Source of the DNA: Candidatus Uhrbacteria bacterium
GTDB taxonomy: Bacteria; Patescibacteriota; Patescibacteriia; 2-12-FULL-60-25
NCBI GenBank assembly: GCA_020854265.1
Contig: JADZFU010000001.1
Span: 30,938-94,937 of the forward strand
Reading direction: 5' to 3'
DNA length: 64,000 nt
Below, one piece after another: positions 1 through 64,000 of the stretch (position 1 is the first letter of the stretch; the number at the start of each line of letters is the position of its first letter). The notes under the pieces were generated by a model. The model was not told where the DNA came from. It saw only the letters and a program-made list of their open reading frames with translations, and did not search any database. The position numbers and the translations under genes are program-made.

Positions 1-3000
1 AGACGGTCGCGGTAGGCGCGGCAACCGAGCATAGCCTGCGGCTCCGGCGTTCCGGCGAATGAGCGATCGCAGATCGCGGGCGTGGTCCAGCTATTATCCA
101 CTGCATATACCGTATCGCGGATTTCTTCGATGCGGACTTCGTCAATAAAGACCGAGCGGCCGCCGAGCGCTCCCGCAACGGTAAAGCGCAGGGTTGATGT
201 CGCGCCTTCAGGTCCGTTCCACAAACCTATCGTATACTGCTGCCAATCCGCTCCCAGAGTGGCGTTGCCGACAGCTACTGCCGGTGCTGCGAGACTCGGG
301 TTGCGAACCGACAAGGCAATGCTCAAACCGGAAGGACCTGGTGCCTTGGCCCAGAAGCTGACGCGATACAATCCTTGCGGACGAGAAATATACGAGACTT
401 CGGTATTGGCAGCCGCCGAGAATAGGCGGAGGGATGAGTCGCCGACCAAAAGCGATTCTGTCGAGATTTCACCTGCGGAGAATGTTCCGCGGCCATCACG
501 GAAGTTTTGGTTGACGGAAAGAAGGATATTGCCTGCACCTGAACCTGCAAAGCCTTTACAGCCAGCGGCAGGAGCCTGACAAACACGGCTTTGCGGAATG
601 ACGGCGTTATATGTACATTCGCCGGTTGTTTCGTTGAAGTCGCCGTCGGTGTTTTCGCAATCCGCGCGATTGGAACGGCGCGCAATGCGGAGCTGGGTAC
701 ATTCGTCTGAAGACAGGATTGTTTGCGATTCGTAGCGGTAGAAGACGTTTCCGTCGCGGTCATAGTACTGACGGCAATCGGGATCAACGCCTGTACGCCA
801 CAAAGCCGGATTACAGGAAACAGGATCCTTATACTGCCCATCCGGTCCGCGCTTCAAGGCCAAGTCAGGACCAATAACGGTCTCGCCCAATTCAACCGTG
901 AGCGGAGCAGCGGATGCGATCAAGCTGAAGGTGCGCAATTGATAACCCGATGATTCGGAACCCTCCCATGTAAAGAAGGTGCGGGTACGGGCTGCATCCG
1001 GTTTGCGGCATGAACGCAGATAGCTGAGCGACAAAGATTGCTCCCCGCCTGCTGTCGAAGCTTCAATGTTGGTGAATGTTTCGCAACCGACATCTTCCTG
1101 ACGACAAATGCTGGCCGTCGATGGAATGAAGTACGCCGTCCCCAAGTCGGCAGGATCGCTGAACCGCGGATCCGGATCTGCGACAAGATCAAATGAAGAA
1201 GCTTGTTTGCGATATTCGGCATATCCGACACACTCCTGCGGACAAAGATCGTTGGATGAGAGGATGGCTGGGATTTCTGGTCCCCCATTGCGGTCGGTAT
1301 ATCCCTGACAGCTTGCATCGACTTGGCGGCAGATTTTTGCAAAACGTCCACAAGCCGTTGATGTCGAGTTTTCGTCACAGCCGAGATCATCCGGTGGCAT
1401 CTTCATGTGAACGACGGGCAAAACGGTATTTGCTCCGTTAATGTAGGCCGTGGCGAATTCGCTTTCTTCTACCTGCACGGCATCAAGAAGCGTATTGCTG
1501 CCCGAGATGGAAAGCGTTGCCGAGCGGGTACCCGGAGCAGAGAGGAATGAACATTCGAAGCGCTGCCATGTGCTGCCGAGACCCGTAGCCGTCATATGCG
1601 GAAGAAGCTCGGTCGCAGTACATCCGTTTGAACGGAACAATGGGCCGGTAACCGCCGTGGAAATTGCTGCACCCGAACCGTCGGTTGATGTGTATTGGTT
1701 CAAGACAGTCGTGAAACTGGATGCGCCTGCTGTTTTGGCGCGTACATATATAGATAAGGTCAACAAACGTCCGCCGTTCATCGGAATGGTTTGTGTTGCG
1801 GCGGATGCGACGGTCTCGTAGGACGAAGCGCCGTCAAATCCGGCGGTACCTTCGGTAACGAGAGGCGGCAAGAATGCGCCCACCCCAGGAACCGACCAGT
1901 TCTCAAGTCGAGCAGGAGAGCCGGCGACGATTTCAAACGAGGGGTTCTGGATGTAATTTAATGATGAACCTCCTACTTCGGCAGCATAAAGCTTGGTACA
2001 GCCTTCGTCGCTCGCGGAACATGGCTGGATGGTGCTGTCGAAGTATGTTCGTGCCGACGTCCAGTTACCGGCCGAGTCGCGCGTCGTCGCATAGCCAAGA
2101 CAGCCGATATTTGAAGCAGAACAGACGCCGTAGTCTATCGTGGAGCGGAGATAGGATTCGTTTCTTCCCTGACGCGAGGTATACGACTGACAGCTGGCAA
2201 AATGCGCCGGACATTCGTCGGCATTGAACCGGTAGACGGTTTTTTCGGCGACACAGTAACCGAATCCTCCGACACACTCCCCTTTATCATTGCGGCGCAG
2301 ACAGGTTTGGATGTCGCGGCACTCTTGGCGGCGCTGCGAGAAACGTTCGGAAGCGAGCGTGTCGCTATAGCCGGCTAACTGACATTGCTGCTGGAATGAT
2401 GTGATGACCCAATTTGGATCGACCAAGCGGCACCACGGATTATCCGCATCGCGGTTTCCATCGGCATTACAACGCGTAAAGCCCTCGACCACTTCACCCA
2501 AGGTTACGCAGCGGCCGGTTGTACAGCGGTCAATATTTTGTTGGGAATTAGCTGCGAACTCCAAACCGACCGGCAAAATACGCATGGCACGGAGCTTGGC
2601 GAGATTTCCGGCACAGTATGCATAGGTGTAGCAGCGGCGGTCTTGGTTGCGGCGGGCGTCTGCCACAGGAACAAGTTCCCAATCACTCTTCAAGAATCCG
2701 TCACGCAATGCAGACGCGATGGTGATGCCGCCTTGAGTCCCTTTTGGCTGGATCGCGGAGGCAAGACTTTGGTCGGCGGTACAATTCCATAATCCTCGGT
2801 TGTCCGGACACGCGATCATTTCACCAACAATTTCTACGTCGCTAACACGAAGCAGATTTACCTGTTTGAGATCGATATTTGCTCGGCGCGTATCGGTCTG
2901 GTTGCGGCGAATCACGGCATCGGGGCTGGAAGCCTGGCGCTGGGCATCCAAATCGCTGAAATCAAAGGCACCGACAATGCCGCGCGACATGATGCGCTCC

Positions 3001-3944
3001 ATCATCTTGTTTGTAAGCGTATTGATAAACAGCGACGCCGTGTATTGAGCCAGCGATGCGAAGCCTTGTTCGAATGCCGTACCCATGGTTGCCAAAAATG
3101 CATCGGATTGCGACTGGGCTGGTTCTTTGACCAGCTTCTCGGTTGTCTGCTCTTTTACGAGGCTAGCGGGAGTACCGATTTTTTCGCTCACTTTGCCCTG
3201 TTCTACCGCTTTAAAGCCTTCACCCTCAAGTCGTTCAAGTTTTTTTCCAGCGACTTTTTTTGCAATAGCATCTGTCGAGCGGCCGAGAATGGTTGCACTC
3301 AAACCGATATCGCTCGTATCGTTGCGGATGCTGAAATTTACATTACTCAAAACATCCTCATTGGTGAGGGTGGCGGCCAGCTGTTCATAGTTTTGGACGA
3401 TGTCTTGAAAATCACATCGCGGACGGCCTGGGCGCTGCGCATTCGGATCAAGTCCGGGGATATTGGTCAGACCGCCTCCGATTGAGGATTGATTTCCGAG
3501 AGAAAATTGGAGATCAAGCAGGCTCGAAGGATTGGGTGGCGCGCATAAATCGATTCCGATGGTTTGAAAAAACGTGTTATTGGACAATGAGCCGATAAAT
3601 TCTCCTGCCGTGTCCCCTGCCACATTCTCGAGGTATTTTCCAAAACCGTCTTCAAATACGAGCGCGGCCTGCCCCTTGCCGCCAGACGCGATAAAGTTGG
3701 CTGCGTCATACGCGATTTGTCCTGCAAATTGACGGGCTGCGTTAAAGAAAGCTGTTACAGCCGCCTGCGCGAGCTGCTGAAGAATTGTGTCTAGAACACT
3801 TTGGGTTTTTTGCGGCACGTTTTCCACGATCGTGATCTGCGCCCGTGCTTGGTGCACGAAGAGCGGACTGCTGCCGACACCCAATATAGCCAGCAAGGCC
3901 ATGGATGCGGCGGCGATATGTTTGAAACGTGGGCGGAAATGCAT
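1..3944 (-). CDS. Giant Cys-rich secreted protein, C-terminus off left window edge (at least 1314 aa)
   Basis: Uninterrupted minus-strand frame from ATG at 3944 (MHFRPRFKHIAAASMALLAILGVGSSPLFVHQARAQITIVENV...) to the window edge; signal-peptide-like N-terminus; many Cys; two CBM_4_9-like segments (NYIQNPSFEIVAGSPARLENWSV... and ...SVFIDEVRIEE). Not in the ORF track because no stop is in the window. Confidence 0.85.
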   Translation of the reverse strand, partial: MHFRPRFKHIAAASMALLAILGVGSSPLFVHQARAQITIVENVPQKTQSVLDTILQQLAQAAVTAFFNAARQFAGQIAYDAANFIASGGKGQAALVFEDGFGKYLENVAGDTAGEFIGSLSNNTFFQTIGIDLCAPPNPSSLLDLQFSLGNQSSIGGGLTNIPGLDPNAQRPGRPRCDFQDIVQNYEQLAATLTNEDVLSNVNFSIRNDTSDIGLSATILGRSTDAIAKKVAGKKLERLEGEGFKAVEQGKVSEKIGTPASLVKEQTTEKLVKEPAQSQSDAFLATMGTAFEQGFASLAQYTASLFINTLTNKMMERIMSRGIVGAFDFSDLDAQRQASSPDAVIRRNQTDTRRANIDLKQVNLLRVSDVEIVGEMIACPDNRGLWNCTADQSLASAIQPKGTQGGITIASALRDGFLKSDWELVPVADARRNQDRRCYTYAYCAGNLAKLRAMRILPVGLEFAANSQQNIDRCTTGRCVTLGEVVEGFTRCNADGNRDADNPWCRLVDPNWVITSFQQQCQLAGYSDTLASERFSQRRQECRDIQTCLRRNDKGECVGGFGYCVAEKTVYRFNADECPAHFASCQSYTSRQGRNESYLRSTIDYGVCSASNIGCLGYATTRDSAGNWTSARTYFDSTIQPCSASDEGCTKLYAAEVGGSSLNYIQNPSFEIVAGSPARLENWSVPGVGAFLPPLVTEGTAGFDGASSYETVASAATQTIPMNGGRLLTLSIYVRAKTAGASSFTTVLNQYTSTDGSGAAISTAVTGPLFRSNGCTATELLPHMTATGLGSTWQRFECSFLSAPGTRSATLSISGSNTLLDAVQVEESEFATAYINGANTVLPVVHMKMPPDDLGCDENSTSTACGRFAKICRQVDASCQGYTDRNGGPEIPAILSSNDLCPQECVGYAEYRKQASSFDLVADPDPRFSDPADLGTAYFIPSTASICRQEDVGCETFTNIEASTAGGEQSLSLSYLRSCRKPDAARTRTFFTWEGSESSGYQLRTFSLIASAAPLTVELGETVIGPDLALKRGPDGQYKDPVSCNPALWRTGVDPDCRQYYDRDGNVFYRYESQTILSSDECTQLRIARRSNRADCENTDGDFNETTGECTYNAVIPQSRVCQAPAAGCKGFAGSGAGNILLSVNQNFRDGRGTFSAGEISTESLLVGDSSLRLFSAAANTEVSYISRPQGLYRVSFWAKAPGPSGLSIALSVRNPSLAAPAVAVGNATLGADWQQYTIGLWNGPEGATSTLRFTVAGALGGRSVFIDEVRIEEIRDTVYAVDNSWTTPAICDRSFAGTPEPQAMLGCRAYRDR

Positions 3945-3950
3945 ACAAGA

Positions 3951-4676
3951 CTAGGGTGCGGTAGGTGCGGTGGTTGTTGGATTGTTAATGGGGACTCCTT
4001 GCTTTGTTGCGGCCTGACGGATCTTGAGGACCTCGGCGTAGGTTGCGCGGTAGAGCGCAGTAACCTCGGCATCGGTGAGCGGCGAAATGGTCGCGCTGTC
4101 GGACAAACCGTTCTCTATGAGCAAGGCGCGCATGCGTGACGGAGAGACGGTTGCCGGATCGGGCGCGTTTTGGATGAAGGCCGCGGCACCAGTGAGCGTA
4201 CCGGGCGCTTGGACTTGCTCCACCTCGAGCAATGCGCTGAACGACGATGAGGCCGTTCCGCTCTGCTGCTGATTGGCGAGCTGGTCACAGCGCTGACCCT
4301 GCGGACAATTGGGATCGGACCCTTGTGCAATCTCGATTGCATCAATGATGTCATCAGAGTCCGTGTCCGCGAGATACGGCGAAGTGCGGTACGTATTAAG
4401 CTCGCTCCAATCGCTAAGACCGTCTCGGTCGGTGTCGCGCTCTCGAGACGCTTGAGCCTCATTGGCTTCGCGCGCCTGCTTCTCGTAGATGGGACGAGCT
4501 TGGTCAAGAACGGATTTTGGTACAAGGAACGGCGTACTCAAATGCGAACGCATGTAGGCAGTCGACAGGACGACGATAAGGATACCACAAATTCCGATAA
4601 TGCTCGCCGAAAAACGCCTCTCTCCGGGAAGCTGGCTCCACCATTCCTTTAACCGCGTGACAGGCTCCAAGGCCAT
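3951..4676 (-). CDS. Membrane-anchored thrombospondin type-3 repeat protein
   Basis: N-terminal TM, then RDTDRDGLSDWSELNTYRTSPYLADTDSDDIIDAIEIAQGSDPNCPQGQRC. Confidence 0.8.
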   Translation of the reverse strand: MALEPVTRLKEWWSQLPGERRFSASIIGICGILIVVLSTAYMRSHLSTPFLVPKSVLDQARPIYEKQAREANEAQASRERDTDRDGLSDWSELNTYRTSPYLADTDSDDIIDAIEIAQGSDPNCPQGQRCDQLANQQQSGTASSSFSALLEVEQVQAPGTLTGAAAFIQNAPDPATVSPSRMRALLIENGLSDSATISPLTDAEVTALYRATYAEVLKIRQAATKQGVPINNPTTTAPTAP

Positions 4677-4732
4677 GGGAAAAGTATAGCAAGCTTACCG
4701 ATATTCCGTAAGAAGAATTGGGGAAAAACTTA

Positions 4733-4741
4733 TGGTATACT
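4733..4741 (+). promoter_or_regulatory. Extended -10 (TGG-TATACT), 10 nt before hsp20 ATG
   Basis: TGGTATACT then 10 nt then ATG at 4752. Confidence 0.5.
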
Positions 4742-4751
4742 CCGTCCAAGT

Positions 4752-5135
4752 ATGCAGCCGCTATTCCCGAACATGGACGAGATGACGGAAGACTGGATCC
4801 GGCCCGATGCCGAAGGCCAATTATCGGTTGATGTATTTCGCGATGGCGATGCTCTTGTCATCCGATCCACGGTCGCCGGCGCAAAACCCGAGGATATTGA
4901 TGTTGCCGTAAACGGCGACCTGCTTACCATACGCGGCAAACGCGAGTTTAACCGCGAAATTAACGAGGATGATTGGTTCCATCGAGAGTGTTACTGGGGA
5001 AGTTTTAGCCGCAGTCTCGTTCTTCCCGTTGATGTGTACCCCGAACGCTCGGAAGCCTCCATTAAAGACGGCGTCCTTGAGATCCGTATTCCCATCCGCG
5101 GCGGCGGAGGTAAGATCCGCGTCAGAGAACTATGA
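4752..5135 (+). CDS. Hsp20/alpha-crystallin family small heat shock protein
   Basis: VDVFRDGDALVIRSTVAGAKPEDIDVAVNGDLLTIRGKRE...GSFSRSLVLP...GVLEIRIP. Confidence 0.9.
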   Translation: MQPLFPNMDEMTEDWIRPDAEGQLSVDVFRDGDALVIRSTVAGAKPEDIDVAVNGDLLTIRGKREFNREINEDDWFHRECYWGSFSRSLVLPVDVYPERSEASIKDGVLEIRIPIRGGGGKIRVREL

Positions 5136-7009
5136 TTGACCAGAAAAAAAGGGATATCCTGCTGACCACGCTGGTCATTTGCGGATTAGTTATCGGATTA
5201 AGCATTTCCATGGCTGCCGGTTTAGCTGCTGCAGCGTATGGCTATGACAATGCGTTTCGCGGAAGAATTTTCCCCGGTGTACGGGTAGCTGGCGTGCGCC
5301 TGGATGGACTGACGCCAGAAGCTGCGCGTCAACGTATCGAGCAATCGGTGGACGAAGCGCTCGACCCTGGCTTTGTTTTCCGATTCAAAGACAAAGAATT
5401 TAGCCTTCCACGGGCCACGGTATCGCTTGAAGATCCGGATGCATCACAAGATCTGGTACGGTATGACGCTGATCCAGCGATCATGAAAGCCTTTCAGGCC
5501 GGACGCGGAGGATCATTTTTAACGGATGCGATTACCCGCATGCGGATGTATGTCCAAACGGAGAATATTCCGCTCACAGCCGAGACAAATAAACCGCTTG
5601 TAAAGCGCCTGCTTTTGGCCGAACTGGAAAATGATTTACTCCCCGCAAAAGACGCCGAACTTATCGTTTCCATTCCAACCTCGACCGCAAGTTCCACTCT
5701 GATGATTAAAACCGAACCTGAACGTCTTGGAACCATGGCTGATCTTGATCCAGCGGTTGATGCCTTGTCTGCACAAGCCGCACGTCTTACCTTTCAACCG
5801 ATCCGTATCCAGACTTCGGAAATTGTTCCCAAGGTATTGGCGCGAGACATCTCCCCGCTTGAACCGTTTATCCCGGAATTTCTCCAGCATGCTCCGTTTA
5901 CTTTGATGCTTGAAAATAAGCCGTTCAAAGTAACGAGCTCGACTCTTGCTGGATGGATTGGCGTGAGCTCAACGCAAGAAGGCATGAAGCTGGCAATCGA
6001 TCCGACGAAACTTGTCGATACGCTAAAACCATTGGCCGCAACCGTGGTCCGTGAGGCAAAAGACGGAAGAATAGAAGTCGATGAAAACAACAAGCTTACG
6101 CTGTTTGAAGCGCCCATCGAAGGCGTGTCTATTGATACGGATGCCACGATTCAAGAGCTGGAAAAAAGCTGGCTGAGCGGCTCCACAACCATCCCCGTAA
6201 AATTTGCAAAAGTCGAACCAAAGATTCTTGGCGATGATGCCGAGCGTCTCGGAATTCATACCCGTCTTGGGATCGGCGAATCGGATTTCTCCGGATCCCC
6301 TACCAACCGCCGAAAAAACATGGCGCTAGGCGTCAAAAAAATGAATGGCGTGCTGATTGCGCCTGGAGAAGAATTCTCCCAGTTAAAAGCTCTCGGACCC
6401 ATTACCGGTGCCAATGGCTGGCTGCCGGAGCTGGTTATTAAAGGAAATGAAACCACGCCGGAGTTTGGCGGCGGATTATGCCAAGTCGGAACCACGAGCT
6501 TCCGCATGGCCTTGAAAGCCGGCCTGCAAATTACCCAGCGCCGCAATCACAGCTATCGCGTTCGATATTATGAACCGGCTGGTACCGATGCGACTATCTA
6601 TGAACCCGCGCCTGACTTCCGATTTAAAAATGATACGAATGGCTGGATTCTGATTACCGCCGAATCCAGAAATGACAAATTGTATTTCACCGCGTGGGGC
6701 ACGGATGACGGACGCAAAGCCGAACAAACTTATCCGCGCATCTACAATATCGTTGCTCCGCCGCCGACCAAATATATTCCTACAACCGATCTTCCGATTG
6801 GCAAGAAACGGTGTACGGAGAGCGCCCACGCAGGCGCAACCGCAAGTTTTGACTACACGGTTACGTATGCGAATGGCGAGGAAAAGAAAGAAACCTTTAC
6901 CAGCTACTATCGTCCATGGGGCGCAGTTTGCTTGGTTGGCGCAACCCCCGAAGAAGTTGCCGCAAGCCAAAGTACGGTCGATGAAACGGGTATAAATAAC
7001 CCAAATTGA
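5132..7009 (+). CDS. VanW family protein with peptidoglycan-binding-like N-terminal repeats
   Basis: N-terminal TM; FPGVRVAGVRLDGLTPEAARQRI; VanW core GGGLCQVGTTSFRMALKAGLQITQRRNHSYRVRYYEPAGTDATIYEP. Confidence 0.9.
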   Translation: MIDQKKRDILLTTLVICGLVIGLSISMAAGLAAAAYGYDNAFRGRIFPGVRVAGVRLDGLTPEAARQRIEQSVDEALDPGFVFRFKDKEFSLPRATVSLEDPDASQDLVRYDADPAIMKAFQAGRGGSFLTDAITRMRMYVQTENIPLTAETNKPLVKRLLLAELENDLLPAKDAELIVSIPTSTASSTLMIKTEPERLGTMADLDPAVDALSAQAARLTFQPIRIQTSEIVPKVLARDISPLEPFIPEFLQHAPFTLMLENKPFKVTSSTLAGWIGVSSTQEGMKLAIDPTKLVDTLKPLAATVVREAKDGRIEVDENNKLTLFEAPIEGVSIDTDATIQELEKSWLSGSTTIPVKFAKVEPKILGDDAERLGIHTRLGIGESDFSGSPTNRRKNMALGVKKMNGVLIAPGEEFSQLKALGPITGANGWLPELVIKGNETTPEFGGGLCQVGTTSFRMALKAGLQITQRRNHSYRVRYYEPAGTDATIYEPAPDFRFKNDTNGWILITAESRNDKLYFTAWGTDDGRKAEQTYPRIYNIVAPPPTKYIPTTDLPIGKKRCTESAHAGATASFDYTVTYANGEEKKETFTSYYRPWGAVCLVGATPEEVAASQSTVDETGINNPN

Positions 7010-7182
7010 CGCATCGTATCATTTGACATTTTTTTGGCTCTATGGTAAGAAGGAGTCAGTCCTTTGGGAGCCGTCTAGGTCTTAAAAACCGACGGGTCCG
7101 TTTTTTGTCTCTATTGAGCCTTTGTTTCACACTCAAATGTCAAAGGTTTGACAGATTGGATCCCCAAAGTTACCTTACAGGT

Positions 7183-7370
7183 CCATTGATCCTCAGTGTT
7201 CGTCCGTTGACCAGAATTGGAGCAATCCGCGTCCACGACAAGCATGGGATCTTTCCGCAGGGTGCCGCAGGTCTTCGGACTCGCTCTCCCCTATGGAAAG
7301 GTTTCTTGGATGCGGATTGCTCGAGCGCTGGTCGAAAGAACCCCACCGATAAGGTGGGGTTTTCGTTTTA
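7183..7370 (+). ncRNA. Candidate structured intergenic ncRNA with promoter and terminator
   Basis: TTGACA(7148)-17-TACCTT upstream; long pairing ttgaccag...gagcaatccgcgtcca / tggatgcggattgctc...ctggtcga; inner gatctttcc/ggaaaggtt; ends in a GC hairpin plus T run. Confidence 0.4.
7339..7370 (+). terminator. Rho-independent terminator
   Basis: ccccaccgataaggtggggttttcgtttt. Confidence 0.75.
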
Positions 7371-8285
7371 TTCGTTATCCGACAAGAACTTTTCTGCATC
7401 CAATGCCGCCATGCAGCCGGAACCGGCGGCTGTAACAGCCTGACGGTAACGTGCGTCTTGCACATCACCGCAAGCGAATAAGCCCGGGATATTTGTTTTG
7501 GATGAACCCGGAACGGTTTTGACGTAATTCTTTTCATCGAGATCGAGCAAGCCTTTGACGAGCGAGACATTCGGCTCATGGCCGATGGCGGCAAATACGC
7601 CGTCAATTTGCATTTCGCGCGTTTCGCCAGACTGCACATCTTTCAAGACAACGCCTTCGACTTTGTCCTTACCGAGAATATCCACGACTTCCGTGTTGAA
7701 GATAATTTCGATTTTCGGATTGTTTTTTACGCGCTCCTGCATGATTTTGGAGGCACGGAACTCGTCGCGGCGGTGGACGAGATACACCTTGCTCGCGAAA
7801 CGCGTGAGAAAAGACGATTCTTCCATGGCACTGTCTCCCCCGCCGACAACGATGACGTTTTTGTTCTTGAAGAAAAAGCCGTCGCAGGTTGCACATGCAG
7901 ACACCCCCTGACCGTACAGACGTTTTTCGTTTTCGAGGCCAAGACGGCGCGCCGTTGCACCGGTGGAAAGGATCACGGTTTTTGCTTGATAGGCTTTGCC
8001 TGCGGCCGTGACTTCGAATCCTCCTTCGATTTGTTTGAGCGAATCAACCATGGAGGAAATGATTTCGGTTTCGAAGCGCTGGGCCTGTTTGCGCATGACA
8101 GCCATAAGATCCGGACCTTGAACGCCGTGCTCAAATCCCGGAAAGTTTTCGACTTCGGTGGTGGTCATGAGCTGGCCGCCTGGTTCGGCACCTTCGAAAA
8201 GGAGCGGATTCAAGTCGGCACGTGCGGCATAAATAGCCGCCGTCCATCCGGCCGGACCGGAGCCGATGATGATTACGTTTCGCAT
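7368..8285 (-). CDS. trxB: Thioredoxin reductase
   Basis: MRNVIIIGSGPAGWTAAIYAARA; CATCDGFF active site; GGGDSAMEE; start trimmed to ATG at 8285. Confidence 0.95.
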   Translation of the reverse strand: MRNVIIIGSGPAGWTAAIYAARADLNPLLFEGAEPGGQLMTTTEVENFPGFEHGVQGPDLMAVMRKQAQRFETEIISSMVDSLKQIEGGFEVTAAGKAYQAKTVILSTGATARRLGLENEKRLYGQGVSACATCDGFFFKNKNVIVVGGGDSAMEESSFLTRFASKVYLVHRRDEFRASKIMQERVKNNPKIEIIFNTEVVDILGKDKVEGVVLKDVQSGETREMQIDGVFAAIGHEPNVSLVKGLLDLDEKNYVKTVPGSSKTNIPGLFACGDVQDARYRQAVTAAGSGCMAALDAEKFLSDNE

Positions 8286-8289
8286 GTGA

Positions 8290-8613
8290 TTAGGCGATAT
8301 ACGGTTTGAATTTTTCGAGGAAGGCCTCCTTTGGCATTGCTCCGACAAATCGGTCTACTTCTTTGCCGTCTTTGAAGACGATGACGGTCGGGATGGAGAG
8401 AACGCGGTACTCCGTTGAGAGATGCTGGTTATCGTCAACGTTAACCTTTCCGATTTTGAGTTTGGACTCGTCGATTTCGCTCGCTAGCTCATCGATAATC
8501 GGGCCGGTAATACGGCATGGTGGACACCAGACCGCCCAAAAGTCGACCGCAACCGGTGTTGAGGATGAAAGGACTTCGGCTTGAAAATTGGATTCGGAAA
8601 AGACATGTGCCAT
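8290..8613 (-). CDS. trxA: Thioredoxin (WCPPC active site)
   Basis: VAVDFWAVWCPPCRITGPIIDELA...KVNVDDNQHLSTEYRVLSIPTVIVFKDG. Confidence 0.92.
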   Translation of the reverse strand: MAHVFSESNFQAEVLSSSTPVAVDFWAVWCPPCRITGPIIDELASEIDESKLKIGKVNVDDNQHLSTEYRVLSIPTVIVFKDGKEVDRFVGAMPKEAFLEKFKPYIA

Positions 8614-8621
8614 AGGTCCCG

Positions 8622-8650
8622 ATCATAATTCCAAAACACTTGACCTGCAA
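8622..8650 (-). promoter_or_regulatory. trxA promoter: TTGCAG-17-TATGAT, 8 nt before ATG
   Basis: Reverse-strand reading of 8614-8650. Confidence 0.55.
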
Positions 8651-8682
8651 GCGGGCTTGGGAGCATGCTATTGGCCTTTCCT

Positions 8683-10302
8683 ATGAACACTCTCCTCACC
8701 CGTTTGAAGCAGAACTGGCGCTCTGGCGTTACGGTAGGCCTTGTTTCTATCCCGCTTTCGGTTTCGCTGGCAGTCGCCTCGCAGGCTACGCCGACCATGG
8801 GCATCATTACTGCCATTTGGGCCGGACTTTTTGCCGCGCTATTCGGAGGGAGCGCATTCAATATTGTCGGACCGACTGGCGCTTTATCCGGACTGTTGGC
8901 CGCGTACGCCTTTACGCATGGCGCCGGATCTTTGCCCATGCTTGCGGTTGTCACCGGAGTCTTGGTATTGCTTGCTTGGGCGTTTAAATTGGAGCGTTGG
9001 CTTATTTTTGTTCCGGGTGCCGCCATTCATGGCTTTACCTTGGGCGTCGCCTTCATCATCAGTTTGAACCAGCTCGATTTTGCTCTTGGACTTACCGGAA
9101 TCGAAAAACATGAACGCTTCATTTCAAATGTCTTCACGTCCCTCCAGCATATCGGCCAAAGCCAACCGGCAGCCATCCTCCTCTTCCTCATTGTCCTGGC
9201 CGTGCTTTTCCTTTTTTTGAAGTTCATCCCGAAAATCCCGGGTGTTATCGTGCTCACGCCGATTGGCGTGCTGATTGGAAAACTCTCGACCGATGGGGTG
9301 CTTCCGTTTCGCTTACAAACCCTGAATGACAAGTTTAGCGATATCAGCGGCCAGCTGTTTTTGAACCATACATGGATGATAGATAAGCAGATGATCGTAA
9401 CTGCCTTGGCTGTTGCGTTGATCGCGATCATCGAGACCATGGTCTCGGCAAAAATGGCCGATGCCATGACGAATACCAAGCACGATCGCCGAAAAGAAAT
9501 GTTCGGACTTGGTTTGGCAAATCTCGCTTCGGGAATTATGGGCGGTATTCCGGCCACAGCCGCCTTGGCCCGCACATCATTGAATGCAAAGAGCGGAGCA
9601 ACGCACTCGACATCGGCCGCAGTCAGCTCAATCACCATAGTCGTTGTCTCACTTCTCCTGCTCCCTTGGTTCAAATTTGTACCGATGGCGATGATTGCCG
9701 CGATTTTGACCTTCGTGGCCGTTCGCATGGTGGAGCTGCAGCATTTAAAACGGTACTGGGAACAAGACAAGCGCGGTTTTATCATCGCGATGATTACGGC
9801 TTTTATCTGCGTCTTTGAAGATCCGATTGCCGGCGTAATGTTTGGAACGGCCGCCGCGCTCCTGATTTTTAGCGAACGGATTTCGCATGGACAATTCGAG
9901 CTCGTCATCCATCATGCCGATGGACAGGCGGATAAAATCGTCCACGAAAACGAGTCTGTTACCTGCGACGCGACTGACTTGCTCATTTACTCATTTACCG
10001 GACAGCTCGCCTACTTGAATGCTGAATCACATGCTGAGCATTTCCGAACAAAAGTAAATGGAGCAACGACGGTGATCTTGCGCATGCGCCACCTATACAT
10101 GATCGACGTCGACGGCCTCGATGTACTCGAAGAGATTGTCCGCGATCTCGAGCATGCCGGCAAAACCGTGGTCTTGTCCGGCGTGAATCCTCTTATCAAA
10201 ACGACGCTGGAACGCAGCGCCGTTTATGCCTCTTTGGTGGAACGCGGACGGGTTTACGACCGCACGTCTCACGCCATCCGCGCCTTGGGTTGCAAGGTTT
10301 AA
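8683..10302 (+). CDS. SulP family anion transporter with STAS domain
   Basis: SGVTVGLVSIPLSVSLAVASQATPTMGIITAIWAGLFAALFGGSAFNIVGPTGALSGLL; C-terminal STAS. Start taken as the second ATG (8683); an upstream ATG lies at 8665. Confidence 0.92.
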   Translation: MNTLLTRLKQNWRSGVTVGLVSIPLSVSLAVASQATPTMGIITAIWAGLFAALFGGSAFNIVGPTGALSGLLAAYAFTHGAGSLPMLAVVTGVLVLLAWAFKLERWLIFVPGAAIHGFTLGVAFIISLNQLDFALGLTGIEKHERFISNVFTSLQHIGQSQPAAILLFLIVLAVLFLFLKFIPKIPGVIVLTPIGVLIGKLSTDGVLPFRLQTLNDKFSDISGQLFLNHTWMIDKQMIVTALAVALIAIIETMVSAKMADAMTNTKHDRRKEMFGLGLANLASGIMGGIPATAALARTSLNAKSGATHSTSAAVSSITIVVVSLLLLPWFKFVPMAMIAAILTFVAVRMVELQHLKRYWEQDKRGFIIAMITAFICVFEDPIAGVMFGTAAALLIFSERISHGQFELVIHHADGQADKIVHENESVTCDATDLLIYSFTGQLAYLNAESHAEHFRTKVNGATTVILRMRHLYMIDVDGLDVLEEIVRDLEHAGKTVVLSGVNPLIKTTLERSAVYASLVERGRVYDRTSHAIRALGCKV

Positions 10303-12314
10303 CGGAATGCTTCGAGCTTGCGGGCTTTGAGCTCTTCGGTGAACGCTTCGAGTCTGTCGCCGGGCATAAGCTTGACCTTGCCTGCGTACGACATACCGCA
10401 CTCCATGCCGGCGCCGATCTCTTTGACGGCGGATTTGCCTGATTGGAGCGACTCGATAATACCATCGCCCTCAAGTTCGCCGCCGCGGAATACGCGGACC
10501 TTGGCACCGGTGACGAGTTTGCCTTCTTTTGTGCGGAGTCCGACTACCATGCGGTTGTTTTCGGTGCGGAAGACGGCTGCAACCTCGGCTACGCCGAGCT
10601 CGTTCACGATTTTTTCCTGCGGAAGCAAGGTATTCAGACGTGCAATGACGTCATCATACAAGTCGTAAATGACTTTATACATTTTGACTTCCGTGCCTTT
10701 TTCACGGGCTGCGATTTCGATTGCGGTCGGTAACATGACATTGAAACCGTAGACAACCGATGGCTTGGAATTGGCGGCGCGCTCGATGTCGGACTCGGTG
10801 ACATTCCCGAGGCCTTTTTGGACAACGGTGACACCGACAAGATCGTGCTTGATCTTTTCAAGCATGCCGAGGATGGCCTCGAGCGATCCGAGCACGTCGG
10901 TTTTGATGACGAGATTGAGTTCGATTTTCTTTTGAGCTTCATCGCCCTCGGCAGGCTGGGCCTTGGTTGCGGTAAATGAATCCGCGGTTTGACGCGAAAC
11001 CGTTTTCATCTTTTTGGTTTCGAGGTCTTTGGGATTTTCCGGAACTTCCATGATATCTCCAACAGACGGAGCGACTTTAAAGCCCAGGATTTTTACCGGC
11101 ATACCCGGGGTCGCTTTTTCGAGTGCTTTACCGTTCCAGTCGCGCATCATGCGTACGCGTCCATACGCATTACCAGAAATACCAAGCCAGTCATTGCGAT
11201 TGAGCGTGCCGTTTTGGATGATGGCTGTCGCAACCGGACCTTCGCCTTTGTCCACATGGGATTCGATAATGGTCCCGGCTGCACGCGCGTCGGGATTGGA
11301 CATGATGCGGTCTTTCTCGACTTCGGCAACGAGCAATACAAGATCGAGCAATTCGTCGATTCCGGTTCCGATCTTTGCAGAAATGCGTGCCATCGGAATT
11401 TTTCCTCCCCACTCTTCGACCGTGATGCCGGCCTCGGCGAGCTGACCCATGACGCGGTTCGGGTCGGCGTCTGGTTTGTCGATTTTATTCATCGCCACGA
11501 TGAATGGAAGCTTGGCGGCTTGAATAATGTTGATCGCTTCCTTGGTTTGCGGTTGAACGCCGTCGTCTGCTGCAACGACCAGAATTGCAATATCGGCAAC
11601 CTTGGCGCCACGTGAGCGCATGACGGTAAAAGCCTCATGACCTGGCGTATCGATAAAGGTAAGCGGCTTGCCCTTTTTTTCAACCATGTACGCACCGATA
11701 TGCTGGGTGATTCCACCGGACTCCCCTTCCATGACATGCGTTTTGCGGATGGCATCGAGTGTGCGCGTTTTGCCGTGGTCGACGTGTCCCATCACAACAA
11801 CAACAGGCGGACGCTCTTTGAGATCGCCTTTTTCCTGCGATGATAAAATTTCTTTGAGACGGTCTTGTGATTCTTCGGATGCCTGAAGTTCGGCTTGGTC
11901 GGCGGACTCGGCCGTTGTTTTGAATCCGAGCTCTTCTGCGATAATGGAGGCCGTCATGAAATCGATGCGCTCGTTTTGAGAGGCGAGGATTCCGGCTTTC
12001 ATCAGCTGCTGGATGACGCGCGTCACCGGAAGGTTAAGCTTACCGGCAAAATCACGGACAGCGATAACCGAGGGCAATGCCACCTCTTTTACCGGTCCTT
12101 CAGTTCCTTCGGTTGCTCCGGAAGTCTGACGGACGATTTGATCGCGCAAACGCTCACGGCGAGAGTTCTCCAGCCACTTCTTGTAGATTTGGTCGGCGGT
12201 GCGGTCATCGACCTTGATAGCGCGGGCGCCAATATCAAAGCCAAGCTCCGGCAATTTTGCGAGGAGCTGCTGCGGGGTAACGCGCAAACGGCGGGCCAAT
12301 TCGGTAACGTTCAT
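10299..12314 (-). CDS. infB: Translation initiation factor IF-2
   Basis: VVVMGHVDHGKTRTLDAIRKT...DTPGHEAFTVMRSRGA...NKIDKPDAD; N-terminal IF2_N. Confidence 0.97.
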   Translation of the reverse strand: MNVTELARRLRVTPQQLLAKLPELGFDIGARAIKVDDRTADQIYKKWLENSRRERLRDQIVRQTSGATEGTEGPVKEVALPSVIAVRDFAGKLNLPVTRVIQQLMKAGILASQNERIDFMTASIIAEELGFKTTAESADQAELQASEESQDRLKEILSSQEKGDLKERPPVVVVMGHVDHGKTRTLDAIRKTHVMEGESGGITQHIGAYMVEKKGKPLTFIDTPGHEAFTVMRSRGAKVADIAILVVAADDGVQPQTKEAINIIQAAKLPFIVAMNKIDKPDADPNRVMGQLAEAGITVEEWGGKIPMARISAKIGTGIDELLDLVLLVAEVEKDRIMSNPDARAAGTIIESHVDKGEGPVATAIIQNGTLNRNDWLGISGNAYGRVRMMRDWNGKALEKATPGMPVKILGFKVAPSVGDIMEVPENPKDLETKKMKTVSRQTADSFTATKAQPAEGDEAQKKIELNLVIKTDVLGSLEAILGMLEKIKHDLVGVTVVQKGLGNVTESDIERAANSKPSVVYGFNVMLPTAIEIAAREKGTEVKMYKVIYDLYDDVIARLNTLLPQEKIVNELGVAEVAAVFRTENNRMVVGLRTKEGKLVTGAKVRVFRGGELEGDGIIESLQSGKSAVKEIGAGMECGMSYAGKVKLMPGDRLEAFTEELKARKLEAFR

Positions 12315-12321
12315 GCGTGCG

Positions 12322-12350
12322 AGTTTAGGCTTGATTTAGCGGAAAGTCAA
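12322..12350 (-). promoter_or_regulatory. infB promoter: TTGACT-17-TAAACT, 7 nt before ATG
   Basis: Reverse strand ttgactttccgctaaatcaagcctaaactcgcacgcatg. Confidence 0.65.
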
Positions 12351-12359
12351 GGATATAAC
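12331..12359 (+). promoter_or_regulatory. truB promoter: TTGATT-17-TATAAC, 6 nt before ATG
   Basis: ttgatttagcggaaagtcaaggatataacaggtatatg. Confidence 0.6.
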
Positions 12360-12365
12360 AGGTAT

Positions 12366-13049
12366 ATGGATGGACTTCTCCTTGTCGATAAACCCGTCGG
12401 ATGGACTTCACACGATGTCGTGGCTAAGCTCCGCGGTATTTTGAAGATGAAGCAAATCGGCCATGCAGGCACGCTAGATCCTTTTGCCACGGGGCTGCTT
12501 GTGATAGGTATCGGCAAAGGCACAAAAGCATTAACGGCTTTGGTGGGCGTCGATAAGGAGTACGAAGCGACAATCCGGCTTGGTGCTACCAGTGATACGT
12601 TTGATCGAGATGGGGTGATAACAGAACTGGATTCCCGCCTTCGCGGGAATGACAAACCGAGCTTGATTGACATTGAAAAAGCATTGGACAAATTCCGCGG
12701 AGGATACGAACAGCTCGCTCCCCTGCATAGCGCAAAGAAGATCGGCGGGAAAAAGCTGTATGATTTGGCACGCAAAGGAAAAGCCACCGAAGAGATGCGA
12801 CCAAAAAAACACGTTACGATACACGAATTACAAACAACAACGTACGAGTGGCCGAATTTATCAATTCATGTGAAATGCGGCAGCGGTACCTACATCCGAT
12901 CTTTAGCCGACGATATCGGACGAGAACTTGGCGTTGGCGGATATTGTGCGGAGCTGCGCCGCACCAAAGTCGGCTCTTTTGACGTTACAGGTGCTATTAC
13001 GTTACCCTTGGATCAGACAGCAGTTTCGGAAGCATTACTTAAACTTTAG
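12366..13049 (+). CDS. truB: tRNA pseudouridine(55) synthase
   Basis: [54 protein letters not shown]; start trimmed from ORF 11895. Confidence 0.95.
12631..12650. repeat. dRS3-like palindrome ATTCCC-N8-GGGAAT inside truB
   Basis: attcccgccttcgcgggaat (perfect 8-bp arms, 4-nt loop), encoding [10 protein letters not shown] in frame. Confidence 0.7.
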
Positions 13050-13071
13050 CGAAAATTTGGGAATAAAACTT

Positions 13072-14607
13072 ATGGATTCTTTCATGCTCGGCCTAATTAT
13101 GGCCGTAGTGGGTATTGGGGTAGGCGCGGCTATTGGCTATGCCATCCGCGAACACAAGAGCAAACGCGGACTCGAAGAAGCAGAAAAGCGCGCACAGGAA
13201 TTGGTTGTCGCCGCAGAATTGAAGCAGAACGAAGCCTTGGCCAAGGCAAAAGAGAAAGCGATCAAGATTATCGAGGAAGCCCGCTTGGAGGAAAAGCGCG
13301 CATTTGAGGATCTCAAAAAACAGCAGGCAGCTTTGACTGAACGCGAGAGCATGTTTGGCCAAAAACTTCTGGATATTGATAAAGCCAAGAGCGAGGTCGA
13401 AGCGGCTCAAAAGCGTTTAGAGGAAGCCCACGCCCACGTTGAAAGCATCAAGCGCGAAGCGATCACAAAACTTGAACAGGCAGCCGGCATGAAGCGCGAA
13501 GACGCGCTCTCCAAACTCATGAGCATGGTTGAGGATGAACAGCAGGAAAACCTGCTTGGACGTATGCGCAAATTGGATGATATGACGGCCGATGAGATTG
13601 ACCGGAAAGCGAAAAGCATTTTGGCCTCCGCCATCCAGCGCCAAGCGTCTTCGCATGTAACGGAAACGACCACGACCTATGTGGAGCTCCCTACGGAAGA
13701 GATGAAAGGCCGCATCATCGGACGCGAAGGCCGCAATATCAAGGCGATCGAGCTTTTGACAGGCTGCGAGCTTATTATCGATGACACGCCGGGTGCAGTG
13801 ACGGTTTCCGGTTTCTCCCCTATCCGCCGCCAAGTTGCCAAGCGCGCGCTCGAAAAATTGATTGCTGACGGACGCATCCACCCGGGGCGTATCGAAGAAT
13901 TTGTTGAAGAGGCAAAACGAGATCTGCAAGTCGACATTAAAAAAGCTGGCGAAGATGCTTTGTATGAACTCGGACTCCCGACCGCCACGATTGATCCCAA
14001 GGTCGTGCAGATTTTGGGACGTTTGAAGTTCCGCACCAGCTATGGCCAGAATGCACTTCTACATTCCATGGAAGTAGCCAAGCTCTCCGCGATTTTGGCT
14101 GAAGAATTGAAGGCTGATGTGTACGTATGCAAACTTGGCGGCCTCTTACACGATATCGGCAAAGCCGTTGACCACGACATGCAGGGCTCGCATCCGGAGC
14201 TCGGATACCAGATCATGCAGAAATACGGTTTCCCGGAAGAGATCTGCTACCAAAGCATCGGACATCATGAAGATAAACCGAAGACGCTCGAGGCTATTAT
14301 CGTGAAAGCAGCTGATGCGATTTCCGGCGCACGTCCGGGAGCACGCAAGGACTCGCTCGAATTTTACGTGAAGCGCTTGCAGGACTTGGAAAATGTCGCC
14401 AAGAGCTTTGAGGGCGTTGAAAAGGTGTATGCCATCCAAGCCGGTCGTGAAATCCGCGTCTTTGTGAATCCGAAGCAGATCAATGATTACGCCGCCATGC
14501 AGCTTGCCAAGAATATCGCGAAGAAAGTAGAGGCTGAACTCAAATTCCCCGGTGAAGTCCGCGTGACCGTGATCCGCGAGACGCGTGTTATTGAGTACGC
14601 GAAATAA
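13072..14607 (+). CDS. rny: Ribonuclease Y
   Basis: N-terminal TM, long coiled coil, KH domain GRIIGREGRNIKAIELLTG, HD domain LGGLLHDIGKAVDHD. Confidence 0.96.
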   Translation: MDSFMLGLIMAVVGIGVGAAIGYAIREHKSKRGLEEAEKRAQELVVAAELKQNEALAKAKEKAIKIIEEARLEEKRAFEDLKKQQAALTERESMFGQKLLDIDKAKSEVEAAQKRLEEAHAHVESIKREAITKLEQAAGMKREDALSKLMSMVEDEQQENLLGRMRKLDDMTADEIDRKAKSILASAIQRQASSHVTETTTTYVELPTEEMKGRIIGREGRNIKAIELLTGCELIIDDTPGAVTVSGFSPIRRQVAKRALEKLIADGRIHPGRIEEFVEEAKRDLQVDIKKAGEDALYELGLPTATIDPKVVQILGRLKFRTSYGQNALLHSMEVAKLSAILAEELKADVYVCKLGGLLHDIGKAVDHDMQGSHPELGYQIMQKYGFPEEICYQSIGHHEDKPKTLEAIIVKAADAISGARPGARKDSLEFYVKRLQDLENVAKSFEGVEKVYAIQAGREIRVFVNPKQINDYAAMQLAKNIAKKVEAELKFPGEVRVTVIRETRVIEYAK

Positions 14608-14610
14608 GCT

Positions 14611-14988
14611 ATGGAGATCCGTGATGGCGTGGAAGTAATTCCAGATGTTGAGGATTTTTTTGTCGGTTGGACGAAACGCCCTACACAGGAAGTTTTCAAA
14701 AACATTCTAAAAAATTCCGATGTGGTTGTAGCTGCCGTCGACGAAACAGGAACGGTTGTAGGATTTGCAACCGCCCTGACCGATCATGCGTTAGCGGCTT
14801 ATATCTCGCTTATTGAAGTGCTGCCTGAGCATCAGGGAAAAGGGATCGGGAAGGCCATGACAGACCGCATCATCGAGCGCCTAGGTAATATCTACATGAT
14901 AGATACGGTTTGTGATGAGAATCTTGTCGGGTTTTACGAGAAGTTTGGAATGAAACGCGGGATCGCGATGATGAAGAGAAATTATTGA
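14611..14988 (+). CDS. GNAT family N-acetyltransferase
   Basis: ISLIEVLPEHQGKGIGKAMTDRIIERL. Confidence 0.85.
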   Translation: MEIRDGVEVIPDVEDFFVGWTKRPTQEVFKNILKNSDVVVAAVDETGTVVGFATALTDHALAAYISLIEVLPEHQGKGIGKAMTDRIIERLGNIYMIDTVCDENLVGFYEKFGMKRGIAMMKRNY

Positions 14989-15081
14989 TTAACTCTCTAA
15001 AACTCATTACATATTTTCGCTTAAATTAGCTAAATTTTTAATTGAAAGATTTTTATCTCTTGACCTTCCACAAGCAATCTA

Positions 15082-15110
15082 TTGCGCAACTTAGCGAAAA
15101 AATGTAAGGT
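15082..15110 (+). promoter_or_regulatory. HU promoter: TTGCGC-17-TAAGGT
   Basis: ttgcgcaacttagcgaaaaaatgtaaggt upstream of the HU ATG at 15142, with TG before the -10. Confidence 0.45.
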
Positions 15111-15141
15111 GTTCCCATCAATCACTCAATATCCTTTTCCT

Positions 15142-15462
15142 ATGAACAAGGCAGAGCTCATCAACTACCTGTCCGAGAAGGTCGGCGTTACCAAGAAACA
15201 GGCCGAAGACATGGTCGAAGCATTCGTCGATGTCGTCACCTCTACGCTCAAGAGCGGCGGTGAAGTAAATATCGCCGGTTTCGGTGCTTTCATGGCTAAG
15301 ACGCGCGCTGCACGCATGGGCGTCAACCCGCAGAACCCGACGGAAAAGATCCAGATCAATGCCGTCACGGTTCCGAAATTCAAGGCTGGTAAGGGATTGA
15401 AGGATGCCCTCAAGGGCAGCGGCACGGCTTCGGCCGCTCCGAGCGCTCCGGCCTCGATGTAA
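15142..15462 (+). CDS. hup: HU family DNA-binding protein
   Basis: MNKAELINYLSEKVGVTKKQAEDMVEAFVDVVTSTLKSGGEVNIAGFGAF. Confidence 0.95.
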   Translation: MNKAELINYLSEKVGVTKKQAEDMVEAFVDVVTSTLKSGGEVNIAGFGAFMAKTRAARMGVNPQNPTEKIQINAVTVPKFKAGKGLKDALKGSGTASAAPSAPASM

Positions 15463-15465
15463 GGC

Positions 15466-15501
15466 AAAAAAAACTCCTCCGACATCGGAGGAGTTTTTTT
15501 T
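15466..15501 (+). terminator. Terminator between hup and proS (bidirectional)
   Basis: aaaaaaaactcctccgacatcggaggagtttttttt. Confidence 0.8.
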
Positions 15502-16774
15502 ATTTCTCTTCTACGAATGATTCGACCTCATCCTCGACATCCCCGATTTTGACAAGCCGAGCTTCCGAGTCCGCTCTCCCCTTCCACTCGACCGAATCTT
15601 CTTTCAAGGTTTTTTCCGAAATGACGATTCGTAGCGGCAATCCGATCAAATCGGCATTGGCAAATTTTTCTCCGGGAGAGGCATCCGCACGGTCATCCCA
15701 TAAGACCTCGATCCCCTCGTCGGAAAGCGCTTCGTAGATTTCCTGCGAGACGGTATTGATACGGGTTTGGACAGCCTCGTCTTTTGATTTTAGCGAAGCG
15801 AGATACACGTGGAATGGCGCGACGGATTTTGGCCAGACAATTCCTTTGTCGTCGTGATGCGTCTCGACGATTGCACCGACAAGACGCGAGGTCCCGATTC
15901 CGTAGCATCCCATTAACACGCGCTGTTTTTCGCCGGCATCATTGGTGATGTCGAGCTTGAATGCATCCGTGTATTTTGTTCCGAGATCAAAAATATTTCC
16001 GACTTCGACGCCTTTCATCTGCGCCAAGCTGCCATTGCATTTTGGACACGTATCGCCAGCTTTGTATGTGGCAACTTCCTCGTTTTGTCCGAACTCGCAG
16101 TTTTCACACGCGATCAACTTGTCTTCTCCGGCATCGGTAAGCGCCTGAAACTCGTGCGAGATATTCTTGGTAAAAATACCGCCGCTGGCCTGCACAACTT
16201 TCACCTTTAAGCCGCAACGGGCATACGCTTTTACATATGCTTCGAGCGTCTTGTTATAGAATTCCGTGAGACTCTCTTGTGTTGTGTGAAAGCTGTACAT
16301 GTCTTTCATGCGGAACTCGCGTCCGCGCAGAACTCCAGACTTGGCCCGCAATTCGTCGCGGAATTTGGTATTGATCTGGTAGGTCGCAAACGGAAGATCC
16401 TTGTACGACTCCACGAATTTTTGTACGAGCGGGGTGACGACTTCTTCGTGTGTGCAGCCTAATGCATATTCTTTTCCGGTTTGTGATTCCAACTTGAAGA
16501 GAATGTCGACCCCTTCCCAGCGGTCGGTGGTCTCCCAGTATTCTTTTGGCTGGAGTGAAGGCATGAACACTTCCTGCGCACCGAGTGCGTCCATCTCTTC
16601 GCGGATGATTTGCTCAACCTTGCGCAAGGTCCGGAGCCCAAGCGGCAGCCATGTATACACACCGGCCATCTCTTGGTCGACAAACCCGGCCTGCGAAAGG
16701 TACTTCGCATTCACGGAGTCGGTATCATGAGGGGCGTTTTTGGATGTTTTGCTGAACAGCTTGGAATAGCGCAT
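15500..16774 (-). CDS. proS: Prolyl-tRNA synthetase
   Basis: MRYSKLFSKTSKNAPHDTDSVNAKYLSQAGFVDQEMAGVYTWLPLGLRTLRKVEQIIREEM; class II motifs; start trimmed. Confidence 0.95.
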   Translation of the reverse strand: MRYSKLFSKTSKNAPHDTDSVNAKYLSQAGFVDQEMAGVYTWLPLGLRTLRKVEQIIREEMDALGAQEVFMPSLQPKEYWETTDRWEGVDILFKLESQTGKEYALGCTHEEVVTPLVQKFVESYKDLPFATYQINTKFRDELRAKSGVLRGREFRMKDMYSFHTTQESLTEFYNKTLEAYVKAYARCGLKVKVVQASGGIFTKNISHEFQALTDAGEDKLIACENCEFGQNEEVATYKAGDTCPKCNGSLAQMKGVEVGNIFDLGTKYTDAFKLDITNDAGEKQRVLMGCYGIGTSRLVGAIVETHHDDKGIVWPKSVAPFHVYLASLKSKDEAVQTRINTVSQEIYEALSDEGIEVLWDDRADASPGEKFANADLIGLPLRIVISEKTLKEDSVEWKGRADSEARLVKIGDVEDEVESFVEEK

Positions 16775-16783
16775 AACGCGCAA

Positions 16784-16812
16784 ACAATAGAACAAAAAGA
16801 AGACCCCGACAA
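16784..16812 (-). promoter_or_regulatory. proS promoter: TTGTCG-17-TATTGT, 9 nt before ATG
   Basis: Reverse-strand reading; the -35 lies in the neighbouring terminator hairpin. Confidence 0.4.
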
Positions 16813-16832
16813 GCGAATGCTTGCCGGGGCCA
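16800..16832 (-). terminator. Terminator downstream of the membrane protein gene
   Basis: Reverse strand ccccggcaagcattcgcttgtcggggtcttcttttt. Confidence 0.65.
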
Positions 16833-16841
16833 GGTACGAAC

Positions 16842-17486
16842 TCAGGCGGGCGAGGGCTGGAGACCGCCGTAGCGGATGCGCGTGCTCTCGGCCTGCGCTC
16901 TGGCCGAAGACATGATGATCGAGGCGGTTGTGAGAATACCGCCGACCAAGGCGATGACTACCAGGACGACCGCGACCAAGAGCAGCTTGCCGCGAGCATC
17001 CCCGTTGCCGGAGAACAGCTTGCCGAGGTGGTTTGCGAAGGTCGGCACGGCCCGCGCAGCCTCGACCATGTTGTGTAGCTGGGCGAGCGTGTTGTAGCCG
17101 GCGAACGCGCCGCTCCCGAACGTGCGTTCACGGTAGAAGCCGGCCCAAGACTGCATGGTGATGGCGAGCCCGGAGCCCAGCACGGGAAAAATGATCACCA
17201 GGTATCCCAGCTCGAACGAGGCGATCACCGCATCGTGCGGAACCAGCAAGCCGTGCTCGCCGGTGGCCGGATCCTGTCCGTACGGGATCATGTTCCCGAC
17301 CACGGCGAGGACGATGAGGTAGCACCAGGTGAAGCCGCATGCCGACATGACGGCGCCCATCCAGACCATGAAACGAGCGAAGCCCCCAGCCAACTTGGCC
17401 TCGTTCCAGCTCCGTCCGCAGGACCACGCATTGAACCAAGAGATGGCGAAGTTGAGGAGTAGGAGCAGTAGAATGATGGCGATCAT
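16842..17486 (-). CDS. Hypothetical multi-pass membrane protein
   Basis: Several hydrophobic segments; SD AAGGAGGGGTC before ATG. Confidence 0.75.
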   Translation of the reverse strand: MIAIILLLLLLNFAISWFNAWSCGRSWNEAKLAGGFARFMVWMGAVMSACGFTWCYLIVLAVVGNMIPYGQDPATGEHGLLVPHDAVIASFELGYLVIIFPVLGSGLAITMQSWAGFYRERTFGSGAFAGYNTLAQLHNMVEAARAVPTFANHLGKLFSGNGDARGKLLLVAVVLVVIALVGGILTTASIIMSSARAQAESTRIRYGGLQPSPA

Positions 17487-17547
17487 GACCCCTCCTTGGC
17501 GACATATTCATATCAAAATATTCCACTTTTGTCAACGGTATGCGTAG

Positions 17548-17580
17548 AAAAAAAACGACCCGACAGGCGTCGGGTCGTTG
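17548..17580 (-). terminator. Terminator downstream of sigma factor gene
   Basis: Reverse strand aacgacccgacgcctgtcgggtcgtttttttt. Confidence 0.8.
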
Positions 17581-17582
17581 AG

Positions 17583-18653
17583 TTACGCCGCATCGGCGGC
17601 GAGCTGACGTTCCAGCTCTTCGATGGAGTCGAGAATGGCTTCGACCTCCTCCTTGTCTACGCCGCGGCGGCGCAGGGCTACCGACTCGAGCTGGCGGATG
17701 CGCTCGCGCGTGAGTCCGTGCTCCTCGCCTGTCTCCTGAAGCGTGAGTGCCTCTTGATGACGGTACTCGCCGCAACCGAAGCGGGCTCGGAGAATCCTGG
17801 CATGCCTGGGATCGTTCCCGGGCAAATCGCCCATGATGTACGCAAGCTCCTTACGAAGCTCAGCAAGCGCTTCACGAGCAAATGCCAATTGGTCCGGCTT
17901 CGATTTCGGGTCGTGCATGAAATCGAGAAGAGTGGAAGAATCCGAGTCGCTTGCATCTACATGCGCATCGAGCGAGGCCCCGGTGCCGAATCCCGGCTCT
18001 TCGAGAAACCGGTGGACCGTCTTTCGGGTGATGCGCTTGGCTTCGCCCAACGGCGAATTTTGCGCCAGCGCGAGCAGCTCTTCCTCGTTTGGACGGCGGC
18101 CGTGCTTGGTCCGGAATCCGTCGACGAGTCGTACGAGGATGCCAAATTGGTCCTGCACATGGTGCGGGAGAGCAAAGACCCTGAAACTATTGCACTGGCG
18201 CAGAGCGAAGCGCATCTTGTGCCGCACCCAGTGCATGGCATAGGTGCTGAATCGCAGACCGCGCTCCGGTTCGAAGCGCTCGAGCGCCCGCACGATACCG
18301 AGCTGACCCTCTTGGATCAGATCCATGACGGATAGTCCGCGGCCGACGTAGAACCCGACCACGCTGACCGTGAGCCGCATGTTTCCGCGGAAGAGCGGCT
18401 CGCGCAATGCGTTGCGCTTGGACAAGGTTGCCGCATGCTGGCGAACCAGCGCTTCCGGCGGACCATCCATGGAATCACGAAAAGGTTCCAATTCCTTTTC
18501 TAGATGTTCCAGCTCTTGCTGCACCGGCAGAAATTGTCGGATGCGCCGGTCGAACTCGGCATGATCCATCACCGGATAACGGCTGATCATGCGAATGTAA
18601 TCGTTCAACTCTTGATGTTCGTGCGGAAGGAGCCGACGCGCAGCGCGGGCCAT
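17583..18653 (-). CDS. Sigma-70 family RNA polymerase sigma factor (divergent region 2)
   Basis: DLIQEGQLGIVRALERFEPERGLRFSTYAMHWVRHKM; region 4 TLQETGEEHGLTRERIRQLESVALRR. Start set at ATG after AAGGAGGACAGG. Confidence 0.9.
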   Translation of the reverse strand: MARAARRLLPHEHQELNDYIRMISRYPVMDHAEFDRRIRQFLPVQQELEHLEKELEPFRDSMDGPPEALVRQHAATLSKRNALREPLFRGNMRLTVSVVGFYVGRGLSVMDLIQEGQLGIVRALERFEPERGLRFSTYAMHWVRHKMRFALRQCNSFRVFALPHHVQDQFGILVRLVDGFRTKHGRRPNEEELLALAQNSPLGEAKRITRKTVHRFLEEPGFGTGASLDAHVDASDSDSSTLLDFMHDPKSKPDQLAFAREALAELRKELAYIMGDLPGNDPRHARILRARFGCGEYRHQEALTLQETGEEHGLTRERIRQLESVALRRRGVDKEEVEAILDSIEELERQLAADAA

Positions 18654-18692
18654 CCTGTCCTCCTTGGGTGAAAGAACCTCTCTATCCATAGC

Positions 18693-18720
18693 AAAACCCC
18701 CGCCTTTTGGCGAGGGTTCT
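18693..18720 (-). terminator. Terminator after tRNA-Lys
   Basis: Reverse strand aaccctcgccaaaaggcgggggtttt. Confidence 0.6.
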
Positions 18721-18723
18721 ACA

Positions 18724-18799
18724 TGGTGCAGCGGCTGGGGGTCGAACCCAGGACCTTGGGCTTAAGAGGCCCCTGCTCTACCAGCTGAGCTACCGCTGC
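18724..18799 (-). tRNA. tRNA-Lys (anticodon CTT), CCA encoded
   Basis: Reverse strand gcagcggtagctcagctggtagagcaggggcctcttaagcccaaggtcctgggttcgacccccagccgctgcacca; 7-bp acceptor stem; anticodon loop CTCTTAA. Confidence 0.93.
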
Positions 18800-18869
18800 A
18801 AACGGTTAAAACATGCCAGATCATAGCCAAGCTTGACCTATCTGTCAATTCAATGGAATCTACCGCTGC

Positions 18870-20138
18870 TTGGAAAAGGATGATACCGATACCCAAGACA
18901 TTGTTACCGGACCTTCACAAGCCGAAGCCGCAGCCATCGAGCAAGAGCTCGAAGAGGATCTGCGGCAAGCGCCAAGAGAAGCCGAGCTCGCTGCCGGCAT
19001 GAGGTCTCCTCTCGGCCTTTTGGTGAAGGCTATGAGGCAATACCCGCCTATCCGTAACCGGCTGGAGTTCAATGCGCTGTTCGCGCGCTATAAATCCGCC
19101 GCGAACGGCCAAGAGCGAAAGCGTATCGAGTCCGAGATCGTCTACCGAAATATCGGCCTCGTCATCGCGATAGCAAAACGTTATCTGGGGAACGGCCTCC
19201 CGCTTGAAGACCTGGTCCAAGCCGGGATCATGGCCATGCTCGAAGGAGCTTTGCCAAGGTACGAACATGAACGCGGACTCCAGTTTTCCACCTATGCAAC
19301 CTGGTGGATCAGACATGGAGTCATGCGCGAGATCCAAGACAGGCGTACGGACCGACCCTGCCGCGTGCCCGTGCATGCACAGGAACGGTGGTATTTCTTG
19401 AAAAAAATTTCGTCACGATTTGCCGCGCAGCATAGCCGCTATCCGACCTTGAAAGAATTGTCGGAAATCACCGGCCTTCCGATCGACAGGCTCGAGGAAT
19501 TACGCGTCACCGATTCGCTTTTCAACCGCAGACCAGCCTCTTTGGACGCGCCGTTCGGCGACAGCGACGATACGCTCTTGGACGTGGTCGATTCCGGTAT
19601 CGAAAGCCATGAAATGCCTTTGGACCGCGAGTGGATCCGTACAAAACAGAGCGAGGCGATGAAGTGCCTCAACGAGCTGGGGACATTCCGCGAGGATATC
19701 CTCAAGTACCGTTTCGGACTCGGGGTTCCGATCAAGACGCTGCAGGAGATCGGCCAAGGCTACAATTTGACGCGCGAACGGATCAGGCAAATTGAAGCCG
19801 ATACGATCGCCAGAATATCGAAGCGGCTCAAGGTGGACAAAGCGGTGGTCAGTGCTTTGTTCCAGCTCATCGGAGACGGCGACCTCATTCCCGAATCCGT
19901 CAGAAACGTCCATCCTGATACGATCAGGGGCGAAGCGCTTGATACCGCGTATCGCATCCTGACCGAGCATCTGCATGCCCGTACCGAGTACAAGCAAGTA
20001 TCGGTTCCGGCAGCTGCAAGGACTTTGTCGCATCGAATGGAGATCGACTTGTCCGAGAGCCGTGCGCTTTTGGAACTTCTGGCCGTAGCTGGAAGAATCA
20101 GCCCGGTCCAAGCTGATGAGAGCGTGTTCCTAACCTGA
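18870..20138 (+). CDS. Sigma-70 family RNA polymerase sigma factor
   Basis: YRNIGLVIAIAKRYLGNGLPLEDLVQAGIMAMLEGALPRYEHERGLQFSTYATWWIRHGVMREIQDR; region 4.2 TLQEIGQGYNLTRERIRQIEADTI. TTG start likely. Confidence 0.92.
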   Translation: MEKDDTDTQDIVTGPSQAEAAAIEQELEEDLRQAPREAELAAGMRSPLGLLVKAMRQYPPIRNRLEFNALFARYKSAANGQERKRIESEIVYRNIGLVIAIAKRYLGNGLPLEDLVQAGIMAMLEGALPRYEHERGLQFSTYATWWIRHGVMREIQDRRTDRPCRVPVHAQERWYFLKKISSRFAAQHSRYPTLKELSEITGLPIDRLEELRVTDSLFNRRPASLDAPFGDSDDTLLDVVDSGIESHEMPLDREWIRTKQSEAMKCLNELGTFREDILKYRFGLGVPIKTLQEIGQGYNLTRERIRQIEADTIARISKRLKVDKAVVSALFQLIGDGDLIPESVRNVHPDTIRGEALDTAYRILTEHLHARTEYKQVSVPAAARTLSHRMEIDLSESRALLELLAVAGRISPVQADESVFLT

Positions 20139-20170
20139 ACCCCGTCCGATTGCTACTGGACGGGGTTTTG
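20138..20170 (+). terminator. Terminator after sigma factor gene
   Basis: aaccccgtccgattgctactggacggggtttt. Confidence 0.7.
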
Positions 20171-20194
20171 CTATCTGCTATCTTCATTCCGCTT

Positions 20195-20271
20195 GCACTC
20201 GTAGCTCAGCTGGATAGAGCACTTCCCTCCGAAGGAAGGGGTCAGACGTTCGAATCGTCTCGAGTGCACCA
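20195..20271 (+). tRNA. tRNA-Arg (anticodon CCG), CCA encoded
   Basis: gcactcgtagctcagctggatagagcacttccctccgaaggaaggggtcagacgttcgaatcgtctcgagtgcacca. Confidence 0.94.
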
Positions 20272-20276
20272 TAATA

Positions 20277-20306
20277 AAACCCTCCGCAGACCGCGGAGGG
20301 TTTTAT
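20277..20306 (+). terminator. Terminator after tRNA-Arg
   Basis: aaaccctccgcagaccgcggagggtttta. Confidence 0.75.
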
Positions 20307-20310
20307 GTAG

Positions 20311-20724
20311 TCAGGTGTTTGACCTGGCGTGACGACTCTTGACCGCGTCGATGAATTTCAGCGCGCGGCAGAAGAGCGACTTCTTTCCGTTTTCCTGCAG
20401 CTCGTCGACAACGCCGATTGAAGGATCTGGCGGAGTCGAACAGGGCGGAATGTACTCCGATTGATGACCGCCGGGTTGGCTGTACTCGAAGTAGTGATAG
20501 TTCGAGTATTCTGCGTATCCACCATGACGCCGGATGCCACAGGTACTGCAGCGCATGAAGTGCTTGTGGACGGTGTCATTGCCGTCATTCGACTTGATCG
20601 GACAATCGACTTCGTCCTGATCCCAGGTATGCATATCGAGCGAGAACCCGATGCTACCCGGAGTAGATGGGTCATTCGCCCTCGACAGGACATAGGCATT
20701 GGGAACGAAATCTTCTTCCGACAT
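20311..20724 (-). CDS. Hypothetical protein with CxxC (MRCSTCGIRR)
   Basis: Open frame with GGAGG SD upstream of ATG (reverse strand ggaggcggtgaatg). Confidence 0.65.
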   Translation of the reverse strand: MSEEDFVPNAYVLSRANDPSTPGSIGFSLDMHTWDQDEVDCPIKSNDGNDTVHKHFMRCSTCGIRRHGGYAEYSNYHYFEYSQPGGHQSEYIPPCSTPPDPSIGVVDELQENGKKSLFCRALKFIDAVKSRHARSNT

Positions 20725-20797
20725 TCACCGCCTCCAAAGTACTTTCGAGACATTATGCCAGTTATAAAAACTCCGCCAGAGGCGGAGTTTTACTTTC

Positions 20798-21511
20798 TTA
20801 TTTTGCTGCTTTTAGTGCTGCGTGTGCGGCTTCCATGGCTTTCTTGAATGTCTCGTGCGCGGATTTAAGAGCGCTTTGGCGTGTTGCTTGTGCCGCTTTC
20901 ATGGTTTCTTTGTGCGACTTTTGTGCGGCTTCGATCGAGGCAAGATAGGCCGTGCGTGCGGCTTTGACGGTTGCACGGAATTTTTCTTTGTCGGCGCAGT
21001 CTTTCATGGCGGCTTCTACGGCTGCCTTGCGAGTTGCGATGGCGGCGTCGACAGCGGCACGGCGCGTCTTGAGCGATGCTTCGTGCGAGGAGCGGAAAGA
21101 GGCATTCGCGGCATCAACCGAGATTTTGCGCGCGGAGATCGCGGCATCAACAGCTTTGCGGTATTCGGCAATGGCGGCTTTGAGCGCTTCGCTGGCATTA
21201 CGCTCGGAGAGCTTGGCGTCTTGCTTGGCGCGGTTTTCCGATCGCTTGACCTCGGCGTCATTGCGGTTGGACAAAACCTTCGCATCCCAATCGGCGCGGT
21301 TTTTTTCCCATTTGGCGTCCTGGTCGGCACGGCCTTTGGCGAGCTTGTCTGCCAATTCAACTTGACGCTTGGCAAAATCAGCCTCCCATTTCATGGCGCG
21401 ATCGGAGCAGGTACTGGTCGAAGCAACAGGATCTTGGGCAAATGCGGCGAACGGCGAAACGAGCATCCCGGCCGCGGAGGCGACGAGGGCGAATTTGGAG
21501 AGTTGTTTCAT
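20798..21511 (-). CDS. Secreted Ala/Lys-rich helical (coiled-coil-like) protein
   Basis: Signal peptide MKQLSKFALVASAAGMLVSPFAAFAQ, then periodic Ala/Lys/Arg helix with no hydrophobic segments. Confidence 0.75.
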   Translation of the reverse strand: MKQLSKFALVASAAGMLVSPFAAFAQDPVASTSTCSDRAMKWEADFAKRQVELADKLAKGRADQDAKWEKNRADWDAKVLSNRNDAEVKRSENRAKQDAKLSERNASEALKAAIAEYRKAVDAAISARKISVDAANASFRSSHEASLKTRRAAVDAAIATRKAAVEAAMKDCADKEKFRATVKAARTAYLASIEAAQKSHKETMKAAQATRQSALKSAHETFKKAMEAAHAALKAAK

Positions 21512-21521
21512 ACGTAACGTA

Positions 21522-24461
21522 TTATACCACGCTCAGGCTGATTGCGGATTCCCCTTCTCCTGTGGAAAGCTCGACGGATTCGGCTTTCAAATCTTTCAAA
21601 ATTTCTGCCATTGCCTCGTCTACGGCTGCTTTTGTTTCTGCATCGACGCTCGCTTCCACACGGATACGGTCAGACGGCTGGAAGCCTTTGGCTTTGCGCT
21701 CGGCCATAACCGAACGGATGAAGTCGCGGCGCAACCCTTTGCGTTTAAGCTCGGGCGTGATGTTTGTATCAAGCTCGATGGTCCATGCATCCTCGATGTC
21801 GGCGGAATACTCGGTACGGACCGTTTCAACATTCAATTCTTCGGCAAGAATTTGGAGCAGATCGCTTTGGCGCTGCATGCGGGATGACTCCTCTGCGGAT
21901 TTGAAGCGGATCAATGCAGCCGCGAGAGCTTGGCGGACAGGGATTTTGGAAGCTGCACGCTGTTCGTGTGCGCGCGATGCGGCCTCGCGCAGCCAGCTCA
22001 TGTCCGCAAGCAAACGGTCATCAATGAGGCGCGGATCTGCTTTGGGCCATTTATCGAGATGTACCGATGCTTTTGGACCGCCGATATCGAGATAAACGCG
22101 TTCAGAAATAAACGGCGTAAACGGAGCCATGACACGCGAGAGATCCAGCAAGATCTCAAGCAAGGTTTTAAGCGCATCCTGACGCTCGAATGCGTTTTCG
22201 GATTTGATACGCTCGCGCGAGCGGCGCAGCCACCAAGTAGAAAGATCTTCCACGAAATAACGGAGCGGCCGCGAAGCCTTGGCGATCTCGTATTCATCCA
22301 TGTAACCGCTTACTTCACGGATAAGCGCGTGGAGGCGGGCGAACATCCAACGGTCGAGCACATGCGCGCTCTTGGGCTTGTCCACACGGATAGATTCGGA
22401 TTCCGCGTAGGTTGCATAGAACGTCTTTACATTCCAGAACAGGTTCAAAAAGCCGCGTACGACGGTTTGGAGATCGCGCTCGGAGAACGCAAGCGTATCT
22501 GCCTCGACCACCGGAGACGTGAGTATGTAGTAACGGAAAGCGTCAGCGCCGTAGATCTCGAACAAGTCGTATGGATCTGCGTAGTTTTTTTGGCTCTTGG
22601 ACATTTTTTTGCCGTCCTCGGCCAAGATCAACCCCGTGCAGACGACATTGGAGAATGCCGGCTTGTTAAACAATGCAGTCGACAAAACATGGAGATTGTA
22701 AAACCAGCCGCGTGTTTGGTCTTGCGCCTCGCCGATAAAATCAGCCGGGAAATTTTTCTCGAACCATTTTTTATTCTCGAACGGATAATGTCCGGCGGCA
22801 TAAGGCATGCTCCCGGATTCGAACCAGCAGTCAAATACATCCGGAATACGCTTCATGTCTTCGCCTTTATCGTTTTTGAAGACAATGGCGTCGATATTTG
22901 GACGATGCAGGGCCAACGGATCCTTGGCATCGAGCTTGATACCGGCTGCTTTTTCCAATTCGGACATGGATCCAAAAACGCGGATATCGCTCCCATCGGC
23001 ATTGGTCCATACAGGGAGCGGCGCACCCCAAAAACGGCTGCGCGAAATACACCAGTCCGGCGCCGTATCAATCCCCTTGCCGAAACGGCCCTCTTTAAAA
23101 TGATCCGGATGCCAATTGATTTTGGCCGCGGTTTTTTTCATTTTTGGTTTGAGTTTTTGGACGTCCACATACCAAGCCGTCTGCGCCTTGTAGATGAGAC
23201 GTGTCTTGTTACGAGCAAAGATGGCGACGCTGTGGTTGATTTTTTCCGACCGGTACACCAAGCCGCGTGTTTGGAGATTTTCAATGATGGCTTTGTCGGA
23301 TTTTAGATAGAACTCGCCCGCTACAAATGGCACGCCTTGGCGCTGATGTCCGTTATCATCAAGCGTGACAAGCACAGGAAGCCCATGCTCCCCCGATGCG
23401 CGGAAGTCCTCTTCTCCGAATGCCGGCGCCGTATGCACGATGCCGGTTCCGTCTTCGGTCGTGACGTAATCCATGCCGACGACTTGGTACATGACATGTC
23501 CTGGCCGTTCGACCAGTTTTTCAAGGACCGTATTTTCCAACGGAAAAAGCGGTTCATACTCCATTCCGACGAGACCGGAGCCTTCGACTTTTTGGAGCAC
23601 TTCGAAATCATCCTGCTCTTCTTTGAGCGGAAAGAATTCGCGCAAGATTTTCCCCATCAATTTTTCGGCCATCCAATATGTTTCACCCGAGGATTTCACC
23701 TGAACCTTGGCATAGGTCTCCTCGGGATGAACGGCGAGCGCCACATTTGCCGGGAGCGTCCACGGTGTTGTCGTCCACGCGAGGAAGAATGTTTTGTTCT
23801 CTCCTTTGACTGGAAATTTTACCGTGATGGACGGATCTTCGGCGTCAATATACGAATTTTCCATCGCCACCTCCATATTGGAAAGCGGCGTGCCGTTTGA
23901 CGGAGAGAAAAAAGAAACACGAAGTCCTTTATAGACGAGTTTCTTTTTCCAGAGATCGGCAAATGCCCACCAGACAGACTCGATGTACGATTTATCCATC
24001 GTTTTGTACGCACCCTCGAACTCGACCCAACGGCCGAGGCGCTCGACGTATTTTTTCCATTCATCGGCGTACTTCAAGACATTTCCGGCGCATGCCTGAT
24101 TGAAATTTGCAATGCCGAATTTTTCGATGTCCGGCTTGCCTTGTAACCCGAGTTCTTTTTGGACGAGCGCTTCCATCGGGAGCCCGTGGCAGTCCCAGCC
24201 CCAAATACGAGGAACGCGGTAGCCTTTCATTGTCCAATAACGAGGAACGGCGTCTTTGATGGCGCTCTGGAGAAGATGTCCTGGGTGGGGCAAGCCGGTT
24301 GCAAATGGAGGCCCATCGTAGAAGACATATCCCTTAGACTCGGGACGCTCCTCGATCGAGCGGCGAAAAATCTCGTTTTTCTTCCAGTAAACGGCAACAT
24401 CCTTCTCCATTTGCGGAAATGGGGATGTGGCCGGCTGTTCCTTTGATGGGGAGTCTGACAT
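21522..24461 (-). CDS. ileS: Isoleucyl-tRNA synthetase (type-2 like)
   Basis: DGPPFATGLPHPGHLLQSAIKD; WGWDCHGLPME; DGKKMSKSQKNY. Confidence 0.95.
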   Translation of the reverse strand: MSDSPSKEQPATSPFPQMEKDVAVYWKKNEIFRRSIEERPESKGYVFYDGPPFATGLPHPGHLLQSAIKDAVPRYWTMKGYRVPRIWGWDCHGLPMEALVQKELGLQGKPDIEKFGIANFNQACAGNVLKYADEWKKYVERLGRWVEFEGAYKTMDKSYIESVWWAFADLWKKKLVYKGLRVSFFSPSNGTPLSNMEVAMENSYIDAEDPSITVKFPVKGENKTFFLAWTTTPWTLPANVALAVHPEETYAKVQVKSSGETYWMAEKLMGKILREFFPLKEEQDDFEVLQKVEGSGLVGMEYEPLFPLENTVLEKLVERPGHVMYQVVGMDYVTTEDGTGIVHTAPAFGEEDFRASGEHGLPVLVTLDDNGHQRQGVPFVAGEFYLKSDKAIIENLQTRGLVYRSEKINHSVAIFARNKTRLIYKAQTAWYVDVQKLKPKMKKTAAKINWHPDHFKEGRFGKGIDTAPDWCISRSRFWGAPLPVWTNADGSDIRVFGSMSELEKAAGIKLDAKDPLALHRPNIDAIVFKNDKGEDMKRIPDVFDCWFESGSMPYAAGHYPFENKKWFEKNFPADFIGEAQDQTRGWFYNLHVLSTALFNKPAFSNVVCTGLILAEDGKKMSKSQKNYADPYDLFEIYGADAFRYYILTSPVVEADTLAFSERDLQTVVRGFLNLFWNVKTFYATYAESESIRVDKPKSAHVLDRWMFARLHALIREVSGYMDEYEIAKASRPLRYFVEDLSTWWLRRSRERIKSENAFERQDALKTLLEILLDLSRVMAPFTPFISERVYLDIGGPKASVHLDKWPKADPRLIDDRLLADMSWLREAASRAHEQRAASKIPVRQALAAALIRFKSAEESSRMQRQSDLLQILAEELNVETVRTEYSADIEDAWTIELDTNITPELKRKGLRRDFIRSVMAERKAKGFQPSDRIRVEASVDAETKAAVDEAMAEILKDLKAESVELSTGEGESAISLSVV

Positions 24462-24509
24462 ATACTTGGAGAAGCATGCTTCGGTTTTTGGCCGAGGTCA
24501 AGCATTTTT

Positions 24510-24953
24510 ATGCCCACAAAACGATCCGTATACTTTGGTGCCGACCATGCAGGCTTTCCGTTGAAGGAGGCATTGCGGACCGCCATCGATACGAAACGCT
24601 ATATCGCGCAAGATCTTTCGCCGCGATTTGAAAAAGACGACGACTATCCCCTGTCGGCCCGCAAAGTCGCGCATGCCGTGTTGGCCGACAAGGATGCGGT
24701 CGGAATTTTAGTCTGCGGCACGGGGCACGGAATGGACATCGCCGCGAACCGCATGAAGGGCATCCGCGCGCTTGTCGCACGCACTGCAAAAGACGCAAAA
24801 CTTTCGCGCGAACACAATCATGCAAATATCCTCGTGCTCGGCGGATGGATCACCAAACCTTCGGACGCCAAAAAAATCATGGAAACATTTTTGAAGACAA
24901 AACCATCAAAAATCGAACGGCATGTCCGGCGCGTAAAAGAATTGGACCTGTAA
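24510..24953 (+). CDS. rpiB: RpiB/LacA/LacB family sugar-phosphate isomerase
   Basis: YFGADHAGFPLKEALR...VGILVCGTGHGMDIAANRMKGIRA. Confidence 0.9.
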   Translation: MPTKRSVYFGADHAGFPLKEALRTAIDTKRYIAQDLSPRFEKDDDYPLSARKVAHAVLADKDAVGILVCGTGHGMDIAANRMKGIRALVARTAKDAKLSREHNHANILVLGGWITKPSDAKKIMETFLKTKPSKIERHVRRVKELDL

Positions 24954-24954
24954 C

Positions 24955-25578
24955 ATGCAGATTATTCCCGCATTACTCGTCCAGGACCGAGAAACCCTCA
25001 TCGAACGGATGCGGCTTGCTGAAGGATTGGCTGAGTGCGTCCATATTGACTGCATGGACGGAATATTTGTTCCTAACAAGACATGGCATAACGCAGAAGC
25101 ATTAGAAACAAGTCTGGAGATCGAGCTTCATTTGATGGTGAATGATCCGTTATCGGTTATCCGCGAATGGCGCCGAGTCCCGCAAACCGTGCGGGCACTC
25201 TGGCATGTCGAAGTTGATACCGATCATCGCCAATTGATCGAAGTGTGCCGTGCGCTTGGCTGGGAATGCGGTTTGGCGATATCCCCAGATACGTCCGTTG
25301 ATACCCTCTCGCCCTTTACGGAATTGATAGACGAAGTTCTCGTCATGGGAGTAAAGCCGGGCTTTAGCGGACAAACCGTGATCCCGGCGACTTTCGAAAA
25401 AATCCGCGAAATAAAAAAACGCTGGCCTGCACTGCGTGCGGGTTTTGATGGAGGCGCAACGAAAGACCTTATTCCAACGCTTCGGGAGTACGACTGCGAC
25501 CGGCTTGTTATGGCCAGCGCCATTTATTCTGCGAATGACCCGCGCGAAACCTTGCATGGTATACTAAACTCCATATGA
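24955..25578 (+). CDS. rpe: Ribulose-phosphate 3-epimerase family protein
   Basis: IIPALLVQD...VHIDCMDGIFVPN...ELHLMV...VLVMGVKPGFSGQ...GFDGGA. Confidence 0.85.
   Translation: MQIIPALLVQDRETLIERMRLAEGLAECVHIDCMDGIFVPNKTWHNAEALETSLEIELHLMVNDPLSVIREWRRVPQTVRALWHVEVDTDHRQLIEVCRALGWECGLAISPDTSVDTLSPFTELIDEVLVMGVKPGFSGQTVIPATFEKIREIKKRWPALRAGFDGGATKDLIPTLREYDCDRLVMASAIYSANDPRETLHGILNSI
25557..25565 (+). promoter_or_regulatory. Extended -10 TGG-TATACT, 9 nt before ATG 25575
   Basis: catggtatactaaactccatatg. Confidence 0.5.
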
Positions 25579-26966
25579 AACGATTGTTTTCCTTACTTGC
25601 AAGCGCCGCCTTGCTCACCTCTCCGCTCTTGGGTCATGCCGCGACACTTAGCGCCGGAGATTTAATCAAGGCTTCCGGACCGGCCGTGTACTACTACAGC
25701 AACGACGGCAAGCGCTACGTCTTTCCGAGCGAACGGGTTTTTTACACGTGGTACTCCGGGTTTGGCACGGTCAAAACCATTTCTGATGCAGAGCTTGCCG
25801 CTTTGCAAATCGGCGGAAATGTGACCTACCGCCCGGGCACCCGCATGGTAAAAATCATGACCGATCCAAAAGTGTATGCCGTGGCTGCGCGCGGAACGCT
25901 ACGCTGGGTCCAAACCGAAAGCGTGGCGCGCGAATTGTACGGCGATACTTGGTCCTCTTTCATCGATGATGTCTCCGACTCCCTGTTCGTGAATTACACA
26001 ATTGGACTTCCGATTTCGAATTCAAGCGACTATAACCGCGTACAAGCAATAGCCGACGCCACATCCATAGATGCGGACCGAACAACACCTGCTCCGACGC
26101 CTGAACCGACTCCGACGCCAACACCCACTCCTGAGCCGAGCTATACAGGCTCGATCGATCTTTCCGTATCCGAAGCTTCGGTGAATGAATTGGTCCAAAT
26201 TACGGCCGCCGCAACACCGTCCACAAATCTCTCGAGTGTCAAAATGTATTTCGGCACGGACTTGATCAAGACCTGTTTTGCAACCCCCTGCCAAGCCGAG
26301 TGGCGTATGCCCGGCAGCGGCGACTCGTTCCCGGTGCGTGCGGACTTTGTATGGTCATCTGGTCAAAATGCATCAGCTACCAAACAAATACTCCTCAATT
26401 ACGCCGATATTCCGGGGGTGACCATGACGGTCACGACGCCGCAAGTAAAACCGTCGGGTATCCGTGAAATTATCGTCGTCGCGGATTCGGCGCAATTTTC
26501 ACCGCGCTCTATTGAAATCTACATTGACGGAAATGCAAAACGCATTTGCGACTCCGTAAACGAGTGCCGCTGGACCGATTTGGAGAGCGATCCGGTTGGT
26601 ACCGTTCATAACGTGTACGCCATTTTGCGTGATGGAATCGGACTCCCACGACAGACGCCGGTCAAAACAATTACCGTTGTCACAAATCCAGGTCCGTACG
26701 TAACCGTCACGCCAGGCAAAAATCGGATGTATACAGGCGAGACGCTCGATGCAACCGTAAGCGCATCGGATGAGGACGGAATCTCCACGACTGAAATCTG
26801 GGTAGATGGCGTCAAAATCAAATCATGCCAGCTATCCACATGTACTTCGGATATGATCGGGCCGTGGCCGACTCCGCGTACCGTCTACATAACCGGCCGG
26901 TCCCAAGATTTAAACGGTGCATTTGGTTACGGGACCTCGAGCATCATCGTGGTAGACCGTCCGTAG
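25575..26966 (+). CDS. Secreted surface protein: N-terminal GDLIKASGPAVYY module, PT-rich linker, Ig-like repeats
   Basis: Signal peptide; module shared with 27021 ORF; TPAPTPEPTPTPTPTPEP linker. Confidence 0.8.
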   Translation: MKRLFSLLASAALLTSPLLGHAATLSAGDLIKASGPAVYYYSNDGKRYVFPSERVFYTWYSGFGTVKTISDAELAALQIGGNVTYRPGTRMVKIMTDPKVYAVAARGTLRWVQTESVARELYGDTWSSFIDDVSDSLFVNYTIGLPISNSSDYNRVQAIADATSIDADRTTPAPTPEPTPTPTPTPEPSYTGSIDLSVSEASVNELVQITAAATPSTNLSSVKMYFGTDLIKTCFATPCQAEWRMPGSGDSFPVRADFVWSSGQNASATKQILLNYADIPGVTMTVTTPQVKPSGIREIIVVADSAQFSPRSIEIYIDGNAKRICDSVNECRWTDLESDPVGTVHNVYAILRDGIGLPRQTPVKTITVVTNPGPYVTVTPGKNRMYTGETLDATVSASDEDGISTTEIWVDGVKIKSCQLSTCTSDMIGPWPTPRTVYITGRSQDLNGAFGYGTSSIIVVDRP

Positions 26967-27020
26967 CCCTTGTGGCATGATTGAATGGCTTAATTCATTC
27001 TTCTTCTCCTTTCCCCAACT

Positions 27021-27812
27021 ATGAAGCATATGCTTCGTCGCGGATTGGCCATGGCCGGAAGCATCGCCATGATTGCCGCTCCGCTCGCCTCGCAAGCCGC
27101 CGTCACCGGTGCGTTCGCTCCTGGCGACCTCATCAAGGCTTCGGGCCCTGCTGTTTATTATTTTGCCTCCAACGGCAAGCGCTACGTCTTCCCGAATGAC
27201 AAGACGTACTTCACCTGGTACACCAATTTTGACGGGATCAAACAGATCTCGGACCGCGCTCTCGGTCTCATCCCGATCGGTGGCAATGTTACCTACCGCC
27301 CGGGCTTCAAGATGGTAAAGATCACCACGGATCCGCGCACGTATGCGGTCGACCAGGGCGGCGTTTTGCGCCATGTTAAAACCGAACAGCTCGCTGAAAC
27401 GCTTTTCGGCCTTTCATGGGCAAGCCGTATCGACGATATTCCGGACGGATTCTTCGTCAACTACCGCGTCGGAAATCCGATCGAAATGGCAAGCGAATAC
27501 AATACGGGCAATGTCATGACGGCCAGCCCGACCATCGCCATCGACAAACAGCTTGATGCCGATATCGCCAATGTTTCCATCGGCGACGTAGACACCGGTT
27601 TTGTCCCGGCCACGCTTACGATCAAGGTCGGAAGCACGGTCACCTGGACCAACCGCGATATCCGCGAACATACCGTAACCGGAACGGGCTGGAACTCCGG
27701 CACCATCGGCCGCGACGGTTCCTACTCGCGCAAATTCAGCACGGTCGGATCATACGAGTACAAGGACACCTTGAACCCGACCATGATCGCCACGATCAAC
27801 GTCGTTCCGTAA
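27021..27812 (+). CDS. Secreted protein: GDLIKASGPAVYY module plus cupredoxin-like C-terminal domain
   Basis: PATLTIKVGSTVTWTNRDIREHTVTGTGWNSGTIGRDGSYSRKFSTVGSYEYKDTLNPTMIATINVV. Confidence 0.85.
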   Translation: MKHMLRRGLAMAGSIAMIAAPLASQAAVTGAFAPGDLIKASGPAVYYFASNGKRYVFPNDKTYFTWYTNFDGIKQISDRALGLIPIGGNVTYRPGFKMVKITTDPRTYAVDQGGVLRHVKTEQLAETLFGLSWASRIDDIPDGFFVNYRVGNPIEMASEYNTGNVMTASPTIAIDKQLDADIANVSIGDVDTGFVPATLTIKVGSTVTWTNRDIREHTVTGTGWNSGTIGRDGSYSRKFSTVGSYEYKDTLNPTMIATINVVP

Positions 27813-27835
27813 TCGCACATTGCGACTTACGAAGC

Positions 27836-27862
27836 AAAACCCCTCCAAACGGAGGGGTTTTG
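27836..27862 (+). terminator. Rho-independent terminator
   Basis: aaaacccctccaaacggaggggtttt. Confidence 0.7.
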
Positions 27863-27919
27863 TATTGACAGGATGTTCATATTTTGATAGAAACCTCCGG
27901 CACCTTTCACGGAGGCCTC

Positions 27920-28372
27920 ATGCAGACGGAAATCCATCCCGAACAGCGACACCGCTTCAACGAAGCCTGCGAGAGCATGACGAGCCAGCTACGCAGCCAC
28001 GTGCCGTCCGAGCGCATCCAGCGCGCCGACACGCATGGCAAGAAGCGCTACATCGCGGGGCCGTTCATCGACGGCAACCTCGCGCTCCAGCTCATCTTGA
28101 GTTTCGATCTGACCACCTACGAGATCAATACCATGATCCGCTCGGTGGACGGCGACTTCATGACGCAGGATGCCATCCTGGTCGTGATGATGAATTTCGT
28201 CACCGGCAGCTGCCGGATCATGCACAAGAACGGACCGGGTCCGAACGATCTGATCCGTACCATCACGCGAGGCTTCGACTTCAGCGAGTCGACCTTCCCG
28301 CAGGGCGCCGAGATGAGGCCGGATCTCTGGCGCAACCTCGTCGCCGTGATGCTCACGGCTTTCGGCCACTGA
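27920..28372 (+). CDS. Hypothetical protein
   Basis: MQTEIHPEQRHRFNEACESM...; GGAGG SD 9 nt upstream; own terminator. Confidence 0.65.
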   Translation: MQTEIHPEQRHRFNEACESMTSQLRSHVPSERIQRADTHGKKRYIAGPFIDGNLALQLILSFDLTTYEINTMIRSVDGDFMTQDAILVVMMNFVTGSCRIMHKNGPGPNDLIRTITRGFDFSESTFPQGAEMRPDLWRNLVAVMLTAFGH

Positions 28373-28377
28373 CATTT

Positions 28378-28418
28378 CAGAAAACCCTCCCCGCGAGCAG
28401 CGGAGAGGGTTTTTTTAT
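28378..28418 (+). terminator. Rho-independent terminator
   Basis: aaaaccctccccgcgagcagcggagagggttttttt. Confidence 0.65.
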
Positions 28419-28425
28419 TAAAAAA

Positions 28426-28434
28426 TGGTATGAT
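28426..28434 (+). promoter_or_regulatory. Extended -10 TGG-TATGAT, 9 nt before ATG 28444
   Basis: aatggtatgatgtatggcatatgg. Confidence 0.45.
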
Positions 28435-28443
28435 GTATGGCAT

Positions 28444-29322
28444 ATGGCTTCGGCCAATCCTTTTCATCCAGACCCATCAACCCAAGCCGGACTTGAGCAG
28501 ATCGCGAACAGCATACGCCAAGATATCATCGCCGCCTTGGTTGAAGCCAAGTCCGGACATAGTGCCGGTCCGCTTGGAATGGCCGATATTTTTACCGCGC
28601 TTTATTTTCGTGTTCTCCGTATTGATCCGAATCGGCCTGATTGGTCAGAACGCGACCGAGTCGTGCTCTCCAATGCGCATATTTGTCCCGTGCTATACGC
28701 AACACTTGCCCAGCGCGGCTTTTGTTCGCGCGAGGAGTTTTTAACCCGGCTCCGCAAGATCGGCTCGCCTTTTCAAGGACACTCCAATAACCATTTCGGT
28801 ATCGGGATAGAGACATGCGGCGGGCCGCTTGGACAAGGTCTTTCGCAAGCGGTTGGCATGGCGCTTGCGGCGCGCATGGACCAAGCACGTTGGAAAACCG
28901 TCTGCTTGATGAGCGATGGAGAATTGGATGAAGGCCAGAGCTGGGAGGCGTTCATGCTTGCAGGCAAAGAACGTTTGCATAATCTGACGGCCGTTATAGA
29001 TCGCAATAATATCCAAATCGACGGATACACCGAGGACATCATGCCGCTCGAGCCGCTGGCAGATAAATTCCGTGCATTTAACTGGCATGTGATCGAGATT
29101 GACGGACATAATATGGAAGAGATTCTCGATGCCTTCTCGTTTGCCGATACGATCTATGAAAAACCGACCGTTATCATCGCCCATACCATTCCCGGAAAAG
29201 GGGTCAGTTTCATGGAGCGTAAATTCGAGTGGCATGGAAAACCGCCAAATCCAGATGAAGCTAGGCTGGCCTTGAAAGAACTTCGGACCCTTGGAGGTAA
29301 AATACAAAGCGAACACGAATAA
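28444..29322 (+). CDS. Transketolase, N-terminal (TPP-binding) subunit
   Basis: VEAKSGHSAGPLGMADIFTALYF...GGPLGQGLSQAVGMALAARMD...SDGELDEGQSWEA; start trimmed from ORF 27820. Confidence 0.92.
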   Translation: MASANPFHPDPSTQAGLEQIANSIRQDIIAALVEAKSGHSAGPLGMADIFTALYFRVLRIDPNRPDWSERDRVVLSNAHICPVLYATLAQRGFCSREEFLTRLRKIGSPFQGHSNNHFGIGIETCGGPLGQGLSQAVGMALAARMDQARWKTVCLMSDGELDEGQSWEAFMLAGKERLHNLTAVIDRNNIQIDGYTEDIMPLEPLADKFRAFNWHVIEIDGHNMEEILDAFSFADTIYEKPTVIIAHTIPGKGVSFMERKFEWHGKPPNPDEARLALKELRTLGGKIQSEHE

Positions 29323-29345
29323 TCAAATAAATACATCACAATCAT

Positions 29346-30335
29346 ATGCCTACCCAAAAACCTTCGATGAAAGCTGCCGGTATCGCTCTGGTCATCCTTT
29401 CCGTTCTGCTAATAGCCGCAACGCTTTCCATGATTTGGAGGTCAACGAAAGAACTGGCGAATCTCGGGCCATCGCCTGCCATGCGGGTTTTTTATGGTGA
29501 AAGCGGAGGAGCATTCGTTGCCGGATCGCCGGGAATTGCCACTTCCATGCCGATGAAGGACGGAGCGGACTTCTTGGTTGCAAGAGAAGAGATGATGATT
29601 GCTCCCCCGTACATGCCCGAGTCGGGAGCATCGCCGGAAGACCGCGACCGCGTCGGACAAAAAATTATTCGGACGGGAAGCTTGATCCTGCGCGTAGATG
29701 ATGCCGCGAAGCAAATGGAAGCATTAAAACAACTCGCCGAACGCATGGGCGGCTTCATCTCTCAAGCGAATCTGTCCGATAACGGCGGCGTCAAGACGGC
29801 TTATGCCACGCTCCGCGTACCGACGGATAAATACCGTGAAACCGTTGATGAAACCAAAAAACTCGCAACCCTTGTCCTTTCTGAACAGGAAAGCGGCGAT
29901 GATGTTACGGACCAATTTGTCGATCTGGAAGCCAGACTCAAGGCTGCCCGCGCCGAAGAAGCCCAGTATCTCGAAATCCTCAAAACAGCACGCACCATTG
30001 AAGACACGCTGGCCGTGACGGAGCGCTTGGCGAATGTTCGGGCGCGCATCGAGCAGATGGACGGCCAAATGCGCCATCTTGATGACCGAACGTCATACGC
30101 GACATTGAGCGTAACCATGACCGAGGACACGAGGATCGAAGCCCCGACAAAAACATGGGATCCAGGAGAAACCGTGCGCATGGCCACGCGTGCATTGATT
30201 GAAACTCTGCAGGGACTGATTGATGCCCTGATTGCCTTCGGTGTCTTCTTCATCGGTCTTGTTTTGCCGGTCTTGCTCGTGCTCGCGTTTGGAGCATGGA
30301 TTCTGATCATGGCATGGAAGCGCTTCATAAAATAA
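29346..30335 (+). CDS. DUF4349-like membrane protein
   Basis: TGSLILRVDDAAKQMEALKQLAERMGGFISQANLS...YATLRVPTDKY...DRTSYATLSVTM, C-terminal TM. Confidence 0.8.
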   Translation: MPTQKPSMKAAGIALVILSVLLIAATLSMIWRSTKELANLGPSPAMRVFYGESGGAFVAGSPGIATSMPMKDGADFLVAREEMMIAPPYMPESGASPEDRDRVGQKIIRTGSLILRVDDAAKQMEALKQLAERMGGFISQANLSDNGGVKTAYATLRVPTDKYRETVDETKKLATLVLSEQESGDDVTDQFVDLEARLKAARAEEAQYLEILKTARTIEDTLAVTERLANVRARIEQMDGQMRHLDDRTSYATLSVTMTEDTRIEAPTKTWDPGETVRMATRALIETLQGLIDALIAFGVFFIGLVLPVLLVLAFGAWILIMAWKRFIK

Positions 30336-30338
30336 GGT

Positions 30339-31316
30339 ATGACGAAACCGATCTTGAATCCCAAGCTATTCGACAAGGACGTCGAACAAATCCCCACCCG
30401 TAACGGGTATGGGGATGGCTTGGTCGAGATCGGCAAACAAGATGAGCGCATTGTCGTTTTGACCGGCGACCTGGCCGAGTCGACGCGAGCCCATCTTTTT
30501 CAAAAAGAGTTTCCAAACCGCTTTGTCGAATGCGGCGTTGCGGAGCAAAACATGATGGGAGTTGCTGCTGGCCTGGCGTTTTCCGGAAAAATTCCGTTTG
30601 TCAGCTCTTATGCCGTTTTCGTTCCGGGGCGCAATTGGGACCAGCTGCGCGTTTCGGTTTGTTATGGGAATGCCAATGTAAAAGTCGCTGGTGCACATGC
30701 AGGTATAAGCGTCGGACCTGACGGCGCAACCCATCAAGCATTGGAAGATATTGCCATCACCCGAGTGCTGCCGAATCTGACCGTGATTGTGCCGTGCGAT
30801 TATTATGAAACAAAGAAAGCAACCATCGCCTTGGCAAAAATGAAAGGCCCCGCGTACTTCCGTTTTGCACGCGAAAAGACGCCCGTGATTACAACGGACA
30901 AAACACCGTTCAAAATCGGGGAAGCCATAGTCATGCGCGAAGGGAAAGACGTGACAATTGCCGCGTGCGGACCGCTTGTATACGAGGCGCTCGTCGCCGC
31001 TGAAGAACTCTCAAAGTCCGGAGTCTCGTGCGAAGTCCTTAACTGTCATACGCTCAAACCGTTCGATGAAGACACCCTGATCAAGAGCGTAAAAAAGACA
31101 GGCTGTGTCGTCACAGTTGAAGAGCATCAAATCACCGGAGGGTTAGGCGGGGCCGTTGCCGAGACCTTGGGGAGAAATCTCCCAGCTCCGATCGAGATGG
31201 TCGGCATGCCCAACAGTTTTGGCGAGTCCGGAGAACCGAGTGAGCTGCTCAAGAAATATGGGATGACTTCCAAAGATATCGTAAAAGCTGTCAAAAAAGT
31301 AACAAAAAGAGCTTGA
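30339..31316 (+). CDS. Transketolase, C-terminal subunit
   Basis: VLTGDLAESTRAHLFQKEFPNRFVECGVAEQNMMGVAAGLAFSGKIPFVSSYAVF...GPDGATHQALEDIA. Confidence 0.92.
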   Translation: MTKPILNPKLFDKDVEQIPTRNGYGDGLVEIGKQDERIVVLTGDLAESTRAHLFQKEFPNRFVECGVAEQNMMGVAAGLAFSGKIPFVSSYAVFVPGRNWDQLRVSVCYGNANVKVAGAHAGISVGPDGATHQALEDIAITRVLPNLTVIVPCDYYETKKATIALAKMKGPAYFRFAREKTPVITTDKTPFKIGEAIVMREGKDVTIAACGPLVYEALVAAEELSKSGVSCEVLNCHTLKPFDEDTLIKSVKKTGCVVTVEEHQITGGLGGAVAETLGRNLPAPIEMVGMPNSFGESGEPSELLKKYGMTSKDIVKAVKKVTKRA

Positions 31317-31341
31317 CAAAAATAACAAAATATGATAATGT
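31313..31341 (+). promoter_or_regulatory. Promoter-like TTGACA-17-TAATGT
   Basis: ttgacaaaaataacaaaatatgataatgt; AT-rich patch directly upstream of a terminator. Confidence 0.45.
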
Positions 31342-31370
31342 TAATCTAAGTTGCACAAAAATCAGATATT

Positions 31371-31401
31371 AAAAAAACCGCTCTACCGAGCGGTTTTTTT
31401 G
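31371..31401. terminator. Bidirectional terminator
   Basis: aaaaaaaccgctctaccgagcggttttttt. Confidence 0.8.
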
Positions 31402-32786
31402 TTTTCGATACTACATCGATAATCTTTCGGGTCAAAAATGGTTGGCTTCACTTTCTTGCCTGACAAGAATTGGGAGATGCGTTTTCCGCCATAAATGGAA
31501 GGCAATATTCCGATGCCATTACACCCAAGATTGTACAAAAGATGCGGATTGCATGGCTCGGGCCCGATTAAACGGATGCCATTGGCCGTGTACCCCATGA
31601 GACCATGCCATGTATACGCAGGCTCGATCGGCGAAGCGGGAGCATGTTCGTATGTGCGTTCTACGAAGGCGTTAATCTCCTTTTTTACCTCATCTGGAAA
31701 GGCTTGATTTTTATTATACGTAATACGTTCAGGCAGACGTTCCTCCGGGCCTCCGATACAGACGATGTTGTGACGAATATGTTTTTCCTTGTCGTGGGGG
31801 CGTCGTGTCAAGTAATAATATATTTCCCCTTGGGCCGATACCTTGGTATCCGCCGGAAAATAACTGATCGCCGTCGGAGATCGGTCAATCGGATCGAGAT
31901 ACGCCTGCATATAACCTATGGTTCCGTGTACTTGCTCGTGAAAATTCACGTCAATATCAGCCCCTCCCCTATTAAGGATGGTGATCTGCTCAAATCCATT
32001 GGTGCAGAGCACGGTTTTTTTTGATCGTACCTCGACCCCATTTGCATGTATCACCGAGCCTGTTCCATTCAATTCCAGGATATTTGCAGTCGCATATTCA
32101 TAAATCGCGAAACGATCGGGATACTGTGCGAGCAAATATCCTGCGAGTTCCTCGGTGAATGAGGCACTATTCATGCAGCCCTTTGGGGAAAATCCCGCAG
32201 CTACGTATTGCGGATCGTCGGTTTCCAAAAGAGACTGGATTTCGTGATGCGTGATGAGCGAGACGAGATCGGCGCGGTCGGATGCGACGCCTTCAAGCCA
32301 TTTAGCATGATCCTTGGCAAGAAAAATACTCCGCTCGATCGGGATACCGGCACGTTTTTTCCAGTATGCATCCTCAAGATACCTGATCATTTGGGAACGG
32401 CTTGAAAAACCGACATAACCTGTACACCGATGAAGCGGCGTTTGAAGATTCGCATCATGGATAATGGTTTCAAGATCTACCCATGCGGAGTCAATCGCAT
32501 CCTGTGCTTGCGCTGCCAAATCCAAACCGAATTCTGCAACGATATTTGAAAATGGACGCTCAAAATAACTTACAACCTGTCCCGCATTGTGTCCCGTAGC
32601 TCCATGCGCGACCAAGTTTGCCTCGATGATGGCCACGGATTTATCGGTTTTTTTCAATGTGAAATATGCCGTGGATAGGCCGGCGATTCCCCCGCCAATA
32701 ACTGCGACATCAACCTTGGTGTCGGCAGAGAGACGGGTCTCTTTGCGCGTGCGTTTGAGCTGGTCTATCCACGGAGAAAGGTTCAT
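31383..32786 (-). CDS. FAD-dependent oxidoreductase, DAO family
   Basis: DVAVIGGGIAGLSTAYFTLKKTDKSVAIIEANLVAHGATGHNAGQV. Confidence 0.88.
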   Translation of the reverse strand: MNLSPWIDQLKRTRKETRLSADTKVDVAVIGGGIAGLSTAYFTLKKTDKSVAIIEANLVAHGATGHNAGQVVSYFERPFSNIVAEFGLDLAAQAQDAIDSAWVDLETIIHDANLQTPLHRCTGYVGFSSRSQMIRYLEDAYWKKRAGIPIERSIFLAKDHAKWLEGVASDRADLVSLITHHEIQSLLETDDPQYVAAGFSPKGCMNSASFTEELAGYLLAQYPDRFAIYEYATANILELNGTGSVIHANGVEVRSKKTVLCTNGFEQITILNRGGADIDVNFHEQVHGTIGYMQAYLDPIDRSPTAISYFPADTKVSAQGEIYYYLTRRPHDKEKHIRHNIVCIGGPEERLPERITYNKNQAFPDEVKKEINAFVERTYEHAPASPIEPAYTWHGLMGYTANGIRLIGPEPCNPHLLYNLGCNGIGILPSIYGGKRISQFLSGKKVKPTIFDPKDYRCSIENKKTAR

Positions 32787-32854
32787 GTACCCATTTTGAC
32801 TGCAGAACGACCTCCTGCCAAGCTCGGAAACGGCTCTTTCCCAATGGAGTATCC

Positions 32855-33940
32855 ATGTCTGCTGAAATCGAGCGACGGTTTGTGATCGAATCCATCGATC
32901 CCGACTTCCACCGGAGAGCGTTCAAGCGCATCCGTATCGAGCAGGGCTACTACAGCACCATGCCCGGGACCAGCCTGCGCATCCGCATCAAGGACGGCAT
33001 GTCGGCCGTTATCACGCACAAGCGGGGCAATGGCCTCGTGCGCGAAGAAATCGAAGGCACTCTCCCGTTCGAGACGGCACGCGCCCAGCTTGAGCACGCC
33101 TGCGACTATCGTATTTTCAAGACGAGGCATCTCGTCGACCGATGGGAGATCGACGAGTTCCACGGTCCCCTTTCCGGGCTTTGGATTGCCGAGATCGAGC
33201 TCCGTTCGCATGACGAGCCGCTCCCGGAGTTTCCGCGCTGGATCACGTCGGTAAAGGAGGTTACGGACTCGGTGAATAATCTCGCCTTGGCCGAGCTCGC
33301 CTCCTTCATCGAGGGACGCGAGCTGGACCGGCCGGTACGCGAGTACCTCCGTTCGCCGGTGCCGATCGCGGTCCTGACCGGAGGTCCAGGATCCGGCAAG
33401 AGCACGGCAATGGAGGCTCTCAAGCAGGAATTCGGCGACCGGATCGTCTTTTTGCCCGAGATGGCGACTCTGGTAATGCAGCAGGTCGGCTTCAAGCCGC
33501 CCCCGGCTGATGACATTGTCGGCCAGGCGCATTTCCAGCGCATGATTTTCGGCGCGCAGCGCGTTTTCGAGCACGGCGCACAGAGCGAGGCCCTGCTCCA
33601 AGGCAAGAAGCTCGTCCTCGCCGACCGCGGCACGCTCGACAATGCCGCTTACCTACCGGACGGGCTCAAGGATCTCGCGCGCATCTGCGGGATTGTGCCT
33701 GACGAAGAAGTCCGCCGCTACAGGCAGATCATCTGGCTCGACTCGCCTCCCAAAGAGGTCTACGAGCAGATCAAGGGCAATAACCCGGTACGCCGCGAAA
33801 CCTATGAAGAGGCTGACGCGCTCGGCACCCGCATCCTGCACTGTTGGCGCAGCCCTCTTCTCGTCGAAGTTTTCGGCCAGAGTTGGGATGGCAAGCTTGC
33901 GCACGTACGGAAGCTTGTGAGCGATCTACTGCGTGACTAG
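32855..33940 (+). CDS. CYTH domain fused to AAA/P-loop kinase-like domain
   Basis: EIERRFVIESID...QGYYSTMPGTSLRIRIKDG...IAEIEL; then VLTGGPGSGKSTAMEALKQEFGDRIVFLPEMATLV. Confidence 0.88.
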   Translation: MSAEIERRFVIESIDPDFHRRAFKRIRIEQGYYSTMPGTSLRIRIKDGMSAVITHKRGNGLVREEIEGTLPFETARAQLEHACDYRIFKTRHLVDRWEIDEFHGPLSGLWIAEIELRSHDEPLPEFPRWITSVKEVTDSVNNLALAELASFIEGRELDRPVREYLRSPVPIAVLTGGPGSGKSTAMEALKQEFGDRIVFLPEMATLVMQQVGFKPPPADDIVGQAHFQRMIFGAQRVFEHGAQSEALLQGKKLVLADRGTLDNAAYLPDGLKDLARICGIVPDEEVRRYRQIIWLDSPPKEVYEQIKGNNPVRRETYEEADALGTRILHCWRSPLLVEVFGQSWDGKLAHVRKLVSDLLRD

Positions 33941-33950
33941 TTGCATTTTA

Positions 33951-33984
33951 AAACCCCTCCGGCTGACTGCGGAGGGGTTTTACT
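33951..33984 (+). terminator. Rho-independent terminator
   Basis: aaaacccctccggctgactgcggaggggtttt. Confidence 0.7.
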
Positions 33985-34258
33985 GATCAGGATCGCCATA
34001 TACTGGCTGGAGCATGTGCTTGAGCCCTTTCCAGGCCTTTGCAACTTGGCCCACATTCCAACCGACAGCGCGTGCTACGGCCCGTGGATCGGTGCGTACC
34101 AGCGCGCAAAAAAGCTCGATGTCCTTGATTCGGCGGACTTCGCAAATCGGCTCAAAATCGTACGGCAATAGCAGCCGGTCGATCAGGAGAATGGCTCCGA
34201 AATCTTCGTCGGAAAGCGGCAGCTCGCGTCTGAACTCGAGACTGAAACTCCTTGGCAT
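33980..34258 (-). CDS. Hypothetical small protein
   Basis: 92-aa open frame between terminator and next gene. Confidence 0.45.
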   Translation of the reverse strand: MPRSFSLEFRRELPLSDEDFGAILLIDRLLLPYDFEPICEVRRIKDIELFCALVRTDPRAVARAVGWNVGQVAKAWKGLKHMLQPVYGDPDQ

Positions 34259-34307
34259 GAAAATGACCTAGGCCGACCTTGGCAGGTTTCTTGTATTATT
34301 TCAAGCC

Positions 34308-34712
34308 TCAGGCGGCGGTGATTTTTCCGGCATCAGGATCGATGATCCAACCAGCGGCAATGTCGGTACTTGGCAGGTCTTCAAGACCCAGCTTCTTTGA
34401 CCACTTTGAGATGAACTTGGTGATGATTGGCAGGTGGGATACGAAGATTACCCCATGCGCTTCTGTTGGAGGCAGGAGATCGGAAAGATCCCCGTCCATG
34501 CCGATCCGGTCGTCCTCTACATGTGGGATTTTGAGCCGCTCGGCGATAAGCTCGCCTGTTTCGCGGGTGCGGGGCGTGGGCGATACGCGCACCTCTTTCC
34601 AGCCTGGAACACCCAAAAGACGCTGGGCAATTTGCCCCGCGGCTGCCCTCCCCTCTGGGGTTAATGAGCCGGAGGAGAAGGCGTATCCCGCATGACGGAT
34701 AATGGCGAACAT
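34308..34712 (-). CDS. Histidine phosphatase family protein
   Basis: FAIIRHAGYAFSSGSLTPEGRAAAGQIAQRLLG...VSPTPRTRETGELIAERL...VIFVSHLPI; start trimmed to exclude tRNA-Asp. Confidence 0.85.
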   Translation of the reverse strand: MFAIIRHAGYAFSSGSLTPEGRAAAGQIAQRLLGVPGWKEVRVSPTPRTRETGELIAERLKIPHVEDDRIGMDGDLSDLLPPTEAHGVIFVSHLPIITKFISKWSKKLGLEDLPSTDIAAGWIIDPDAGKITAA

Positions 34713-34771
34713 ACGACTTGCCAAGCGAGGCTGTCTTTGGTAGGGTAATGCCCGCCGAGCAAAGAAATCAA

Positions 34772-34849
34772 GGGTCCGTGGTGTAGCCCGGTTAACACGT
34801 CTCCCTGTCACGGAGAAGACCGAGGGTTCGAATCCCTTCGGACCCGCCA
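34772..34849 (+). tRNA. tRNA-Asp (anticodon GTC), CCA encoded
   Basis: gggtccgtggtgtagcccggttaacacgtctccctgtcacggagaagaccgagggttcgaatcccttcggacccgcca. Confidence 0.95.
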
Positions 34850-34911
34850 TACATAAGCCCGCCAAAAGCGGGTATTGTGTTACTATTTTGAATATCAAAT
34901 TGAACCCTTCT

Positions 34912-35274
34912 ATGGATAAGAACTATTTTCTTGAACTTGAACTGTCTATTTTATCGCCAGAAGTCCGGCGATCCCGTGAAAAACTTGATGCGCTCCTGGC
35001 CGATGATTTTATGGAAATCGGGAGCTCGGGAGCTATGTACAAAAAACATGACACGCTTACACATTTGCCAAACTCTACCGATAAGACAGAGTATGAGCTT
35101 TTTGATTTTGACGCACGCTCATTGTCCGAGGAACTCGTACAAACATTTTTTAAAACCAAACGCACGATAAACGACTCTGATGTAACAATCTCGAATCGTA
35201 CTTCGCTATGGAAAAAGCATGGCGATAGCTGGCAAATGGTCTATCACCAAGGAACGCCATCAAAGCAAGTTTAA
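34912..35274 (+). CDS. DUF4440/NTF2-like protein
   Basis: LDALLADDFMEIGSSGAMYKKHDTLTHL...SNRTSLWKKHGDSWQMVYHQGTPS. Confidence 0.8.
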   Translation: MDKNYFLELELSILSPEVRRSREKLDALLADDFMEIGSSGAMYKKHDTLTHLPNSTDKTEYELFDFDARSLSEELVQTFFKTKRTINDSDVTISNRTSLWKKHGDSWQMVYHQGTPSKQV

Positions 35275-35278
35275 CCGT

Positions 35279-36139
35279 ATGGCCCTGCACACCCGTCTCT
35301 CTCCTCTTTTCTCCTATCTCCTGATAGGGATTGCCGTCCTCATTATTGGAGGGATGGCGTGGCAGTGGATTCAACCGCCGCCAAAGACTGGAGATTGGCA
35401 AAGCCAGCTTGCCGTTTTGTCTACGGCCGAGTTTAACGGAGATTCGGTTACCATTAAAAATGTCAGGAATTTCCGGTATGAAGGCAGCGAGTCGGAGCAG
35501 GATATGCGTCCCGCCTATTACGACCGGAAATATGATCTGACAAAGCTGGTAAAGGTCTGGTATGTCAGCGAACCGTTTAAAGAGCTGAGTGCGGCTGCGC
35601 ACACGTTTTTATCATTCGAATTTTCCGACGGAAATTTTTTGAGCATCACCATCGAGGCAAGAAAATTAAAAGGGCAAGATTACAAACTGGAGAAAGGACT
35701 GCTCCACACCTATCCCCTCATGTACATTGCGGCCGACGAACGTGATTCAATTTTTGTGCGCGCAAATATCCGCAAATCGGATATCTATCTCTATCCAGTG
35801 AGGACAACGCCGGAGAAAGGACGCCAGCTATTGGTGGATATGCTCGAAGAAATGAATCAGCTTGCCGTTGAACCGGAATGGTACAATACCATGCTCGATA
35901 ATTGCACCTCGCGCATCGCCTATCATGTAAATCGGATCACGCCAGGACGCCTCCCTGCCTTGCCTTGGGAGTCGTATGTGACGGGTTTTGCCGACAAATT
36001 TGCCCTGGAGCACAATTTGTTGGATACGGAACTGCCGCTGGAAGAGGCGCGAAAAAAATACTATATCACTCCTGTCTCGCAGAGCATCGAACCAGACGAA
36101 AATTATTCTGAAAAAATCCGTTCTGGCTGGACGGATTAG
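35279..36139 (+). CDS. DUF4105-like membrane protein
   Basis: N-terminal TM; TFLSFEFSDGNFLSITIEARK...YNTMLDNCTSRIAYHVN. Confidence 0.8.
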   Translation: MALHTRLSPLFSYLLIGIAVLIIGGMAWQWIQPPPKTGDWQSQLAVLSTAEFNGDSVTIKNVRNFRYEGSESEQDMRPAYYDRKYDLTKLVKVWYVSEPFKELSAAAHTFLSFEFSDGNFLSITIEARKLKGQDYKLEKGLLHTYPLMYIAADERDSIFVRANIRKSDIYLYPVRTTPEKGRQLLVDMLEEMNQLAVEPEWYNTMLDNCTSRIAYHVNRITPGRLPALPWESYVTGFADKFALEHNLLDTELPLEEARKKYYITPVSQSIEPDENYSEKIRSGWTD

Positions 36140-36720
36140 GATTTGGCAAGCTCGACCACTTCTTCTGAATCCTTGGTCACGATGTAGAAGAATGCCGGCG
36201 GAATATTGAATGGAGTGAAATCGATTCGCAGATTTGGAAATCGCTCTTCCATCTCTTTCTTGGTAAGAAGCGAGAGCTGGATTTGGATAAACACGCCGCT
36301 CGGTTTAACTACGCGCATCACCGCATCCATGATGCTGTTGCGCATTTTCTCATCGAACATTACGAGTGGCAGGGTCGAGATAACTGCATCCACCTGCTCG
36401 ACGCCGGCCTCTTTCAAATATTTTTCAAGATGTTCGGCCGAGTCATTGATTACCACCATGCGGTCGTCATTCAATTTGCGGAGGCTCTCTGCATAGGCAG
36501 GATTAAGCTCAAAGACCATGAGCCGAGTTTCTGGACGCATTTGCTGGAGAATCTCCTTGGTGATTGCGCCGTTGCCGCCGCCTAATTCGACGAGAAACTT
36601 TGCTTCATCGAAGCGGACGGGCTTGGTCATTTTTCGAGCCGCTTGCGGCGAGCACGGAAAAACCGTGCCGACGGTTTTCATGTTCTTAAAGGCATTGATG
36701 ATGAAGTCGAAATTATTCAC
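36136..36720 (-). CDS. Class I SAM-dependent methyltransferase
   Basis: FLVELGGGNGAITKEILQQMRPETRLMVFELNPAYAE. Confidence 0.85.
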   Translation of the reverse strand: MNNFDFIINAFKNMKTVGTVFPCSPQAARKMTKPVRFDEAKFLVELGGGNGAITKEILQQMRPETRLMVFELNPAYAESLRKLNDDRMVVINDSAEHLEKYLKEAGVEQVDAVISTLPLVMFDEKMRNSIMDAVMRVVKPSGVFIQIQLSLLTKKEMEERFPNLRIDFTPFNIPPAFFYIVTKDSEEVVELAKS

Positions 36721-36740
36721 AGGTTTTTCTGGTTAAACGG

Positions 36741-38138
36741 TTAAACCTTCCTTAATTCCACGAGATTTATATGGCCGGATTCGCCAAGCGGCTCGCCGGC
36801 AACAATAATTACCTCGTCTCCTGACGAGATATTCTTCTCTTTTTTAAGAGATGACAAGGCCTGCTCGACAAGCTCGGGTACCGAGGCGGCTTTGCCTACC
36901 GATAATCCGCGTACTCCCCAGCTCAAATTGAGCTGGCGCAATACGCGCGCATCTGGCGTTGCTGCGTATATCGGGAGCTCCGGACGGTAGCGGCTGACCA
37001 ATCGGGCTGAGCGGCCTGACAATGAACAAACGACTATGGCTTTTGCATTACTCGCACGACCAAGAATGCTCGCGATATTGGTCATCGCCTCTTCGGAAGA
37101 TTTTCCGAGCCGGACCTTTACCGGTACATCGTCGTAACTGCTTTTTTCGGTTTCTACGATGGTAGCCGCCATGGTAGTCACGGCTTCCACCGGATGAGAG
37201 CCGCTTGCAGACTCGCCAGAAAGCATCACCGCGTCCGTGTGGTCGATAACCGCATTGGCTATATCGGAAATCTCCGCACGAGTCGCGCGCGGATTACGAA
37301 TCATGGAATCGAGCATTTGGGTTGCTACAATGACAGGCTTGCCGGCTTCCAAGCACTTCTCGATCAGCTGTTTTTGGATGACGGGTACGCGCTCGGCAGG
37401 CAACTCGATTCCAAGATCGCCGCGTGCAACCATAATGCCGTCCACCTCGGCGATGATTTCATCCATTTTTTCCACGGCTTGCGGTTTCTCGATTTTGGCG
37501 ATGACGCGAATTTCTTTTTCTCCGATTAACTCGCGCAGCTGTTTGATGTCTTCGGCGGATCGGACAAAAGAAAGCGCGATCCAGTCGACGCCCTGCTCGA
37601 CACCAAACTTGATATCCTCCTTATCCTTGTCCGTGATGGCGGAAATTTTTGTTTCGGTTTCTGGAAGATTGAGGCCTTTATGCGAAGTAAGCTTGCCACC
37701 CGTTACCACGGTGCACGTTACATCTTTGTCTTTGACCGATTTGACCGTGACCTCGAGCAGGCCATCGTCTAATAAAAGCCGCTGGCCGGTTTTTACATCC
37801 TCGTGGAGGTTGGGGTATGTAACCGGGATTTTTTTTGGGATATCCCCTTCTCCAGAGGTAAAGACGATTGTCTTCCCAGCTACGAGCTGCACCCCTTCTT
37901 CTGGCAAATCGCCGACACGGATTTTTGGACCCTGTAAATCTTGAAGGATAGCGAGCGGCTCGCCAGTTGTTTCGGAGACTTTGCGAATGCGCGCGATGAG
38001 CTCGGCGTGATTTTCGTGCGTTCCGTGAGAAAAGTTCAGCCGGCAGACATTCATTCCAGCCTCGACGAGCTTGGTGAGCATTTCGACTTCCTGAGAAGCC
38101 GGCCCGATGGTACAGACGATTTTGGTCCGTTTTTTCAT
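36741..38138 (-). CDS. pyk: Pyruvate kinase
   Basis: RTKIVCTIGPASQEVEMLTKLVEAGMNVCRLNFSHG; VMVARGDLGIELPAERVPVIQK. Confidence 0.97.
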   Translation of the reverse strand: MKKRTKIVCTIGPASQEVEMLTKLVEAGMNVCRLNFSHGTHENHAELIARIRKVSETTGEPLAILQDLQGPKIRVGDLPEEGVQLVAGKTIVFTSGEGDIPKKIPVTYPNLHEDVKTGQRLLLDDGLLEVTVKSVKDKDVTCTVVTGGKLTSHKGLNLPETETKISAITDKDKEDIKFGVEQGVDWIALSFVRSAEDIKQLRELIGEKEIRVIAKIEKPQAVEKMDEIIAEVDGIMVARGDLGIELPAERVPVIQKQLIEKCLEAGKPVIVATQMLDSMIRNPRATRAEISDIANAVIDHTDAVMLSGESASGSHPVEAVTTMAATIVETEKSSYDDVPVKVRLGKSSEEAMTNIASILGRASNAKAIVVCSLSGRSARLVSRYRPELPIYAATPDARVLRQLNLSWGVRGLSVGKAASVPELVEQALSSLKKEKNISSGDEVIIVAGEPLGESGHINLVELRKV

Positions 38139-38140
38139 AA

Positions 38141-39295
38141 TTATAGTTCTTTACGTTCTTCGAGTATGAGTTCGATCTCGAACACCTCTTCTCCGCGGCG
38201 GATGCGCAAACGGATCGACTCCCCGGGAGCAAAACGTCCAAGACGCGTGCCGAGCGGGTGTTTTTCATCGACCGGCAGCCCGTTCAATGCGAGGATCACG
38301 TCATTTTCTTGCAAGCCAGCTTTGTCAGCCGGCGAATCTTTTATGACGGCCTCCTCCCCCTCTTCAGAACCTCGGAGAATAAGGGCGCCTTGGGTTTCTT
38401 TCACGTCATTTGCTTTGGCGAATTCCTCATCGAGCATGACGTATCGCACACCGATCCACGGACGAACAATACGGCCGTGCTTGCGTACGCTTTCGACTGC
38501 GCGTGCGACCGCATTTGATGGAAGTGCAAATCCGAGCGACTGCGCTCCATCGGTTACTGCCGTATTGATCCCGATAACCTCGCCAGAGAGGTTGAGCAAA
38601 GGTCCGCCAGAATTTCCAGGGTTGATTGCGGCATCGGTTTGGATCGCCTCCTCGAGAATCTCTGCATCGTTAAAGTCGCCTGCGATGAGGCGGCGGTTCA
38701 GTCCGGAGATAATGCCTTTGGTAACGGAGTTTTCAAATTCAGCCAAGGCATACCCGATCGCGATAACGGTTTGGCCTGTTTTCAGCTTGTCGCTGTCTCC
38801 GAGCTTGAGTGCAGGGAAACCGCTTCCCTCGACTTTTAAAATCCCGAGATCGAGTACGGTATCTACCGCAATGACCTTGGCTGGGAGGATTTGTCCGTCA
38901 TGCGCCATCACGGAATATTCGGCTTCTTTGTCGGCAATCACGTGACGGTTAGTAACGATCAGCCCGTCATCGGAAATAAAAAATCCGGAACCGCCTCCGA
39001 CGCGGAATCCATCCTCGTTAAACGGAACGAATTCTTCGCCTTGGAAGGGATCGTCGATGTCCGAAGTGCGGTCAACGGATTTTTTGGCGATTAATACCGA
39101 GACTACCGAGGGCGAGACCCGCTCTACGGCTCGAACGATGCTCTCTTCCGAATCGAGCTCGGCGAGCCGTATCCCTTGCTGCTCCGGGACGCTCGTAACG
39201 CGCAGCGCAAAGGGAGCTACCGAACCTGCTATCCCTCCGGAGATAGCGCCGCTTAAAAATGAGACAAGAACAACGATACCTGCTGGCCGTTTCAT
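38141..39295 (-). CDS. HtrA/DegP-like trypsin-like serine protease with PDZ
   Basis: GSGFFISDDGLIVTNRHVI; LDLGILKV; TDAAINPGNSGGPLLN; C-terminal PDZ. Confidence 0.95.
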   Translation of the reverse strand: MKRPAGIVVLVSFLSGAISGGIAGSVAPFALRVTSVPEQQGIRLAELDSEESIVRAVERVSPSVVSVLIAKKSVDRTSDIDDPFQGEEFVPFNEDGFRVGGGSGFFISDDGLIVTNRHVIADKEAEYSVMAHDGQILPAKVIAVDTVLDLGILKVEGSGFPALKLGDSDKLKTGQTVIAIGYALAEFENSVTKGIISGLNRRLIAGDFNDAEILEEAIQTDAAINPGNSGGPLLNLSGEVIGINTAVTDGAQSLGFALPSNAVARAVESVRKHGRIVRPWIGVRYVMLDEEFAKANDVKETQGALILRGSEEGEEAVIKDSPADKAGLQENDVILALNGLPVDEKHPLGTRLGRFAPGESIRLRIRRGEEVFEIELILEERKEL

Positions 39296-39789
39296 GTCCG
39301 TATCTTACCAGATTTTCGGATTTTTTTCTTGCGTGAGGATTGACGGGTCAGCCGAGCCAGCTCCTCTTGAAAGGTTTTGACGTCTTCGAATTGGCGGTAG
39401 ACGGACGCAAAGCGTATGTAGGCGATTTTATCAAAAGACTTGAGCCGCTCCATTACGATTGCGCCAATATCCGAACTGCGAAGCTCGGTTTCGTTCAGAC
39501 GCTGGATATCGCGCTCGATTCCGTGGACGAGCGAACGGAAATCCGCGTCGGTATGGGGACGTTTTTCGAGCGCCTTTTTTAGGCCCCGCTCCATTTTTTC
39601 GCGCGAATAAACCTCGTGGGATCCATCGCGCTTGATGATCACGATATTGAGCAGTTCGATTTCTTCGAGCGTGGAAAAACGATAGCCGCAGGCATCGCAT
39701 TGGCGACGTCTGCGGATGGATGTCCCGTCCGGGGACAGACGCGTATCCACGACGCGCGTGTCCGGCGAATTACAGACGGGGCAATGCAT
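39292..39789 (-). CDS. nrdR: Transcriptional repressor NrdR
   Basis: MHCPVCNSPDTRVVDTRLSPDGTSIRRRRQCDACGYRFSTLE. Confidence 0.96.
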   Translation of the reverse strand: MHCPVCNSPDTRVVDTRLSPDGTSIRRRRQCDACGYRFSTLEEIELLNIVIIKRDGSHEVYSREKMERGLKKALEKRPHTDADFRSLVHGIERDIQRLNETELRSSDIGAIVMERLKSFDKIAYIRFASVYRQFEDVKTFQEELARLTRQSSRKKKIRKSGKIRT

Positions 39790-39790
39790 A

Positions 39791-41140
39791 TTACATCATT
39801 TTCTTGCGGATAAAGGTCGGGATATCGAACTCGTCTTCTTCTGAGGCTGGTTTTTTGGCGATGGAAGGCGGCGGGGTTTGCGGCTTGGCCGGTTCTTGAT
39901 TGATTGGCGCATACACCGGCTTTGTGACATGCGGCTGGGTTGGTGCCGGTGCGGGCGGCGGCGTTTGCGCCTGCTCGGTTTGCTGACCGCTCCCCATGGA
40001 ATGCATGATGTTTGAGAAGAAGCCGCCTGTCTGCTGCTGTGTTGGTTGAGGCTGGGCTTTTGGCTCGTTGACCGGCATGCGATCAAGCGGTGCCGGAGCG
40101 GGCTGAGGCTTTGACGGCGATGAAGCCGGAATGGAAACGGATGGCGATGGGGCGAATACGGTTTTGGAAGATGATTTTGTTCCAAGACCTTTGTCAAAAC
40201 CGGTCGCGATGACCGTAATACGAATTTCGTCCTTCATGGTTTCATCGATGGTTGTTCCGAAAATGACGCGCGCTTGAGGATCAGCTGACTGAGTGATGAT
40301 CTTGGCCGCTTCGGAAACCTCATACATGCCGAGACTGGCTCCGCCGGTAATAACGAAGAGGATGGCCTTGGCTCCGTCGATGGAAACTTCGAGAAGCGGA
40401 GAAGCGATGGCTGCTTTGGCGGCATCGGCTGCGCGATTGTCGCCATGACCACGGCCAATACCCATAAGGGCTGATCCGCGGTTGGCCATGGTGGCGCGCA
40501 CGTCTGCGAAGTCTACGTTGATCAATCCCGGAACCGTAATGAGCTCCGAGATTCCCTGAACACCCTGACGCAAGACATCGTCAACGGTCTCAAATGCTTC
40601 AAGCAATGAAGTTTTCCGGTCGATGATCTGCAAAATACGATCGTTAGGAATGGTGATGATGGTGTCGACATTGCTTGCGAGCTTGTCGAACCCTTGGTCG
40701 GCAATTGCTTTGCGCTGCGCTCCTTCAAATGCGAATGGCTTGGTAACAACTCCTACGGTGAGCGCACCGAGCTCTTTTGCAATCGATGCAATGTAAGGAC
40801 CTGCTCCCGTACCCGTGCCGCCACCGAGTCCGCAGGTCACAAAGACCATGTCCGTGCCCTTGAGCATTTCACGGATTTCGTTTTGGCTTTCTTCTGCGGC
40901 GCGTTGACCAACTTCTGGATCCATACCGGCACCCAAGCCGCGGGTGACGGTTTTTCCGATATGCAGCTTGTGCTGCGCCTGCGAATGATGCAGGGCCTGC
41001 ACGTCGGTATTCATGGCCACAAATTCCACACCGCGGATCTTGGAAGCGATCATGCGGTTAATGGAAGAATTGCCAGATCCGCCAACACCAACAACCTTGA
41101 TCTTGGCAAATGTTTCTATTTCAGGTTTGACTTCGGCCAT
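39791..41140 (-). CDS. ftsZ: Cell division protein FtsZ
   Basis: [54 protein letters not shown]-terminal [10 protein letters not shown]. Confidence 0.97.
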
Positions 41141-41220
41141 ATGATGAGTACATCAGAGGTTCAGATTTCCTCTTGAATAACACAAAAATTGAACATCCTT
41201 CCTTTCGACATTACGCCGAG

Positions 41221-41250
41221 CGTATATGTGGGTCAAACCAAAGGTGTCAA
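41221..41250 (-). promoter_or_regulatory. ftsZ promoter candidate: TTGACA-18-TATACG
   Basis: Reverse strand ttgacacctttggtttgacccacatatacg, ~80 nt upstream of the ftsZ ATG. Confidence 0.5.
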
Positions 41251-41274
41251 GAGCCGCCTCTCACCTGTTACGAG

Positions 41275-42537
41275 CTACGGTATGAACGATTTGAAAATCT
41301 TTTTAATCGGGCTTCCTACTTTTTTAAAGAATCCGCTGCTGCCTGACATATTGCTTGTGCGGGCACTTGTCGCGTTCCGTTCATCCTCAAATCCCCAGAC
41401 CATCAAACCGAGCACGGTTGCATAAGCCGGATCGCGTGCAATCTCTAAAAGAGGAGTTTGTACTTGTATCCCTGGCGACATCGAGGCTGGCAAGCGCAGA
41501 ACGCGTTTTGCGATCTCGACAATGCCGTTTAACTTTGCTCCCCCGCCCGCAAGCACGACCCCGGCCGGCAATAAACCGCTACGGTTTATTTTGCGGAGTT
41601 CTTCTTCGACTTTTTCAAATATTTCTTCGACGCGAGCCGATGATATTTCGGAAATGAAACGCGGGCTTACATGCTCAGATTCTGGAGCGCCTAATTCGCG
41701 CAAGTCGATCATGTCGTACTGGCTCACTGCCTCTGGTGTTGCGCTGGCGAAATGCCGTTTGCATTGCTCGGCAACTTCTAGCGAGGTACGCAAACCGATG
41801 GCGATATCGCTCGTGATATGGTCGGAACCGATTGGGATGACGGCGGCATGCAAAAGCTCCCCGTCTTCAAAAACGGCGACTGAGGTGGTAGAGGCTCCGA
41901 TATTTACCAAGGCTGCTCCAAGCTCGCGCTGACGCAAGGTCAAAACGGATTCTGCCGAAGCGAGCGGAGCAAAGACCAAGCCGGTTACGTCTACATTGGT
42001 GCGAAGAACGGCTTGAGTAAGATTGCGGACATGCGAAGCCATGGCTTGGATTACGCATACCTCCGCTTCGAGACGAACGCCTTGCATACCGACAGGATCC
42101 TTTACTCCCGGCTGATCGTCGACGGTAAAGCGCTGAGGCAATCGATGCAGAACTTCGAAGTTAGCGGGATTGGAAACCGTAGATGCATTTTCTAAAACGC
42201 GTCGATAGTCTTCCTCGTGGATTTCTCCGTCCGGACGCGAAACGCCAATGACGCCTTTGGAAGGACGTATCTGGCAATGCAGTCCACCAATACCGACATA
42301 AACATCGGAAACCGGTGCTCCGACGGCACGCTCTACACGATCCAATACGGATGAAACAGCGCTGGTTGCATCATCGAGCGAACGTATAGACCCTTTGGAA
42401 ATGCCGGCGGAAGGTACCTCTTCGGCGCCGATTAAGGCGATTATCTCGCGTTTGTCCGGGCCGCTTGAAATCTGACCAACCGCGAGGCGGATGGCCGAGC
42501 TTCCCAAGTCGATAGCAGCGAGATAGCGGTCTTTCAT
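41275..42537 (-). CDS. ftsA: Cell division protein FtsA
   Basis: YLAAIDLGSSAIRLAVGQI; VGIGGLHCQ; IGSDHITSDIAIGL; VVLAGGGAKL. Confidence 0.95.
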   Translation of the reverse strand: MKDRYLAAIDLGSSAIRLAVGQISSGPDKREIIALIGAEEVPSAGISKGSIRSLDDATSAVSSVLDRVERAVGAPVSDVYVGIGGLHCQIRPSKGVIGVSRPDGEIHEEDYRRVLENASTVSNPANFEVLHRLPQRFTVDDQPGVKDPVGMQGVRLEAEVCVIQAMASHVRNLTQAVLRTNVDVTGLVFAPLASAESVLTLRQRELGAALVNIGASTTSVAVFEDGELLHAAVIPIGSDHITSDIAIGLRTSLEVAEQCKRHFASATPEAVSQYDMIDLRELGAPESEHVSPRFISEISSARVEEIFEKVEEELRKINRSGLLPAGVVLAGGGAKLNGIVEIAKRVLRLPASMSPGIQVQTPLLEIARDPAYATVLGLMVWGFEDERNATSARTSNMSGSSGFFKKVGSPIKKIFKSFIP

Positions 42538-42899
42538 AGTCTGTCCAACATGATCAAAAGATGCGGACCGATAATCACGATACCCAGAACCGCCGCAAAC
42601 ACAGCCGCAATCAATACACTCCCAGCCATCAAATCCTTAATATCACCGGCGAGGGCGTGCAGACGGGGTTTGGACAGGTCAACGAGACGTTCCAGACTAC
42701 TGTTGAGCAATTCTAGCACCAGCACAAACATCGTAACAAGGAGCAAAATAGAGCGCTCCCAAAGGTCGAGCGGAAGGACAAGAATCAGGACAATTACGAC
42801 TGCAGCAGCCAGCGACTGGATACGGAAACTCCGTTCGCTTTTGAAGGCGAGCATCAGGCCGCGCAAGGCATGGCGGAAGCTGCGTATCAAGCCATTCAT
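42534..42899 (-). CDS. dgkA: Diacylglycerol kinase family protein
   Basis: FRHALRGLMLAFKSERSFRIQ...ELLNSSLERLVDLSKPRLHALAGDIKDLMAGSVLI. Confidence 0.9.
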   Translation of the reverse strand: MNGLIRSFRHALRGLMLAFKSERSFRIQSLAAAVVIVLILVLPLDLWERSILLLVTMFVLVLELLNSSLERLVDLSKPRLHALAGDIKDLMAGSVLIAAVFAAVLGIVIIGPHLLIMLDRL

Positions 42900-43297
42900 A
42901 GTTCCATCATGTCGTTCACGAGGCGCTCCTGCAAGGAGAACATTTCCGCCTCTTCTTTGTCCGTACAATGGTCGTATCCGGAGAGGTGCAGAACGCCGTG
43001 TATCGCAAGACGAATCAGCTCTTCGCGTGTAGATAACGCCCTCCGTTTAGCCTCGCGCTTGGCGTACGCTTCGCAAATAATGATGTCGGACGGCTCAAAG
43101 GATAGAACATCGGTGGGTTTATTGATTCCACGATAATCCTTGTTCAGCTTGGTGATGGCTTTCTCGGTGACAAATGCAATACAAATTTCGCGCTTTGATT
43201 TTTGACGAAGCGCCTTCCCTATCTTGCGCCCCAGCTGATCAAGATCACGTTTTGTGATCGATGCCGGAAGCTTGGTTGCGATATCGAACACGATCAT
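42896..43297 (-). CDS. ybeY: rRNA maturation RNase YbeY
   Basis: RGINKPTDVLSFEP; HGVLHLSGYDHCTDKEEAEMF (H-x3-H-x5-H). Confidence 0.95.
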   Translation of the reverse strand: MIVFDIATKLPASITKRDLDQLGRKIGKALRQKSKREICIAFVTEKAITKLNKDYRGINKPTDVLSFEPSDIIICEAYAKREAKRRALSTREELIRLAIHGVLHLSGYDHCTDKEEAEMFSLQERLVNDMMEL

Positions 43298-44625
43298 GGT
43301 TCAGTGCTGGTAACAGTGGAGCTCGCAGCCATCGTCTCCAAAAAATCTCCCGGGCCATTTAATGCTTCGCTTGCTTTGGTCTCGTCCAAGACCGGCGCTC
43401 CAGAAAGCCGGAGCGAATTGAGGATCATTTCATATGTCGTGCGGAAATTGATGAACGGCTTGGTTCCGATGTCATAGGACAGCGAGAAGATTTTTCCATC
43501 CCATGCAAAGTACGCGTCCAAACGCTCGGCACCGAGCAAGCCTTCGAGCCCGCCTCGTGTCGTGATCAGCCGGACTGCGGTAGACGGCGTATTGGCGTTT
43601 TTTGCGAGATACCATTCGGTGACAGATTGGCCCAATGGATTATCCTCGATCCTGATCTTGAATGATTCGCCTTGATTCGTGCGTACGGTTGCGATTGAAC
43701 CATCAGCCGTATCAAGCGAAGATGTCCACCCTTTGGGGATGAGAATCGACCAACCAGCAGGCGCGACAAATGGCGTTACCAGACCTGAATCAGCTAGCCG
43801 GACCGGTGCTATAGCCGAAGGATTATAGAGATGGAAGACCTCATTCCCGTCGAGGAATCCGTCTTTGTCGGAATCCTGAATACTGGCATCGGATCCATAA
43901 AGAGGCTCCTCGACATCGCTCAACCCATCAGAGTCTGAGTCGAGACCTCCAGGCGGCAAGGTTGGAGCAGACGGCACGACAGTAGAAGGCGCAACATCAA
44001 CCGTTGCGGTATTTGAAGGGCCGGATTCTGCGTTTTGACCGACGGCGATGACACGGTACGTATATGTACGTCCGTTTTGAACGCTGATATCAAGAAAGTT
44101 GGAGCTATTCGTAGGAAGGTTAGTGACCGGAATAAAGGTCGCACTCCCTTCACGGCGCTCGATACGGAATCCGGTCTCGTTGGCGGATGTATCTACCCAT
44201 GCCAAGGCTACGGCTTGAGTACCGCTGGCAACCGATGCTGTCAGATTGGCGGGAGCCGTAGGTGCTGGAATCTGGGTTACAGGAGGCTCGGGCACGACCG
44301 GCGCCGGCTTGGGGAATAGAATATCGCGATTAAACCAAATGAATCCTCCGGCCACCGCCAGCAGAAGAATGATAATAAGTATGACAAATGGCCAAATCGG
44401 ACGACGCTGAATCGGGGGCGGAACGAGCGGCTTGGGAGCAGCTGGTTTCGGCGGTGGCGGCAATGGAGCCTGCATCTCGGCGGCGGTTTTTCCATCCATT
44501 TTTAATGCCATGCCGAAATATTTTTCCGGCATTACGACAATCTCGGGTTCGCGACGACCGCCTGGTACCGCAGAACCGGCGCCGGTCGGGGCGCTTGGAG
44601 GTGGTGGTGGCGGCAGAGTTGGCAT
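43294..44625 (-). CDS. TM-anchored protein: Pro-rich N-tail, FN3, TSP3 repeats
   Basis: PPPPPPSAPTG...; WPFVILIIILLLAVAGGFIWF; FN3-like APANLTASVASGTQAVALAWVDTSANETGFRIERRE; DSDSDGLSDVEEPLYGSDASIQDSDKDGFLDGNEV. Confidence 0.85.
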   Translation of the reverse strand: MPTLPPPPPPSAPTGAGSAVPGGRREPEIVVMPEKYFGMALKMDGKTAAEMQAPLPPPPKPAAPKPLVPPPIQRRPIWPFVILIIILLLAVAGGFIWFNRDILFPKPAPVVPEPPVTQIPAPTAPANLTASVASGTQAVALAWVDTSANETGFRIERREGSATFIPVTNLPTNSSNFLDISVQNGRTYTYRVIAVGQNAESGPSNTATVDVAPSTVVPSAPTLPPGGLDSDSDGLSDVEEPLYGSDASIQDSDKDGFLDGNEVFHLYNPSAIAPVRLADSGLVTPFVAPAGWSILIPKGWTSSLDTADGSIATVRTNQGESFKIRIEDNPLGQSVTEWYLAKNANTPSTAVRLITTRGGLEGLLGAERLDAYFAWDGKIFSLSYDIGTKPFINFRTTYEMILNSLRLSGAPVLDETKASEALNGPGDFLETMAASSTVTSTEP

Positions 44626-44632
44626 AAAGATG

Positions 44633-45478
44633 TTAGGAGGCTACACAATCTGGCGTGGCACATTTACCGGCGCCTCGCGGGCTATATCCATTTCGGACTT
44701 CGCTACCGTCTTCGAATCCATCCTTATCTGTATCACGATTGAGCGGGTTGGTCCCGTATTTCACAACTTCATCGCCATCCGTAAGTGTATCACCGTCAGA
44801 ATCCGGATTTGCCGGATCGAGTCCAAGTTCGCTTTCCCTACGGTCGGAAAGACCGTCAGCATCCGAGTCGATTTCTGGTTCGGTGGTTGTTGCGGCCGGT
44901 GCTGCGGGAGGAGTAGGCGGCGGTTCATCCGTCACATTTGTAGGCGCCGGGATATTCACACCTGGCGGCGGCTGGGTAACAGGTACAGGAAGTACGGATT
45001 CGGACGGATCCGGTTCCGATGTATCCGTTGCAGAAACTGGCGGAGGAACCGTGACTCCTCCGTTTCCAGTAGATCCGTTTTGAGGCACGGGTTGGGACGA
45101 TGGGACCGAGGGAACCGAAGGGATCGGCGCTTGCGTAACAGGCGGCATCCGGATCACGAAATACCAGAAGGCAAATCCCCCGCCTCCAAGTACCAATAAA
45201 ACAACAAGTGCCACGACAGCAAACCCACCGACAGAAACTCCAGAGTGCGGCTCGGGCATAGGCGCCGACATACGCGGACGCATCGGAGTCGAAGGCTTTT
45301 CCGGCATATCGGAAAAAATATCCTCCGGTTCTTTTACCGAGTCTGGAGCTTTTGGTGCGCTGCTTTGAACAGGAGCCGGAGCCGGCGCTTGCGGCGGAAG
45401 CGGCCGCGGAGGCGGCTGATTGGCCGGAGGCGGAGGCGGCAACGGTTCAAATGGAAGGTTTGGTGGGGGTATCGCCAT
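44633..45478 (-). CDS. TM-anchored TSP3 protein with Pro-rich N-tail
   Basis: MAIPPPNLPFEPLPPPPP...; TM; DSDADGLSDRRESELGLDPANPDSDGDTLTDGDEVVKYGTNPLNRDTDKDGFEDGSEVRNGYSPRGAGKCATPDC. Confidence 0.85.
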   Translation of the reverse strand: MAIPPPNLPFEPLPPPPPANQPPPRPLPPQAPAPAPVQSSAPKAPDSVKEPEDIFSDMPEKPSTPMRPRMSAPMPEPHSGVSVGGFAVVALVVLLVLGGGGFAFWYFVIRMPPVTQAPIPSVPSVPSSQPVPQNGSTGNGGVTVPPPVSATDTSEPDPSESVLPVPVTQPPPGVNIPAPTNVTDEPPPTPPAAPAATTTEPEIDSDADGLSDRRESELGLDPANPDSDGDTLTDGDEVVKYGTNPLNRDTDKDGFEDGSEVRNGYSPRGAGKCATPDCVAS

Positions 45479-45480
45479 AT

Positions 45481-46038
45481 TTATGGAATGCACGTTTCAC
45501 GGACACAGGGACCGGGACCTAATGGATTATACTTTGCTTTTACTTCTTGACCATCATTGAATCCGTCATTATCCGTATCAGCTTTTAGAGGATCGCTGCG
45601 ATACGTGACGATTTCTTCAAGGTCGTTTAGTCCGTCGGCATCGGTATCGAATCGATCTGGATTGGTGCCGCGTGTCGCCTCCTGTTCGTCCGTGAGACCA
45701 TCGCGGTCGCGGTCGGAAGGCGTAGGGGCTGTCGGCGTTTCCGTTGATGACGAAGCTTCAGGTCCAGCTTCTGACTCAGCTTGTGAAGCCTTCATGCGTT
45801 CATCATAGATTTTTTCTTGATTAGTATTAGGAACATACTCCCTATCAGGACTGCTGCCATAGTTTTCAACATAATCTGATACTGGCGTTACTTCACTACC
45901 GTTTTTAGCATCTGCTGACACAGGCTCCCTTGCAATATCAATTGGTCTGCCGCGCAGCCAGAAAAATCCTCCGACAAAACTTCCAACAAGAAGAAGAGCG
46001 GATACACCTATTATTAGCAAACGAGCAGAGCTATTCAT
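45481..46038 (-). CDS. TM-anchored TSP3 protein
   Basis: N-terminal TM; DRDRDGLTDEQEATRGTNPDRFDTDADGLNDLEEIVTYRSDPLKADTDNDGFNDGQEVKAKYNPLGPGPCVRETC. Confidence 0.87.
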   Translation of the reverse strand: MNSSARLLIIGVSALLLVGSFVGGFFWLRGRPIDIAREPVSADAKNGSEVTPVSDYVENYGSSPDREYVPNTNQEKIYDERMKASQAESEAGPEASSSTETPTAPTPSDRDRDGLTDEQEATRGTNPDRFDTDADGLNDLEEIVTYRSDPLKADTDNDGFNDGQEVKAKYNPLGPGPCVRETCIP

Positions 46039-46040
46039 AA

Positions 46041-49000
46041 TTAGTTCGACGTGCCTTTGAGTGGCGTTGGGAGAATAGCTGGAGGAGATGTGCCTGAAAC
46101 ATCACCATTGCATTTTAACTGATTCAGAATCGTAATTCTCCCCGTAAGCGAGTCTTGATCGAAGACATGCCAATACTTACCTTGCCCACCTGAAGCCCCG
46201 CTGCGAGGAGTGCACGGAGCCGATGTATGCCGAGGAGCATCCAAATTGAATATACGATCGAATGTAATCACTCGAACTGAGCTTGAAGTGGTTAAGTCGA
46301 AGTACCTATATGACGGTCGAGAAGCTGACGGAGTATAGTCCACTAAGAAATACGAGTATTTACCCTCAGTAGACCATGGCCCTCTTTTGTATTTCATTGT
46401 TTGTGGAGCGGTACTGAATGAATTACAAGAAAGATTTAACTCTCCGTCTGGCAATAAAGTGAAACAATACAAGTTTGCGTGGGGAGATTCGTCCATATTG
46501 GGACGACCTTGGGGATCCCAGTAGATATCTCTTGTGCTCGTGTTGTACCACATACCATTTATAGGGCGTCCTGGTGGGTTCGGAAGGTAATTGTTGAAGA
46601 AATATGGGGGTGGGCTGAATGGACTTCCTGGCGGTCCATAATCTTCGCTCGGATTCAACATCTCAATACCAGTCGTGGATGCGGTTTGGGACTCTGGCAG
46701 GATTAAATGTGCATCTATATATCCTGAAAGCGCTCCGTTCCATGTATGAACAACCAGTGTTTCATCCTCACTCACACGAGGTGCCAAGAAGATTTTGCCA
46801 AGGCTGTTTTCGATTCCGACCGAGCGGAAATTCGTCTGCGAGAATGAATTTGATTCGTACGGCCAGTATCCGCCATTGATTGACTCGTTTGGATTATCCG
46901 GGAGATTCCAGCGTGTTCCACCGCAGAAAATCGGATCGGTCGTGCCCTCGGCACCGCTGCGGTTTCCTTCACCGGTACAGACGTTGTCCTGATAGTAGTC
47001 GACGATAATGCGGTATTGGCCGCAAACCGGATTACGGTTGAGGTTTGAGAAGCGGAAGTAACCGGTCAAACTCGTATACGTTTCAGAAACGCGGATACCA
47101 CGGCTGTAAAGGGTGACGCGCGCATTCGGAACCGGAAGGAATGAGTACACGGCGTCATATACCGTTGCTTCGATGACTCCATCGCCTGTTACCTCGGTAC
47201 AACGCAGACAGCCTGTGAATCCGCATGAAGAGTTACAAGATATCGCTTCTTGAGGAGTCGAACCTGGACGGCGTGCGGAAATATGACGCGTATCTATCGT
47301 GATTGGAGTAGTACTTCCTTCATAGTACGTTCCACCCGATGCTCCTAATTCGCAAAGAGTTCGGTTGCCCAGTGTACAGGTCGGAGGCAAACCGGTACAC
47401 ACAGAGTCGGCAGACCCGCTCGTATAATACGTTATCAACTCTCCCGTTGGACTGACACATCTTGGGTATGCCGCACAAGTGACATTGGCAGCGTAATCGT
47501 AACCAAGTGCACGACATGAGGGCACCGATGCTCCAAGATCAGATGCATCGCATTGTTCCGGTCCTTCTTTAACACCGTTTCCGCAGAATCCGCCTGAGGT
47601 TGAAACTTGGCGACATGTTGCGGAACATGCAAGACATGATGCGCCGTAATCTGCCGGACATGAGGCGGTGCCGTTCAATGCACCAAGATCGCATTCTTCC
47701 GGACCTGGATTCACGAAGCCGTCTCCACAAATGTTCGTACGACAAAGATTCGTACACGCATCGGTATTGTTGGAATTGCCGTCATCACACTCTTCTCCGG
47801 CATCGGTGCGTCCGTCTCCGCAAGAACCAACGGCCTCGCAAGCGGACCAAGTATTCCAGGTGCAGTACTGTGCGGGCGATGTGACATCGGCAGGCGCCAT
47901 ACGGCAGGCGCGCGTACGCTCGGCGGGATAGGCAATACAGCGGCCCGTTGCTCCGCAGGTCACGGCATCTGCCGGACCAGAGCAGGCGCGGGTGCGATCA
48001 TTTGAGCAGCGATTTACCGTTGCGGGACAGGCGTCGTAATTCACACCTGACAGGAGTCCTCCGCAAACACCTCCTGCGCCACAATCAGCGGCTGTTGCAC
48101 ATGGGATACCGACCGTACCTGCAGTACAAATCGCTTGAGCAGAGCGCTCGACATTGTTATCGCATTGTTCGCGCGGGGTATCCACGCGGTTGTCGCCGCA
48201 ATACGGCGCAACGCCGCGGCAATCCGTGGAACAGGTGAGCGAAGCATCGCACGATCCGCGCTCGCAGTACGTACCGTTGGAAGCGCCTTGATCGCAGCGT
48301 TCACCCGGAGACAAAAGGGCGTCTCCGCAATACGCGCCATATCCCTGACAGTTGCGCGCGCAGCGTCCATAGGATCCATTCTGTGCACCGTCATCACAGA
48401 CTTCCGGCGAGGCATAGGTTTGGCAGGTCATGACCGTGCCTGCAGCATCGCGAGAATCATTACACTCGCTGTCGACCGTACATGCTTGGCCATAACGGAC
48501 ACCGGCCCCAACACAGCGAGCGCGGTCGATGCGACCGTTTCCGCAGAGCAGGTCGGCAACACAAATTGTGGACGCCGTGTCGCGATATGCCGTACAAGCA
48601 TCACATGACTGGATTTTTGTTCCGGCCTCTCCGCCCGCTGTTGTACAGGAAGCGCCGCGCGTTTGGCCTATTTCACAAATTTCACCTGGGCCGATGACCC
48701 CGTTTCCACAGATATTATCCTCACCGAATACGGCCCCGCGGCAGATTCCGTTATAGATATACGAGCCTCCGACACGTTCACAGCGTCCGGTTGAAATTGG
48801 CGGCGCTCCCGGAGCAGCGGCCGGAACGGTACAATCGTCAGCCGTGACACACGCCGTGTCGATATTGGAGCAGCGGAATGACAACGTCGGGAGATTCGGG
48901 CGATAGCGCGTATACTCGGCAGCTTCAAGCTCGGTTCCAAGCTCATACGTTTCTCCGCTATTTACCGCACGATACTGATACACGCGCGAGACGCTTTCAT

Positions 49001-52000
49001 CGACAAGCGGATTCAATTGAGGGCAGATAAATTGGCGTGTCGAGGGCGTCCAACACGTAGACGGCTCGACTCCTGGGCGGTCGGCCACGGCCTGACAGGT
49101 CGCGCCAGCAGAACAGTCCGCGTCGGTCACACATGCAGACGCACTTGCATCGGAACATCGACCGCAAGACAAGAAGCGGTTTACCGGATCAACCGGGAGA
49201 CTGCCGGCATTGCTTGCCAATGCCCCGGTCCAGCTCGGCCAGCGTGAATTGGAAAGCGTTGCAAGGAAGGAGCCTGATGACAATGCCGGATAGCTGCCGG
49301 ATGTTTCTTTGGAGGCTTCGAGCGTATCGGAAATACGCTGGAAATCGGCGATACGTTTTACATCGCGCTGAAGCTTGGATTTGAAGGCTGCACAGCGGAG
49401 GTTGCGATTTTTCGCAAGACATTCCCAGTCAGCCGTACATTTTACGGTGCGGCCGCCCTCGAGATACGTTTCGCCAGGGACATGCGCTCCGTCTGTCGTG
49501 TCATACACGCACGAATTGGAGGATTCGGTTTGGATATTCACATTTAGCGCCATGTTTTGGACAAGCTGGTCAAAAATGGCGATTGTTTCGGGCTTGGCAT
49601 CCGGATTTCGCGAAAGAATGTAGATATTCGGATAGATGTCGGCGACGGTGAGATCGTCGGTATTGGGTGCGGCAATATACACGGTCGTGCCATCCTTCAC
49701 CGCTTCGTATCCATCAACCGTGGTGGATTGCGGGGTACCAGAGAATCCTTTGGAGACATACCACTCGGCCGGAGACAGGTGCAAAGGGTTCGTGACAACG
49801 CGAATACCTACGCCATCACCTGCCAGAGCCGGATAACGCGTATTGTCGTATGTGAAGAGGTATTGGCGGAGGATGCCGAGACCAGAGTCGAGCGGCGTGA
49901 GTGCCACCGGCGTGACATTCATATCAGGCAAATCGTCGCTGGCAAGGTCTGGATCTTCTTGATCGCGACAATACATGGTCGAGAAGTTGAAGTACGGACC
50001 CGAAGCGAATGTCGGCGCGTAGTGCTCAAAGGATAGTGCATTCCGCAAATCAGCAAACGGACCAAGAGTGCGGACCGGCCACGGATTTTCACATAACAAG
50101 ACCGTGGACGGGAGCGAGCCGGAAATAAAGCTATTTGTCGTGGACGGGACATTGACCTCGTCACGAACAATCTGGATTTTTCCGAAGACGAGAACGGTTC
50201 CGTTTTTTTCGCGGGCTGTCACGTTGGCTTGCGTGGCATCTGCCGGAGTTGCGGCCGCTTGGATAATGGTTTCGTCGGAAGAATCCCATGGAGCCCATGT
50301 CCATTGGTATTCGGCGATTGGCGAAAGCGGAACACTCGTCCCTGCCTGCACGGACACGACATCGGCGTTGTAGATATGCGATTCATTTGCCGTGGAGAAG
50401 TATCCTGGGCTTGAAGTATTGGTATCGCGGACACGAACCGAGCTCACCGTACAAACACCCGCACCTGTGGTGAATACCCATTCAGCATTTCCGTCGAGGA
50501 CGGTGCCGCGGCGGCTTTGTGCTCCGCGTTTGCCAGCGGGGTTATCCGCAAGATCAAGATCACCTGCTACTCGGACGCGGTATTCCGTATTTGGTTGAAG
50601 TGCATTCTGGATATTGAGAATGGCACGCGTAGACGTGGTGCCGCTTGTTACTACCGGAGCAAAGGTTACCGAACCACGGACCGTACCGGCACAGTAAAGC
50701 TGGGCACCGACTGGCTGGGCTCCGAAGAATGCAAGGATATTGTTCCAGACTCCGATAAACCAACCGCGAATACCGCCGATCGGAGCTGCGTCAATGGTGA
50801 GCGGCGTGCTGCCGCCCGGACATGTGGCACCGCTGGCGCGCTCGGCAAGAATAAAGTTGGTTTGGACGGAACCGGGTTCCATTTCTACGTTAAATGTCGC
50901 GCTGATTTGGACATTTCGGCAGACCCCCGAGGACCCGCCTACCGGATAGGAAGTGACAACGCGCGGACGAGGAGCGCAGCAACCAAAATTATCGAGACCT
51001 GTACCTGCCGGACAGGACGATTCCTGTGTGAATCCGCACTGCAACCCATAATCAGCCTGTCCTGTGCGGCTATCGTATGTTGCACGGACGAGCGACATCA
51101 TACGGCCGTCCGAATCGGGTGTTGCATCACCAACGATTCTGGCGATCTGCACAGCCTCGAGTCGGCCATCGCCCGTAACCGAAGCCTCACACATCGGGAT
51201 CTCGCCAAGACCAGCTGTTCCATCGGCACAGAATGAAGGAAGCGCGTATGCCGAAGATGAACCTTCAAAGAGACAGCGGTTGGAACAGCCGTCGCCGTTG
51301 GAGATATTGCCGTCATCACAATCTTCGCCAGGATTCACTGCGGCGTTTCCACACGTTGGCGCGTCCGTACCGAGATTGAGACACGTAAGCGGATCGCATG
51401 TTGCCGCCGAACCAGGACCAACTTCACACGATTCCCCCGCTTCAATGAGTCCATTTCCACACAGAGCGCGCACAATACGCGAGCCTTCATTCAGACAATT
51501 CGAAGAACATCCGTCTCCATTGCGCGTATTGCCGTCATCGCAGGCTTCTCCGGCGGCAATATCGTTATTTCCACACGTCGATCCGCCGCTACGCGAACCT
51601 AGCAATTGGCAGTCATTGGTACAGCCAGGGTTGGTTGTGGACGCAGAACCCGGATCACATTGCTCGCCGCGATCGAGAACGTCATTTCCACACAATGCGC
51701 TACCAACTCTCGGTTTGAACAAGCACGAGGCAGAACAGGTGCTCGTTTCACTCCCCTCATCGCACTCTTCCCCGCCGGTCGAGTTTGGCGGAAGCAGTCG
51801 GCATGAATCGCCAAAAATAGTGACACAGCCTGATGCACCGACCGTACATGGTCCTGTACGTGCCGCATTGCGGCAGAAGTTTGCATTAGATGTTTCTACC
51901 GTGCGGTTTCCGCAAGCAGCCGTGCGTCCATCGACGCCATCTGCACCGCGCAAAAGACAGTTATTGGTGCAGCCCGGAGCCGGAGATGCTGCAGTGTCCA

Positions 52001-55000
52001 CCAAACCAGTACCTGCAGCATTTACGAAGTCGGCGACATTGCCAGTTTCTTGGATATCCCATGCATACGTGCGGTCCGAGATCAGCGGCTGACCTAGCTC
52101 GTTACAGGTATCAGGTGCAGCCATCGGATTGGCCGCGAATGATTGGCGGGAATCTACAAGAGTTTCGATTTTTCGTGCCGGAGCAACAACAACACGCTCG
52201 ACGGTACAACGCGCATTTTCATCGTCTTTCACGCGGAAGGTCCAAGTAAATCCTCCATCGGTGTTCAGTCCGGAAAGAGGGAGACCCGAGATGGAAACCG
52301 GACCGGTCAAATCCCCACCGCGGATGGTCACACGGTAGAATCGGCCGCGCTCAAGCAGAGTCTCAACCATTCCGCCGACCGTTCGGGTCGGATCAAGGCG
52401 CAGATAACGCAAACCGGTTTCAGTCGTACCAGGAACGGCAGACAGTACCGGCGACGTGTCAAAGGCAAGTGTCAAATCGTACGAAACACAATTTTCATTG
52501 GTACAGCGACGAATCTCTATATCATCCGAACCGATGCTCGCCGCCTCCATCGGAACATTGAAACGAGCCCAGATTGCAGCGTTAACACATGCTTCGTCGC
52601 AGCCCGGACCATATGCCTCTATGCGCGGCGGAATCAAGCGGATAAAGAGGTCGCCTGTTCCGGTAATGGTGCGGCCTCCATCAGTTATTTCTGCATTTAC
52701 ACGAACAGGTGCAATTGCAGCCTCGCCGAGCGCAGTAACGGTTTGATTATCAAGTCCAAGACCGCCGGAACGATTGGTTGTTACGGACGCACGGCCATCC
52801 GATGTCGACCAGTTCCAATCGTATGAATCTCCTCGAAGCACCAAACATGCGTCCCCTGCGGCGCGCGGAACCGCGCGGTACAGCTCGGTTTCGCCGACAT
52901 TTTCCATTTCGTGAGGCGATGGAACGACATTGATAGAGCCGACGGTACATAACTCGGTTGTTGGACGTGTCGTAAAGGTGAAGCAGTATGCGTTTCCGTC
53001 GCCACACTCGGCACGTGGAAGCATCGGGACATCGGTGGTCGAGCGGATAGCCGTCGTCAAAATAACTTGGTAGGTCGTTCCTGGTTCAAGGTTGCTGGTG
53101 GTGCGGTATTGAATATAGCCTTCGCCGGCATTCTCACCGATTGCCGGGAATCCGCCTGCTGGCGATACAGGAACAGCAGACGCACAAGGGTCTTCGGCCG
53201 GCCCCGTACAGCGGCGTACAAGCAAGGAGCTTGCATTTACCGTAGCCGGATCGATTGGCGTATTAAAACGCAGATAGATATCGGCATTTACACATACTGC
53301 ATTTCCACCGCTTCTTGTTCCCCATGGAGATGGCGAAGGCGGTTTTGACGATGCGGCCGTGGAGCACTCTTCGATAACGCGCGGATTAACCGGAATAACA
53401 CCCGTGGAGATATTCCACGCAAACATGGCTTCTGGCGAAGCAGCTTCACATGTGCCGCCAACCGAACATGCACCGGATCGGCAGCAGACCTCACCGGCAG
53501 CAGAACAGATTGATGCGTCCTCATTACAGTTTCGAACGGCAAAATTTACGCCGTTGGAATCGAGCGTACCAACGGTTGCTTGAACGCTGCCGGTTATCGC
53601 ACCAGTCGGGACGGATGACATGATCCGCGAAGCCGTCCAATCGCCTGCACGAACAAGGGAAGAGACGCGTCCGGAAGGACCCGTGAATGAAAGCGTTCCG
53701 TCGGTACCAAGACGTTCGCCAATTACTTCTACTTCGGTTCCGATCGGACCTGCTACCGGACGAATGGCACACAAGCCTGGTCGTGCAGGATTTGTATTTA
53801 CGGAAAAATTGACACGGTTGCTGACCACGGTGTCTTGCCGTTCAACTTCAATTTGATAGGAGCCGGGAGTAAGCGCTTCATCGCCAAGACCGGCGCGAAT
53901 CACGCGAGGAACTTTGACTGTGATAGAAGTATCCGTCCAAAACGCCGCCGAGCATCCTTCCGGGAAGCTGGTGTCAGCCAGCGCAACTCCATCCGTACGG
54001 CGGAAATTGACCCTGCCGATACGAGAACCGAAATTGCGTCCTTGTACCGTGATATATTCACCTATTGGTCCATTGTCTGGCGATACGGAGTCGATAATTG
54101 GGCCAGCCGTGGCCGTGCGCTCATTGATACGGTAACTCACGCTATTCGACTCGACGCCGCCTGAACGCGCACGAACCGCGTATGTTGCCGGCGAGATTAC
54201 CGGCGCATTCATGGCGATCATGCTATCGCTCCATGAGAGGAAGGCGCTTTGCTCGCGATCATTAAAGAATACACGGTCCGATGTACCGCCAAGTCCTGCG
54301 CCAAGGAGCTCAATTCTCTCGCCAGGCAGCCCGCTGTTTGGCTGGGCTGCACAAAGTCCGGGACGCGCAATGTCGTTTACATCAAAATTGTCGATTGCGG
54401 GACCGCGAGTGTCATTTGAAGCATCTGACAAACCCGTGGATGCATTCGTCAAAGAGACCGGGCCATCAACTGAACCATCTGGGAGCGAGACTATGACTTG
54501 ACCGGGTGCCCATGTACCGATTCCGGCGGAAACACAAGCAGCTGGAGGATTCGCAATGCGCCCATCGGCAAACACAACTTGTCCCGTGGATGTGCCAAAA
54601 TTTGCACCGGAAATGGTGACCATGGTCCCTGGACGACCATCGCGCGGGGAAATATTTGTGATGATTGGCTGATCCACGCAGACTCCGGCAGAACAAACAC
54701 CGGACGAGCAATCTGCACCAGTGGTGCATGACCCGCCCGAGCAGGCTCCGCAGTCCGCTCCTCCGCAATCAAGACCGGTTTCATCAGAATCTTGCGATCC
54801 GTTAAAACAATGCTGCGGGCGGACCGTAACCGAGATAGTTGCGCTATCGGCCGTATTTGAGTCGAGATCGTTGGCACTTGATTGGATGGAATGACGACCG
54901 AGCGGAATACCGGTTGTGTCCCATGGAACTTCGAATGTCTGATCGCCGCCGGATCCTGCAACCGAGGTACCGATGCCGACGGATGATCCGTCGACAAATG

Positions 55001-55931
55001 ATTCGGCAAAAGAAACACCGGCATCATCCGTCACATGGGTTCGGATGTTAACTAGATCGTCTACGGGAACGCTCTGCCCATCAAATGGAGACTCGATAGT
55101 CACTACCGGCTCGGCCGTATCAACAAGATCGCCGGATGTGAATCGACCTTCGCAAACAGGCGCAAACCCTCCGCAGACAATGGACTGACCGCCCGTGGAG
55201 CGGAGACCGGAGGCAACGCGGACGATGTATTCCGTGTTGGAATCAAAACATCGGCGTGACTCGTTTGGTGCGGGACATGGCGTCTCTGGGGTAAAGGTTG
55301 CGAGCGAACCGGAGATCTCCAAGCCTCCGGCAACAGGAGAGCTGTCGCTGGCACGCAGAACCTGAAGATTTGCTGCCGTGGTGGCAGGATCTATTGAGCG
55401 CGAGAAAATGAAACGGACCTGAATATTGCGGATGGATACGGTTCCGGAAGGCGTGAGAGAACGGACTTGGAAAGCCGAGGTGCCGCCGGACGGACCGACT
55501 CCTCCCCCGCCGGGACCGCCTCCGCCAGGACCTCCAGCTCCGCCTCCTCCGCCGGTTGCATTAATAAGCGCATTAATGACAAAGGTTGTAATTCCCCACG
55601 CAGAAAGAATGATAACCAAACCGATTATGGAATTTTGCAGGATCTTTTTTGCCTGACCGACTTTTTCTGCGTCACCGCCGGATGTCATCCACAAAAAACC
55701 GGCGTATATAATAAGACAAAGGACAACGATGCCAAGAAGCCCGAGCGTTACATTGATAATACGAGCTGCAATGGTGCGCGGATCCTCCGAGCCGAGTTTT
55801 ATGGTGCTGCCTACCTCGTTCAAGCCGGTTTCGACTTGGGCGTACGCTGGTGCGGCCTGAAAAGCCCAAAGCCCGGTCGTGAGAGACAGGGCGGAGAGCG
55901 CAATGAGCGCGGACAATCTAAGGAGCTTCAT
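46041..55931 (-). CDS. Giant (3296 aa) surface protein: T4SS-pilin-like TM module, Gly-rich linker, Ig/IPT-TIG/Big_5-like domains, Cys-rich DUF4215-like repeats
   Basis: Signal peptide; LGIVVLCLIIYAGFLWMTSGGDAEKVGQAKKILQNSIIGLVIILSAWGITTFVINAL; GGGGPGGGG linker; four IPT/TIG-like segments (ISPRDGRPGTMVTISGANFG...); repeats such as CGNNDIAAGEACDDGNTRNGDGCSSNC. Confidence 0.93.
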   Translation of the reverse strand: MKLLRLSALIALSALSLTTGLWAFQAAPAYAQVETGLNEVGSTIKLGSEDPRTIAARIINVTLGLLGIVVLCLIIYAGFLWMTSGGDAEKVGQAKKILQNSIIGLVIILSAWGITTFVINALINATGGGGGAGGPGGGGPGGGGVGPSGGTSAFQVRSLTPSGTVSIRNIQVRFIFSRSIDPATTAANLQVLRASDSSPVAGGLEISGSLATFTPETPCPAPNESRRCFDSNTEYIVRVASGLRSTGGQSIVCGGFAPVCEGRFTSGDLVDTAEPVVTIESPFDGQSVPVDDLVNIRTHVTDDAGVSFAESFVDGSSVGIGTSVAGSGGDQTFEVPWDTTGIPLGRHSIQSSANDLDSNTADSATISVTVRPQHCFNGSQDSDETGLDCGGADCGACSGGSCTTGADCSSGVCSAGVCVDQPIITNISPRDGRPGTMVTISGANFGTSTGQVVFADGRIANPPAACVSAGIGTWAPGQVIVSLPDGSVDGPVSLTNASTGLSDASNDTRGPAIDNFDVNDIARPGLCAAQPNSGLPGERIELLGAGLGGTSDRVFFNDREQSAFLSWSDSMIAMNAPVISPATYAVRARSGGVESNSVSYRINERTATAGPIIDSVSPDNGPIGEYITVQGRNFGSRIGRVNFRRTDGVALADTSFPEGCSAAFWTDTSITVKVPRVIRAGLGDEALTPGSYQIEVERQDTVVSNRVNFSVNTNPARPGLCAIRPVAGPIGTEVEVIGERLGTDGTLSFTGPSGRVSSLVRAGDWTASRIMSSVPTGAITGSVQATVGTLDSNGVNFAVRNCNEDASICSAAGEVCCRSGACSVGGTCEAASPEAMFAWNISTGVIPVNPRVIEECSTAASSKPPSPSPWGTRSGGNAVCVNADIYLRFNTPIDPATVNASSLLVRRCTGPAEDPCASAVPVSPAGGFPAIGENAGEGYIQYRTTSNLEPGTTYQVILTTAIRSTTDVPMLPRAECGDGNAYCFTFTTRPTTELCTVGSINVVPSPHEMENVGETELYRAVPRAAGDACLVLRGDSYDWNWSTSDGRASVTTNRSGGLGLDNQTVTALGEAAIAPVRVNAEITDGGRTITGTGDLFIRLIPPRIEAYGPGCDEACVNAAIWARFNVPMEAASIGSDDIEIRRCTNENCVSYDLTLAFDTSPVLSAVPGTTETGLRYLRLDPTRTVGGMVETLLERGRFYRVTIRGGDLTGPVSISGLPLSGLNTDGGFTWTFRVKDDENARCTVERVVVAPARKIETLVDSRQSFAANPMAAPDTCNELGQPLISDRTYAWDIQETGNVADFVNAAGTGLVDTAASPAPGCTNNCLLRGADGVDGRTAACGNRTVETSNANFCRNAARTGPCTVGASGCVTIFGDSCRLLPPNSTGGEECDEGSETSTCSASCLFKPRVGSALCGNDVLDRGEQCDPGSASTTNPGCTNDCQLLGSRSGGSTCGNNDIAAGEACDDGNTRNGDGCSSNCLNEGSRIVRALCGNGLIEAGESCEVGPGSAATCDPLTCLNLGTDAPTCGNAAVNPGEDCDDGNISNGDGCSNRCLFEGSSSAYALPSFCADGTAGLGEIPMCEASVTGDGRLEAVQIARIVGDATPDSDGRMMSLVRATYDSRTGQADYGLQCGFTQESSCPAGTGLDNFGCCAPRPRVVTSYPVGGSSGVCRNVQISATFNVEMEPGSVQTNFILAERASGATCPGGSTPLTIDAAPIGGIRGWFIGVWNNILAFFGAQPVGAQLYCAGTVRGSVTFAPVVTSGTTSTRAILNIQNALQPNTEYRVRVAGDLDLADNPAGKRGAQSRRGTVLDGNAEWVFTTGAGVCTVSSVRVRDTNTSSPGYFSTANESHIYNADVVSVQAGTSVPLSPIAEYQWTWAPWDSSDETIIQAAATPADATQANVTAREKNGTVLVFGKIQIVRDEVNVPSTTNSFISGSLPSTVLLCENPWPVRTLGPFADLRNALSFEHYAPTFASGPYFNFSTMYCRDQEDPDLASDDLPDMNVTPVALTPLDSGLGILRQYLFTYDNTRYPALAGDGVGIRVVTNPLHLSPAEWYVSKGFSGTPQSTTVDGYEAVKDGTTVYIAAPNTDDLTVADIYPNIYILSRNPDAKPETIAIFDQLVQNMALNVNIQTESSNSCVYDTTDGAHVPGETYLEGGRTVKCTADWECLAKNRNLRCAAFKSKLQRDVKRIADFQRISDTLEASKETSGSYPALSSGSFLATLSNSRWPSWTGALASNAGSLPVDPVNRFLSCGRCSDASASACVTDADCSAGATCQAVADRPGVEPSTCWTPSTRQFICPQLNPLVDESVSRVYQYRAVNSGETYELGTELEAAEYTRYRPNLPTLSFRCSNIDTACVTADDCTVPAAAPGAPPISTGRCERVGGSYIYNGICRGAVFGEDNICGNGVIGPGEICEIGQTRGASCTTAGGEAGTKIQSCDACTAYRDTASTICVADLLCGNGRIDRARCVGAGVRYGQACTVDSECNDSRDAAGTVMTCQTYASPEVCDDGAQNGSYGRCARNCQGYGAYCGDALLSPGERCDQGASNGTYCERGSCDASLTCSTDCRGVAPYCGDNRVDTPREQCDNNVERSAQAICTAGTVGIPCATAADCGAGGVCGGLLSGVNYDACPATVNRCSNDRTRACSGPADAVTCGATGRCIAYPAERTRACRMAPADVTSPAQYCTWNTWSACEAVGSCGDGRTDAGEECDDGNSNNTDACTNLCRTNICGDGFVNPGPEECDLGALNGTASCPADYGASCLACSATCRQVSTSGGFCGNGVKEGPEQCDASDLGASVPSCRALGYDYAANVTCAAYPRCVSPTGELITYYTSGSADSVCTGLPPTCTLGNRTLCELGASGGTYYEGSTTPITIDTRHISARRPGSTPQEAISCNSSCGFTGCLRCTEVTGDGVIEATVYDAVYSFLPVPNARVTLYSRGIRVSETYTSLTGYFRFSNLNRNPVCGQYRIIVDYYQDNVCTGEGNRSGAEGTTDPIFCGGTRWNLPDNPNESINGGYWPYESNSFSQTNFRSVGIENSLGKIFLAPRVSEDETLVVHTWNGALSGYIDAHLILPESQTASTTGIEMLNPSEDYGPPGSPFSPPPYFFNNYLPNPPGRPINGMWYNTSTRDIYWDPQGRPNMDESPHANLYCFTLLPDGELNLSCNSFSTAPQTMKYKRGPWSTEGKYSYFLVDYTPSASRPSYRYFDLTTSSSVRVITFDRIFNLDAPRHTSAPCTPRSGASGGQGKYWHVFDQDSLTGRITILNQLKCNGDVSGTSPPAILPTPLKGTSN

Positions 55932-57799
55932 GGTGAGGCGGGTGTGGGAGCGGTGCAGGCGGCGGATCTTGGATCGCCGTCACAGCAATTTGGATTGGTG
56001 CTATTCGCGTCACAAATGTCGGATCCGGAAGGATTGAAACAGTTCTGCAATACATTTTGGACACCGGACAGGAATACCGGCTGGTAAATAGGGGCGATCG
56101 CCGTCGGATCGGTAGAAGTCGCAGCCGAGAAAATACGGTGATCGATTGTAACGCGTGCTTGGCTTGCGATATCGCCAGATCCGGCTGGCGTACCGGCGGC
56201 GGTGAGATTCTCCTGCGAAAGAGTCCACCAGAAAGTATCGGCCATCGCGACAGGTTCATTGGTACGGATGCCGATTGTTTCCGAGTTCACCGTGGACGAC
56301 TGAAGTACCGAGTCGAATACCGCTTCGGGATTGAGATCGAGCGCGATATTGCTGCGGGATGCAATGTCTCTCTCGTTGGGCGTGGTGCTCAAAATACTTG
56401 GAGCCGTGAGCACCGGAGGGCCATTGGTGCCAAATGCCCATACGTAGTTATCATTCCCATCGACTCCATCGTCTGGCGAGCCTTGTGTTATGCCGTCGCC
56501 ATTTCCGTCCAATGCATTTCCGACCATATCGACTATGCCGTTGTAGCCAAAGCCGGAGAGGAAGGCCAATGGTGGCGTATCGGACATTGTCGGCGCCTGA
56601 ACCGTGACTTCGATGGATGTGTCGGTTGGGAGACAGTACACCGTGCGTCCGCATGAATTTGTCCCGCAGGCCAAATCCGTGGTGAACTCAACCGTCCTAT
56701 ATTGGTTGCTGATTCGGAATTCGCCGTTGGGGAAAGTTGTTGCACCCCCAGCCGGAGTGGAAGCGACCCGGATATTGGTAAAACCTGAACCCGCCGTCAC
56801 CATGCCAGCGGCCGAGGTAGGATCGACGGCTTCGTTAAAGTTTACTTGCACGACAATATTTGGCGCATAGGAGCCGCCAGCGGACGGAATCACCGAGCGA
56901 ACCTGGGGCGGCGTCGTGTCTACAACGGTTGAAACTTGGAAGTTCCAAATATATCCAGAAGAGAAGGCGCCGGAGAATGCGGGCGAACCATCCTCGCGAC
57001 GGATCCCTGATCCGCCAGACAAAAGCTCGGCCGTGTAATCGGTATCCGTCGTTGGGCTGCCAAGATATGCGACCGGCATAATGACAAAGGTTTGACGGTC
57101 GGGTGTGAAGCGGACTCTCGCCTCGGCTGATGTAAGTGCTCGGTCGCGCTGACCATTCACATAAATTTTTACAGCATCGCTATTTAATCCAACCGTTGTA
57201 CTGGTCGCGATATCGTCAGAAAGATCGGCAGGCGTGCCATTGTCGTTATATCCGGCAATGAATGAGCTGATACGGATCGGTTCTTTGAATGTGATGACGA
57301 TACGCGTATTGCGCGGTACGCCGGTAGCGTCGCGGGACGGTAGATGGGTCTCGATAATGCCGCCGCCGAGCGAACCGGACGAGCTCGGGAAACCGGAGCT
57401 TCCGCCAAACCGTCCGCCGCCTATCCCTCCCCCGCCGCTTGTCGCGCCAGCGAGCGCATCCATGACAAAGCGGGTAATCGCAAAAGCGGAAAGGATGATG
57501 ACAAGACCGATAACACCATTACGGATCCATGTTTTTGCCTCGTCGACTTGCTTTGCATCGCCTTTGGCCGTCATCCAGCGCCATCCTGCATACAAAAGTA
57601 TCCCCAGCAAAACGATGCCGAGGAGACTCAAGAAGACATAAATGATGTTTCCGACAATAACCGGAAGGTCAGCGCTCCCCAAACCTGCCTGCGTTCCGAC
57701 CGCTTCAAGACCCTCCCCAACCGGACCTGCGGTTTGGGCTGATACGGCTAACGGTGCCGCGAGAAGAAAAAAGAGGGATAAAGAACCTTTCTTGAGCAT
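55928..57799 (-). CDS. T4SS-pilin-like TM module with Big_5/Ig-like ectodomain (about 623 aa)
   Basis: Signal peptide MLKKGSLSLFFLLAAPLAVSAQ; LLGIVLLGILLYAGWRWMTAKGDAKQVDEAKTWIRNGVIGLVIILSAFAITRFVMDAL; IIETHLPSRDATGVPRNTRIVITFKEPI. Confidence 0.9.
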   Translation of the reverse strand: MLKKGSLSLFFLLAAPLAVSAQTAGPVGEGLEAVGTQAGLGSADLPVIVGNIIYVFLSLLGIVLLGILLYAGWRWMTAKGDAKQVDEAKTWIRNGVIGLVIILSAFAITRFVMDALAGATSGGGGIGGGRFGGSSGFPSSSGSLGGGIIETHLPSRDATGVPRNTRIVITFKEPIRISSFIAGYNDNGTPADLSDDIATSTTVGLNSDAVKIYVNGQRDRALTSAEARVRFTPDRQTFVIMPVAYLGSPTTDTDYTAELLSGGSGIRREDGSPAFSGAFSSGYIWNFQVSTVVDTTPPQVRSVIPSAGGSYAPNIVVQVNFNEAVDPTSAAGMVTAGSGFTNIRVASTPAGGATTFPNGEFRISNQYRTVEFTTDLACGTNSCGRTVYCLPTDTSIEVTVQAPTMSDTPPLAFLSGFGYNGIVDMVGNALDGNGDGITQGSPDDGVDGNDNYVWAFGTNGPPVLTAPSILSTTPNERDIASRSNIALDLNPEAVFDSVLQSSTVNSETIGIRTNEPVAMADTFWWTLSQENLTAAGTPAGSGDIASQARVTIDHRIFSAATSTDPTAIAPIYQPVFLSGVQNVLQNCFNPSGSDICDANSTNPNCCDGDPRSAACTAPTPASP

Positions 57800-57833
57800 G
57801 GGGAAAGATTGGTCCGACAACGCTGTTATTCTA

Positions 57834-58268
57834 CTAAGAAAGAATCCGTTGGACAATGGCACGAACTTCGTTGCCGTCAGCACGGCCAGCAACTGCTTTC
57901 ATTGCAGCGCCCATGGCCTTGCCCATATCGGTAGCTCCGGAAGCCGCTACGGCCTCTTTGACAATTTTTTCAAGCTCCTCGGGTGCCATTGCGGGAGGTA
58001 GATAGGTACTGATCAGATCGATCTCCTTTTGCTGCCGCTCGACCAGATCCTGTCGACCAGCAGATTGAAAATCCGAGACGGCATCCTGATACTGCTTGAT
58101 CATTGTTTTCAGCACGGCATGAGCGTCTTCATCTTTCAGTTCGCGCATCAACTCGATCTGTTTATTTTTCAAAGCCGTGCGCACCAAACGGAGGACGGAG
58201 AGAGCGAGTTCATCTTTGGATTTCATCGCCTGTTTGAAGTCGGTATCGACTCGTTCGAGAACAGTCAT
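57834..58268 (-). CDS. GatB/YqeY domain protein
   Basis: DFKQAMKSKDELALSVLRLVRTALKNKQIE...YLPPAMAPEELEKIVKEAVAASGATDMGKAMGAAM. Confidence 0.93.
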   Translation of the reverse strand: MTVLERVDTDFKQAMKSKDELALSVLRLVRTALKNKQIELMRELKDEDAHAVLKTMIKQYQDAVSDFQSAGRQDLVERQQKEIDLISTYLPPAMAPEELEKIVKEAVAASGATDMGKAMGAAMKAVAGRADGNEVRAIVQRILS

Positions 58269-58317
58269 AAAAAACAGAAGTCAGTAATCAGTTTTCCGCA
58301 ATTAGAATAACAGAAAA

Positions 58318-58345
58318 ACGGGCATTTGTAATGCCCGTTTTTCTT
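58318..58345 (-). terminator. Terminator after rpsU
   Basis: aacgggcatttgtaatgcccgttttt. Confidence 0.65.
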
Positions 58346-58589
58346 AACGACGTCCGTAGCGCTTTTTTGGATCTTCTTTTAACTGGCCGGTCTTGGACAA
58401 GTAGGCGTATTTCTCGCCCATGGTCACACGACGCAAGGCACCTTCATGGCGCTGCGTATTGTTCAGACCGCCATCGTGGAAACGACGGCTCTTGGTTTCG
58501 ATTTGTTTTCCGCTGGACTGGAAGCGGCGCTGAAAGCGGCGCAGCAGGGCGTCAAACGTTTCGTTCTTTTTGCGTTTTACTTCTACCAT
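58344..58589 (-). CDS. rpsU: 30S ribosomal protein S21
   Basis: VEVKRKKNETFDALLRRFQRRFQSSGKQIETKSRRF; SD AAGGAG. Confidence 0.92.
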   Translation of the reverse strand: MVEVKRKKNETFDALLRRFQRRFQSSGKQIETKSRRFHDGGLNNTQRHEGALRRVTMGEKYAYLSKTGQLKEDPKKRYGRR

Positions 58590-58625
58590 ATGGGACGCTC
58601 CTTTCTTGGTTAGGTTGAGCGGATC

Positions 58626-60026
58626 CTACGCGGAAGCTGGCGGATTGTCAAGGCGCTGGGCCAGCTTCTTTTTGATTTCATGGACGGCCTTTTTAACATC
58701 GACGATTTCCTGCGATCCGGCGTCCATATCGCGTAATTGGACGGTCCCATCCAGCACTTCTTTTTGGCCGATGACAATTGCCCATTTGGCTCCGCGTCGA
58801 TTAGCCATTTCCATCTGCGCTTTGATATTTGCCTTAGAAAAGGCTTCTCCTACCGCGATGCCTGCCTCTCGGAACTCCTCGAAAAGCGCGAGCGCTTTTT
58901 TGCGGCCCATATCACCCAATTGAGCAATGAAAACCAGCACCGGCTCAGGCTTGTACTCCAGCGGAGCCTCGCCTGCCTGCTTTTGCTGCTTTTCTTTCAT
59001 GCGGGATACGATGCGATCGAGACCAAGACTAAACCCGGCCGCAGGAGTCGGACGACCGCCAAGACTCTCTACCAAGCCATCGTATCGTCCGCCTCCACCG
59101 AGGGCGGTTTGAGCCAGCTCCATATCATCGCTCGCGGCATACCATTCAAAAACCGTCTTGGTGTAATAATCCAAGCCTCGTACAAGATACGGATCTAGCT
59201 GGTAAGGAACTCCGAGCTCATCGAGAAATTCGATAACGCGGAAGAAGTGGGATTTGGATTCTTCATCCAGCCAGTCGACGATTTGCGGAGCCTCGGCTTT
59301 AAGCTCTTGGATTGCAGGGTCTTTGGAGTCGAGTAAACGCAATGGGTTTTTGAGCAAACGTTTTTTGTCATCATCGGAGAGCTTGGCTTTTTTGGAACGG
59401 AAGTACGCAACGAGAGCGTTCTTATAATTAGCGCGCGACTCCGGGCTGCCTAGCGAGTTGATACGCACCGTGGCATCAATGCCCAGACCCTTCAGCATAT
59501 TCCAGCCGAGTACCATGAGCTGGGCGTCGATAATCGGATCGGCATCTCCGAGCACTTCGTAACCAACTTGATAGAATTGGCGGAAGCGGCCGGACTGCGG
59601 ACGATCGTAGCGGAACATCGGACCGTAGTACCAAAGACGAACCGGCTGCGGCATATTAAGCATGCCATGCTGGATATATGCGCGAACCACGGGAGCCGTC
59701 CCCTCCGGACGCAAGGATATGTTTTCGCCGCCTTGGGTTTCCCAAGAGTATAATTCTTTTTCGACGACATCCGTCGAGCGGCCTACTCCGCGGATAAAAA
59801 GGGATGTTTCCTCGACCATTGGAGTGTCGATACGGTCAAAACTGTAGGCTTTGGCCAGAGATTCGGAAATTTTACGCGTCTCGTCCCAGAGCGACTGGTC
59901 GATCGGCAAAAGATCGCGCATACCGCGCAAAACCTGGATCGGTTGAGGAGCTTTTTTATTTACTGGCGCGGGTGCTGCATCAGCAGCTTGAACCGGTTTT
60001 TTTGCAGGGGCTTTTTTTGGTGACAT
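58626..60026 (-). CDS. hisS: Histidyl-tRNA synthetase
   Basis: LRGMRDLLPIDQ...LRPEGTAPVVRAYIQHGML...YYGPMFRYDRPQSGRFRQFYQVGYEVLG; K/A/P-rich N-terminal tail. Confidence 0.95.
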   Translation of the reverse strand: MSPKKAPAKKPVQAADAAPAPVNKKAPQPIQVLRGMRDLLPIDQSLWDETRKISESLAKAYSFDRIDTPMVEETSLFIRGVGRSTDVVEKELYSWETQGGENISLRPEGTAPVVRAYIQHGMLNMPQPVRLWYYGPMFRYDRPQSGRFRQFYQVGYEVLGDADPIIDAQLMVLGWNMLKGLGIDATVRINSLGSPESRANYKNALVAYFRSKKAKLSDDDKKRLLKNPLRLLDSKDPAIQELKAEAPQIVDWLDEESKSHFFRVIEFLDELGVPYQLDPYLVRGLDYYTKTVFEWYAASDDMELAQTALGGGGRYDGLVESLGGRPTPAAGFSLGLDRIVSRMKEKQQKQAGEAPLEYKPEPVLVFIAQLGDMGRKKALALFEEFREAGIAVGEAFSKANIKAQMEMANRRGAKWAIVIGQKEVLDGTVQLRDMDAGSQEIVDVKKAVHEIKKKLAQRLDNPPASA

Positions 60027-60030
60027 AAAA

Positions 60031-60642
60031 TTAAATACCGTATTCGAATGATTCAAAGTGTTTCCAGCGATCTATCGGAAATCCGCGTACCCAAACTCGG
60101 CCAACAATATGGAGACTTTTGACCGGTCCGAAGAAACGGGAGTCGAGCGATGAAGAGCGATTATCGCCGAGCAGGAAATACTCACCTGCTTTCATCGTGA
60201 CGGTCTGAGAGGCTGCGGTGAAATCTTGGTCGAGATAGCTGCTTTCATCGAGTACAACGCCATTTGGATTTTTATCGTTGTATATTTTTACCTTGCCGTC
60301 GGCGATTTCGACGGTTTCACCCGGCAAACCGATCACGCGTTTGATAAAAAACTGCTTTGGATCGTTCGGGTAATGGAAGACGACAACGTCTCCTCGCGAA
60401 GGCTCGCGCAAGCGATACGAGAGCTCATCGATGATGAGGTATTCGTGATCGAAAAAATTTGGCTCCATGCTGGCACCTTGGACATAGAACGGCTGAACCA
60501 AGAACCAGCGGACCGGAATGATGATAGCCATGGAAATGGCCAGAACCTGCAGCATCTCCAAGACCAGACTTACGGCACGAGCCTTGGTGGATCTTGGCGC
60601 CGCATCGCCCGAACCTCCAAACGGCTTTAAAAATAGTGGCAT
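60031..60642 (-). CDS. lepB: Signal peptidase I
   Basis: FYVQGASMEPNFFDHEYLIIDELSYRLREPSRGDVVVFHYP...FIKRVIGLPGE...YFLLGDNRSSSLDSR; second ATG preferred (GATAAT 9 nt upstream). Confidence 0.93.
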   Translation of the reverse strand: MPLFLKPFGGSGDAAPRSTKARAVSLVLEMLQVLAISMAIIIPVRWFLVQPFYVQGASMEPNFFDHEYLIIDELSYRLREPSRGDVVVFHYPNDPKQFFIKRVIGLPGETVEIADGKVKIYNDKNPNGVVLDESSYLDQDFTAASQTVTMKAGEYFLLGDNRSSSLDSRFFGPVKSLHIVGRVWVRGFPIDRWKHFESFEYGI

Positions 60643-60682
60643 AAAGGCCATATTATCGGGTTTTTTACCTTTTGTCGAGTAC

Positions 60683-61093
60683 CTATGATGTCTTGGTGTA
60701 TTTCAGAATTGCTTCCCATTGCGCCGATGTGACTGGGGACACTGACAGACGGGGCTGTTCAACCAAGGGCATAATTGAAAGTCCTGGAGTATTGCGGATT
60801 TCATCGAGGGTTAAGGTGCGTCCTACGGGCTTGACCGCTTTGATACGGACGGAGACCCAATTCCCCTCTTCGGCAGTCGCGTCGGGCTTGGCCGGTTCAA
60901 TTACCTCGGCAATCCCTACAATTTCCTTGTCATTTTCAGTGTGGTAAAACAGGATCGGATCACCGGGCTGCATTTCGTTTAAAAACTTGCGAGCCTGAAA
61001 ATTCCGGACTCCGGTCCAGTCCGCCTCCTTGTCACGGACAAGCTGATCCCATGCGTATTCGGAGGGATCGGATTTTATCAACCAGTAGGCCAT
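60683..61093 (-). CDS. EVE domain protein
   Basis: MAYWLIKSDPSEYAWDQLVRDKEADWTGVRNFQARKFLNEMQPGDPILFYHT. Confidence 0.93.
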   Translation of the reverse strand: MAYWLIKSDPSEYAWDQLVRDKEADWTGVRNFQARKFLNEMQPGDPILFYHTENDKEIVGIAEVIEPAKPDATAEEGNWVSVRIKAVKPVGRTLTLDEIRNTPGLSIMPLVEQPRLSVSPVTSAQWEAILKYTKTS

Positions 61094-61100
61094 ATGAATT

Positions 61101-61129
61101 ACTGTAAATCGCCATGGATAACATGTAAA
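61101..61129 (-). promoter_or_regulatory. EVE gene promoter: TTTACA-17-TACAGT, 7 nt before ATG
   Basis: Reverse strand tttacatgttatccatggcgatttacagtaattcatatg. Confidence 0.55.
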
Positions 61130-61137
61130 CAAATCTT

Positions 61138-61581
61138 ATGAGCCGATTTGAATGGGTTACGCTTGCCTTGCAGGTTTTTACGCTAGGATTCGCTTCTTAT
61201 TTCGCTTTTATCCAAAACACGGTTAATGAGCGGCTGGCTCGGCTTGAAGACTATGTCTCGATAACCGCAGTACCTGATGGAGCCGGAGTAAAATTTATCA
61301 ATACCGGCGGTTCGAATGTTTATATTCACGAAATCGATGTTGATGGAGCGAACACGTCCTACGAGAAACCTCGCCAGATAGCCGCCAAAGCCGGCGATGC
61401 TTCAAGCTACTTTTTACCCATCACACTGGAAACGGCTAACAAAGAATCGTTTTCCATACGACTAAAACTTACCGATGAATTTGGCGAGCGCTGGGTATCC
61501 GAGCATGGCGGCGGAGCAGTCGACCAAAACCCATCCGAAGGCGCATTCACGGTTTGGACATACAAAACATTCAAACCTTGA
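61138..61581 (+). CDS. Hypothetical protein with N-terminal TM
   Basis: Open frame MSRFEWVTLALQVFTLGFASYFAFIQNTVNERLARLEDYVS. Confidence 0.65.
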   Translation: MSRFEWVTLALQVFTLGFASYFAFIQNTVNERLARLEDYVSITAVPDGAGVKFINTGGSNVYIHEIDVDGANTSYEKPRQIAAKAGDASSYFLPITLETANKESFSIRLKLTDEFGERWVSEHGGGAVDQNPSEGAFTVWTYKTFKP

Positions 61582-61634
61582 CCCGGTTTCCCGTGACTGG
61601 TAATCCGTGACATGCACATTCACACGGAGGCTGC

Positions 61635-62363
61635 ATGCGGTATTCGCGCGTTCTGCTGAAACTGTCCGGAGAGGCGCTTTCCGGCGACGAGGAGAAGCCC
61701 ATCTTCCCCTACGATCCCGAGACCTTGCTCCGGATCGCCAAGGAGATCACCCAGGTCTCCAACCTGGGCGTCGAGATCGCCATCGTGATGGGCGGAGGAA
61801 ACATCTTCCGCGGCGCCAATGGTGCAAGCAAGGGCATGGACCGCGTCGCCGCCGACCAGTTCGGCATGCTCGCAACCATCCAGAACGGCATCGTTCTGCA
61901 CGATCTGCTGACCCGCGTGTGCGGACGCAAGGAGGCGCGACTCATGTCTGCGCTCCAGGCCCGCCCGGTCGCAGAGCCCTACCTCCCCAAGAAGGCCAGG
62001 CATCACCTCGACCTCAAGAGGGTCATCATCCTGGCGGGAGGCACGGGGAATCCGTACTGCACGACGGATTATGCCGCGGCCCTGCGCGCCTGCGAGATCA
62101 AGGCCGACATCGTGGCCAAGGCCACGAATACGGACGGGCTCTACGACAAGGATCCGCGACACGACAAGAGCGCGGTCTTTCTCCAGCACGCCACCTACAA
62201 GCGCTGCCTCGACGAGGAGCTCAAGGTGATGGACACGGAGGCCTTTGCCTTGTGCCGGAACGAGAAGATGCCGATTCTCGTATTCTCCGTGAAAGAGCCC
62301 GGCAACATCGTCAAGGCGCTCACCGGCGACGAGATCGGCTCGGTCGTCTCGGACCAGCGCTGA
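61635..62363 (+). CDS. pyrH: UMP kinase
   Basis: YSRVLLKLSGEALSGDE...GVEIAIVMGGGNIFRG...AGGTGNPYCTTDYAAALRA; SD CGGAGG. Confidence 0.95.
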   Translation: MRYSRVLLKLSGEALSGDEEKPIFPYDPETLLRIAKEITQVSNLGVEIAIVMGGGNIFRGANGASKGMDRVAADQFGMLATIQNGIVLHDLLTRVCGRKEARLMSALQARPVAEPYLPKKARHHLDLKRVIILAGGTGNPYCTTDYAAALRACEIKADIVAKATNTDGLYDKDPRHDKSAVFLQHATYKRCLDEELKVMDTEAFALCRNEKMPILVFSVKEPGNIVKALTGDEIGSVVSDQR

Positions 62364-62365
62364 AC

Positions 62366-62400
62366 CTAAGGCCTGACATTAGATGTCAGGCCTTTTTCTT
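62366..62400 (+). terminator. Terminator after pyrH
   Basis: aaggcctgacattagatgtcaggcctttttcttt. Confidence 0.75.
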
Positions 62401-63387
62401 TAGCCATTTTTTAACCAGTTGCTCGGCTTCGTCTTCGTCTTTTACCCAGTGGATACGCTTGTCGCGCTTGAACCAGGTAAGCTGACGTTTGGCGTACTGC
62501 CATGTGGCATCTTTGGTTTTTTTAATTGCTTCATCGAGCGTACACTCGCCGCGGATATATGTGCCAAGTTCGCGGTACCCGAGCGAGGTCATGGCAGGCG
62601 CATCCCAATCAACGCCGGATTCACGAATTGACCGGATCTCATCGAGCCATCCGGCTTCTATGTATGCTTCGACGGCCAAGTTGATGCGCTCGCGCAGCTC
62701 GTCCCGCTCGCGTTTGATCGCGATCATGAATGGCTCGATGATGGGTTTAGCCTGGGATTTTTGTGCCGTGAATGGTTTGCCGGTAAAGGTCGAGACCTCC
62801 AATGCGCGCATCACACGACGCGGATTTTTTAAGTCTACAAGCGTTTTCGCTTCTGGATCTAACCGAAGCAAAAGCTTCACTAATTCATCTAACGTTTTTT
62901 CGGACATGGCGTTCCGAAATGCCTCTTGTGGCGGAACTTCTGGAAAATGGTAATTATCGACCAAGGCTTGGATATAAAGCCCCGTTCCGCCAACCACGAT
63001 CGGCAGCTTGCGTCGTTTTCGGATACCCAAAGCAGCCGTGTATGCAGTCGCCTTCCACTCGGCCACGGAAAGCGCTTTGACTGGGGGCAAAAAATCCATC
63101 AGATAGTGCGGAATATCCTCAAATAAATACATGCCGATTTTCCCTCGTTTGATCCGTTTACCGCCCATGGGTTTACCCGTCCCGATGTTAAATACTTGAT
63201 AGACTTGACGCGCATCCGCGTTGATAATTTCGCCATTGAACGTTTTGGCCAGCCGAAGTCCGAGCAAGGTTTTTCCGCTAGAAGTAGGCCCTACAATACA
63301 CAAAACGCGCGGAAGAGCGCGTTTCGTACCTGCTCCCGCCTTTTTCGGGAGGTTCTTGTTCTTGGGTTTACGTTGTACCGGACCCAT
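62386..63387 (-). CDS. miaA: tRNA dimethylallyltransferase
   Basis: VLCIVGPTSSGKTLLGLRLAKTFNGEIINADARQVYQVFNIGTGKP...VVGGTGLYIQALVDNY. Confidence 0.96.
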   Translation of the reverse strand: MGPVQRKPKNKNLPKKAGAGTKRALPRVLCIVGPTSSGKTLLGLRLAKTFNGEIINADARQVYQVFNIGTGKPMGGKRIKRGKIGMYLFEDIPHYLMDFLPPVKALSVAEWKATAYTAALGIRKRRKLPIVVGGTGLYIQALVDNYHFPEVPPQEAFRNAMSEKTLDELVKLLLRLDPEAKTLVDLKNPRRVMRALEVSTFTGKPFTAQKSQAKPIIEPFMIAIKRERDELRERINLAVEAYIEAGWLDEIRSIRESGVDWDAPAMTSLGYRELGTYIRGECTLDEAIKKTKDATWQYAKRQLTWFKRDKRIHWVKDEDEAEQLVKKWLKKKA

Positions 63388-63430
63388 TTGATTTGTAGCC
63401 TATCAGGGTCAGACTAAGCCGGCAAGAAGG

Positions 63431-63871
63431 CTATTTGGCGCGATAATCTTGTATGGCCTTTACGACCTTGGAATCCGATTTTAGATCCTCAATAAACAAA
63501 ATATGCTCGCGGTTAATTTCCATCTTGTCCGTTGGTGCGTGAAACTCGTTTCCGAGCTTGATCAGAGTCATGTCTCCAGATGCGATAGCGGCTAAATCCT
63601 GCGACTGACCTCCATCTTTATTCTGAAGATGGTATATGTCTTTTAAGCGGACATATTTAGACCATGGAGAGGACGAGATTTTTCCGAAATACACTTGGCC
63701 ATTGGATAGGAACACTGCCTGATACGTACTCGGATCAATCGTATTATTTTTGCACCAGAAGTAGATCCCCGTTCCAATTGCGAACAATACGATCAAAAGA
63801 GCTATTACTGATAGCACTCTCTTACCGTTCGAAGAGAGTGTGATGGTGAATCCACCAGGTTGTCTTGGCAT
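63431..63871 (-). CDS. Hypothetical membrane protein
   Basis: N-terminal TM VLSVIALLIVLFAIGTGIYFW; YQAVFLSNGQVYFGKISSSPWSKYVRLKDIYHLQ. Confidence 0.75.
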   Translation of the reverse strand: MPRQPGGFTITLSSNGKRVLSVIALLIVLFAIGTGIYFWCKNNTIDPSTYQAVFLSNGQVYFGKISSSPWSKYVRLKDIYHLQNKDGGQSQDLAAIASGDMTLIKLGNEFHAPTDKMEINREHILFIEDLKSDSKVVKAIQDYRAK

Positions 63872-63881
63872 AGTTTTAACA

Positions 63882-63887
63882 ATTATA
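63882..63887 (-). promoter_or_regulatory. -10 box TATAAT, 10 nt before ATG 63871
   Basis: Reverse strand gtataattgttaaaactatg. Confidence 0.5.
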
Positions 63888-64000
63888 CACTAGGTTCAGG
63901 TTCTGGAGTCGGTTCAGGCTCTGGGGCTGGCTCGGGAATCGGTTCCGGTACAGGCTCTGGTGTTGGCGCTGGCTCTGGCTCAGGTACTGGAGCAGGCTCG
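63883..64000 (-). CDS. Partial CDS ending in a P/E-repeat C-terminus, N-terminus off right window edge
   Basis: Reverse strand reads EPAPVPEPEPAPTPEPVPEPIPEPAPEPEPTPEPEPSV*; not in the ORF track. Confidence 0.6.
   Translation of the reverse strand, partial: EPAPVPEPEPAPTPEPVPEPIPEPAPEPEPTPEPEPSV

Follow-up and report, generated by a model that had tools for sequence, protein, structure and literature searches.

What would a protein of 3296 residues that begins like a secretion pilin do on the surface of a bacterium that is tiny and probably host-dependent? The question is raised by one open reading frame in the window, i.e., the whole 64,000-nucleotide stretch of Candidatus Uhrbacteria DNA analysed here. 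In published studies, VirB2-like pilins of Patescibacteria (PF18895) form arrays of 2-11 genes (PMC12102498, PMC10633639), pilins of the type IV secretion system (T4SS) are essential in Southlakia epibionticum (Wang 2023, PMC10633639), and a PrgB-type adhesin was searched for in Patescibacteria and not found (Quinonero-Coronel 2025, PMC12102498). Pilin-domain proteins as well as Ig-like ones are among the highly expressed secreted genes of Paceibacteria on methanogens.

A sequence-only reading had proposed that the frame encodes one surface protein with a cleavable signal, two hydrophobic helices of the T4SS_pilin/VirB2-like layout, a hinge and about 3100 residues of Ig-like, TIG, Big_5 and Cys-rich domains. 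The frame is real and encodes a single protein from an ATG start on the minus strand, organized as follows:

46041..55931, minus strand: putative giant modular T4SS pilin, 3296 aa, hereafter the giant (ORF with ATG start; Pfam domains; end-to-end orthologues)
55839..55931, minus strand: signal peptide, residues 1-31 (sequence)
55566..55787, minus strand: T4SS_pilin hairpin, residues 49-122 (PF18895; conservation; hairpin model)
55485..55547, minus strand: disordered Gly-rich hinge, residues 129-149 (pLDDT < 50)
54885..55109, minus strand: Big_7 Ig-like domain, residues 275-349 (Pfam)
53802..54101, minus strand: the better of two TIG domains, residues 611-710 (Pfam)
52968..53309, minus strand: the best of four Big_5 domains, residues 875-988 (Pfam)
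51273..51692, minus strand: first cluster of Cys-rich DUF4215/TIGR02232 repeats, residues ~1414-1553 (Pfam, NCBIfam, motif scan)
48672..50009, minus strand: conserved region, residues 1975-2420 (26-43 orthologues aligned; model)
47544..48329, minus strand: second cluster of Cys-rich repeats, residues ~2535-2796 (motif scan)
46044..47294, minus strand: variable distal end, residues 2880-3296 (window identity; orthologue presence)

The signal and the two helices were found as described: the predicted cleavage site lies between AYA and Q at residue 31, and hydrophobic helices at residues 52-86 and 97-125 flank the short charged loop SGGDAEKVGQAKKIL (sequence, hydrophobicity and model). The family assignment was confirmed by the profile search, in which residues 52-118 matched PF18895 (T4SS_pilin) with 40.9 bits against a cut-off of 26.6; the Mbov_0395 family of pilin-like conjugal transfer proteins in NCBIfam also matched (E 6e-8), under its equivalog cut-off. 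Sequence similarity to canonical VirB2 or to a solved pilin was not detected: VirB2/TrbC (PF04956) was not among the Pfam matches up to E 0.1 and a PDB profile search of the module against solved pilins (TraA, VirB2, CedA1) gave chance matches only. An AlphaFold model of the N-terminus, built with 58 aligned sequences, agreed with the proposed layout: after a short helix come a helical hairpin (32 and 39 residues), a linker with pLDDT below 50, and Ig-like strands, the last of which swamped the Foldseek matches of this model.

The ectodomain behind the hairpin and the disordered Gly linker, about 3100 aa long, likewise had the predicted composition. Over the Pfam cut-offs it contained four stretches of Big_5, two of TIG, one of Big_7 and three of DUF4215, and NCBIfam added a cysteine-rich repeat (TIGR02232). 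With its 154 cysteines and many small domains, the giant has the look of a stalk stabilised by disulphides, with an end that can be exchanged. Such a layout is a usual one for adhesins. A PrgB-type polymer adhesin domain was not among the Pfam matches of the giant, no VirB5 similarity was reported by Pfam, and the C-terminus (...PTPLKGTSN) lacks an LPxTG-TM-charged tail. Residues 1975-2420 gave a confident model (pLDDT 89.7) with no PDB fold match in Foldseek at E <= 0.001. Within this region, residues ~2175-2360 resemble the head of a type II/type IV pseudopilin in motifs (helix, G-YP, P-DPVN, Y-YR, Y-L-E). We do not claim such a head, because Pfam scans of 43 orthologues gave a lone GspH match (E 0.0065), the PDB profile search was empty, and so was Foldseek at E <= 0.001.

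The giant is not the only pilin fusion at this locus. Directly upstream, and absent from the sequence-only reading, lies P654, a gene with the same pilin module, and three small membrane proteins follow downstream:

55928..57799, minus strand: P654, putative second modular T4SS pilin (T4SS_pilin and Big_5), ~623 aa if translation starts at the ATG that is codon 32 of the ORF as listed (PF18895, 33.0 bits)
57464..57664, minus strand: T4SS_pilin module of P654 (Pfam)
45481..46038, minus strand: single-pass membrane protein with TSP3 (DxDxDG) repeats (PF18884; operon conservation)
44633..45493, minus strand: single-pass Pro-rich TSP3-repeat protein (PF18884; operon conservation)
43294..44625, minus strand: single-pass protein weakly similar to fn3 and TSP3, both under the Pfam cut-off (operon conservation)

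P654 also exceeds the PF18895 cut-off of 26.6 bits, carries about 500 aa of surface domains behind its module, and is joined to the giant by an ATGA overlap. The first TSP3 protein begins 2 bases past the stop of the giant, and the three single-pass proteins, with TSP3-type calcium-binding repeats, are packed nearly without gaps; they are possible partners or tethers of the giant. Two of this trio (43294-46038) end in a Cys pair (CATPDC, CVRETC). Downstream of them are ybeY, dgkA, ftsA and ftsZ, names that were read from the translations.

Orthologues of the giant were examined in 28 related genomes and 80 named loci. Most of the order lepB-hisS-(yqeY)-P654-giant-TSP3-TSP3-fn3-ybeY-dgkA-ftsA-ftsZ was preserved, local insertions and losses aside, in Candidatus Uhrbacteria, Magasanikbacteria, Falkowbacteria, Komeilibacteria and Buchananbacteria, together called ABY1 or class Patescibacteriia. 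End to end the orthologues measured ~1900-4000 aa, in many independent assemblies and in the same neighbourhood. That the giant frame is an assembly chimera, one of the refutations foreseen by the sequence-only reading, or an annotation artefact is thus practically dismissed: length, order and neighbours are alike across dozens of independent assemblies, and evidence in favour was not found. At least 63 of 100 class genomes (>= 95% complete; matches at E <= 1e-40, counted by hand, a lower bound for presence) had the pilin module in an open frame at least 1500 aa long. Frame lengths in the genome searches are affected by open frames running through N, which are over-long; one such 14,252-aa "orthologue" in genome G004 (L053-L055) was a run of N read as an open frame and was dropped.

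The pilin module itself is more widespread, being present in 150 of 158 phylum genomes. Outside the class, only short pilins and unrelated fusions were found among these genomes: matches to the giant spanned only about the pilin length, and the few long frames (1097-1673 aa) had a different genomic context and similarity restricted to the module. Four outside-class loci (L157, L158, L159 and L160) presented runs of T4SS_pilin fusions, of ~300-360 aa and then 1097-1673 aa; three of them adjoin a NusG-like gene, and their ectodomains are unrelated to that of the giant. The long fusions of these other Patescibacteria (G100, G115, G128 and G201) resemble the giant in carrying a T4SS_pilin module in a large ORF and sit behind one or two further pilin fusions, but ectodomain similarity to the giant was not detected and the genomic context is another. 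Fusions of T4SS pilins to large ectodomains may have originated repeatedly.

Within the class, the giant was conserved nearly end to end except for residues ~2880-3296. Identity in this distal end was 6-38% in 50-aa windows, and it was detected in 31 of 103 orthologue sequences as compared with 77-100 for the stalk regions; some genomes are counted twice among the 103 and contig ends truncate some orthologues, a loss for which the figure of 77 (residues 2700-2800) allows. Conservation of the stalk and variability of the distal end lend some help to the proposal that the giant would be a mega-adhesin for host attachment. The same pattern bears on a different explanation, namely that the giant, rather than being an adhesin, would serve as a structural scaffold of the envelope or one resembling an S-layer, and may have a link to division. 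A scaffold would fit the conserved block shared with ftsA-ftsZ and the three small TSP3-repeat membrane proteins, the near end-to-end conservation and wide occurrence in the class, and the 154 cysteines, which suggest a rigid disulphide-stabilised rod. We nevertheless hold it to be unlikely, since the distal 400 residues vary, often from one lineage to another, as a ligand-binding end would, and an SLH (S-layer) domain was absent from the Pfam matches of the giant.

If the N-terminal module were only a membrane anchor, how well should it be conserved? Across orthologues, residues 49-122 were 60% identical to the window protein, the top 74-residue window in the giant, whereas the signal peptide was poorly conserved (23%) and the membrane segments of the three downstream single-pass proteins had 23-32% identity. 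In a tree of modules, those of the giants did not group together. Therefore, a test of concerted evolution was run, in which giant and P654 modules were compared in 72 genomes. Identity between the two modules averaged 0.596 within the own genome and 0.488 across genomes, and the own-genome value was the higher in 96% of 2549 genome pairs; between orthologues, identity was 0.520 for giant modules and 0.494 for P654 modules. The adjacent ectodomains, used as control, gave 0.194 own and 0.189 cross, with 0.285 and 0.385 between orthologues. By sliding window, the block of giant-P654 similarity (residues ~25-124) ran from the start of the mature protein through helix two, and left out the signal peptide, the Gly linker and the ectodomain.

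The fusion modules also resembled the short pilins that the same genome encodes away from the fusion locus. In 18 genomes, identity to short pilins was 0.595 (own) and 0.540 (other genomes) for giant modules, and 0.591 and 0.516 for P654 modules. The own-genome excess was reached in 0 of 5000 shuffles, which correct only partly for relatedness; the ectodomain is the better control for it. In the genome of the window, one array pilin shares 53% identity with the giant module and another 65% with that of P654. These patterns speak for a module that functions as a pilin rather than as a plain anchor. The suggestion of the sequence-only reading that arm-bearing subunits build a pilus-like assembly gains indirect support from the concerted evolution of the module.

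Gene conversion is the main alternative for the likeness of the two modules. In this account, pilin paralogues would repeatedly undergo conversion or re-fusion and so keep their modules similar within each genome, with no physical co-assembly. Adjacent paralogues are prone to conversion, and concerted evolution could be obtained in this way too; codons at identical residues were identical slightly above expectation (0.42 against 0.36 expected from usage). In one genome (L126), codon sharing reached 79%, a possible recent conversion. Recent conversion is therefore rare, whereas older events may have taken place. Synonymous sites in nearly all genomes lie close to background, the similarity block stops at the end of the mature pilin, and conversion alone would leave co-assembly possible; we regard this account as quite improbable.

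The search for VirB4 and VirB6 that had been proposed as a check was positive: VirB4, a PrgI (PrgI/VirB3-like) protein and a polytopic VirB6-like protein, the last recognised by eye, are grouped on contig C4, and 39 of the 41 class genomes searched for VirB4 had it. A search for TrbL_3 (PF19590) gave no match, and neither did its control. VirB4 of this genome is apparently split into adjacent ORFs (L013:7832-8521, 229 aa, and 8528-10426, 632 aa). Of the 11 T4SS_pilin modules in the genome, two belong to the giant locus, six form a tandem array on contig C5, and the other three lie on C4 (two) and C3 (one). Those on C4 and C3 (L014:5186-6505, minus strand; L014:6532-8151, minus strand; L016:5794-7689, plus strand) are joined to enzyme domains, namely lytic transglycosylase (SLT), M15-like peptidase and SGNH hydrolase; in the protein scan, the M15 hit and two of the pilin-module hits scored under the cut-off. 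The first two loci adjoin a DsbA-like thioredoxin. The three modules look like a second, separate pilin set because they are 68-74% identical to one another and 8-15% identical to those of the giant and P654.

Such fusions, together with the lack of linkage between the giant locus and virB4, favour an account in which the pilin hairpin was reused as a plain double-pass anchor for mega-adhesins that are never in a pilus and never touch the T4SS. Against it, the hairpin is strongly conserved in sequence while anchors of the same operon drift, and the module co-varies with that of the adjacent fusion and with short pilins encoded elsewhere; we doubt that it is correct. Still, the locus is far from virB4 and the pilin array and next to division genes, which counts against the pilin reading, as does the absence of a sequence match to canonical VirB2 or a solved pilin.

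On balance, we consider it somewhat probable that the giant and P654 are modular T4SS pilins, likely minor or tip subunits, with a conserved stalk and a variable end that probably serves attachment. We infer the topology, co-assembly, minor or tip position, adhesion and host choice as follows. From sequence and model, Sec export and signal-peptide cleavage would leave the mature N-terminus outside; the hairpin would span the membrane, its GGDAEK loop facing inwards, and the bulky C-terminal part would again lie outside. The hairpin would pack through the same contacts as the short VirB2-like T4SS pilins of the cell, and for this reason both fusions probably either enter the T4SS assembly, in a minor or tip position, or attach to the base of it in the membrane. 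A rare subunit would be likelier because a 3000-residue arm on each subunit would be too crowded. The Ig/TIG/disulphide-rich stalk would hold the lineage-variable end off the cell, where it may bind a host or neighbour cell, and the arm would take the role of VirB5 or PrgB in other T4SSs. To our knowledge, there is no report of such a pilus in class Patescibacteriia.

How does this arrangement compare with known systems? Short Patescibacteria pilins and the giant share the same profile and hairpin motif; in the available sections of the studies describing them (PMC12102498, PMC10633639), these pilins are treated as small subunits and no large fusion is described, whereas the giant and P654, at a conserved locus of their own, add ~3100 and ~500 aa of surface domains. 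PilB of Streptococcus sanguinis (PMC8179133) resembles the giant in bearing a bulky adhesive module on a small pilin and is thought to be at the pilus tip, but its family is that of N-methyl type IV pilins, unrelated to T4SS_pilin, and the largest modular type IV pilin cited there has 860 residues as compared with 3296. The giant corresponds to the modular-pilin concept (pilin module, linker, and a module that is not pilus-specific) in a different pilin family. In the PrgB/LPxTG adhesins of Gram-positive T4SSs, a large surface protein is likewise proposed to hold the partner cell during T4SS activity, but these are anchored by sortase and have no pilin module (PMC12857230). With VirB5 pilus-tip proteins the giant would share the role of T4SS tip adhesin; adhesin and pilin are a single polypeptide in the giant.

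Grafting adhesive modules on pilins is already known in type IV pili (PMC8179133); a conserved pair of T4SS-pilin fusions across a class, one of them of this size, appears to be new among open-access papers, of which a single one in our search, the study that found no PrgB-type adhesin, names PF18895. The class-wide two-gene arrangement suggests an unrecognised way to build a long surface arm on a secretion machine. A further reading, that of a class-wide T4SS pilus with two giant VirB2-like built-in tip or shaft adhesins that replace VirB5/PrgB and choose the host by their variable end, is tentative and, in our judgement, rather doubtful. We know of no genetic system for class Patescibacteriia. 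In this class, the giant is a specific candidate for a T4SS-type host-binding adhesin, and it matters because the single species in which the T4SS has been tested cannot do without it and a PrgB-like adhesin was not found in the phylum (PMC10633639, PMC12102498). If the proposal is true, the modular-pilin principle, known in type IV pili, would hold for type IV secretion pili as well, and host choice would become testable through the distal ~400 residues.
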